From: Nitrospiraceae bacterium
GTDB taxonomy: Bacteria > Nitrospirota > Nitrospiria > Nitrospirales > Nitrospiraceae
Direction of reading: 5' to 3'
DNA: 41,744 nucleotides
Assembly: GCA_014379455.1 (NCBI GenBank)
Contig: JACMLT010000009.1
Coordinates: forward strand, 1 to 41,744
The position numbers and the translations under genes were made by a program. This document shows positions 1-41,744 of this stretch, piece after piece (position 1 is the first letter of the stretch; each line of letters begins with the position of its first letter). Under the pieces are notes generated by a model. It did no database searches, was not told the origin of the DNA, and saw only the letters and a list, made by a program, of their open reading frames with translations.

Positions 1-735
1 ACGATCGTGCGGCTCAAGACTTGGTTGACCGCGTTGTTGATGATGGTCTCTTCGCTCTCCCGCCTCCGCATCCTGAGGTTTTCCCTGATTCGATCGAACA
101 CCACCACCGTATCCGTCATCGAATAGCCGGCTAACGTCAGCAAGGCCGTCACGACGAGCAAGGTAATTTCTTTGTCTAGAATATAGAAGGCGCCCAATAC
201 CGCCAATACGTCATGAAAGGTTGCCAAGGCCGCAGCGATGCCGAAACGAAATTCGAACCGCGCCGCCACATACAGAATGATTCCGGCAAAGGAAATGAGG
301 ATCGCAATGAGGGCGTCTCCTTGAAGTTTCTTCCCGATAGTCGGCCCAATTTCCGTACTGGAATCGACCACGAAATGGTTCGAGGCAAACTCCTTCGTAA
401 AGACCGCCACGACCCGATCGGCGACTTTTTCCTCGATGGTCGTCGACGCCTTCAGACGGATCAGGAGTTTGTTGTCCTGACCGAACTCTTGCAGCTCGGC
501 GTTACCCAGGCCGTTCGCCTCCAAGACTTTTCTCGCTTCGTCGATCCGAATTGCTTGATCGAACTTCAGCTGCACCGCGGTCCCCCCCGCGAAGTCGATC
601 CCGAGATTCGCCGACCCTCTGCCAATTTGAATGATCGCCACAATGCCCAGCACCACCATGATGCCGGAAAAGAGAAAGGCCCAACGGCGCTTCGCCATGA
701 AATCGATACTGGTTTTCCCGAGGATCTCCAACATG
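1..735 (-). CDS. secF: Protein translocase subunit SecF (3' end runs off the window start)
   Basis: ATG at 735 (minus). Translation MLEILGKTSIDFMAKRRWAFLFSGIMVVLGIVAIIQIGRGSANLGIDFAGGTAVQLKF... is typical SecF and lies directly downstream of secD. Open at the left edge. Confidence 0.93.
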
Positions 736-749
736 CCGGCTCCTTCGAA

Positions 750-2393
750 CTAGATGCTTAACTGTCCCACTTTGTGTCGTTGATTCAAGAGGTCGAAGAT
801 GACCTTGGTGCCAATCAAGGCGGTAAACAGATTGATCCCGATTCCAAGACACAAGGTCACGGCAAATCCTTTGATCGGCCCTGTGCCGAAGAGGAACAGC
901 GCCACCCCCGTAATCAGGGTGGTCACGTGCGAGTCGACAATCGTCAGTAGCGCCTTGTCATAGCCTCCATCTATCGCCAAACGAACCGCTTTCCCCGATC
1001 GCAGCTCCTCGCGGATACGCTCGAAGATCAGCACGTTCGAATCGACGCCCATCCCGATCGTGAGCACGATTCCGGCAATCCCCGGCAATGTCAGGGTTGC
1101 GTTCAATGCCGAGAGCGCTCCGATCAAGCACAACAGATTGAGCATCAGCGCAAAATCTGCGATCACGCCAGACAGCCGGTAATACACGATCATGAAAATG
1201 ACCACCATGGCACCGGCAAACAGCGTGGCCTGCACGCCCTTCTCGATCGAATCTTTCCCGAGCGACGGCCCGACCGTGAGGTCCTGAATGATCTTGAGCG
1301 GAGCCGGCAACGCGCCGGCCCGGAGCACGATGGCGAGGTCGTTCGCCTCTTGCATGGAAAACGTTCCAGTGATTTGCGCGCGACCCCCGGTGATGCGGTC
1401 CTGAATCACCGGTGCAGAATAAATCGTATTGTCGAGCACGACTGCCATGCGCTTCTTGATGTTGTCGCCCGTAATCCGTTCGAATTCACGACCGCCCTTC
1501 CCGTCAAAGGTGATCGATACATAGGGATCGTTGAATTGACCGATCGAGACCCGTGCATCGCTCAACACATCGCCGGTCAGCATGACCCGCTTTTTCACGA
1601 GATACGGAATGCGATATTCGCGGCCGGTGTCCTTGTCGACCCCTCGCTCAAAAAGAATCTGATCGCCGGCCGGCAGCTTGGACTCGGCCTGCTTGAGAAC
1701 CTCTTCCTCTTTGTCTTTCGGAATACGGGAAGGCAAATCCAGCTTCGACTGGTTGTCCTCATCGAGCATCTTAAATTCGAGCAAGGCTGTCTCTTTGATC
1801 AAATCCCTGGCACGCTTGGGTTCTTTCACGCCGGGCAACTGTACGACGATCTGCTTCAACCCCTGCCGCTGCACGATCGGTTCCGCCACGCCGAACTGGT
1901 CGATACGGTTTCGGATCGTTTCCAACGCTTGGTTGATGGCAGAGTCCTTGATCCGTTTGACCTCGGCTTCTCGCAACTCCCACACCAGCCGATTAGCCGA
2001 TCCGGCAGACGCGGTCTCGCTGAAGGTCGGATAGTCGTCGATCAACTTCTGAATCTGCTCCTTGAGTTCAGCATTTTGAAACTGCATCGTGACCTGAGTC
2101 TGTCCCGTCCGCGTGACAGACTCCACGGGGATTTTCTTTTCAACCAAGACATCTTGAAGGGACGCGACCGATCGATCGACGGCAATTTCGACCGCACGAT
2201 CTTCGTCCACCTCCATGACGAGGTGAATCCCGCCTTGGAGATCCAAGCCCAACGTAATGCCTTTATTCGGCATCACCTGCTTCAGCCAACCAGGCAACGC
2301 CTGATAGAAGGGCTGATAGGTAGGAATGAAGAAGATCACCGACAGCACCACCACCAGCGCTAACAATGTTAACCGCCCGCCCACCTTTTTCAT
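750..2393 (-). CDS. secD: Protein translocase subunit SecD
   Basis: 547 aa. GLDLQGGIHLVMEVD, GRAQITG and GMGVDSNVLIFERIREELRSGK motifs; order yajC-secD-secF. Confidence 0.97.
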   Translation of the reverse strand: MKKVGGRLTLLALVVVLSVIFFIPTYQPFYQALPGWLKQVMPNKGITLGLDLQGGIHLVMEVDEDRAVEIAVDRSVASLQDVLVEKKIPVESVTRTGQTQVTMQFQNAELKEQIQKLIDDYPTFSETASAGSANRLVWELREAEVKRIKDSAINQALETIRNRIDQFGVAEPIVQRQGLKQIVVQLPGVKEPKRARDLIKETALLEFKMLDEDNQSKLDLPSRIPKDKEEEVLKQAESKLPAGDQILFERGVDKDTGREYRIPYLVKKRVMLTGDVLSDARVSIGQFNDPYVSITFDGKGGREFERITGDNIKKRMAVVLDNTIYSAPVIQDRITGGRAQITGTFSMQEANDLAIVLRAGALPAPLKIIQDLTVGPSLGKDSIEKGVQATLFAGAMVVIFMIVYYRLSGVIADFALMLNLLCLIGALSALNATLTLPGIAGIVLTIGMGVDSNVLIFERIREELRSGKAVRLAIDGGYDKALLTIVDSHVTTLITGVALFLFGTGPIKGFAVTLCLGIGINLFTALIGTKVIFDLLNQRHKVGQLSI

Positions 2394-2423
2394 GTCGTCC
2401 GGTACCCCTTTATCCTGAGCAGT

Positions 2424-2783
2424 CTACGAGTCCTTGTCCTTTTCCTCATCGTCGCCACCACGTAATCGGGCAATCTGATCCCGTTGTATGCGAATCTTCG
2501 CAGTATCCGCGATCTGCAACGTCACCGTCGCCCTCCCGAGATTCGTCACCGTGCCCCAGATGCCTGACGCCGTGACGACCTTGTCGCCCTTCTTCAGAGC
2601 CTCCAGTAATACCTTCTGCTGTTTCGCGCGTTTTTGTTGCGGCAAAATAACCAGGAAATAAAAAATGACGAAGATCAGCGCGAACGGAACGAGGGAGAGG
2701 ATTGTGTTGGCCGTGGAACCCGAACCTGCCCCCCCTCCACCGAACAACTGAGCCATTACGAGCGATTGCATGACCATACACAC
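2424..2783 (-). CDS. yajC: Preprotein translocase subunit YajC
   Basis: 119 aa. N-terminal TM helix then FFLVILPQQKRAKQQKVLLEALKKGDKVVTASGIWGTV; adjacent to secD. Confidence 0.95.
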   Translation of the reverse strand: MCMVMQSLVMAQLFGGGGAGSGSTANTILSLVPFALIFVIFYFLVILPQQKRAKQQKVLLEALKKGDKVVTASGIWGTVTNLGRATVTLQIADTAKIRIQRDQIARLRGGDDEEKDKDS

Positions 2784-2986
2784 TCCTCTTCAACAGCATT
2801 AGCAGGCTAAAAATTCAGTTTGTGCAAAAAATCCGCTACGCTCATGTAAATGGCACTCGCGCAAAAACTGTCCACAGGATGATTAACAATGCTGTCCAAC
2901 AAGCCGTGAACGTTACCCGTAAAATATTTTGGAGAAAGAGCCCTTGGCAGCCCTACGTTTCACATTTTACCGCTCACGTTTTACCG

Positions 2987-4156
2987 CTAATCCCCTCCGG
3001 CATGCCGACGCACATCGGCATCAGCCACGCCTACCGACGAGCCATCCATCACAGCCCGGTCGCGAGATCGGTAAAAGTCTTCACGGAACGACCGGAACGT
3101 CCCTTGTGCGATTGCTGACCGCACCTGGCCCATCAGATCAGCAAAATACCAGAGATTGTGGATCGTATTCAGTCTCGACGACAGCATCTCTTTCATCTGA
3201 AAGAGGTGGTGCAGATAGGCGCGTGAGTAGCGCGCGCAGACCGGGCAGCCGCAGGCCGGATCGATCGGCTGCTCATCACGAATATACCGCGCTTGCTTAA
3301 TCACGACTCGCCCGAAACTCGTAAAAAGCGAGCCAGTCCGCCCATGGCGCGAAGGCACCACACAATCGAACAGGTCGATCCCGCGCGCCACGCCTTCGAT
3401 TAAATCCTCGGGCATCCCTACGCCCATCAAATACCGTGGCTTCGAAGCCGGCAGCTCTGGCACAGTCACATCCAACATGGTGTACATCTCTGCCTTCGAT
3501 TCTCCCACTGAGAGCCCACCGACCGCGTAGCCCTCGAACCCAAGCCCAGCGAGATCGCGGGCGGAGGTCACGCGGAGATCTGCATCCAGACCACCCTGCA
3601 CAATCCCAAAGAGGGCTTGATCCCTTCGGCGCCGGCTGGCCTGACAACGTTGGGCCCAAAGGGTCGTCCGACGTACCGCATCGCGCACGATCGCTCTGTC
3701 AGCCGGTAAGGCCACACAGTGATCGAACGCCATCATGATATCAGCCCCCAACGCTTCTTCTATCTCGATGGCTGTCTCCGGCGTGATGAAATGTGTGGAC
3801 CCATCGAGATGCGATTGAAAGCTCACGCCCTCGTCCGTCACCTTGCAAAGCTTGGCAAGGCTGAAAATCTGAAATCCTCCGCTGTCTGTCAAGATGGCCC
3901 CCGACCATCCTGTAAACCGATGTAACCCACCCATCTCAGCCACGATCTTGTGCCCAGGCCGCAGATAGAGATGGTAGGCATTGTTCAGCATGAGTCGAAA
4001 TCCAAGCTGTTCTAAATCGACAGGATCGATCCCCTTCACTGGTCCTAGCGTGCCAACCGGCATAAAGGCGGGCGTGTCGATCACACCATGAGCAGTGCTG
4101 AGCCTCCCCAAGCGCGCACTCGTCTCACGATCCGCCTGCTGAACTAAAAAATCCAC
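2987..4156 (-). CDS. tgt: Queuine/archaeosine tRNA-ribosyltransferase
   Basis: 389 aa. PAFMPVGTLGPVKGI, LTDSGGFQIFSL, LMGVGMPEDLIEGVARGIDLFDCVVPSRHGRTG and a CxCxxC zinc site (CGCPVC). Confidence 0.97.
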   Translation of the reverse strand: MDFLVQQADRETSARLGRLSTAHGVIDTPAFMPVGTLGPVKGIDPVDLEQLGFRLMLNNAYHLYLRPGHKIVAEMGGLHRFTGWSGAILTDSGGFQIFSLAKLCKVTDEGVSFQSHLDGSTHFITPETAIEIEEALGADIMMAFDHCVALPADRAIVRDAVRRTTLWAQRCQASRRRRDQALFGIVQGGLDADLRVTSARDLAGLGFEGYAVGGLSVGESKAEMYTMLDVTVPELPASKPRYLMGVGMPEDLIEGVARGIDLFDCVVPSRHGRTGSLFTSFGRVVIKQARYIRDEQPIDPACGCPVCARYSRAYLHHLFQMKEMLSSRLNTIHNLWYFADLMGQVRSAIAQGTFRSFREDFYRSRDRAVMDGSSVGVADADVRRHAGGD

Positions 4157-4171
4157 AATCCCTCTTGCCAG

Positions 4172-5926
4172 CTACATCTGCTCCGGCGCGGAAATCCCAA
4201 GCACGCCGAGCCCATTCTTCAAGACTTGCTGGATTCCACTCATCAACGCCAGCCTCGCCGCAGTCCGTTCGGGAGTCGGCACCTCCTTGTGCAACCCCTC
4301 GGCTGGAGCTAATCCTTCAGGAGTCACCGACAACAGATCGCGGTCCGCAGCAGGAGGCAGAATCCGATGCTTGTTATAAAACGTGTGGAGCAGGCCAGCC
4401 AATTGCTGGAGATAATAGGTCATCCGATGGGGCTCATAGGCCATGGCACTACCCTGCAGAATAGAGGGATACGCCGAGAGCTTGCGAATCAGTCCCAATT
4501 CATCCGGATCAGTCAATACCGTCAAATCCGTCTCGCTCGGCAAGGGACAGGCGATGCCTCGATCTGTGGCAACACGCGAGAGACTGGCGATCCTAGCATG
4601 GGCGTATTGCACATAGTACACGGGATTATCGGATGACCGCTGCTTCGCCAGTTCCAGATCGAAATCCAGATGCGAACTGGAATCGCGCATCAAGAAAAAG
4701 AACTTCGCCGCATCGGCCCCGACTTCATCGATCACTTCCCGCATCGTAATGAACTCGCCGGCCCGCTTCGACATTTCCACTTTTTTCCCACCGCGCAACA
4801 AATTCACCATCTGGACCAGCACGACCTGGAGGCGATCTTTCGGATGCCCATAGGCCTGTACGACCGCTTGCATGCGAGGAATGTACCCATGGTGATCCGC
4901 GCCCCACACGTCGATGAGAAGATCGTATCCGCGCTGCAACTTATCTTGGTGGTAGGCAATATCGGAGGCCAGATATGTATACTCCCCATCCTGTTTCCGC
5001 ACAACACGATCCTTCTCATCCCCGAACGCCGAGGATCTGAACCACCAGGCCCCTTCCTGTTCGAACAGGAACTGTTGCGATTTCAATTCATCCAACACCC
5101 GTTGAACCGCCCCTGAATTCACGAGAGAAGCCTCGCTAAACCAGGACTCGAACTCGATCCCGAAGGACTTCAGATCCTCGCGAATCAGCCGCAGCAATTC
5201 CTGGTTGGCGAACGTTCGACAGCGCTCCTCGACTTCTGTGGCCATCCGTCCAGCCAGCTCAGGCCCGAGCTGTTGATGCACCCGCTCAGCTACCGCCGTG
5301 ATATAGGCCCCGTGATAGCCCTCTGCAGGAAACTCGACAGGCCGGTTAGACAGTTCCTCGTAACGCGCATAGACGGAGGCCCCCAGCAATTTCATCTGCC
5401 GGCCGGCGTCGTTGATGTAGTACTCGCTCACAACGTCATAGCCGACCGCCTTGAGCATGTTCGCAACCGCTTGCCCAACCGCCGCACCTCTCCCATGCCC
5501 TACATGCAATGGACCGGTCGGATTCGCACTCACATATTCCACCAACACTCGGCGCCGTTGCCCAATTTCCGCTCGCCCGTAGACAGACCCTTCCCGCTCG
5601 ATTTCCCTGAGCACTTCCTGCCAAATGGCTGGTTTAACCGTGAGGTTGAGAAATCCAGGCCTGGCAATTTCTACCCGGTCGAAAAGCTGATCGCGTTGAG
5701 CAAGATTGTCGATGATAATTTGGGCGATATCGTGGGGGGCTCGTTGCTCAGACACGGCGAGCGACATGGCGACTGTGGAAGCTAAGTCTCCCCATTCAGG
5801 GCGTTTGGGAGTATCCAGACTCACCTGAGGCCAGGATTCCGTCTTTAACTGGCCCTTCTTTTTGGCCCCGTCGAGCGCTCCAATCAATGCGCTGGTGACC
5901 TTTTCCTGAACAACCCCGCTGGACAA
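4172..5926 (-). CDS. argS: Arginyl-tRNA synthetase
   Basis: 584 aa. VEYVSANPTGPLHVGHGRGAAVG (class I HIGH region), KMSKRAGEFITMREVIDEVG, C-terminal DALR domain. Confidence 0.97.
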   Translation of the reverse strand: MSSGVVQEKVTSALIGALDGAKKKGQLKTESWPQVSLDTPKRPEWGDLASTVAMSLAVSEQRAPHDIAQIIIDNLAQRDQLFDRVEIARPGFLNLTVKPAIWQEVLREIEREGSVYGRAEIGQRRRVLVEYVSANPTGPLHVGHGRGAAVGQAVANMLKAVGYDVVSEYYINDAGRQMKLLGASVYARYEELSNRPVEFPAEGYHGAYITAVAERVHQQLGPELAGRMATEVEERCRTFANQELLRLIREDLKSFGIEFESWFSEASLVNSGAVQRVLDELKSQQFLFEQEGAWWFRSSAFGDEKDRVVRKQDGEYTYLASDIAYHQDKLQRGYDLLIDVWGADHHGYIPRMQAVVQAYGHPKDRLQVVLVQMVNLLRGGKKVEMSKRAGEFITMREVIDEVGADAAKFFFLMRDSSSHLDFDLELAKQRSSDNPVYYVQYAHARIASLSRVATDRGIACPLPSETDLTVLTDPDELGLIRKLSAYPSILQGSAMAYEPHRMTYYLQQLAGLLHTFYNKHRILPPAADRDLLSVTPEGLAPAEGLHKEVPTPERTAARLALMSGIQQVLKNGLGVLGISAPEQM

Positions 5927-5977
5927 GAAAATAGCTCCTAAGTCCTTACCAATGAAAGGGAAAAAGAACTGGTCACT

Positions 5978-7030
5978 TTAGCATACGGGATAATCAGTGA
6001 CAAGGCAGCCAGATGGAATTCTCCGTCGAATCGCTGCTTCATCGAGGCGGGTGAGACATAGTGCCACAAGATCATCCGTTGGTAGATCGAGACAAGGTTT
6101 CCCCTTACATCGACTCACCTCGTCCCATGATCGGCAGAGGCACGATGCGCCCTGCACGACGGTCATGTGGATGCCACGAGGAGCCCAGCGAGCAGGATCG
6201 GTCGGCCCGAATAGAGCCACCATGTGTACCCCCATTAGTCCTGCCATATGCGTGATCCCAGAATCCTGCCCGACAAAAAGTTGTGATTGTGCAAGCACTC
6301 CGGCGACAGTGAGGAGATCAAGGTCCCTCAAAATAATTGGTGGGTTTGAGCTTAACTGGAGTAGACGCTCAACCGGCTCCCGATCTGCCGGCCCTTCAAG
6401 AATCACCGGAATGGCGCCAACACGCTGAACAGCGACGACTACGGGCAGGAGTGTCTCCGGTGCCACACATTTATGGGGGCTGCCACTCCCCGGATGAATG
6501 ACAACAAGAGACTGTCCGATAGAGTGGCCCGCCGCTTCCAGGCAGGCTCGCCCAAGCTGGATGGCCGGTTCCGTTACCTTCAGCAGAACATCTCCATCAT
6601 CTTCAGAGGGGACCTCATCGATCGTTTCAAGAAATTTGTCTTGCTGATGTGCCGCCAGAATTTCAGTCGAAAATGGAGACCTGACGATTACCGTTCGAAC
6701 TCCAAAGGCCTTAAGGGTCCCGCTTAAAGTGCCATCAAGACTCTGCGTCCAGCCGATTGCGAGGTCACAGTCCAGCAACCATGTTCGCATCTGACCCGTA
6801 ACAGAGTCTGCGCCCACGAATAAGTCCGCACAATCGCGTCCCTGTATTGAGGTCCATGTATCGACGACATCGCAGGCGTAAAGTAGCTTTGCGGCCTGAG
6901 CCTCTGCACAGAGTGCCAGCCGATAGTCTGGGAAACGAGTCCGCACGCGAACCATAGCCGGAACTGCCAATAGCACATCGCCAAGGCTGCCGGGATGGAT
7001 CATTATGATCGTCCTTCTCACAGTAGGCAT
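5978..7030 (-). CDS. Glycosyltransferase family 9 / heptosyltransferase-like protein
   Basis: 350 aa. IHPGSLGDVLLAVPAM, VIHPGSGSPHKC, VGQDSGITHMAGLMGVHMVALFGPTDPARWAPRG. Confidence 0.88.
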   Translation of the reverse strand: MPTVRRTIIMIHPGSLGDVLLAVPAMVRVRTRFPDYRLALCAEAQAAKLLYACDVVDTWTSIQGRDCADLFVGADSVTGQMRTWLLDCDLAIGWTQSLDGTLSGTLKAFGVRTVIVRSPFSTEILAAHQQDKFLETIDEVPSEDDGDVLLKVTEPAIQLGRACLEAAGHSIGQSLVVIHPGSGSPHKCVAPETLLPVVVAVQRVGAIPVILEGPADREPVERLLQLSSNPPIILRDLDLLTVAGVLAQSQLFVGQDSGITHMAGLMGVHMVALFGPTDPARWAPRGIHMTVVQGASCLCRSWDEVSRCKGKPCLDLPTDDLVALCLTRLDEAAIRRRIPSGCLVTDYPVC

Positions 7031-7035
7031 GACGG

Positions 7036-7650
7036 TTATCCCGCAGGAGGAACCCGAGTCAACAGAAGCCGTGCCTCTTCAAGCTCAGCCACTGTATTCA
7101 CATTATAAAAGGAACGATAGGAAGGATCGAGAGTGAATAAGTCCTCCTCCGTGACATACTGTACGCGGAGAGACGATTGCGAAACCATCTCTTGGACCTT
7201 AAGCCGCCGCGCCTGAATCATCTGTTCGACAAGCGGCACGCACCGTTTTCCATACAATGCATGCATCGGATGTAGACAACCTGCAAGTTTCGCCATCACA
7301 ATATCTGCGTTGGGCCTTCGACTTGTGAACTGAGCAATGACAGTCTGATTCAGAAATGGCATATCGCAGGCGACCACGAAAATGCTAGATGTTGTTGCTT
7401 CCATGAGCCCGGTATACAGCCCTCCGAGACTACCGCAATCAGGTACTAGGTCGCGCACAACTTTGGCATCGACGCCAAGTGGATCGCTGTCCTTCGCAAT
7501 GACGACTAGTACCTCCTGAAAGATTGAGTGAAGCACCGCCAGTCCACGTTCGAGGAGTGTCTGATCTCCCACGAGAAGGTGCCGTTTATCTTCGCCCATT
7601 CTTCGGCTTTTTCCTCCGGCCAGAAGGACGCCGGTTACTTCGATCTCCAC
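7036..7650 (-). CDS. mobA: Molybdenum cofactor guanylyltransferase
   Basis: 204 aa. GVLLAGGKSRRMGEDKR, CGSLGGLYTGL, VVACDMPFLN. Confidence 0.9.
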   Translation of the reverse strand: MEIEVTGVLLAGGKSRRMGEDKRHLLVGDQTLLERGLAVLHSIFQEVLVVIAKDSDPLGVDAKVVRDLVPDCGSLGGLYTGLMEATTSSIFVVACDMPFLNQTVIAQFTSRRPNADIVMAKLAGCLHPMHALYGKRCVPLVEQMIQARRLKVQEMVSQSSLRVQYVTEEDLFTLDPSYRSFYNVNTVAELEEARLLLTRVPPAG

Positions 7651-7678
7651 AATCCCCCAATGCGGCCGGCTAAATAGA

Positions 7679-7708
7679 AAGAGGGGGTGGGTCGCCCCAC
7701 CCCCTCTT
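7679..7708. terminator. Strong hairpin between the NxrC-like gene and mobA
   Basis: Perfect 13-bp stem aagagggggtggg / cccaccccctctt with 4-nt loop tcgc. On the minus strand it is followed by TCTATTT. Confidence 0.8.
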
Positions 7709-7739
7709 GATAGTTCAGACTCCTGTTGCTCTTAAAATC

Positions 7740-9533
7740 TTAGAGAGTCTTTTGCTTCCGCTTATTAGATCGTCTGGTCAGTATCCACCCTTCGAGAAGC
7801 ACCACACCAAACGCAATCACAACCGGATAGATATAGGCTTCACGAGGTGTCGGCGGCTCCAGGAAGGTATAGTAAAAAGCCGAGACTGCCATCTTCCTCC
7901 CTGCATCTCCATTATGTCCATCCCAAGCAAAGAACACCGTGGGAATGTACTGCCCCAATTCGAAGAAGGTATCTTCGTCGTAATCTTGATCTTTTTTGTT
8001 GCCTAACGGACGCTGAATGATTACCGTCCAGCGGCCATTCTTCCACTCAGAAAACAGTAATTTACTGCTCTCTTCGTAGTTGTCCCGCTCTTCAAAGTCC
8101 TTATCCCATCCAGTACCCTTGAAAGCGCGGAGCGACCCATCGGCCTCCCATTTCATAATGTCCATCGGGAACTGCTCGTTGCTGCCAAACAGATACCGCG
8201 GCTTAATCGGTGAGGGAAGCTCCTTCCACTTCACAGCAGTTTCGATGGCGACCGCATCGTTGTAGACCGTGTAGCTATTCTGACGCGAGGCAATGGAGCC
8301 CTCTTCACCGGTCTTCGGATCCTGCTCCTTGACATCGATATTGACGGAGGTTGGAGGCCAGGGCAACTTGCCTTCGGCGACGCTTTTCGTACGATCGTCC
8401 CACTGGAACATGAATGCGACATGTTTATCATTGTAGAGCGACTTCACCCAAATGTCGTCGATCCTGTTGACGAAGTTCCTTGGCTTATGGGTGATCTGAC
8501 CACCCATCGCGATAATTCTCCTGGCCCGCTTCTGCCAGAGTTCATTTTCAGGATCGGCTGGAATCTCTCCGTTTCCCAGGACCAGCCCAGAGGACAATAC
8601 AAAGTTCACCTTTGGTTTGTCTGTCAATTGATCGATCGAGAGGGGTGTTCCATCTGCCTCACGTTCACAGAGTGAGTTCACAAAGTTCGCAATGTGCCAC
8701 CGCTCTTCGACCGTGGTATTGTCAGCGAACGACGGCATCGGAGTACCGTTGACTCCGGTTGAAAACGTTCGGAAGATGTTCTTGACGTTATAGGGATCTT
8801 GCCGGCTGCCTCTGAAGTTCCAACACTTGTGCCAGTTAGCTGGCTGTATTGAAAAACCCCAATCGTCTTTGAGATTGAACGCATTGCCGTCGCCACGGCC
8901 ATCAGCGCCGTGACACTCGACACACTTCTTCTCGACAATGAGTTCTGCTCCCTTTTTTAAACTTTCCTCTGTCGCAGGAATCGGCTTCAGATCGCCTAGC
9001 TGCAATATACTCTGACTCTCTGACTGCTTGTCCGTAAATTTTCGATCTTTCACAAGCTGGGTGGTGACGAATGACAACACTTGGAGCCGTTGCTCTTCCG
9101 TCAGAATGCCTTCCCACGACGGCATCGCGGAACCTGGCAGACCGTGCGTCACAGTTTCAAATAGATCGTTCTGGCCAGGAGTGGGTTTTTTGGCATCGAA
9201 TAAAGGCAATTCGCCGCTGGCCGTGTGCCGAATCTTAAACGTCCCCTGGTTAAAGTTGCGGGGACGCGGCCAGAGACGATCGGCACCGGGCCCATCGCCC
9301 GCTCCATCGACCCCGTGACACCAGACGCACTTGGTGAAGTAGACCCGCTTTCCTGCCTCGATCATATCTGCAGAAGGCTCAGCCGCTAATTCACCCTTCT
9401 TAAAACCCGCAGGAAGAGTCTCTGCGGCAAAGGTCAGGCCTCCTGTGATTCCAGAGACCAGGATCACTCCGAAGGCAGTCGTGAGGAATGCCCCAGCCTT
9501 CAGCCTTATCGAATTCTTCATCGCTTCCCTCAT
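7740..9533 (-). CDS. NxrC-like c-type cytochrome / ethylbenzene-dehydrogenase-type heme b protein, membrane anchored
   Basis: 597 aa. Signal peptide; two CXXCH motifs (CVWCH, CVECH); C-terminal region with IDDIWVKSLYNDKHVAFMFQWDD and WTVIIQRPLG resembling EB_dh; C-terminal TM helix. Confidence 0.75.
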   Translation of the reverse strand: MREAMKNSIRLKAGAFLTTAFGVILVSGITGGLTFAAETLPAGFKKGELAAEPSADMIEAGKRVYFTKCVWCHGVDGAGDGPGADRLWPRPRNFNQGTFKIRHTASGELPLFDAKKPTPGQNDLFETVTHGLPGSAMPSWEGILTEEQRLQVLSFVTTQLVKDRKFTDKQSESQSILQLGDLKPIPATEESLKKGAELIVEKKCVECHGADGRGDGNAFNLKDDWGFSIQPANWHKCWNFRGSRQDPYNVKNIFRTFSTGVNGTPMPSFADNTTVEERWHIANFVNSLCEREADGTPLSIDQLTDKPKVNFVLSSGLVLGNGEIPADPENELWQKRARRIIAMGGQITHKPRNFVNRIDDIWVKSLYNDKHVAFMFQWDDRTKSVAEGKLPWPPTSVNIDVKEQDPKTGEEGSIASRQNSYTVYNDAVAIETAVKWKELPSPIKPRYLFGSNEQFPMDIMKWEADGSLRAFKGTGWDKDFEERDNYEESSKLLFSEWKNGRWTVIIQRPLGNKKDQDYDEDTFFELGQYIPTVFFAWDGHNGDAGRKMAVSAFYYTFLEPPTPREAYIYPVVIAFGVVLLEGWILTRRSNKRKQKTL

Positions 9534-9569
9534 GTCATAAATCCAGGTTGGCTATAAACTCGATGAACT

Positions 9570-10607
9570 CTAATCCCAGGTTCTCGGGTAATACCCTGTG
9601 TGCCAATATTCAAACAAGACGACTTTCCAGATTTCATCGACAGTCAAATGCTGTTCCCATGGTGGCATCACAGAGGCCCAGGGGAACCCTTCATTTGGCA
9701 AGCCGATTCCACCCTTGGATACACGCCAGAAGATGAATGTTTCTTGTAACTGCGCGATCGTACCTGGATCAGTAAAGTTTGCGGGAATCGGATTGAATGC
9801 GAAGGCATGGAGACCACGTCCGTTTAAATTATCGCCATGGCAGAAGTGGCAATTTTGATAGAAAATCTCTCCGCCCTCACGCACATACTTGAGGTATCCT
9901 TGCGCATCCTTATCCCAAGGGTTGGCATTCGGCTTCATCAAGCGGCCCATCCCCTGTTCCACAATATTGGCGTTGCTATACTCCTGATCGTATTTCCCTT
10001 CGGGATTGACCCGATAAGGGTTCTGTGAGGTCTGCAATGTATAGGTCTTGCCATGCACTTTGGTGCTTGCAGGAGGGGCTGGATGCACCGTTCGCAACTC
10101 AATGGGCTCCTCAGATTTCGGGACCATGGCGTTGTATGAAAATCCTCCAATCAGGAGTGGGATAATAACCAGATATGCAATACGCAATACCTTGGTTCCC
10201 CCTGTCTTGGCATCCAAGACGTTCATAATCGGCCGCTTGAATTTGTTCCAGTCTTCTTCGTTTGCAGACACCCACATAAAGATGGCCACGAGAGAGACCG
10301 TCCCATACATGGCGCGAACGCTGAATGGAATCGGTGGATAGACACGAAACTTCAAATAGAGAAGAATGAACGCCCAAAAAAGAATCCCCTGCCAGAAACG
10401 CGGGAAAGCCATTCCCATGGCCGCCATCATATAGCTAAGCCCTGTAAAGCCCGCCACGAATAGTGTGAGTTCTGCGATCACTTGGACCGGCATATACCCT
10501 TCGATCAGGCGTACGGTATTTGACGGAACAATGCCCACGATCATTCCGGCAAGCAAGAGAATTCCAGCTGCCCCCATAAGTGCCGCAACCGACATTAATG
10601 CTTTCAT
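9570..10607 (-). CDS. Membrane-bound c-type cytochrome
   Basis: 345 aa. Several N-terminal TM helices, one CXXCH (NCHFCHGDNLNGRG), C-terminal cytochrome c domain. Confidence 0.8.
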   Translation of the reverse strand: MKALMSVAALMGAAGILLLAGMIVGIVPSNTVRLIEGYMPVQVIAELTLFVAGFTGLSYMMAAMGMAFPRFWQGILFWAFILLYLKFRVYPPIPFSVRAMYGTVSLVAIFMWVSANEEDWNKFKRPIMNVLDAKTGGTKVLRIAYLVIIPLLIGGFSYNAMVPKSEEPIELRTVHPAPPASTKVHGKTYTLQTSQNPYRVNPEGKYDQEYSNANIVEQGMGRLMKPNANPWDKDAQGYLKYVREGGEIFYQNCHFCHGDNLNGRGLHAFAFNPIPANFTDPGTIAQLQETFIFWRVSKGGIGLPNEGFPWASVMPPWEQHLTVDEIWKVVLFEYWHTGYYPRTWD

Positions 10608-10650
10608 CGGTGAACTCCGTTTACTCGATAAAAGAAATGGATAGCCAAGA

Positions 10651-11961
10651 TCACGAAACCTTCGGTGGTGGCGACCCCGCCTTCACCTGCGACAGATAAT
10701 CGATGATCTTTTTCATAGCCCCCGCGCTCAACTTTTGGCCAAATATTTTTGGCATGGTGTTGTCAGGGAACGGCTTCACCACATACGCACTGGGTGAAAC
10801 GATCGACTCCATGATGTAGTCTGGAACGGTCTTTGCCGATCCCTTATAGTCTTTATCCTTCATGCGAAGCAGGGCATTCGTCCCCTCTTCAAGCACAGGA
10901 CCTATCGTTCCCTTCGCTCCTGGAATACCGGGGATCGTATGGCAAGCCACGCACGTCGCCTTTTGAAAAATCACATCGACCGTTTCCGTTCCATCCGCCA
11001 TCAGATCACTCCCACCTGCCGGCTTATCTTCCTGTTGTTTAGGCCGGTCCGCCTCGGGAACAAACTTCTCGTACGATTTAATAATCTCTTCGTATGACGG
11101 AGCATCAACTCCTTCACGAAGATACAGCCAGGTGTCCACGGCTGCCAATTCAGGAAGGCTCAATGAGATTGGTGGCTTGTGAATAGACGGCATGGGGCTT
11201 TCTTTATCGTTCGTCCCTTTCACACCATAACCCGCAACGACATAACAGCTTGGACAGGCATGGGATTCGGCAATATATTCTTGGCCACTTTCAGCAGTCC
11301 CGGCACCGGGGAATGCTTCTTTTTGAGCATAGTCTCTACCAGCCGCCTTGCCTTTACTATATTTCGGATCCTCTAATCGCTCCTTACCTGCTCGCCCTGG
11401 AAGGCCTTGCAAGTTTGGCGCACGCTCACCCAACATCCCTGCATGGAACGCGTGACAGAGAGGACACTGACCTTTGCCAACCGCCCCCTGCTCTTTGTTC
11501 TTTCCAATTCCACCGAAGATGATCTTCTCACCTTCATCGGCAAGTGCCTGGGAGCTCATAGAACTAAAGTCCAGTTTCACCTCTAAGGGAGGGAATCCTC
11601 CTTCGACCTGCGGCAACCAGTTCCCATACCCCGATAGCCCGGCAGCAACAAGAAACATGAACCCACCGATCTTGAACAATGCGGCATGATTGGGAAAATA
11701 GATTCCCATCATGAAGCAGGTCGTAGTGATGAGAACTAAGGAAACCGGAAGCATCCGATTTGCCTCGTAAAAGCTCCCTTTATAATGTGCGATTGCTATC
11801 AACAATAAGAATGCGGAGATTGTACCGATTACGAGCTTGAACAACGAGCGCTTCTTTGCAGTAGCATCCTTAACAGATACCAAGGAATAGACAAAGAGAC
11901 AGGCGAGAAGCGCGAATAGCGGCCACCCTATTGATAGAGCTTCTTTTACTAGATCGCCCAC
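10651..11961 (-). CDS. Membrane-bound multi-domain cytochrome c
   Basis: 436 aa. N-terminal TM helices; CPLCH and CVACH heme sites plus a CPSCY variant at the expected place of a third site. Confidence 0.8.
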   Translation of the reverse strand: MGDLVKEALSIGWPLFALLACLFVYSLVSVKDATAKKRSLFKLVIGTISAFLLLIAIAHYKGSFYEANRMLPVSLVLITTTCFMMGIYFPNHAALFKIGGFMFLVAAGLSGYGNWLPQVEGGFPPLEVKLDFSSMSSQALADEGEKIIFGGIGKNKEQGAVGKGQCPLCHAFHAGMLGERAPNLQGLPGRAGKERLEDPKYSKGKAAGRDYAQKEAFPGAGTAESGQEYIAESHACPSCYVVAGYGVKGTNDKESPMPSIHKPPISLSLPELAAVDTWLYLREGVDAPSYEEIIKSYEKFVPEADRPKQQEDKPAGGSDLMADGTETVDVIFQKATCVACHTIPGIPGAKGTIGPVLEEGTNALLRMKDKDYKGSAKTVPDYIMESIVSPSAYVVKPFPDNTMPKIFGQKLSAGAMKKIIDYLSQVKAGSPPPKVS

Positions 11962-12043
11962 GAATGTAACCTCCTGAAGTTCGGGTAGGAGAGAGGCCCT
12001 TGTCCAGTGCCTCCACTCCCCCAGCCAAGATCCTTAAAGATGA

Positions 12044-13999
12044 TTAGTGGCCACCAGCCGGCTGCGGTGCAGCGCCTGGAACCCCTGCCTTCGCCTCAAC
12101 TGGCACCTTTTTCATCCCGAGACTTCCCAGCCAGAAGACGAATAGGATGCTCACCCAGAAGAACAGCACATTGAATGAGATCATATTTGCTGCAAAACCT
12201 ACCGTATGCGTATAGGCCCACGGCGAGTTATCACGCATAATCTCATTCACGTGCCAGAATAATCTGACCGAGGAACGGATGTACCCCATCAATCCCATCA
12301 TCCAAGTAAAGGCTGTTGCGAGCATAATCAACGCATATTGCGATCGAACAGATATCTTCCCCCATTCAATCGCCCCCATCTGCTTGGCACCCTTCATCAT
12401 GGCGGTGTTCAGCGCAAACATGAAGAAGAGGCAGGACAGTGTGGTTGCAACTTGAGGCACTGACAGACCTACCCGAACGTTCGCCGGGATGTAATAGCCA
12501 TAGATCGCTAGCCATATAATGTTCACATAGGCGCAGCCGAAGAAGACACCCATGAAAATGTTGCCAAATTTCGACCAGGATACCGTTGAGACTTTATTGC
12601 CTCGCATGTACCAGACGAAACTCAGAATGGTGGTGGTGATAATCACATTAATTCCACCGTTCTTAGCCGACATAACCCCATAGTTCCCCAACACCGGGTG
12701 CTGCTGCCCTCCCATAGCCTTGAGCTCCGCCGGAGTCATGACGATCGTGTGGGGGGTAATGAACACCAGGTAGCCGCAACAAAGAACGAATACGAGATAC
12801 TTAATATATCGTTGATATTTCTCCGCGCCGCGCATTCGGCCAAGCGCCTGCCAGAGATAATAGTTCGTGCTCAAGAAAAGGATACCGATCATGGTGGCCT
12901 GAATAATGAAGAGCCAGGCCAGGAGACCGCCCATGAGTGTAATTCCCATCTGCTGGCGATAGGCGTATACCTCCCGCATCAGCCAGTAGCCAGCGAACGG
13001 CAAGGGAATCAGAAATGCCACGCCAAGCGCCATGGCGATATATCCCATCCAGTCATAATGTGCGCGATCTTCATCAGTTTTGGAGGCCAAGAACTTATAC
13101 GCCGCATAGGCCGCCACAACACCGCCTCCGAACGCCATATTTCCCAAGATACGATGCACATTAAGTGGATTCCAGAGAGCGGTATGAATGACGTGCCAAA
13201 TATTTCCCAGATACCGGCCCTGCTCATCGACGCCGGCCGGCGACATCATGAAACCGATCCAGGAATTCGCCAGGAACATAAGCAAGGTACCGATTACGTT
13301 CAAGATCACAGACATGCTCAAGTGAATCCACTTGAGGAACCCCTCTCTCATCTTGTCCCAACCGTAGTAGTAGATATAGAGGGTTCCGCTCTCTGCGACA
13401 AACATCAACGCATAGATATGCATGACCGGACGGAAGATGCCGGATAAGTAGCCGAAGAATGCGGGATAGAGCGTGAGGAAGGTGAAGATCAGGATACCGC
13501 CAAGAATCGCGGTCAATGAGTAGGCTGTCAGGCTGATCTTGATGAAGTCATAGGCGAGCTGGTCATACCGCTTCGCCATCGCTTTATCCTTCGTCACTAC
13601 CCCCATGAACTCGATCACCATACAGAAGATCGGCACTGCAAGCACAAAGCTTCCGTAGTAGAGGTGCTGCTGGTTTGCGAACCAGAGCAACACACGGCTT
13701 TCGAAATTGTATCGCGGATAGTCCCGAGGGCCATCGACTGTCTTTGGAGCAGGAGCGCCGACGACAATACCTTCCGTCTTATAATAGACGTCTCGTCCCT
13801 TCTCGACTTTCGCCTCACCATCCTTCTTCACCGCATCAGGGGCATCTGCGCCCATGGCCAGCGACGGAAGCGATACAGCGATGGGGAGCAGGAGAAGGCC
13901 AACCATCGCGCAAAGCGCCATGATTGAAAATAACTTCTTCCCGGCTACACGTCCCATGAAATACCTCCTTGGAGCATTCTGGAAAAAACTCATAACCAA
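12044..13999 (-). CDS. Cytochrome bd-like terminal oxidase subunit (long Nitrospira type), copy 1
   Basis: 651 aa polytopic. SRVLLWFANQQHLYYGSFVLAVPIFCMVIEF, WHVIHTALWNPLNVHRILGN, PFAGYWLMREVYAYRQQMG; paralogue of 17480..19357. Confidence 0.82.
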   Translation of the reverse strand: MVMSFFQNAPRRYFMGRVAGKKLFSIMALCAMVGLLLLPIAVSLPSLAMGADAPDAVKKDGEAKVEKGRDVYYKTEGIVVGAPAPKTVDGPRDYPRYNFESRVLLWFANQQHLYYGSFVLAVPIFCMVIEFMGVVTKDKAMAKRYDQLAYDFIKISLTAYSLTAILGGILIFTFLTLYPAFFGYLSGIFRPVMHIYALMFVAESGTLYIYYYGWDKMREGFLKWIHLSMSVILNVIGTLLMFLANSWIGFMMSPAGVDEQGRYLGNIWHVIHTALWNPLNVHRILGNMAFGGGVVAAYAAYKFLASKTDEDRAHYDWMGYIAMALGVAFLIPLPFAGYWLMREVYAYRQQMGITLMGGLLAWLFIIQATMIGILFLSTNYYLWQALGRMRGAEKYQRYIKYLVFVLCCGYLVFITPHTIVMTPAELKAMGGQQHPVLGNYGVMSAKNGGINVIITTTILSFVWYMRGNKVSTVSWSKFGNIFMGVFFGCAYVNIIWLAIYGYYIPANVRVGLSVPQVATTLSCLFFMFALNTAMMKGAKQMGAIEWGKISVRSQYALIMLATAFTWMMGLMGYIRSSVRLFWHVNEIMRDNSPWAYTHTVGFAANMISFNVLFFWVSILFVFWLGSLGMKKVPVEAKAGVPGAAPQPAGGH

Positions 14000-14039
14000 T
14001 ATCTGTCAGTCCGGCTCAGTGTAAAATGACCCACATGGT

Positions 14040-14162
14040 CTACTTCCGGAATAGATACCAGAAGTCCAGTCCCTGTGAGTCCATCAAAAAATGGTCTACT
14101 GCGAGAAAATAGGAAATGCACACTACTAACGACACCAGTACATACACGATTGTCATGCCCAT
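14040..14162 (-). CDS. Small single-TM membrane peptide A (40 aa), upstream of the bd-like oxidase
   Basis: Not in the ORF track. MGMTIVYVLVSLVVCISYFLAVDHFLMDSQGLDFWYLFRK*; strong Shine-Dalgarno GGGAGGGAG about 5 nt before ATG. Confidence 0.65.
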   Translation of the reverse strand: MGMTIVYVLVSLVVCISYFLAVDHFLMDSQGLDFWYLFRK

Positions 14163-14205
14163 CGCACTCCCTCCCTAGGCCTCATACATGCTGCAGTGGC
14201 CCTGC

Positions 14206-14334
14206 TTAGCAGGGGCACTGGATTCCAGCGAACCAATAAAAAAACCACAGACCCACCGCACAGGTGATATAAAAAATCATCTTGCCAATTTTGACCTTAA
14301 ACTCGCTATCTGGTGGTGCTGCTGCCGTGGCCAT
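14206..14334 (-). CDS. Small single-TM membrane peptide B (42 aa)
   Basis: Not in the ORF track. MATAAAPPDSEFKVKIGKMIFYITCAVGLWFFYWFAGIQCPC*; strong Shine-Dalgarno GGAGAGAAGGAGA before ATG. Confidence 0.65.
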   Translation of the reverse strand: MATAAAPPDSEFKVKIGKMIFYITCAVGLWFFYWFAGIQCPC

Positions 14335-14391
14335 CGCGTCTCCTTCTCTCCTGATGCAACCAATGTGTCCCGAATCAGCTCAACGACTTTC

Positions 14392-14420
14392 TTGACACAT
14401 AGATACCCGTATGTTATTCA
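14392..14420 (+). promoter_or_regulatory. Putative sigma70-type promoter for small ORF C
   Basis: TTGACA at 14392-14397, 17-nt spacer, weak -10 TATTCA; followed by SD AGAGGA and an ATG at 14459. Confidence 0.4.
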
Positions 14421-14458
14421 AAATTCCTTCTCGCACACGAAAAATCAGAGGAAATTCG

Positions 14459-14563
14459 ATGAAACGAAAATCAAAAGTGTTCGACATTATAGTTTTGGTC
14501 GGAATGGTTGTCAATATACTTTTGGCCGTCTTTCTCATTCTCTATTACTTTGATTTCTTATAA
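14459..14563 (+). CDS. Small single-TM membrane peptide C (34 aa)
   Basis: Not in the ORF track. MKRKSKVFDIIVLVGMVVNILLAVFLILYYFDFL*; basic N-terminus then a long hydrophobic helix; SD AGAGGA upstream. Confidence 0.55.
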   Translation: MKRKSKVFDIIVLVGMVVNILLAVFLILYYFDFL

Positions 14564-14583
14564 GTTTCGCATGGTCTTCCCGT

Positions 14584-15474
14584 TCACTTTTCCTCTAATT
14601 TCACACCAGAAACTGCACAACGAAACCCGATCGTCTCATCGCGAAAGTCCTGAACCAGCTTGCTTCTGCTGGTAATGCGAATATCGGCTCCCGTGGTAGC
14701 ATAGCCTCCCCCACGAAGCACTCGAAATACGCCGTGATCAGGGCCCGGGGAGTTCTGATCCGGAGCCTCTTCGTAGTAGCGCTCCGCATACCAATCATCT
14801 ACCCACTCCATGACATTACCTGCTCCATCCATCACACCGTACGGGCTCTTATCTGTCTGAACTGTCCCGACAATTGCGGAAACTTCATGGCCATCCTCTA
14901 CCCTCGCCCAATTGGCTCCGTTGGGCTGGTCGACATTACCCCAAGGCCACAAGCGTCCATCCGATCCTCGCATGGCTTTTTCCCACTCCGCCTCGCTTGG
15001 AAGCCGCTTCCCTTTCCAATGGCAATAGGCTTCCGCATCCTCCCATGATACGTAGACCACGGGCTGGTTGATGCTCAACATCTTGCTCATGTTCTTGGCG
15101 TAGCGAGCAGGAGGACCAGATTTGCGATGCCCTGTCGCATCGACAAATTGCTGGTACTGAGAGTTGGTCGTTTCATAGCGATCAATGGCAAACGCACCCA
15201 GCACTAGCGTACGTTGCGGCCGCTCATCAAACCCACCTTCATTGGTCCCACGGATGAAGGGTCCTTCCGGAATCGAAATCATTTTTTCTGTAACAGGCTC
15301 TTCACGAGAAGCCTGAGAAGGATTAAGCGGTTCCGATGGGGCCGAATCCGTGGAATCGGCGGAAGGCGCCTCAAACGGAGTGAGCGTCGTGCCACGAAGG
15401 ATTCCCATGATAGGAATCGCAGCAAATGCAAGGATGGCAAGAAGAAACAAGACCTTGAATTTGGTTTCAAGCAT
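14584..15474 (-). CDS. FGE/SUMF-type domain protein, membrane anchored
   Basis: 296 aa. N-terminal TM; ISIPEGPFIRGTNEGG, AFAIDRYETTNSQY, WKGKRLPSEAEWEKAMRG, GNVMEWVDDWY, RVLRGGGY, IGFRCA. Confidence 0.9.
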   Translation of the reverse strand: MLETKFKVLFLLAILAFAAIPIMGILRGTTLTPFEAPSADSTDSAPSEPLNPSQASREEPVTEKMISIPEGPFIRGTNEGGFDERPQRTLVLGAFAIDRYETTNSQYQQFVDATGHRKSGPPARYAKNMSKMLSINQPVVYVSWEDAEAYCHWKGKRLPSEAEWEKAMRGSDGRLWPWGNVDQPNGANWARVEDGHEVSAIVGTVQTDKSPYGVMDGAGNVMEWVDDWYAERYYEEAPDQNSPGPDHGVFRVLRGGGYATTGADIRITSRSKLVQDFRDETIGFRCAVSGVKLEEK

Positions 15475-15479
15475 GTCGG

Positions 15480-16403
15480 TTATGACGCCGCGGGACTATC
15501 GCTGGCCTCCATATCGTTCGCACAGCGAAACCCGATCGTAATATCCGTCCGCCAGGCTTTCGCGGCAAATCGTTTGGATAGGCGCGCAGTATGCTCGGTC
15601 TCTCGCCACGACCCACCGCGCACGACTTTCAAATCCGCACGGTCCGGTCCTTTCGGATCACGAAAGGGCGCTTTCTGGTAATAATGTTCATCGTATGAAT
15701 CTGCAACCCATTCCGCAACATTCCCTGTCATATCATAAATTCCATAGGGGCTTCTGCCTGCCTCAAAGGATCCGGGAGGCGCGAGATATCGATATCCATC
15801 TTCACTTCCATCCAGATTCGCGTTAGCACGGCCATTCCTGGCGGTATCACCCCACGCATACTTTCGCCTTCCCTCACCGCGGCCAGCTTTTTCCCATTCT
15901 GCCTCCGTGGGAAGGCGCTTTCCCGCCCATTTGCAATAGGCCGTCGCCTCGTCCCATGACATGCTCATCGCCGCAAATTCAGACTGCAATAGCTTGGATT
16001 GATCGTCTTCAAACACTTCGATCTTGGGCAACGAACGCTTGGTCATTTTAGCAAACCGGGCATATTCCTCTTGGGACACCTCTTTCCTATCGATATAGAA
16101 TGCGCTTAAAAACACTTGCCGCTCCGGCACCTCATCTGGGTCGCCATCTTTACTCCCCATGATGAATGGGCCTTCAGGAACCTGCACCATCTCTCGTCCC
16201 TCATCGCCTATTTTCGTTTTATACATGGAATAATCCAGCGAGGGGCCGCTGGTCGGCGCAGGTCGAGCTTCAGTCTTGATCGACGAAGCCAGCGCTTTCA
16301 TCTGCTTCGCCTTATAGGACTCATAGACCAGCAAGCTGATCATCAGGAAGAACACTCCAAAGACAAACACGATCGAGCCAACAAGCACTCCCTTATTTTC
16401 CAT
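15480..16403 (-). CDS. FGE/SUMF-type domain protein, membrane anchored (second copy)
   Basis: 307 aa. N-terminal TM; VQVPEGPFIMGSKDGD, WAGKRLPTEAEWEKAGRGEGRRKYAWGD, MTGNVAEWVADSYDEHYY, VVRGGSWRETEH, IGFRCAND. Confidence 0.9.
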   Translation of the reverse strand: MENKGVLVGSIVFVFGVFFLMISLLVYESYKAKQMKALASSIKTEARPAPTSGPSLDYSMYKTKIGDEGREMVQVPEGPFIMGSKDGDPDEVPERQVFLSAFYIDRKEVSQEEYARFAKMTKRSLPKIEVFEDDQSKLLQSEFAAMSMSWDEATAYCKWAGKRLPTEAEWEKAGRGEGRRKYAWGDTARNGRANANLDGSEDGYRYLAPPGSFEAGRSPYGIYDMTGNVAEWVADSYDEHYYQKAPFRDPKGPDRADLKVVRGGSWRETEHTARLSKRFAAKAWRTDITIGFRCANDMEASDSPAAS

Positions 16404-16409
16404 TGCGTC

Positions 16410-16781
16410 TCATGCTCCTCCGGATGCAGTTTTTTTCTTTGCCGCGCGCATATCCAGCAACATCGAAATCTGCACACCGAGAAATCCACCCATCGCGGCG
16501 CCGGCCCCCGCACCCACAGATACTCTCTCCGGTCCGGCAATAAGCCAAGCGAGCGCCCCACCTAGCAGAGTTCCCACCAAAATACTCGCTAAGAAACGCC
16601 GCCCCCCCATAAAGCCGATCACACCGCCGAGCGTCAGCCCTACCCCACTCGCCAGCGGCATGATGCCGCCACCCATAATGACCCCAATAAGCGTCCCGAC
16701 GGTTCCCATCACAGCTACGCCGAACAGGATATCGATTACCCTCTGTATGGGCGCAGCTTGTTCCGTGCCAGGGTTGGCCAT
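16410..16781 (-). CDS. Gly-rich membrane protein
   Basis: 123 aa. Repeated Gly-rich hydrophobic segments (TVGTLIGVIMGGGIMPLASGVGLTLGGVIGFMGG); sits in the gene string. Confidence 0.65.
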   Translation of the reverse strand: MANPGTEQAAPIQRVIDILFGVAVMGTVGTLIGVIMGGGIMPLASGVGLTLGGVIGFMGGRRFLASILVGTLLGGALAWLIAGPERVSVGAGAGAAMGGFLGVQISMLLDMRAAKKKTASGGA

Positions 16782-16801
16782 GTTGACTACGGTCCATTTC
16801 T

Positions 16802-17458
16802 CTAACGTCCGGCGCTCGCCACCATCGAACCAAAATCGATTTCAACACCGGATGCGGCGATGATCGAGATGCCCCAGGCCTTGGCAGCCGGTTCATGTTT
16901 GTGAATCCTCTTGAAATCTTCGTAGACGTTCACACGTTCTTCGAACCATTCCCCGACAGCCTTCGTGCCGCTTTGCACCACGATCTCCGAGCCGCTAAAT
17001 ATACCACCTTCGGTCAGCGTGCCTTCAGGCTTGGTGGCACTCCAGACATACTTCGTAAACACGGGAATAAACATCAGGTCGGTATCTAGCGAGGCATAGA
17101 TTGCCGCAATTGGCTCAGTATCCGTCGTCGCTTTTTGCAGGCGCCAGCGCCACGTGAGGACAGGAAAGGCCTTGGGATCCCAATCGATCTTCTTTTTCTT
17201 GATCCGCTGTCCTGCATCCTTCACCGCAAGAAAATTTACACCGTCCTCTGTCTGGACCTTATACGCATCCCGCCCCTTCGACTGGCTTCGTTGATTTTCA
17301 TGCTCCCAATTCACTGGAAATCCTTCTGCGTCTTTCGTCTGGAAATCCTCCAGAACCAAAGACTGGCCTTGGGCCGTCACCCCGCCCTGCATCACGGCGC
17401 TTCCACACACCGCCAACACGATCGCAAGAGATCTCCAGATCATCACCTTTCGCCTCAT
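16802..17458 (-). CDS. DUF3047-like secreted protein
   Basis: 218 aa. Signal peptide; LEDFQTKDAEGFPVNWEHE, YKVQTEDGVNFLAVKD, FPVLTWRWRL, WGISIIAASG. Confidence 0.75.
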   Translation of the reverse strand: MRRKVMIWRSLAIVLAVCGSAVMQGGVTAQGQSLVLEDFQTKDAEGFPVNWEHENQRSQSKGRDAYKVQTEDGVNFLAVKDAGQRIKKKKIDWDPKAFPVLTWRWRLQKATTDTEPIAAIYASLDTDLMFIPVFTKYVWSATKPEGTLTEGGIFSGSEIVVQSGTKAVGEWFEERVNVYEDFKRIHKHEPAAKAWGISIIAASGVEIDFGSMVASAGR

Positions 17459-17479
17459 ACCCCCTACCCCTTTCGAATG

Positions 17480-19357
17480 TTAGGCCTCTTGCGACGACGA
17501 CGGCGGCGGCGCCAGGACCCTTGCATTTCCCTCGGCTAACTCTTCTCCGATCGCAGGCGACTGATCACGCTGAGACATCCAGAACAGGACGAGCACCGCT
17601 CCCCAGAACACCATCATGTTGAGCGTCACCATCTTCGCCGCGAACGCAAAGTCCGGCGTAAAGGCCCAAGGAGAGACATCAGCCATCAACTCACTGACGT
17701 GCCATGCCAGCCGCCCGGAGGAACGGATATAGCCCATGAGACCCATGACCCATGTGAATGCCGCAGCGAGCCCAAACAAACCCGCCATGCCTCTGAGGGA
17801 AATCTTTCCCCACTGAATCGGCCCGTGAAGGAGCGCCCCCTTGAGCATCATACGATTGATAATCACCCCGACCACGAGGACTGTCAATGTAGTCACAGCC
17901 TGCGGCGTCGACAGCCCGACACGGAGCTTCGCCGGCAGATAGTACCCATAGACTGAGAGCCAGATAATGTTGAACGCCCCCAAGAAAAATAGCGCGCCGA
18001 TGAGGATATTCCCTTTCTTGACCCAGGGCACGACCATCGTTCGATTGGCGCGACGGTAATACAGAAAGCTCATGGTGGTCACAAGAATCATGATGTTGAC
18101 CGCGCCATTTTTTGCCGACATCACGCCGTAGTTGCCGACCACGGGATGAGACGCTCCGCCCATCGCCTTCACTTCACTGGCTGACATAAAGACAGTATGG
18201 GGCGTCAGCCACACAAACAACGCCACCATGAACACCGAGAGCAGTACCTGGTAATAGTGCTGATACCGCTCCCCGCCACGAAGGCGCGCCATACTCTGCC
18301 AAAGGTAAAAGTTGACACCAAGGAAAAGGACGCCGATCAAAATGGCCTGCACGACAAAGAGCCAGGTGAGTAGCCCGCCCATCATCGTCACCCCCATGCT
18401 CTGGCTGAATGCATAGACCGATCGCATCAACCAATAGCCAGCAAAGGGCATCGGCAACAAGGCGATAACCGTGACGAATAGAAAAATATGCCCGACCCAG
18501 TCGAAATAGGCGCTCTCTTTTTCGGTCTTACTGGTAAAAAACCGATAGCAGGCATATGCCATCACCACCGCACCGCCGGACATAATGTTGGCCAGGAACC
18601 GGTGGACATTTAGTGGATTCCACAGCGCCGAATGGAGCAAATGCCATCCATTCCCCAAAAACTGCCCCTTTGCATCGACACCAGCTGGCGCCATCATGAA
18701 AGCCGACCAGGCGTTTGCCAACAGCAGCAGTGCCGTCCCAAAGAGATTGCTCAACAGACCGATCGAGGCATGAGCCCATTTCGAAGCCGGTACAGTCAGC
18801 CGACTCCAACTATAGTAATAGGTGATGAGTAGCAGCGATTCTCCGAGAAACACGAACGCGTAGACCGGCATAAACGTTTTGAACGTCCCCCCCATGTACT
18901 TCATGAAGCTGGGATAGAAATAGAGAAATATTCCCAGCATGCAGCTCCCAACCACGGCCGTTACCGACAAGGCGAGGAGAGCGACTTTTGCCAGATCCCG
19001 CGCAAGGCCGTCATAGCGAAGGGCAAGTTCTGGATTTTTGCTCCTGAGCCCAAGAAATTCCAGCAACACACAAAAAATCGGCAACGCGAGAACAAACCCT
19101 CCGAAGTAGGTGTGGAGCTGGGTGACAAACCACACGAGTAGTCGACTATCCATCTCTCCAATGCGTGAGTAGACCGTCTCCTGGGGAGAAGGAGCCGGCG
19201 GCCCCTCTGGAGCCCCTGGTGTTTTGAAGTACAGATCAGTCGCCTCCTCAGCAAAGGATTGGCTCTGAAGCCCCCAACCAATCCCCAAGGCCACGAGAAC
19301 AACCAACAGCAGGACAGAAGACCCGACTGCTCTGAATATTTTCTTATTCATAGCCAT
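17480..19357 (-). CDS. Cytochrome bd-like terminal oxidase subunit, copy 2
   Basis: 625 aa. WHLLHSALWNPLNVHRFLAN, PFAGYWLMRSVYAFSQSMGVTMMGG, SHPVVGNYGVMSAKNGAVN; clear paralogue of 12044..13999. Confidence 0.82.
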   Translation of the reverse strand: MAMNKKIFRAVGSSVLLLVVLVALGIGWGLQSQSFAEEATDLYFKTPGAPEGPPAPSPQETVYSRIGEMDSRLLVWFVTQLHTYFGGFVLALPIFCVLLEFLGLRSKNPELALRYDGLARDLAKVALLALSVTAVVGSCMLGIFLYFYPSFMKYMGGTFKTFMPVYAFVFLGESLLLITYYYSWSRLTVPASKWAHASIGLLSNLFGTALLLLANAWSAFMMAPAGVDAKGQFLGNGWHLLHSALWNPLNVHRFLANIMSGGAVVMAYACYRFFTSKTEKESAYFDWVGHIFLFVTVIALLPMPFAGYWLMRSVYAFSQSMGVTMMGGLLTWLFVVQAILIGVLFLGVNFYLWQSMARLRGGERYQHYYQVLLSVFMVALFVWLTPHTVFMSASEVKAMGGASHPVVGNYGVMSAKNGAVNIMILVTTMSFLYYRRANRTMVVPWVKKGNILIGALFFLGAFNIIWLSVYGYYLPAKLRVGLSTPQAVTTLTVLVVGVIINRMMLKGALLHGPIQWGKISLRGMAGLFGLAAAFTWVMGLMGYIRSSGRLAWHVSELMADVSPWAFTPDFAFAAKMVTLNMMVFWGAVLVLFWMSQRDQSPAIGEELAEGNARVLAPPPSSSQEA

Positions 19358-19442
19358 ATATTTAGTGCGCTACGGAAAAACCATATTGGCCTGCGAGAAT
19401 TTCAACAATCCGCATGTGTGGTGCAACAGGAAGACGCTCCAG

Positions 19443-19677
19443 CAGAATGCTCAAAACGTTCAGACTTCTCACCCGCCCAACCTCGTCGCGCCAAGACGCG
19501 CCGTTCCGCGGGCAAGGCCACAGCGAGTGAAGGCTCGAGGCATACCCTCTGGGGCGCACGGTGCGCCGAATAAGGAGCACCAAGTCTGTGTGCGCCGCCG
19601 AGTGGTGAGGCGACCGGGTCCCCGTTGAGGGCCTGAACAATGCGAGAACAACGCTGGCGGTTTTTTCCAGCATCCTG
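19443..19677. repeat. Putative interspersed palindromic repeat element (~235 bp)
   Basis: Imperfect terminal inverted repeats cagaatgctcaaaa ... ttttttccagcatcctg; internal perfect inverted repeat ggcgcacggtgcgcc; GC-rich and non-coding. Confidence 0.55.
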
Positions 19678-19678
19678 A

Positions 19679-20734
19679 TTAGACTTTCGAGCTGGAACCA
19701 GCAGTCATTGACACACCTGTTCCCGTTGACTTGCCAAGAATGCCCATGACGAAAGGACATCGGAGCAAGGCACTCGACATCGTGTGACCCTGCTGCTCTT
19801 CTACTTGCCGGCGAAACCCGAGATAGTAACAATACAACGCCATCATACCTGTAACAAATCCACCACAGGCCATCGCATAGGCAGTGGGAATTCCAGGCTG
19901 CCTTAAAAAGAAAATTACACAGCCTGCCGCCACGAGATAGTATGTCGCAGCAAAGGAAAGCCCAGGCCACCACCAATACTTGAGCAATTCACCCGGCTTT
20001 GTTTGCGAAAGCCCTTGAATCCATGACGATTGAGGATGAAGCCCGCCCAAATAGGCACAGAGTGCGACCCCGCCCCCCAACAACGCGACAGCGGATAACT
20101 GCACCAAGGCTGCAACCTGATTCGCCTCGACCAGATATCCCAGGGATGCTCCCAGTGCGCCGACAACGAGACCGACTGCGACCCAAGGACCGAATTGCAT
20201 CGCATGGTTGCCCACCATCGTCCGGAGTGCCACCCCATCGGGAAACGTCGGAAATGGACGGCCCATGAGGGTGACCTTCCGCACATGACCGATCTCGAAC
20301 GCATCGCGCGCGACCGACGTGCAGGAAATGATGATGGCCATCATGGCCGGCCCATCTGGATGTTTGAGATAGTCATACCCAACAAGCCAGAGCAGCGCCA
20401 AGACCAACAGAGACAACTGGACCCCGTACACAAACCCGATCCAGCCACCTAGCCACGTGAGTAACCGGTTTCCATCCTCTCGCAAGATGTTCCCCCACCC
20501 AGTGGCCCGACCAACTCGATACGCGAACAATGCCGTCACCAATGAGACAAGGCCGCTGACCGCCAACAGCACGATCGGTTCAGAAAGCGGCAACAGCAAC
20601 TTGGCAAATCGATAGACCGCAAACGCCACCAACCCAGGCACAAACATCACGATCCGCTTTTTTTTTCGCACTGAGTTTTCAGTAACAGCCAGACTGAGGC
20701 TGGGTAACACTCGTAATGCCATTCGATGCAACAT
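19679..20734 (-). CDS. Polytopic membrane protein of unknown function
   Basis: 351 aa with multiple hydrophobic helices; no family recognised. Confidence 0.65.
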   Translation of the reverse strand: MLHRMALRVLPSLSLAVTENSVRKKKRIVMFVPGLVAFAVYRFAKLLLPLSEPIVLLAVSGLVSLVTALFAYRVGRATGWGNILREDGNRLLTWLGGWIGFVYGVQLSLLVLALLWLVGYDYLKHPDGPAMMAIIISCTSVARDAFEIGHVRKVTLMGRPFPTFPDGVALRTMVGNHAMQFGPWVAVGLVVGALGASLGYLVEANQVAALVQLSAVALLGGGVALCAYLGGLHPQSSWIQGLSQTKPGELLKYWWWPGLSFAATYYLVAAGCVIFFLRQPGIPTAYAMACGGFVTGMMALYCYYLGFRRQVEEQQGHTMSSALLRCPFVMGILGKSTGTGVSMTAGSSSKV

Positions 20735-20749
20735 AATCAGCTCGTTAAA

Positions 20750-20809
20750 CGTGAAAGGTGAAAGGTGAAACGATGATGGATTTATTCATTTCACGTTTCA
20801 CTTTTCACG
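20750..20809. repeat. Hairpin made of CGTGAAA-type repeats
   Basis: cgtgaaaggtgaaaggtgaaacg (20750-20772) against catttcacgtttcacttttcacg (20787-20809), 20 of 23 positions complementary, 14-nt loop. Confidence 0.75.
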
Positions 20810-21299
20810 TCTTCTGTGCGCCCATCCCAAAATAACGCGCCTTCACTTCTTCCATGAGTGCGACAGTGATCCGCGTCCCCCCACGATCGGCTACGGTTCG
20901 TTCTAATTCAATGCGCGCCATGGCCCGCACCGGCGCCGGCACCTTGTCCAATCGACGTTCTGCTTCAGGTTCCCACTCGATGCGCTCGCCGGTCCTTGGA
21001 CGGAGCAATATATCGTAGGTGATGACCCGTTCTCCTCTCACCCGCATGTCCTGCTCGACTTCACCGCACACGAGCGGGGCAAGGTACGGAGGCATGCGAT
21101 CCAACCGATGGATCGCCTCGTCGGTCCACGTCATCCGATCAACGAACCCACCTGGTTGACCGGCAGGAACATCGACCCCTACTTTCAGCCCACAACCTCG
21201 ACATTCCGTCCGAATAAACCACTGGGGCGTCCCATCGGCGTACAACCGTTCTTCAACCCCTTCGGTATGCATCCAGCGACCACAGCCACAGGTCAGCAT
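20805..21299 (-). CDS. Protein with two tandem PCP_red-like domains
   Basis: 164 aa. MTWTDEAIHRLDRMPPYLAPLVCGEVEQDMRVRGERVITYDIL and IEWEPEAERRLDKVPAPVRAMARIELERTVADRGGTRITVALMEEVKARYFG, both like the C-terminal domain of BchB; Cys-rich N-terminus. Confidence 0.75.
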   Translation of the reverse strand: MLTCGCGRWMHTEGVEERLYADGTPQWFIRTECRGCGLKVGVDVPAGQPGGFVDRMTWTDEAIHRLDRMPPYLAPLVCGEVEQDMRVRGERVITYDILLRPRTGERIEWEPEAERRLDKVPAPVRAMARIELERTVADRGGTRITVALMEEVKARYFGMGAQKT

Positions 21300-21408
21300 G
21301 GAGAAACACCGTCAGGCGTGAGGCCTGAAACGTGAGACGTCCCGAAGCGGGTGATTATCCACCATCGCTGCATTGCATGCCAATCACTCATGACAGATTA
21401 CCTATTCC

Positions 21409-22125
21409 TTATCCAATCTTGCCGGGGTACAAGAGATAGAGCATCGTGTAGGTGGTGGTCCCGGTCACAAAGAGGACGCAATAGACGACCATCGTGAACA
21501 GGCCGAGTGCCCGATGGCGCCGCGCGCCGTTCGGCCAAATCCGTTGGATCGTCATCTCAACCGAAAACACGATGGCGATGATGGCCAGCAAACTGACATA
21601 CACCTCGAACTTCCTCATCGAGAAATCCGCGGTGGCGATGCGCGAGAAGAACAACAGCATAACCAGCGCCGTGAGCGTACCAAAAATTATCCCGATCTTC
21701 TTCCACGTCGTGAGCAACAATGTCTCTCTCAGCGATCGGACACCATCGATCACTTGTTGCGCGCGAAAGCCGAGCACGATCATATAAATCGCCATAACCA
21801 ATCCGAGAATGACCAGAATAATGTGCACCGTCAGCACAGGAATGAAGACATAGTCATAGAGAGCTTGCGACCCCCCAAATCCTTCCTTCCCTTCAAAAGC
21901 CAACACACCTAATTGGCGGAATAAATAGTAGCTGGTGAAGAATGCCAACATGGCGATCATCCCGCCAAACATCATCCAGTGATGCGCATCCGCTCGATGT
22001 CTTTTCGCCTGAATCCAGCCGATCACGAAGAGCCCTGTAAAGAACGTCGCCATGAGCTGGCTCATATCCGCACCGACCGTGGCATGGGTACCAAAAAATC
22101 CCGGCTCTTTCAGCCATTCAATCAT
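21409..22125 (-). CDS. DUF420-like integral membrane protein
   Basis: 238 aa. Multiple TM helices; AKRHRADAHHWMMFGGMIAMLAFFTSYYLFRQ, HIILVILGLVMAIYMIVLG, HRALGLFTMVVYCVLFVTGTTTYTMLYLLYP. Confidence 0.7.
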   Translation of the reverse strand: MIEWLKEPGFFGTHATVGADMSQLMATFFTGLFVIGWIQAKRHRADAHHWMMFGGMIAMLAFFTSYYLFRQLGVLAFEGKEGFGGSQALYDYVFIPVLTVHIILVILGLVMAIYMIVLGFRAQQVIDGVRSLRETLLLTTWKKIGIIFGTLTALVMLLFFSRIATADFSMRKFEVYVSLLAIIAIVFSVEMTIQRIWPNGARRHRALGLFTMVVYCVLFVTGTTTYTMLYLLYPGKIG

Positions 22126-22181
22126 GATGCCCCTCGCCGCCCTATCTCATCGCTCTCATGAGGTGCTTCACGAGAGACACT

Positions 22182-23189
22182 TCACGCTTCATGAGCCTTT
22201 ACGCCCTGCACAACTGCTGACGGCTCCAGCTCTGATACGGTTGGAAAGCCGGCCTCCACCATCCACTGGATCGCATCTGCCGTCTTGTAGCAGCCGCCTC
22301 GTTCCGTGTTCACGAGAATGTGGACCGCAAACGCGGTGGTCCAGGCCGGACCGGTTCCTGCCTCATTTAAGAATCGATCCTTAATGACCAACCGGCCGCC
22401 TGGCGCCAAATGGGTCCAGACCCTTTTCACCAATGCTGCGTTCGTCGGAAAATCTTGATAGTGCAGGATGTCCGACATCAGGACGACGTCGTAGGGTCCG
22501 CCCAGTCCATCCTTGTTAAAATCTCCTGGGAGCAACGCAATCCTCGACTCCAGACCTGCTTCTTTCACCGTTCGCTCCGTGAGTCGAAGCGTCGCAGGCA
22601 AATCAAATACCGTGGCAGTCAGCCCTGGATAGGTCTGACAGAACGCAATTGCATTGGTCCCGGCTCCGCCTCCCAAATCCAAGAATCGTACTGGCCCACT
22701 CAACTGCAGCCGCTTAGCAAGGTCTGGCCCGCTCTGTTGCCCAATCCGATGGAGTACCGCCAACACGTTACTGCCTAACTCAGGGTCGGTCTCAAAGACG
22801 TGTCGGTCAACCGACCGCTGCCCCGTGCGAATCGTCTGCTCCAGCTTGCCCCAGTTATCCCATTCTGCATCGTGAAGTAGCAGGAGATGTCCGACATATT
22901 GGGAGGAACTGCGGACCAGATGCGTGGCTGCAGCAGGCGAATTTCCATAAGAACCCCCTTCTTTCACCAACAGTCGCATCGCGACGAGGGCATTCAAGAG
23001 CAATCCTAGCGTCTGCCCATGGGCGCTAAGACGGTCGGCCATATCATGGAGAGTTTTCCGCTTTCCATCCAAGACGGAAAACACATCCAGCCTGATGGCC
23101 GTGAGCAGAATTTTTGTCTCCCAGTAGTACCCAAGCTGGAAGATTTCCGCGAGCGAAAGTTCTCGTGACACACCATGTCCCTCAAGCAA
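22182..23189 (-). CDS. SAM-dependent O-methyltransferase-type protein
   Basis: 335 aa. N-terminal dimerisation helices; VRFLDLGGGAGTNAIAFCQTYP, GDFNKDGLGGPYDVVLMSDILHY, LAPGGRLVIKDRFL. Confidence 0.88.
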   Translation of the reverse strand: MLEGHGVSRELSLAEIFQLGYYWETKILLTAIRLDVFSVLDGKRKTLHDMADRLSAHGQTLGLLLNALVAMRLLVKEGGSYGNSPAAATHLVRSSSQYVGHLLLLHDAEWDNWGKLEQTIRTGQRSVDRHVFETDPELGSNVLAVLHRIGQQSGPDLAKRLQLSGPVRFLDLGGGAGTNAIAFCQTYPGLTATVFDLPATLRLTERTVKEAGLESRIALLPGDFNKDGLGGPYDVVLMSDILHYQDFPTNAALVKRVWTHLAPGGRLVIKDRFLNEAGTGPAWTTAFAVHILVNTERGGCYKTADAIQWMVEAGFPTVSELEPSAVVQGVKAHEA

Positions 23190-23450
23190 ATCGCTTTGAA
23201 ACTCAGCATCTTACCTAGATTGGAAACTGAAAGGCAAGGCGGCAGAAGCGGCATGACTGGTGGGGAAAATACAAGGTTTTCCCGTGATTCAAGAAGCTGC
23301 TGTGGTTATTGAGGCCCGAGAAAAGTCGATTCGATCGCGTATGGAAAATTGTGCTTGTCGAGGCGCACGGTCACACACTGCCCCTATGACTGCTGCGCGC
23401 CAGGTGGTGTCTCCCCACAAGCAGAGCCGCACTCGCGCATCGGTCGCTGG

Positions 23451-23732
23451 TTACGCGACTTCCAACCCCACATGCACGCGCCGGCCAAGCGCTGTGGCAA
23501 TATTCACCAAAGCATCCAGAGAGAACCGCGACACACGCCCGCGTAACAGGTCATTAATGCGTGGCTGGGTGACGCCGCAATGGATTGCCGCGTCGGCCTG
23601 CTTCCAGTCCTTGGCTTTGATGATAGCCGCGATCTGCCGCATCAGTTCGGCCCGCGCCTGCAGATTGGCTGCTTGCTCAGGAGTGTCGGCAATCGCATCC
23701 CACACACTACTGAACGTCTTGCTCTTGGTCAT
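23451..23732 (-). CDS. XRE-family antitoxin (HigA-like)
   Basis: 93 aa. HTH ADAAIHCGVTQPRINDLLRGRVSRFSLDALVNIATALGRRVHVGLEV; overlaps the upstream toxin gene by 4 nt. Confidence 0.85.
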   Translation of the reverse strand: MTKSKTFSSVWDAIADTPEQAANLQARAELMRQIAAIIKAKDWKQADAAIHCGVTQPRINDLLRGRVSRFSLDALVNIATALGRRVHVGLEVA

Positions 23733-24091
23733 TGGGCGCCTCTCATCAGTTCGGTGAATCGCTTTTTGGCAAGCTCGATGTCACGTGTAGCCGTCGCTCG
23801 CGTTTTCTTCTGGAACGCGTGCAGCACGTAAACCGCATCGGCTAACCTGGCCGTGTACACCACGCGGTATGTACCGGTGTCGTCCCACATCCGAATTTCT
23901 TCGACTCCCTTGCCGATGGAAGGCATCGGCTTGAAATCGTCCGGCTGTTCACCACGCTGCACTTTTTCGAGTTGATAACCCGCATCGTGCCTGGCGTCCT
24001 CAGAAAACTCCCGCAAACAGGTGAGCGAGTCCCCAAGGAATCGTAGTGGCTTCATGAATTCAACTATACTGGATTGGATATACGTGCGCAA
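23729..24091 (-). CDS. RelE/HigB-type toxin (phage Gp49-like family)
   Basis: 120 aa. MKPLRFLGDSLTCLREFSEDARHDAGYQLEKVQRGEQPDDFKPMPSIGKGVEEIRMWDDTGTYRVVYTARLADAVYVLHAFQKKT. Start may be the internal Met 13 (24055). Confidence 0.87.
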   Translation of the reverse strand: MRTYIQSSIVEFMKPLRFLGDSLTCLREFSEDARHDAGYQLEKVQRGEQPDDFKPMPSIGKGVEEIRMWDDTGTYRVVYTARLADAVYVLHAFQKKTRATATRDIELAKKRFTELMRGAQ

Positions 24092-24259
24092 GCTGACGTG
24101 TCCGAGAAGGAGAGAACAGGGAAGAAGATGGAATCACCTCCACCAGGGGTACTCAGCTGTACCTGCATCAGCCGACGAGGTGGCATGATAAATCCGGCGA
24201 TCGAAAGAGCACTACTATCGCTCTATGCCGCTAAGCCTATAGCCGGTGAATGATCCAGA

Positions 24260-24673
24260 ATGAGAAATGAAGAATTTCAAGACAGACATTTGCAAGGCCT
24301 TCATGGCATCATTCTCCTCCTGCTCTCACTATCGGGGTGCGGCGCCATTCTCCACGGAGGAAAACAAGAGGTGACCTTCGACTCAAAACCGCCTGGAGCC
24401 ACCGTCACACTCGACAATGCAGCTCAGTTTTTCACTCCTCACACGATGGCACTATCACGATCGTCAAATCATCACGCCACATTCACAAAAGACGGTTATG
24501 ATCCGCAACGAGTTATGATTCAGCATCACTTCCTCGTGGGACCGTCCATCGTCGGCAACATCCTCCCGCTCTTTCCTGTTGGCTTCACCATCGATGTCAT
24601 TACTGGGTCGGCATGGGGTTTTGAACAGGACTACATCGCCGTCGACCTCACGAAAGCAAAGTCGCAGCCATGA
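24260..24673 (+). CDS. PEGA-like lipoprotein
   Basis: 137 aa. Lipobox-like LLLSLSGCGA; FDSKPPGATVTLDNAAQFFTPHTMALSRSSNHHATFTKDGYD resembles a PEGA repeat. Confidence 0.6.
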   Translation: MRNEEFQDRHLQGLHGIILLLLSLSGCGAILHGGKQEVTFDSKPPGATVTLDNAAQFFTPHTMALSRSSNHHATFTKDGYDPQRVMIQHHFLVGPSIVGNILPLFPVGFTIDVITGSAWGFEQDYIAVDLTKAKSQP

Positions 24674-25374
24674 ATAGATGCTCGATAATACAACGCCACA
24701 TGTTGTGGTCTTGGCTACTCGGGCTGGCAGGTCTAGCATTAGCCACGTCAAGTTGTACTGAGCTGACTATGAACTCGCCAACAAGTGAACAGCCGCTTGA
24801 AACTAGCCTAGATCACCATGGCGTGCAATTCGACACAACCACGTCTCGCCCAATCCCGTTTGCCCTAGCTCCCGGATCGAAATTAGGACTCCTCCATGAT
24901 GACCGCGATGAAGTAGAACGACAGGTGCGAGTAACCCTCGAACAGGCCGTGTTCTCTCTGAAGGCGTCAATCCCAAGCCTCATTGTTGTGGAACGGCGTA
25001 GCGTCGATGATCTCCAACAAGAGTTTCAGTTCCAGGCGAGAGGATTGGTCAAGGATCAAGACCTGGCAAAGGTTGGACATTTCTTGGGATTGGACTATGT
25101 TGTGGTCTTCGATCCGATCTATCACGACTTGAACGAGTTGTACGGGCTCAAGAATCAGATCGACACATGGAACGTGGTGCTCCCCCTGAAGGTGATTGCC
25201 GTGAACACGGCGGAGGTGAAGCTCCACTGTCTCGCGACCGTCAAAGCGAAAGTGGAGAGGCAGATGAAGGCATCGGAAGTGCGCCTCCTCAATCGGGAAG
25301 CCCTCAGCATCGCGGCCACTCTCGCCAGCCAGTGCCTTTCATCCTCGCTCACTGACGAAACCTCTCACCGATAG
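24670..25374 (+). CDS. Putative lipoprotein with CsgG-like fold
   Basis: 234 aa. Signal LLGLAGLALATSSCT; LIVVERRSVDDLQQEFQFQARGLVKDQDLAKVGHFLGLDYVVVF; overlaps the upstream stop (ATGA). Confidence 0.6.
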   Translation: MNRCSIIQRHMLWSWLLGLAGLALATSSCTELTMNSPTSEQPLETSLDHHGVQFDTTTSRPIPFALAPGSKLGLLHDDRDEVERQVRVTLEQAVFSLKASIPSLIVVERRSVDDLQQEFQFQARGLVKDQDLAKVGHFLGLDYVVVFDPIYHDLNELYGLKNQIDTWNVVLPLKVIAVNTAEVKLHCLATVKAKVERQMKASEVRLLNREALSIAATLASQCLSSSLTDETSHR

Positions 25375-25459
25375 CCAAGACCCGTATCGAGACCAGCTGA
25401 GTGATATCTGGGAAAAAAGACCGGCAGCTTGCTATTGCCTGGAGAGAAGAGTGAGGCGC

Positions 25460-25490
25460 GCTGAGGGGAGAGAAATCCTCCCCCCTCAGC
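25460..25490. terminator. Hairpin between convergent genes
   Basis: gctgagggg ... cccctcagc, 9-bp perfect stem. Confidence 0.5.
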
Positions 25491-25578
25491 AGCAAGCAGC
25501 ACAGGAACTAATACCCGTAGTAACGCCCGTAATACTGATGGTAATGGAGGCAGTTCCGATACTGACTGTAGGCATTCA

Positions 25579-25863
25579 TCAAGTTATTACACGTCCAACC
25601 TGCTGCCAATTCGACGGCGGCACCATCTGAGGCGGGAGCGTTCCGTTCTTGAGTGCCTGTTCAAGATACGCGTCGATCGATGCCTTATCCCCTGGATTGA
25701 ACGGCCGCTCAACCACTTCCTGGTTCAGTTTTTTCTGCATGGCCTCCATATCCTCTTTCTCGCCGGCCTGCACGACTCCAGCCATGGTCAACGTCAGAGC
25801 CAACAGGCCCATATAGGCAACTATCTTGTGGTGTCTCATGATTCCCTCCGTACGAGTCATCAT
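25579..25863 (-). CDS. Small secreted protein, possibly truncated by a frameshift near its C-terminus
   Basis: 94 aa with signal peptide (LLALTLTMAGVVQAGE). A Tyr-rich coding-like tail continues in another frame down to 25508. Confidence 0.6.
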   Translation of the reverse strand: MMTRTEGIMRHHKIVAYMGLLALTLTMAGVVQAGEKEDMEAMQKKLNQEVVERPFNPGDKASIDAYLEQALKNGTLPPQMVPPSNWQQVGRVIT

Positions 25864-25880
25864 CGTGAGTCTGAACCGAA

Positions 25881-26666
25881 CTAGAACAACCCGGAAAGCG
25901 CGCGTGTGAGCCCTTGGGTCAAGGCCGGCGCGGCCTCTTCATATTCCAAATTCGCCTTGTTCGCGGTGCTGACCACACGCGTACGATACTTCTTGTGCTT
26001 CGTGACTTCGGATGTGGTCTGCTGTTGCGTTCCCCCCATGCCTTGTTTCAAGTTTTGCTGGCTGTCCTGCTTTACAATCACACCCTCGGCCGCTTTTTCG
26101 GTCAGTTGGATATCGGTCACCACCATAAAGACCACATCCTTCACAAACGATCCCGTTGCGAATTCAGTGAGGCCTCCTATGGCCGCACCGGCAAGCCCCC
26201 CGGCAGCCATCCCTCCATAGCCGCCTCCGGATGCAAGTGCAATCCCACCGCCTGCCACCGCACCAAGCGCCATCGGCCCCCCATACCCACCCTGCAAGGC
26301 CGTTGCCGCAGCAGTCACATCGGTTTTGCCCACCTGAAGCACATTGGCTTGGAGGCGATAGTGTGCTTCATTAGGATTCTGCGTTACACGATAGCCACGC
26401 TTGGTAATGGCATCCTTGATCGGTCCTTCTAGCTCAAAGTTATCCTTATCGGAGGTATTACGCACCTCGACATACATTCCTTTCTGGTCGGGGCTGACCG
26501 GATCAAGAAAGATCGTCTCGCTCATCTTCGTCTGCACATCGAGATTCCGCTTACTGATCATCACTGACGATGCCGCGCATCCAGACAGAAACAGGAGGGC
26601 CACCCCTCCCACGGCGACACGAAGCACAGACGACGATTGCAGGACCCTATTATTCCCATCCATCAA
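25881..26666 (-). CDS. traT: TraT-family outer membrane lipoprotein
   Basis: 261 aa. Lipobox LFLSGCAA; NLDVQTKMSETIFLDPV, IKDAITKRGYRVTQNPNEAHYRLQANVLQVGK, Gly-rich hydrophobic segment, THKKYRTRVVSTANKANLEYEEA. Confidence 0.85.
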   Translation of the reverse strand: MMDGNNRVLQSSSVLRVAVGGVALLFLSGCAASSVMISKRNLDVQTKMSETIFLDPVSPDQKGMYVEVRNTSDKDNFELEGPIKDAITKRGYRVTQNPNEAHYRLQANVLQVGKTDVTAAATALQGGYGGPMALGAVAGGGIALASGGGYGGMAAGGLAGAAIGGLTEFATGSFVKDVVFMVVTDIQLTEKAAEGVIVKQDSQQNLKQGMGGTQQQTTSEVTKHKKYRTRVVSTANKANLEYEEAAPALTQGLTRALSGLF

Positions 26667-26831
26667 TATTCTCCTTCATGAAAGGTTATCGCACGGCGTC
26701 AAAAATGAGCGCTGACTAACATACAAATGGCCTCGCTGCACCTCAACATGCACTGCATCGGCAGACCTACGTGATCGCGAGGCGGCGGATGAGCCCGCGC
26801 GCCTCGCGTTCAAGGAATTGACCACCGATTC

Positions 26832-28913
26832 TTAGAACGGCGTAAAGCGCAACGTGCCATTCAGGGTAATCGATTGTATTGGGCCCGTGTCTCGCACGAG
26901 CACTGTATTCACAAACGTTGCCGTACCTGCCAATCTGTTCACCGTCAGGCCAAGGCAGGGGTTGATAGAGGGAACATTCACAGAAGAACGGCAAAACAAA
27001 ATGCCAGCTGCTCCTCTATCGCCGAATAAAAAGGTGATCTCTTGTAAGTCATCAGTTGGATTACCGCTCAGTAGCAATGATTCCAAATGGTTAGGGCTAG
27101 TACTTCCTTCCTGCCATTCAATACTAAAAGTTGCAGCGTTTTGGGTTTTCCGAGTGAGTTGTGGATTCGGCGTGAATGCCTCCCCGATATTGAGGTTTGC
27201 CGGCGCACCCGTCACCGTCAGGGTCCCTGGGTCGGGGCCCGAGTTGACTGTGAGGTTGAATTGTTTCTGATTAGACTGCTGCGGCGTGCCGCTGTCTTGG
27301 ACCTGGATCGTGAAGGAGAAGGCCCCCGCGGTCGTTGGCGTCCCGCTGAGCTGGCCGGTAGACGTCAGCATCACCCCGCCAGGCAACGCACCTGAAACAA
27401 AACTCCACGACAAGGCCCCATTCCCACCCGATGCCGCCAACGTGGTGCTGTAAGCACTACCGACCGTGCCGGCCGGTAAGAGCGAAGGACTGGTGATCGC
27501 GACTGGCGCACCCACTGGACTGATGGTCAGGCTTAACTGCTTGGTCGCCGTTCCTCCTACTGAATCGGTGACTTTGACCGTAATGATCGTCGTCCCTACT
27601 GTCGTCGTGACCCCGGAGATGACGCCTGAAGGATTCAACGACAAGGCCACCGGCAACGGACCCGATCCTGCATTCAGGCTCCACACATAGCCAGGAGTGC
27701 CGCCGGCCGCAGCTAAGGTCTGGTTATACGCAATTCCCACGATGCCACCCGGCAAGGCCGAGGTGGTAATCGTCACAGGAATCGCTCCCTTCACAAGACA
27801 ATCCGGCACAGTAAAATCGACGAGTGAGGGACCGACATTGACCACATTCGTGACTGGCGTGATCGTGAACGTCTGCAGGTTAAACTCAATTGCGCTCAAC
27901 GTCGCCATGCTGTCCCGACGCATCCCAACACGGAACGTGCCATCGGCGGCGGTGACCGCGAAGTCCTTTCCAGAGTAATTGGTGCCATTGGTTTCGACCA
28001 ACAGATTGGGCACTGGCTGATTGTTGGCATCTCGAACACAGCCGGAAATGAAGACGGTCTCCGACCTTCGATCGGCATTCCAATAGCTGAAATGTGTCAC
28101 GGTCCCTTCGTAATACCGGTTGGGCGCCGTGCCCTGGAGTATAGCGGTGCCTTCTTCCTTCCACAGGCCGATGCTCTCATCGAAAAAGAACAGCGGAATG
28201 GTATCCGGTGGAGCGAGGGAGCGCGTGCCAAGTGGGATACGAATCGTCGAGGTCTTTCCTGCTGCCAGGGCATAGCGCGTCCCACTATTGTCGCGAATGT
28301 CGATCAGCAGGGCGCCAAAACTTTCAATCGGCGCCGGAGATCCGCCTCCGGACGAGATCCCGTTGAAATCCCCTGGCATCAGGTTGACATCGATGGCCGG
28401 ATTGATCGGAGTGACCGCCACATTGACCGTACCGGCGGCGGCTCCGCCATTCTTGGGAACGAGCCCATCGGCCGGCAAGTTGACCCGCGCAGTCGAGTTC
28501 GGCACGGTGACGATCCCGCCAGTCGCAATGGTCACGGGCGTGACTACGCCAGTCGGCAGGAGCCGCACTCTCAGGTTCGTAGTTTGCCCTTCCGTCACGC
28601 GGGCAACGGGAAACGCTTCGGCAAAGCCCGTGGCTTCGACATGCACGACCGCACGGTCACCGACCGCGGCCGCAACGGTGAAACTGCCGTTTGCCGCTGA
28701 CGTGGCAGATCCAGCGGTCGTAATCACGGTTGCACCCGCTACCGCCGCATTATTCGACGCGGATACGACCTGACCTGAGACCATACCTGTTTGTACCGTG
28801 GTCGAGGGGGCCTCTCCGCCATCCCCACCGCATGCGGCAAGGACACCCAAGAGAGGAAGCGCACACACAAACTGCATTAGCCTGTTGCCGGCACGTACGA
28901 ACACCATGTTCAT
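26832..28913 (-). CDS. Putative Ig-repeat surface lipoprotein with carboxypeptidase-regulatory-like domains
   Basis: 693 aa. Lipobox LLGVLAACGG; VSGQVVSASNNAAVAGATV...; two He_PIG-type repeats (ALPGGIVGIAYNQTLAAAGGTPGYVWSL, LPAGTVGSAYSTTLAASGGNGALSWSF). Confidence 0.8.
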   Translation of the reverse strand: MNMVFVRAGNRLMQFVCALPLLGVLAACGGDGGEAPSTTVQTGMVSGQVVSASNNAAVAGATVITTAGSATSAANGSFTVAAAVGDRAVVHVEATGFAEAFPVARVTEGQTTNLRVRLLPTGVVTPVTIATGGIVTVPNSTARVNLPADGLVPKNGGAAAGTVNVAVTPINPAIDVNLMPGDFNGISSGGGSPAPIESFGALLIDIRDNSGTRYALAAGKTSTIRIPLGTRSLAPPDTIPLFFFDESIGLWKEEGTAILQGTAPNRYYEGTVTHFSYWNADRRSETVFISGCVRDANNQPVPNLLVETNGTNYSGKDFAVTAADGTFRVGMRRDSMATLSAIEFNLQTFTITPVTNVVNVGPSLVDFTVPDCLVKGAIPVTITTSALPGGIVGIAYNQTLAAAGGTPGYVWSLNAGSGPLPVALSLNPSGVISGVTTTVGTTIITVKVTDSVGGTATKQLSLTISPVGAPVAITSPSLLPAGTVGSAYSTTLAASGGNGALSWSFVSGALPGGVMLTSTGQLSGTPTTAGAFSFTIQVQDSGTPQQSNQKQFNLTVNSGPDPGTLTVTGAPANLNIGEAFTPNPQLTRKTQNAATFSIEWQEGSTSPNHLESLLLSGNPTDDLQEITFLFGDRGAAGILFCRSSVNVPSINPCLGLTVNRLAGTATFVNTVLVRDTGPIQSITLNGTLRFTPF

Positions 28914-29988
28914 GTCTCCTGGATTAATGTGACTGACTCCTGTTTGATCTCAGCACCCGCTCCTCTATCGCCTGCGTCATGTCGTATCCGGCACGACGGC
29001 ACACGACGCTCCTGGTCTGTCATAGTTCATGTCCATGGCGGGCGTGGGCGTATGTCTCCACGCTGGACAGGTGAGCAATTGCTGTTCAATGAAAAAGAGA
29101 AACAGAAGAGGCAAGGATTGCGGAACGGAGCGGTATGGATATTATGCGTGCGTGCAAGCTCGACACCAGGCTACGAAGAGGGAGAGTAATGCCTCGCCAC
29201 TTACAGGCCACAGTTCCCTTCATGCGCTTCCTCGGTCCAGCCATGATCGCACCATTAGGTACGCGAAACGACGCCGCAATATATTGATGCCCATGCACGC
29301 AGTCAATACCAAAACCCGCCTTTAAGAAGTATTCCAAAAATAAAAGTTTCTAAGGCTAACTGCGTGCACAGTAGCCTGAGCAAATGATATGCCAACGTAG
29401 AAAAATAGAATTAGTCCAAACCACGTATATGTCGAATGACGAGTCGGTAGGCCCTTGAATGAGAGGAATCAACTACTGAGGAATCATTAAAAGCATAGTT
29501 AATTCAAGTAGCTCTGACAGGATTGTGTTGCAATCAATCGCACCTCCGGCCACCACATCGTTGACCTCGCTCCCTCCTCCATCGGCGTACTCATGCCTGC
29601 ACCCACGCTCGAACCGCTCTGCTCCTGGGCGCTAAGTAGCCTCACCCTGAGGCGTTCTTGATGCTCACGTGAAACATGGAGGGTGAAACGTTAGGCATAC
29701 AGGGCACGGATAGTTGGTCGGGTCTATCTCGTTCATCTTGTCTATCCCATCTATTCGATCTGCCTTGTTGGATGGACAAACACACCAGACCAACCAAAAA
29801 ACCAGATGCCCGAGAGAAGTGAGCGGCCTGGAGTAAACGGCAAGAGGAGGGAATTTACGGAGGGAGGGGCTGCAAAGTGGCCAGCCAGGCTTTTAGAAGA
29901 ACGTGGTGATCAGCTCCAGAACTTGTTTTGTACGGTAGAGACTCCCCTTGTGGGGCAGTTCCTCTCGGTGCAATTCGGATAACGCTGG

Positions 29989-30407
29989 CTAATCGGCTCC
30001 GAACAGATCGAGATCCAATGGGGCCACGGCGACAATTCGTTTAAAATCACTATCCACACTCCACAGCGGAAGGTCATGCAAGAAGCGCGGTGGCGGCAAT
30101 CAGGAGGTCTGCAGCGGAACGCTTTGGCCTTTTCTGGCAAGCTGATGACCCAAACGGGCTGCACGCTCCCATGTCTGGTCCAAGAGTGGGGCCTGTTCGA
30201 GCGCCGCCATTTGTTCATTGATGATCGCCCACCGTTCCGGATTTTTGACGCCGATGAGCAGTTCAACTCGAATCGGCCAACATATCCACACGGAGCGGCT
30301 ACGAGGAATTTTTTCAGTCGATCCTTCAGAGCGTCATGGCCCTTGCGATCCGCCCGAATCCAGACGCTGGTGTCAATGAGGCACGGCCCGGTATCAGGAG
30401 CGGGCAT
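29989..30407 (-). pseudogene. Frameshifted VapC-type PIN-domain toxin
   Basis: PIN pieces in different frames: MPAPDTGPCLIDTSVWIRADRKGHDALKDRLKKFLV / CWPIRVELLIGVKNPERWAIINEQMAALEQAPLLDQTWERAARLGHQLARKGQSVPLQT / DLLIAATALL / HDLPLWSVDSDFKRIVAVAPLDLDLFGAD*. Confidence 0.8.
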
Positions 30408-30624
30408 GCGTGCGACGGCGGAGAGAGCGGAACTCGGCTTCGGTAGTTTCAAAGACTCCTGTACCCAAGGCGTGCGCCAACGCCTTGCGATGCTCAAACT
30501 TCACCAGTTCCTCAAGGGCTTTAGCGATGGTCTCTCGCTTGGTTCGCGAGCAGGTCAATCGCCTCGCTTCAGTCAGCAGTCGGTGATCCAGCGCCACGGA
30601 AAGTTGTTTTGTCGTGCCAGCCAT
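30394..30624 (-). CDS. VapB-like antitoxin (intact)
   Basis: MAGTTKQLSVALDHRLLTEARRLTCSRTKRETIAKALEELVKFEHRKALAHALGTGVFETTEAEFRSLRRRTHARS*; overlaps the start of the vapC remnant. Confidence 0.75.
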   Translation of the reverse strand: MAGTTKQLSVALDHRLLTEARRLTCSRTKRETIAKALEELVKFEHRKALAHALGTGVFETTEAEFRSLRRRTHARS

Positions 30625-30746
30625 AGGCGCCACAATATCTTGATTGTGATGCCAAATCAACAAATCGGAAGTCTGAACTTCAGTTTGGAGGCGGGGATCA
30701 AGAACAAGACAAAGAGCAAATAGCCGAGAGATTGAAGTTCATGACA

Positions 30747-30778
30747 AAGGGCTCAGCGAGTTGCCTCGCTGAGCCCTT
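30747..30778. terminator. Strong hairpin downstream of the 264-aa cupredoxin-type gene
   Basis: Perfect 14-bp stem aagggctcagcgag / ctcgctgagccctt, loop ttgc. Confidence 0.75.
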
Positions 30779-30813
30779 CAATTGCGGGTTGCCCCGCTCA
30801 AATATGTACGAGC

Positions 30814-31608
30814 TTACTTGATTTCAGCCTTGAGGTTGGCAGTTCCACCGTCGGCTACATCGACTTCGAACTCCACTTTCTTGCCCTTGGCGGCAAACGG
30901 ATGCCAGGCCACCACTTTGTGCTTACCGGCCGGCACATCCTTGATCTCAAAGGAGCCATCATCCTTCACGACCGCAAAGTGCGGGCTCGATACCGGAAGA
31001 AAATACCCCTGCATGAATTCATGCTGGTCGCACTGTAAACGGTAAAAACCATCCTTCTCGGCTCCGCCACGGAACACCACTGGCTTGTCGAGCTTGTCAC
31101 CCTTCTTGGCCAAAGCGATGTTGAACCCAGTGGCCGAGCTGGTGCCCTTCACGACGAAGCTGTGCGGATTATGGAGCACGCCTTGGAGCGACTTTGGATC
31201 ATCCGGATCGGCATCATGATTCTCAACCTTGAAGGACTTGTTATTCACCACCACACCGGCAAACGGCAGGAACTCGCAGAATTCCGCAATCACCTCAGTG
31301 CCCGCATACCCATCCATAAACGCCTTATCTTCGACGTCAATGACGGCGACCACCGCATGCTTCAGCCCACCATCCTTCCCGACTTCGATGGTCTTCAAAA
31401 GTCGTTTATCCCCATCCATCAACGACTTGTTTGGGTTCTGCGGACAGAACTTGGGATTGGGGAACTTCGAGAACAAAAATTCCTTTTGCTCGGACTTTCC
31501 GGCAAAGGTTACCTTGCCGGAAATCGTTCCGCCTGCGAACGAGGTGAGAGGCGCCGCGACGAACGCGACGGCTGCCACGCCAAATATGATTGATAGTGCG
31601 CTCTTCAT
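30814..31608 (-). CDS. Secreted cupredoxin-type protein with C-terminal carboxypeptidase-regulatory-like domain (copy 1)
   Basis: 264 aa. Signal peptide; FKVENHDADPDD...HNPHSF, LQCDQHEFMQGYFLPVSSPHFAV (C-x2-H-x2-M), GSFEIKDVPAGKHKVVAWHP. Confidence 0.72.
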   Translation of the reverse strand: MKSALSIIFGVAAVAFVAAPLTSFAGGTISGKVTFAGKSEQKEFLFSKFPNPKFCPQNPNKSLMDGDKRLLKTIEVGKDGGLKHAVVAVIDVEDKAFMDGYAGTEVIAEFCEFLPFAGVVVNNKSFKVENHDADPDDPKSLQGVLHNPHSFVVKGTSSATGFNIALAKKGDKLDKPVVFRGGAEKDGFYRLQCDQHEFMQGYFLPVSSPHFAVVKDDGSFEIKDVPAGKHKVVAWHPFAAKGKKVEFEVDVADGGTANLKAEIK

Positions 31609-31761
31609 GAGACTGCCTCCTTGTGATTAACGATAGACCCTGATTCCTAGCTCACTGTTCCCTTCCTATATCCACCGGCCCGATGAGAGAAAGGTGGGAA
31701 CAGCTTCCTCTCTGGTGTGCTCCATAAACAATAGACTGACCTGCCTGGTCTGGACCAAGTA

Positions 31762-31791
31762 TATATATAAAATCCTACCGTATTCTGTCAA
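31762..31791 (-). promoter_or_regulatory. Putative sigma70 promoter of the 264-aa gene
   Basis: Minus strand TTGACA (31791-31786), 16-18 nt spacer, TATATA-type -10 (31769-31762). Confidence 0.55.
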
Positions 31792-31891
31792 TCTAAACAA
31801 GTGGCGAAAAAGTCTGGTCGGCACGAAGTGCGCGAGACAAGCAAGAGAGGCACGACGCGAAGTTCGAAACACTTCAGCCTGTCTCACTAGT

Positions 31892-32371
31892 CTAGTTTTT
31901 GTTCGCCCTGGTCAACCCAAGCAACTTTATCGACTGCTGTGCAGCGGCGCGAGCCTTAGTGGCGGGATTGAGCAGCTGTCCTGGGTCGGCATGGATGCCG
32001 ATATCCGACACACGGTTGCATTGCCGGATTACTTCATTGAGGGAAATCATGGCATCGGCTCGATGGAGATCTGATGCTGAAAGCTGCTTGATGAGTTTCT
32101 CGGCAATACGCGTCGCCTCTCCGCAGTGATGGACGATGGCCTTTGCATCTCCCATTCCACCATGCGCCACCATCTCTTCGACGTTCTTCATCAGACCGTC
32201 TCCCTGCTCTTGCAAACTAGCACTCGATGACTCTGCTGCGCGAGCAGGACTCATATCTGAGACAATGGGAACCCACAGGCCGGCTAAGCCTAGCAGCATA
32301 AGAGTCGGCATGCTCCCACCTCTCATCATATGAACTAATCTCACATCTCCTCCTGTACCCTTATGACTCAC
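31892..32371 (-). CDS. SmbP-like small metal-binding secreted protein (putative)
   Basis: 159 aa. Signal region; HGGMGDAKAIVHHCGEATRIAEKLIKQL...HADPGQLLNPATKARAAAQQSIKLL helical His-containing pattern. Confidence 0.55.
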   Translation of the reverse strand: MSHKGTGGDVRLVHMMRGGSMPTLMLLGLAGLWVPIVSDMSPARAAESSSASLQEQGDGLMKNVEEMVAHGGMGDAKAIVHHCGEATRIAEKLIKQLSASDLHRADAMISLNEVIRQCNRVSDIGIHADPGQLLNPATKARAAAQQSIKLLGLTRANKN

Positions 32372-32475
32372 AAAGATTTCACATGCAATCGCCTAAGAAT
32401 GCAGAGCCAGTCCCTCGCCTCCATGCGCCCACATTGCTTGGACGTCCGGGCTGGCGGCACCAATTCTCGTGAATA

Positions 32476-32988
32476 CTACGGATTATATCGGCCCTTTGGT
32501 GGCAGTGGGAGAGATGTCAGACCCTTGTAGAGACGGTGAAACTCTTCGGTCGTGAGGGTTTCATTCTGTAATTGAGCAAGAGTGGCCTGATCGATGGGAT
32601 ATTCAACCGTGTCGTCGTAGTTCGATGAGGCGATCGTGACAAACCGTGGAGGGAAAAGTCTCTCCGGTAGAAGAATTCCCACACCGAGGTTGTACTTGAG
32701 TGCCAACCGGATCGTTTCTCGTGCCTTGTCAGCCGGGACGTCTCGGCCCAGACCGATGTTTTGTGGGGGCTGCCCCTGTCTAAAAAACTGAAAATGGACG
32801 TTGGGCATCCCCGCCTGGACAAATTCTTCCGTCACTGTGGCAATCTGATTTTTGTACTGACTCGCCAGCACGACTTCAACGCGGCTAACCGGAGGTACCG
32901 CGACAGCTTCGGCAGCTACGGTATGAGCGCCCACCATGCCCGCACACAGGGCAAGCATCACCACATGAAGAAATCGAGAACACCCCAT
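32476..32988 (-). CDS. Secreted protein of unknown function
   Basis: 170 aa with signal peptide; starts 3 nt after the upstream gene's stop. Confidence 0.65.
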   Translation of the reverse strand: MGCSRFLHVVMLALCAGMVGAHTVAAEAVAVPPVSRVEVVLASQYKNQIATVTEEFVQAGMPNVHFQFFRQGQPPQNIGLGRDVPADKARETIRLALKYNLGVGILLPERLFPPRFVTIASSNYDDTVEYPIDQATLAQLQNETLTTEEFHRLYKGLTSLPLPPKGRYNP

Positions 32989-32990
32989 GG

Positions 32991-33767
32991 CTATTTCGCC
33001 TCAAAACTAAATCCTAACGAGGCAGTTCCATCCACCACCACTGTCACGTCTTCCACTTTCTCCCCAAGAGTCGGATGCCACGCCTTGATCCGATACCTCC
33101 CGGCCGGAAGATCCTTGATCGCAAAGGTTCCCTCCAACCCGGTGATCGCGTAATACGGATTGTCAATGGCAAGCCCGTGTCCTTGCATGAATGGATGCAT
33201 GCCACATTGCATGGTCACGTCGCGGCGGCTCCCTGTAAATTTAATGATATCGCTCGTCCCGGCCTTGGTCAACGCCGGCCGATGGAACATGATAAACACG
33301 TGCTCTTGATCCCGTTCATAGAACTGCAAATCGTGTGAGACCGGATCCAGATTTTTCACAGTCAGGGGATGGTTCTCCCGCATGACCGACACAAACGGGA
33401 CGAATTGACAGATATTCGCCTCCAAATTCGTTTCAGCAAAATCAAACGGTTTCCCTTTTTCAATGCCTTCGACTGTCACAATGACATCTTTCAACCCTTG
33501 CTGTGCTCCAACAGAGACTTCTCGAAGCAGCCGATACCCTGACCCATCGGATAATGCCCCGCAATAGACTCGATCATAATATCGGCGAAGCTCAAACGGT
33601 GTAGGCGGTGGAATTTCGCCTGAAAATTGCACCGTCCCAGTGACCGTGCCACCGTTTGATACCGTCATTTCCTCGTAAGCCCAAGCGGCGATCGGGGCAC
33701 TTACGAACATGCTCAGTACGATCGAGTGACAGATAGAAACCACAACGCGCCATCCATGTATAGTCAT
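32991..33767 (-). CDS. Secreted cupredoxin-type protein with C-terminal carboxypeptidase-regulatory-like domain (copy 2)
   Basis: 258 aa. LTVKNLDPVSHDLQFY, VTMQCGMHPFMQGHGLAIDNPYYAITGLEGTFAIKDLPAGRYRIKAWHP; paralogue of 30814..31608. Confidence 0.75.
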   Translation of the reverse strand: MTIHGWRVVVSICHSIVLSMFVSAPIAAWAYEEMTVSNGGTVTGTVQFSGEIPPPTPFELRRYYDRVYCGALSDGSGYRLLREVSVGAQQGLKDVIVTVEGIEKGKPFDFAETNLEANICQFVPFVSVMRENHPLTVKNLDPVSHDLQFYERDQEHVFIMFHRPALTKAGTSDIIKFTGSRRDVTMQCGMHPFMQGHGLAIDNPYYAITGLEGTFAIKDLPAGRYRIKAWHPTLGEKVEDVTVVVDGTASLGFSFEAK

Positions 33768-33794
33768 GCTATCACCGTTTAGAAGACAAAATAG

Positions 33795-33822
33795 ATGGGG
33801 GGAGTATGAATACTCCCCCCAT
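33795..33822. terminator. Strong hairpin downstream of the multicopper oxidase gene
   Basis: Perfect 12-bp stem atggggggagta / tactccccccat, loop tgaa; minus strand continues CTATTTTGT. Confidence 0.8.
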
Positions 33823-33900
33823 TGTCAGGGCGATCATAACCGCCCCTCACTCGTTCCGCATGATCTTCGCTACTTTAACGAGCCGACGCCATCGCCGTTC

Positions 33901-36900
33901 TTACCGTCCACCTGTCGATGTCCGCGACACGGCTCCGCCATTTTCACTCTCTGCCGTCTTGGTCGGTGGGACCTGGGGCATCAACGGAAGAATCCGCTGA
34001 TCCTCAACCGGCAACACCTTGAAGAGACCCCATTGTCCTGCATTGGCAAACGCCGGACGTTGGTTTTTCCACATATAGTCGCCGACGATCTTATTTGGTC
34101 CGCCTGCGCCCCCTGTCAGGTACGCATTAATCACTTCAGACCCACCGAACTCCATGGTGCTGACCTGGTCGGCACCCTGCGAATACGGCTCATGCGGCCA
34201 TTCATGGCCATCGACGGTGAACAGCTGAACCTGCTCACTGAACGCGCCGAGCACATGGATAGCCACGGGATCTCCAACATGTGCCTGTAACAGCGGCGTC
34301 GCAGGTCCAGCAGCCCCGGCTTTGACACAGCTAAAGAGCTCCGACACGTCACAACCCTTTTCCATCCGCCAGGCAGTCGGTTCCGACTGATAATTCACAG
34401 CCGTAATGCCGGCCACCTGTTGGATGTAGGGCATGAAGCTCACGCCTACGATGTTGTCTTCGTCCTGGAACATCAATGAGAAGGAACGGTAGTTCTTCCG
34501 GTTCTCATTCCCGGGGATCATCCGATCCACGAGCACATCTGCGCGCCAGCTGCTCTTCATCGTCACATCGGCGCCCGTCATTGGATCGCGGTAGTGCGAT
34601 CCCTTGGGGCCGACAATGATCGAGCCGAACAGGCCATTGCGTGGATTTTCGACCACGTTCCCCCAATCTTGAATGAGGGCTGCTAGTTCTCCATATTCCT
34701 GATGAGCATAATAGGTGTATGTCTTGCTCTGCCCAGGACCGATCGTTTGATCGCCCGGGTTGTTGCCGACATTGGCGCCGAACGAATCCTTTGGATCGAA
34801 CGCCATCATATCGACATGGAATCCTGCCCGCTCTTTTGCCATTTCATTTTTCAGATTGATCTTCATGCAATCGCCGACGTTCACATGCAAGGTCAGCGGG
34901 CTCGGCCTCAGTTCGCCTGCCTTGACCTTGCCACGATCGCCGTCGAGTACATACATCTTGCCCTGCTCGTTCCCAAATACCATCTTCCGTTCCAAATCGA
35001 CTTCCATCACGCCCGGCGTCCCTTCGTGGTATCGGATGTTCTGGTCGATCGCAGACACGTTGAAGGTTTTCACTGGAGCGTCTGCCGGACAGATCGACGG
35101 AGCGGACTTTTGAATCTGCTCACGGCTCGGCAAGGGCTTCAGATCCCCCTGCAGTTCATCGAAGACTCGGAAAATTCCCCAACTGCCTTCCGCAAAGTGG
35201 GAGGCACGGCCACTATAGTAGAGATAGTCGCCAGCCTGCTTCTGCGGTCCCCCCGCTGCTGGAATCGCCGGATCGTATCGTTCTCCGATTGCCAGGTGAA
35301 TCGTGCTCCGCGGCATGGCGGTCGTCGAATACCGTTCCATCGGGAACCAATGGCCCGTCACGTGCCAGGTATGCACTTCGTTTGCAGACCCAACCAAGGC
35401 ACGCACCAGAATCGGATCGCCAAGATAGGCCCGCAACAATGGAGTACCTGGATCACCGTGAATACCGGATACGAAGAGTTTCGATGGGTCCGGGTTCTGG
35501 GCTAATCGTACACTCAACGGCTCCACACGCATGCTGTAGCCGCTTCCGGTGGTGGCTTCGCCGCCATTCAGAAACCACATCGGTGACTTATTGATGCGCT
35601 CAGGGAACTGATGGGACGGCGGCCCATCGACGGTGGTCGCCCCCACTCTCGCTTGCGGATTATCGGTCGTGATTAATTCCGCCGTCCGCGCATTGCTGTC
35701 CATGATATGCATCATGACTTCGCGGAAACTTCCACGAATGTGAGCTGAGACCGGCTCCAAGGTATGAATATCTGCAATGGGGCCGCTCCGGATTTCTTTC
35801 CCGGTAACCGGATCGTGATAGGTCGAGCGCGGCGGCTCGGTGATGAATGCGGAGAATAGTCCGTGTCCCCAGGTATCGGTTCCGAAGACATGGTCGTGCC
35901 AATACACCGTACCGAAATCGGAATCGACATACCAGCGCTCACGGATAAATTCGACGCTGGCAATATCATTCTTTTTATGGTCGTACTTCAACGGTGCATC
36001 GAATGTGATGGTCTTTCCATTGATGGTTTTGATCCTTACCACTTCGAAGTACTTTGGATCGTCCATCCCCACACCCAGCTCAATGTTCACATGGAACTTC
36101 GATGCATCGGCCACGGTAATACTGCGCGCGCCGGCTTTCGAATCCGCTGTCTGTACCGTGTTTCCAGGAAGAGGCATCCCCTTAGTAGGCTGCGGATCCG
36201 TCAGCATGGTGAAGGCACGCAGCGACATGTCATACGAAAATCCGATCGTTGGACCATCAGATGCGCTGGTATCGAATTGGAAAAAATGCGGATGGAGGTT
36301 GACCTTGTTCGCCCATCCTGTCCGTGCATCATCCGGTATCTCGTTCTTGTAGATGATGTCGACACAATCGTAGACATTTCCACGAATAACCAACGGGAGC
36401 TGCTTTTTGGGATTTTTGCGAACTTCAGCCTCTTCCTCGTGCAACACAAAAATCATTCCAATGGGGTCGACAAGGGCGGCGGATTTGGCCGTCGCCGGCT
36501 TAAGTGTAATCGGCAGCGTAATGGCATGAGTCGTGTAGAACTTGCGCGGAGAATTTTCAGGACACAAACTCCACGGCCCCTGCTCACCCGGCCTGGCCTG
36601 TTCCGTACTCTTGGTTCCATCTTCGCGCACATGGAACGGTTCTAACCATGGTGCTCCACCATGATTCGGTGCAAAGGGCGGCCGCTTCCCAAGATGTGGA
36701 CGCAGCCAGGGGAACGCCAGCTTCCCAGTTTGCGGATCGAACGTAATGGCCGGACGCTTCAAAGGAGTTGGTGACTCATAATCCGCCCACTTGTGCGGTG
36801 TCTCAGGCTCATTCAGCGCCAATGCACCTTCCCACTTCCAATTCACCACCGTCGCATCATTCGCCTGGGCCTGCTTCACTTGATCTTCGGTCTTGCCGGG

Positions 36901-38643
36901 CAATCCTTGCGGCGGCAACATATACTCGACCCAATCCTTGATGGAGACCTTGACCGGATTGGCTTTCCAATCTGTCTTATCCTTCGTGATCTCCCACTTC
37001 TTCCCGCCATACCAATCCACGGTGGTCCCGACCAGCTTGTCCGAGCTGACCGCGAGCTTGATCTTCCCCTTGCGATCAGGAAGCTCGATGAGCGGCTTCA
37101 TCACGTCAGTTTGGAACCCGGTCGACTGCAACGTGTTGTAGACACGCCAGAATCCCCACATTCCCGTCACATAGTGCTGCGGGATATGGCAGTGAAATAC
37201 AAACTCTCCGGCCAACGCCTGCAAGCCGCCTGACCCACCCTCGGTTACCTCATCGTAAATTTCCGACGGACCGATTGACTGAACGTCTAGCCGGTCCGAC
37301 GGATCGCTGATGGGCGGAAATTTCACCGGGCCGTTCTTTGACAAGGTCGGATCGATCCTGCTGGTGCCCGGCTGTCTGGACCAACGGATGGAACCGCCAT
37401 GCAGATGGTGCGAATGCACGATTTCAGACCCACCGACCATCCGGAACGTAGCCGGATCCCCTAAATATGAGCGGGGAACCGTGGTGGCGGGATCACCAAA
37501 CGTGTAGGACCCATAGCCTTGCGACTCATCGGAAAACCCGACCAGGTGCTCCTGCTGCTCGAGTCGTGTTCCATGTGGTTCGCTGCGATAGTTGAGCAAG
37601 CGCGCCCCCGGCCGGTACGTGTCCGTGTGCGGATCACGCTGTGGCAACATGTCTCCTTTGCGATTCAACAATCTAAACGTTTCGTCTCCTGCCTCATGAT
37701 AGAAAATAACAAATTCGCGGAAGTCCGAGGCGTTCGCCAGATCAATCATGGCCTCCCAGCCGCTCTTCATTTCCTCACCGGTAAACGGGCTCAGATGTCG
37801 AGACCCGCGCTGCTCAACCACAAGCGAACCTAACAGGCCCAGGGAATACTGCTCTCTGGTCGCATGGCTATGGAACGCGCGCCCGCCCACCTGAAGATCC
37901 ATCGGAATGTACCACTCGAACTCGCCCTGCTTCCCTGTTGGCACCAATGCATCAGGATTATTGGCGGTCGCCGGCTTACCCGTGCTGGCGACAAGCATCT
38001 GCGATCCGTTCACGATCATGTTGGTCGGCTCGTCGGTTATCTGATTTCGCAATGTGATTCGGAGACAATCTCCTTGGTTCGCTCGAATGACCAACGGTTG
38101 AATCAGATCACCCTGTAAACCGTTCGACACGGCGCCGGTGGCGAACGTCGGATCGTCGCTTTCCCGCGCAGCCTTGTTCTTCTCTTCCTCCTCACGCACA
38201 CCGGCCACATTTTCGGTCAGCGCATACATATACCCTGGGTAGAAATCTCCAAATCGATTCACGGAAATTTCAACGTTGATCGTCGAAATATCGAAGGCAC
38301 GGACAGGGGCTTGCGCCGGACAGCGAGCCCCTTGCGTGACCTTCACCTTATCCTGATCTTCTGCGACGAGTAGGATACCCTGCTGCATCGCATGGGCTCC
38401 GGCACCCTGGAACGGCCCTTTGCTCTGCACCTGCCGCTCGATTTGCTCGATGGCCTTCGACATCTTATCCATCAGCATCGGACCTGCCTGCACATTCACC
38501 GGTGTCGCCACATCGACAGCGGAATCCACTGCGACATGCGTGTCATGCGACACAACCGCACGCGCGGAATTCGGCTCGGCGAACAAGATACAGGCCGCAA
38601 GCCCCATCATCCCCGCCCCTACCCACTTCTGTGATGCACTCAT
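33901..38643 (-). CDS. Giant multi-cupredoxin multicopper oxidase (MnxG/MofA-like architecture)
   Basis: 1580 aa. Signal peptide; copper motifs FHSHA, HSHHLHGG, FHCHIPQHYVTGM, LHPHFFQFD, WHDHVFG, VHTWHVTGHWFPM; three repeats starting CP-x-x-[AS]-P-x-[RK]. Confidence 0.88.
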   Translation of the reverse strand: MSASQKWVGAGMMGLAACILFAEPNSARAVVSHDTHVAVDSAVDVATPVNVQAGPMLMDKMSKAIEQIERQVQSKGPFQGAGAHAMQQGILLVAEDQDKVKVTQGARCPAQAPVRAFDISTINVEISVNRFGDFYPGYMYALTENVAGVREEEEKNKAARESDDPTFATGAVSNGLQGDLIQPLVIRANQGDCLRITLRNQITDEPTNMIVNGSQMLVASTGKPATANNPDALVPTGKQGEFEWYIPMDLQVGGRAFHSHATREQYSLGLLGSLVVEQRGSRHLSPFTGEEMKSGWEAMIDLANASDFREFVIFYHEAGDETFRLLNRKGDMLPQRDPHTDTYRPGARLLNYRSEPHGTRLEQQEHLVGFSDESQGYGSYTFGDPATTVPRSYLGDPATFRMVGGSEIVHSHHLHGGSIRWSRQPGTSRIDPTLSKNGPVKFPPISDPSDRLDVQSIGPSEIYDEVTEGGSGGLQALAGEFVFHCHIPQHYVTGMWGFWRVYNTLQSTGFQTDVMKPLIELPDRKGKIKLAVSSDKLVGTTVDWYGGKKWEITKDKTDWKANPVKVSIKDWVEYMLPPQGLPGKTEDQVKQAQANDATVVNWKWEGALALNEPETPHKWADYESPTPLKRPAITFDPQTGKLAFPWLRPHLGKRPPFAPNHGGAPWLEPFHVREDGTKSTEQARPGEQGPWSLCPENSPRKFYTTHAITLPITLKPATAKSAALVDPIGMIFVLHEEEAEVRKNPKKQLPLVIRGNVYDCVDIIYKNEIPDDARTGWANKVNLHPHFFQFDTSASDGPTIGFSYDMSLRAFTMLTDPQPTKGMPLPGNTVQTADSKAGARSITVADASKFHVNIELGVGMDDPKYFEVVRIKTINGKTITFDAPLKYDHKKNDIASVEFIRERWYVDSDFGTVYWHDHVFGTDTWGHGLFSAFITEPPRSTYHDPVTGKEIRSGPIADIHTLEPVSAHIRGSFREVMMHIMDSNARTAELITTDNPQARVGATTVDGPPSHQFPERINKSPMWFLNGGEATTGSGYSMRVEPLSVRLAQNPDPSKLFVSGIHGDPGTPLLRAYLGDPILVRALVGSANEVHTWHVTGHWFPMERYSTTAMPRSTIHLAIGERYDPAIPAAGGPQKQAGDYLYYSGRASHFAEGSWGIFRVFDELQGDLKPLPSREQIQKSAPSICPADAPVKTFNVSAIDQNIRYHEGTPGVMEVDLERKMVFGNEQGKMYVLDGDRGKVKAGELRPSPLTLHVNVGDCMKINLKNEMAKERAGFHVDMMAFDPKDSFGANVGNNPGDQTIGPGQSKTYTYYAHQEYGELAALIQDWGNVVENPRNGLFGSIIVGPKGSHYRDPMTGADVTMKSSWRADVLVDRMIPGNENRKNYRSFSLMFQDEDNIVGVSFMPYIQQVAGITAVNYQSEPTAWRMEKGCDVSELFSCVKAGAAGPATPLLQAHVGDPVAIHVLGAFSEQVQLFTVDGHEWPHEPYSQGADQVSTMEFGGSEVINAYLTGGAGGPNKIVGDYMWKNQRPAFANAGQWGLFKVLPVEDQRILPLMPQVPPTKTAESENGGAVSRTSTGGR

Positions 38644-38665
38644 ACGGTAAGCCTCCTCCTCAATC

Positions 38666-38732
38666 GGTCACTATTTGGTCACAATACTGTTTCGACTGTT
38701 TCGGCAATATTTCCATAACTGGTGTCATTATA
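38666..38732 (-). promoter_or_regulatory. Putative promoter/regulatory region of the multicopper oxidase gene
   Basis: TATAAT on the minus strand (38732-38727) with no clear -35; tandem 9-mer actgtttcg x2 (38686-38703) and ggtcac x2 (38666-38671, 38677-38682). Confidence 0.4.
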
Positions 38733-38963
38733 AATCTGATCACAACTGGGGTATAGATCATAGACAAGGGGTTTGAGTCAAGAGGGGGACGTACCTAGAT
38801 AAAACATAAGTCCGCAAGGGTGAACGCTGAGATCATGGCAGCAAAATCGTGACCGTCGCTTCACGCACAAACACAGCGGTGGGCAACAGGAGAACACGCG
38901 CCCCTGAGTCATACGGGCTGAAAGCATCTTCTTCAATGCGCACCCCTTCGCTTCTGTGTAATA

Positions 38964-40784
38964 ATGACGATTATGTTTCTGAAGCGTTGGCTGGTTGGCG
39001 ATCCACTCAAGAGCACTCAGGCAGCAGACGAACGGCTGTCGAAAACCCTCGCTCTCGCGATCTTTTCCTCGAACGCGATTTCTTCCGTGGCCTATGCCAC
39101 GGAAGAAATTTTGCTCGTGCTGATCCTTGCGGGAACTGCCGCCGTTGCCTGGTCCATTCCTATCAGCTTCGCAATCCTGTTTCTCGTCGTTGTCCTGACC
39201 ATTTCCTATCGCCAAATCATCTACGAATACCCAGAAGGTGGCGGGGCTTACATTGTGGCCCGCAACAATATCGGGGAACTGCCTGCGCTGATCGCCGCCG
39301 GGGCGTTGATGATTGACTATGTGCTCACGGTCGCCGTCAGCGTGGCGGCAGGCATCGCGGCCCTGACCTCAGCCGTGCCGAGTTTGTTCGAGCATCGTGT
39401 AGCCATCGGCCTCACCGCCATCATCTTCATTATCATCATGAATCTTCGCGGCGTGCGGGAGTCGGGGAAGTTCTTCGCCGTCCCTACCTACTTTGCCATC
39501 GGCGCCCTGGGAGTGATGGTGGCAGTCGGAGGTATCCAGGCCCTGCTCGGACAAGCTGCCCCGGCGTCAGCGGACCCCCAGACAACGGTTGAAGACCTGA
39601 CGCTCTTCCTGATCCTTCGCGCATTTGCCGCCGGCTGTTCGGCTGTGACTGGAATGGAGGTCGTCTCGAACGGTGTCAAATCCTTCCGCCGACCGGAGGC
39701 CGAGAATGCCTCGACGACCATGATTTATATGTCGCTGATTCTGGCGGCATTATTTATGGGTATCAGCTTCCTGGCCTCCCACTATGCCATCCTGCCCAAA
39801 GCAGATGAGACGATCGTGTCCCAATTAGCACGTCTCACCTTCGGTGCCGGAGCCCTGTACTACGCGCTCCAGATCGGAACCATGCTGTTGTTAGTGCTTG
39901 CCGCTAACAGCGCCTTTGCCGGCTTCCCTCACCTTGCGTCGATCCTGGCGCGCGACGGCTATATGCCCCGTCAGATGGCGACGTTCGGCGACCGCTTGGT
40001 GTTCTCGAACGGGGTCGTCATTTTAGGGATCTTCGCCTGTTTCCTCCTGGTTCTCTTTCATGGTGACACGCATGCCTTGATTCCGCTCTACGCCGTCGGT
40101 GTGTTCATCTCCTTCACGTTATCCCAATCCGGCATGGTACGCCGATGGCTGACCAAGAAAGGGCCTCATTGGCGAAAGAGCCTGATTGTCAACGGCGCAG
40201 GCGCTGTCATAACCGGCATTGCGACCATCATCCTCGCCAGCACCAAGTTCACACAGGGCGCCTGGATCGTCTTCCTCCTCATTTTCATATTGGTCTTGAT
40301 GTTCCGCTCGATCCACTCTCATTACAAAGCCGTCACTGAACAGATCTCGCTCACGCGTGATCACCGCCCTCCAATTCCACAACGCAATATCGTCATCATT
40401 CCCATCAGTGGCGTCGATCAAGCGGTAATTCGCGCAGTCGATTACGCACGCAGTCGTCCCGGCGAGATTCATGCGGTGATGGTCGATGTGGACATGCAGG
40501 CCACAGCGCGCATACAAATCCAGTGGGCGCAATGGGGCTGTGGCGTCAATTTGCGCGCTCTCCCGTCGCCCTACCGCTCAGTCATGAAGTCCTTGCTCGA
40601 CTACATCGAACAAATTCTCGAAAAGGAACCTGACATCTGGGTGACGGTCGTCATCCCGGAGATTCTTCCCGCCCATTGGTGGCAAAGCATCCTGCACAAC
40701 CAACGCGCACTGTTCCTCAAAACCGCGCTTCTGTTCAAAGATCGCGTCATCCTGATCGACGTACCATTTCACCTGAAACGGTAA
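38964..40784 (+). CDS. APC-superfamily permease
   Basis: 606 aa. ALAIFSSNAISSVAYATEEILL, YEYPEGGGAYIVARNNIGELPALIAAGALMIDYVLTVAVSVAAG, about 12 TM helices and a soluble C-terminal domain. Confidence 0.88.
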   Translation: MTIMFLKRWLVGDPLKSTQAADERLSKTLALAIFSSNAISSVAYATEEILLVLILAGTAAVAWSIPISFAILFLVVVLTISYRQIIYEYPEGGGAYIVARNNIGELPALIAAGALMIDYVLTVAVSVAAGIAALTSAVPSLFEHRVAIGLTAIIFIIIMNLRGVRESGKFFAVPTYFAIGALGVMVAVGGIQALLGQAAPASADPQTTVEDLTLFLILRAFAAGCSAVTGMEVVSNGVKSFRRPEAENASTTMIYMSLILAALFMGISFLASHYAILPKADETIVSQLARLTFGAGALYYALQIGTMLLLVLAANSAFAGFPHLASILARDGYMPRQMATFGDRLVFSNGVVILGIFACFLLVLFHGDTHALIPLYAVGVFISFTLSQSGMVRRWLTKKGPHWRKSLIVNGAGAVITGIATIILASTKFTQGAWIVFLLIFILVLMFRSIHSHYKAVTEQISLTRDHRPPIPQRNIVIIPISGVDQAVIRAVDYARSRPGEIHAVMVDVDMQATARIQIQWAQWGCGVNLRALPSPYRSVMKSLLDYIEQILEKEPDIWVTVVIPEILPAHWWQSILHNQRALFLKTALLFKDRVILIDVPFHLKR

Positions 40785-40800
40785 CCGTGAGGCGTGAAAC

Positions 40801-41744
40801 GTGACACGTGAAACGAGGCAATGGACCATTGGCATAGTCACGGTAGCCCTGTGCCTAGGCCTCACAGTGCAGCAGGCGTTCGCCTTCAAAATTCTCGAAC
40901 CGGCGGAGGGGGCGAAGCTGAGATCGGGCACAACGATCACCGCCCGTGTGGATCTGGGCAAAGACTCCAACATCGTCCAGGTCCGCTACTATTGGTATGG
41001 CGAACAGGATGACACGCTGGTTGAACAGGAAGACACCACCGCCACAGGATCGATCGTGGCACCAGTGGCGCTGATCGGATTGTCCGACCATCACCTGCCC
41101 TTTGGCGGCCCGCTGTTGGTCCCAAAAGACGGCATTGGGCCGATGCGGTTGCTGGCGGTCGCAGAAATTTCACGCGGTCGATTGGAAAAACGATCCGTCT
41201 TCGATGAAATTCTGGTGCAGGTCGAACCCCATGCTGCCCTCACCTCTATAGAATTTGAAACCGACAAACCCTTACAGCTTGGGCGAGCCGGACAATCCTC
41301 TGCGTTCGGGCACGTCGACTCCCTGGGTAAGATTTTCCAGCTGCCCGTCGTAGGGGAGTTCGCCGATGGTGTGGTTCGCCGAATCAGCACACCTGCCGGC
41401 GGCACCAATTTCACATCCTCCAACGACAAGGTCATCAAGATCTTGAAGGACGGCCTGTTGCAAATTGCCGGGAACGGAAAAGCCACCCTCACCGTCACCA
41501 ATCGAGGCAAGCAAGCTCAGCTGGACATCGAAGTGAACGTCAACCAGGAGCCGAACGAACCGCCCGTCGCCGATGCTGGGACAAACCAAATCGTGAAGGC
41601 CGGGTCGAAAGTGAAGTTGAGCGGATTGAACAGCCGCGATACGGAAGGCGAAGCGCTCTATTATTCGTGGAGTCAGGTGCGAGGCAGCAAGATCGCGTTG
41701 TTGGACGTGGATAACGCCGAACCCTCCTTCCTTGCGCCGACCGT
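40801..41744 (+). CDS. Secreted PKD/Ig-like domain protein (partial, runs off the right edge)
   Basis: No ATG; GTG at 40801 gives MTRETRQWTIGIVTVALCLGLTVQQAFAFKILEPAEGAKLRSGTTITARVDLG...NEPPVADAGTNQIVKAGSKVKLSGLNSRDTEGEALYYSWSQVRG, open to the window end. Confidence 0.75.
   Translation, partial: MTRETRQWTIGIVTVALCLGLTVQQAFAFKILEPAEGAKLRSGTTITARVDLGKDSNIVQVRYYWYGEQDDTLVEQEDTTATGSIVAPVALIGLSDHHLPFGGPLLVPKDGIGPMRLLAVAEISRGRLEKRSVFDEILVQVEPHAALTSIEFETDKPLQLGRAGQSSAFGHVDSLGKIFQLPVVGEFADGVVRRISTPAGGTNFTSSNDKVIKILKDGLLQIAGNGKATLTVTNRGKQAQLDIEVNVNQEPNEPPVADAGTNQIVKAGSKVKLSGLNSRDTEGEALYYSWSQVRGSKIALLDVDNAEPSFLAPT

Follow-up and report, generated by a model that had tools for sequence, protein, structure and literature searches.

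A secreted multicopper oxidase with six cupredoxin domains, related to MnxG, in Nitrospira

A genome of a Nitrospiraceae bacterium encodes a large secreted multicopper oxidase (MCO), and the question raised by this locus is what such an enzyme would oxidize. We analyzed it within a stretch of 41,744 nucleotides (contig JACMLT010000009.1), the whole of which is referred to here as the window. MnxG-like MCOs of Nitrospira and Nitrospina are already known (PMC3578206, PMC12070406). A conserved periplasmic enzyme of this kind was described in N. gracilis and Ca. N. defluvii, for which Mn(III)-based protection against ROS was proposed (PMC3578206), and Nitrospira MAGs with MnxG have been cited along with a suggested role in manganese removal (PMC12070406). 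In a tunnel biofilm, almost every nitrifier MAG was reported to have MnxG, McoA or MoxA, together with a warning of MCO promiscuity (PMC11995701). Two novel MCOs have been noted in all Manganitrophaceae (PMC9040806). We found no literature report of a purified member of the family studied here. The family is present in nearly every examined genome of the genus Nitrospira and across the class, often in several copies. If its substrate were Mn(II), it would bear on why the abundance of Nitrospira follows manganese removal in drinking-water filters; were it Cu(I) or a cupredoxin partner, part of the copper or oxygen physiology of nitrifiers would be explained.

Architecture and copper sites of the oxidase

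The preliminary description of this DNA had reported an ORF of 1580 aa with a series of repeated motifs, and all of these are present at the stated coordinates, on the minus strand, which had not been specified (Table 1). They comprise the unit-opening motifs CPAQAPVRAF (C108), CPENSPRKFY (C694) and CPADAPVKTF (C1185), the unit-end motifs GMWGFWRV, GSWGIFRV and GQWGLFKV, and the copper motifs HSHHLHGG (residues 410–417), HCHIPQHYVTGM (484–495), LHPHF (783–787) and WHDHVFG (915–921). Judged by eye, the N-terminus MSASQKWVGAGMMGLAACILFAEPNSARA looks like a Sec signal peptide. The protein matches the Pfam families Cu-oxidase_3 and Cu-oxidase_2, and its top sequence relative in the PDB, the single outstanding match, is MnxG (9bxa, E 3.8e-90).

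Table 1. Position of the oxidase gene, its parts and its downstream neighbors in the window
Feature	Coordinates	Strand	Basis
Secreted six-cupredoxin-domain MCO, 1580 aa	33901..38643	-	ORF; Pfam; PDB 9bxa; fold match to 9bxa
Unit 1 (domains 1-2, residues ~105-520)	37084..38331	-	HHalign unit comparison
Domain 2 C motif HSHHLH (H410 type-1; H413, H415 trinuclear)	37399..37416	-	Invariant in 34; mapped to MnxG
Domain 2 D motif HCHIPQHYVTGM (H484, H486 trinuclear; C485, H490, M495 type-1)	37159..37194	-	Alignment; mapped to MnxG
Linker of units 1/2 (~residues 520-693), longer than in MnxG	36565..37086	-	Motif spacing
Unit 2 (domains 3-4, residues ~698-1190)	35074..36552	-	HHalign unit comparison
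Domain 3 A motif HPH (H784, H786 trinuclear)	36286..36294	-	Alignment; mapped to MnxG
Small beta insert lying between the A and B motifs of domain 3 (~residues 805-895), which MnxG lacks	35959..36231	-	A-to-B spacing
Domain 3 B motif HDH (H916, H918 trinuclear)	35890..35898	-	Alignment; mapped to MnxG
Unit 3 (domains 5-6, residues ~1190-1562), lacking a full copper site	33958..35076	-	HHalign and alignment
CupA: secreted, C-x2-H-x2-M (C188, H191, M194), C-terminal CarboxypepD_reg-like sandwich; candidate blue-copper partner	32991..33767	-	Pfam; motif alignment; conserved neighbor
D170: conserved secreted 170-aa protein, no Pfam family	32476..32988	-	Pfam; conserved neighbor
SMBP-like small protein, possible metal binder	31892..32371	-	Pfam SMBP E 0.0019, under cut-off; conserved neighbor
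CupB: second CupA-family protein	30814..31608	-	Pfam and alignment

The three units are mutually homologous (HHalign 99.7–99.9%, with profiles of residues 105–520, 698–1190 and 1190–1562), and domains 1, 3 and 5 match one another, as do domains 2, 4 and 6; thus, the protein is built of six cupredoxin domains in three tandem units, in agreement with the initial proposal. The predicted fold also points this way, as 9bxa was the best solved Foldseek match of the AlphaFold fragment models of residues 100–1185 (pLDDT 62.9, pTM 0.64; E 4.2e-48) and 690–1560 (pLDDT 73.1, pTM 0.75; E 3.5e-53), with structures of factor V/VIII and ceruloplasmin ranking next. At the domain 2 copper site, and over most of domain 2, the model confidence is below 50 pLDDT.

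We aligned 34 sequences (27 from Nitrospiria, a Streptomyces plasmid protein, Priestia MnxG, and haloarchaeal, Rubrobacter and proteobacterial proteins) and found that 11 His/Cys ligands are invariant (H410, H413, H415, H484, C485, H486, H490, H784, H786, H916 and H918), while the axial M495 is nearly so. This set is composed of the eight His of a trinuclear center, located in domains 2 and 3, and the His, Cys and His of one type-1 site. The counterparts in Priestia MnxG, which scores 1705 bits against 9bxa, are H280, H283, H285, H333, C334, H335, H339, H528, H530, H574 and H576, with M344 in place of M495; the Ala found at the H490 equivalent of 9bxa is due to this entry being an H340A mutant, according to its title. 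The type-1 site is complete in domain 2 only (H410, C485, H490, M495), and its counterparts in domains 4 and 6 have no Cys; the late type-1-like sites quoted earlier, YYSGRASHFAEGSW and YMWKNQRPAFANAGQW, are indeed Cys-less. The earlier inferences of degenerate later type-1 sites and of a trinuclear center, expected between domains 2 and 3, are supported. The permuted order of the motifs, also pointed out at that stage, is present as well; however, it is not novel, being normal for bacterial six-domain MCOs, which share this placement of sites (PMC3600357). By its units, its trinuclear His and a type-1 site confined to domain 2, the protein belongs, as judged from its sequence, to the bacterial six-domain MCOs (MnxG-type superfamily). 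The E value for 9bxa, the homology of the units and the invariance of the ligands place both kinship and architecture far beyond chance.

We infer that these sites would be occupied by copper and would serve O2 reduction. Electrons from the reduced substrate would enter singly at the domain 2 type-1 copper, cross the H484-C485-H486 bridge (H-C-H) and be spent on the reduction of O2 to water by a trinuclear center located between domains 2 and 3 (H413, H415, H484, H486, H784, H786, H916, H918), while domains 1 and 4–6 would close a ceruloplasmin-like ring with no other complete site. We propose this route because established MCO chemistry and the anatomy described above suggest it. With two of the three type-1 sites lost, one could also think of an MCO-derived protein that has become inactive and serves a structural or binding purpose, yet the remaining type-1 and trinuclear ligands are all conserved, and we hold this to be extremely improbable.

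A separate observation concerns domain 1 (residues ~207–260), where class-level relatives (eight loci) retain HxH in each of two positions, one A-like and one B-like (LHIHGS, FHSHV). The window MCO keeps FHSH alone, and the pairs were lost stepwise across Nitrospira clades. They may be what is left of one half of a second trinuclear site, or else an extra metal site.

Distribution and phylogeny in Nitrospiria

Close orthologs (85–98%) of the oxidase occur in many Nitrospira assemblies, and the host of the window is a Nitrospira. The earlier reading had suggested a nitrite oxidizer; this label is lent to the host by kinship and would be provisional. A PF00384 search for NXR alpha in the draft genome returned two frames of ~900 aa and one fragment.

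We found matches to the MCO family in 31 of the 32 genomes of the genus and, across the phylum, in 114 genomes of a sample of 296; among the matches listed, all fall in one class. Nitrospira possesses at least three paralog clades, i.e., that of the window MCO, one at ~70% and one at ~53%, and the genome studied here has a copy of the ~70% type on its contig C305. In one relative, two MCO paralogs are arranged in tandem (L127, 4707–16377), separated by a gene for a 393-aa protein which by eye resembles a PQQ-type beta-propeller. In several MAGs (six loci) the MCO ORFs are split into two to three pieces, reflecting either sequencing error or real decay. A link of the oxidase to comammox only was rejected, since genomes devoid of AMO, including that of the window and two others, also hold an ortholog.

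In a maximum likelihood tree all 36 Nitrospiria sequences formed one clade with a support of 100, with the Streptomyces protein as its sister and Priestia MnxG placed elsewhere; the tree was computed by a quick method, without MofA and Pseudomonas McoA/MnxG, and its long branches leave the deep order unsure. A separate Nitrospiria clade outside MnxG is, on this phylogenetic evidence, strongly supported.

Gene neighborhood and possible substrates

Downstream of the window MCO, the genes are ordered cupA, d170, smbp-like and cupB, an organization which recurs in many Nitrospira loci. A cupA-type gene lies within 3.5 kb downstream in 47 of 66 Nitrospiria MCO genes, class-level relatives included, with d170 near 33 and smbp near 28 of them; the 66 are those with at least 2.5 kb of downstream sequence, with a few duplicates among them and six non-Nitrospirota rows excluded. 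The conserved MCO-CupA-D170-SMBP operon points to candidate partners of the oxidase, which adds some interest to the locus. The C-x2-H-x2-M motif, invariant across the CupA and CupB proteins, is the pattern of a pseudoazurin-like type-1 site; Pfam and PDB profiles matched only the C-terminal sandwich of these proteins and recognized no cupredoxin fold in CupA. In relatives, cupB adjoins a cluster of O-methyltransferase and bd-like oxidase genes. The window itself contains two genes for oxidases of the cytochrome bd-like type, two that are FGE-like, DUF420 and O-methyltransferase genes, and genes for three cytochrome c proteins, one of them with an EB_dh domain; the bd-like oxidase, FGE-like and cytochrome c genes are found at 7740–19357.

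Such surroundings could suit an oxidase for electron disposal, which would oxidize reduced CupA/CupB or cytochrome c and pass excess electrons to O2 outside the membrane. The class-wide recurrence of the cupA-family gene, the invariance of its copper-site-like motif and the bd-like oxidases and cytochrome c proteins of the window all speak for it. However, the profile matches of CupA stop at the sandwich domain, and no protons would be pumped, so that there is no obvious energetic gain from such disposal; we regard this explanation as unlikely, though it is one of the two main rivals. In turn, the SMBP-like and copper-site-like neighbors, as well as the copper-rich metabolism of ammonia-oxidizing relatives (AMO is found in 12 of the 32 genus genomes), could indicate the other main rival, a copper-tolerance enzyme which, like CueO or PcoA, oxidizes Cu(I) that is toxic in the periplasm. 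Yet the MCO lacks a Met-rich segment, with never more than 4 Met in 40 residues, and neither a copper P-type ATPase nor CopB was found among the window proteins or the scanned conserved neighbor clusters, which leaves this role rather doubtful.

The reading we prefer, to which we assign a probability of about 0.5, is that of a secreted MnxG-like six-domain MCO with a metal ion, foremost Mn(II), as its substrate and a role in periplasmic metal and redox protection. We infer the substrate and the physiological role as follows. A metal ion, with Mn(II) likelier than Cu(I) or Fe(II), is favored because of the MnxG kinship and the metal-handling look of the operon. The enzyme would act beside the Nitrospira respiratory cluster, with the SMBP and CupA/CupB proteins binding metal or carrying electrons. 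Metal oxidation, with Mn(II) in first place, would be the best reading and a plausible one, the substrate being predicted solely from kinship within a promiscuous class of enzymes. A more far-reaching version, in which a distinct Nitrospiria subfamily with its CxxHxxM partner would deliver metal-derived electrons (those of Mn(II), for example) to or from a periplasmic respiratory carrier, and not only to O2, forming a metal-linked redox circuit in nitrifiers, appears improbable to us.

Several other features of these loci were noted. FGE-sulfatase-like genes repeatedly adjoin MCO genes (e.g., L041, 8721–9662, minus strand). In six loci, a dCache histidine kinase and/or sigma-54 response regulator is encoded directly upstream of the MCO gene of relatives (e.g., L064, 5972–9480), and TGGAAC-N5-TTGCT-like sites precede the MCO gene in three of them. 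Sigma-54-like sites score 9–10 in several relatives with an adjoining two-component system; no such system adjoins the window MCO, and a sigma-54 promoter was rejected for it, the best match reaching just 6 of 12 consensus positions. At 29910–30663 of the window (minus strand), we saw by eye a small, possibly antitoxin-like ORF (30394–30663) beside an ORF with a PIN-toxin-like start, LIDTSVWIRADRKG, after which the frame seems to be lost; this is perhaps a decayed toxin-antitoxin pair.

Comparison with MnxG and other known oxidases

The kinship to MnxG proposed at the outset holds for both sequence and fold, 9bxa being the best match in each. MnxG of the Bacillus Mnx complex has, like the window MCO, six cupredoxin domains, one type-1 site in domain 2 and a set of trinuclear ligands drawn from domains 2 and 3, with the motifs in the same order. 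Yet the two proteins are ~29% identical over their best BLAST segment and differ in length (1580 aa in the window MCO vs. 1228 aa). The window MCO possesses an insert of ~85 residues in domain 3, where A and B motifs are spaced by 132 residues vs. 46 in Priestia MnxG, and its units 1 and 2 are joined by a longer linker (293 residues from the end of the D motif to the A motif vs. 188). The NCBIfam MnxG model NF041487, whose 1894 positions do not correspond to the length of Bacillus MnxG, gave 136.5 bits against a cut-off of 3100. MnxE and MnxF are required for Mnx activity (PMC5622069). We detected no MnxE/MnxF-like ORFs in ~50 flanking loci using phmmer with the two small genes upstream of Priestia MnxG. 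Orthology to MnxG was rejected on the basis of the tree, the NCBIfam score and the absence of MnxE/F neighbors. The MnxG ortholog itself is found on a Priestia megaterium plasmid (L117, 4940–9267), where the two small genes precede it at the MnxE/MnxF position and a CopC gene lies farther upstream.

MnxG kinship and the link of Nitrospira to manganese removal in sand filters (PMC12070406) might nevertheless suggest a functional full MnxG, i.e., a dedicated Mn(II)-to-Mn(IV) biomineralizing oxidase, possibly supporting growth. Against this stand the lack of MnxE/F in the flanks and a clade separate from MnxG, and it has been argued that no energy is conserved when electrons pass straight to O2 (PMC9040806). 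We find such an enzyme very improbable, and growth on it unlikely unless, by the same argument, the electrons had an energy-conserving exit.

Within the plasmid collection, the nearest relative found beyond the phylum is an MCO from a plasmid of Streptomyces sp. NBC_00335 (92% coverage, 34% identity). It has the HxHHxHGG motif in common with the window MCO, as well as the linker and the insert of domain 3; unlike the latter, it is 1772 aa long and adjoins a gene with a CopC domain. Ceruloplasmin and hephaestin resemble the MCO by Foldseek in their six-domain cupredoxin ring. In the ceruloplasmin type, however, the trinuclear center is formed at domains 1/6 and type-1 sites occupy domains 2, 4 and 6, whereas domain 6 of the MCO has neither a C nor a D motif and domains 4 and 6 are devoid of Cys; a ceruloplasmin-type ferroxidase was rejected on this placement of copper sites. 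Ferroxidases such as Fet3p (D409) and ceruloplasmin (E971) carry an acidic residue four positions before the type-1 His. In the MCO this position is S406, and the one at -3 is E407, acidic throughout the Nitrospiria family. A CueO/PcoA-type three-domain cuprous oxidase was likewise rejected, the MCO having six domains and no Met-rich segment. The periplasmic MCO of Nitrospina gracilis and Ca. N. defluvii is MnxG-like and clustered with bd-like oxidases and electron carriers, a cluster which the layout of bd-like oxidase, cytochrome c and MCO genes in the window resembles (PMC3578206).
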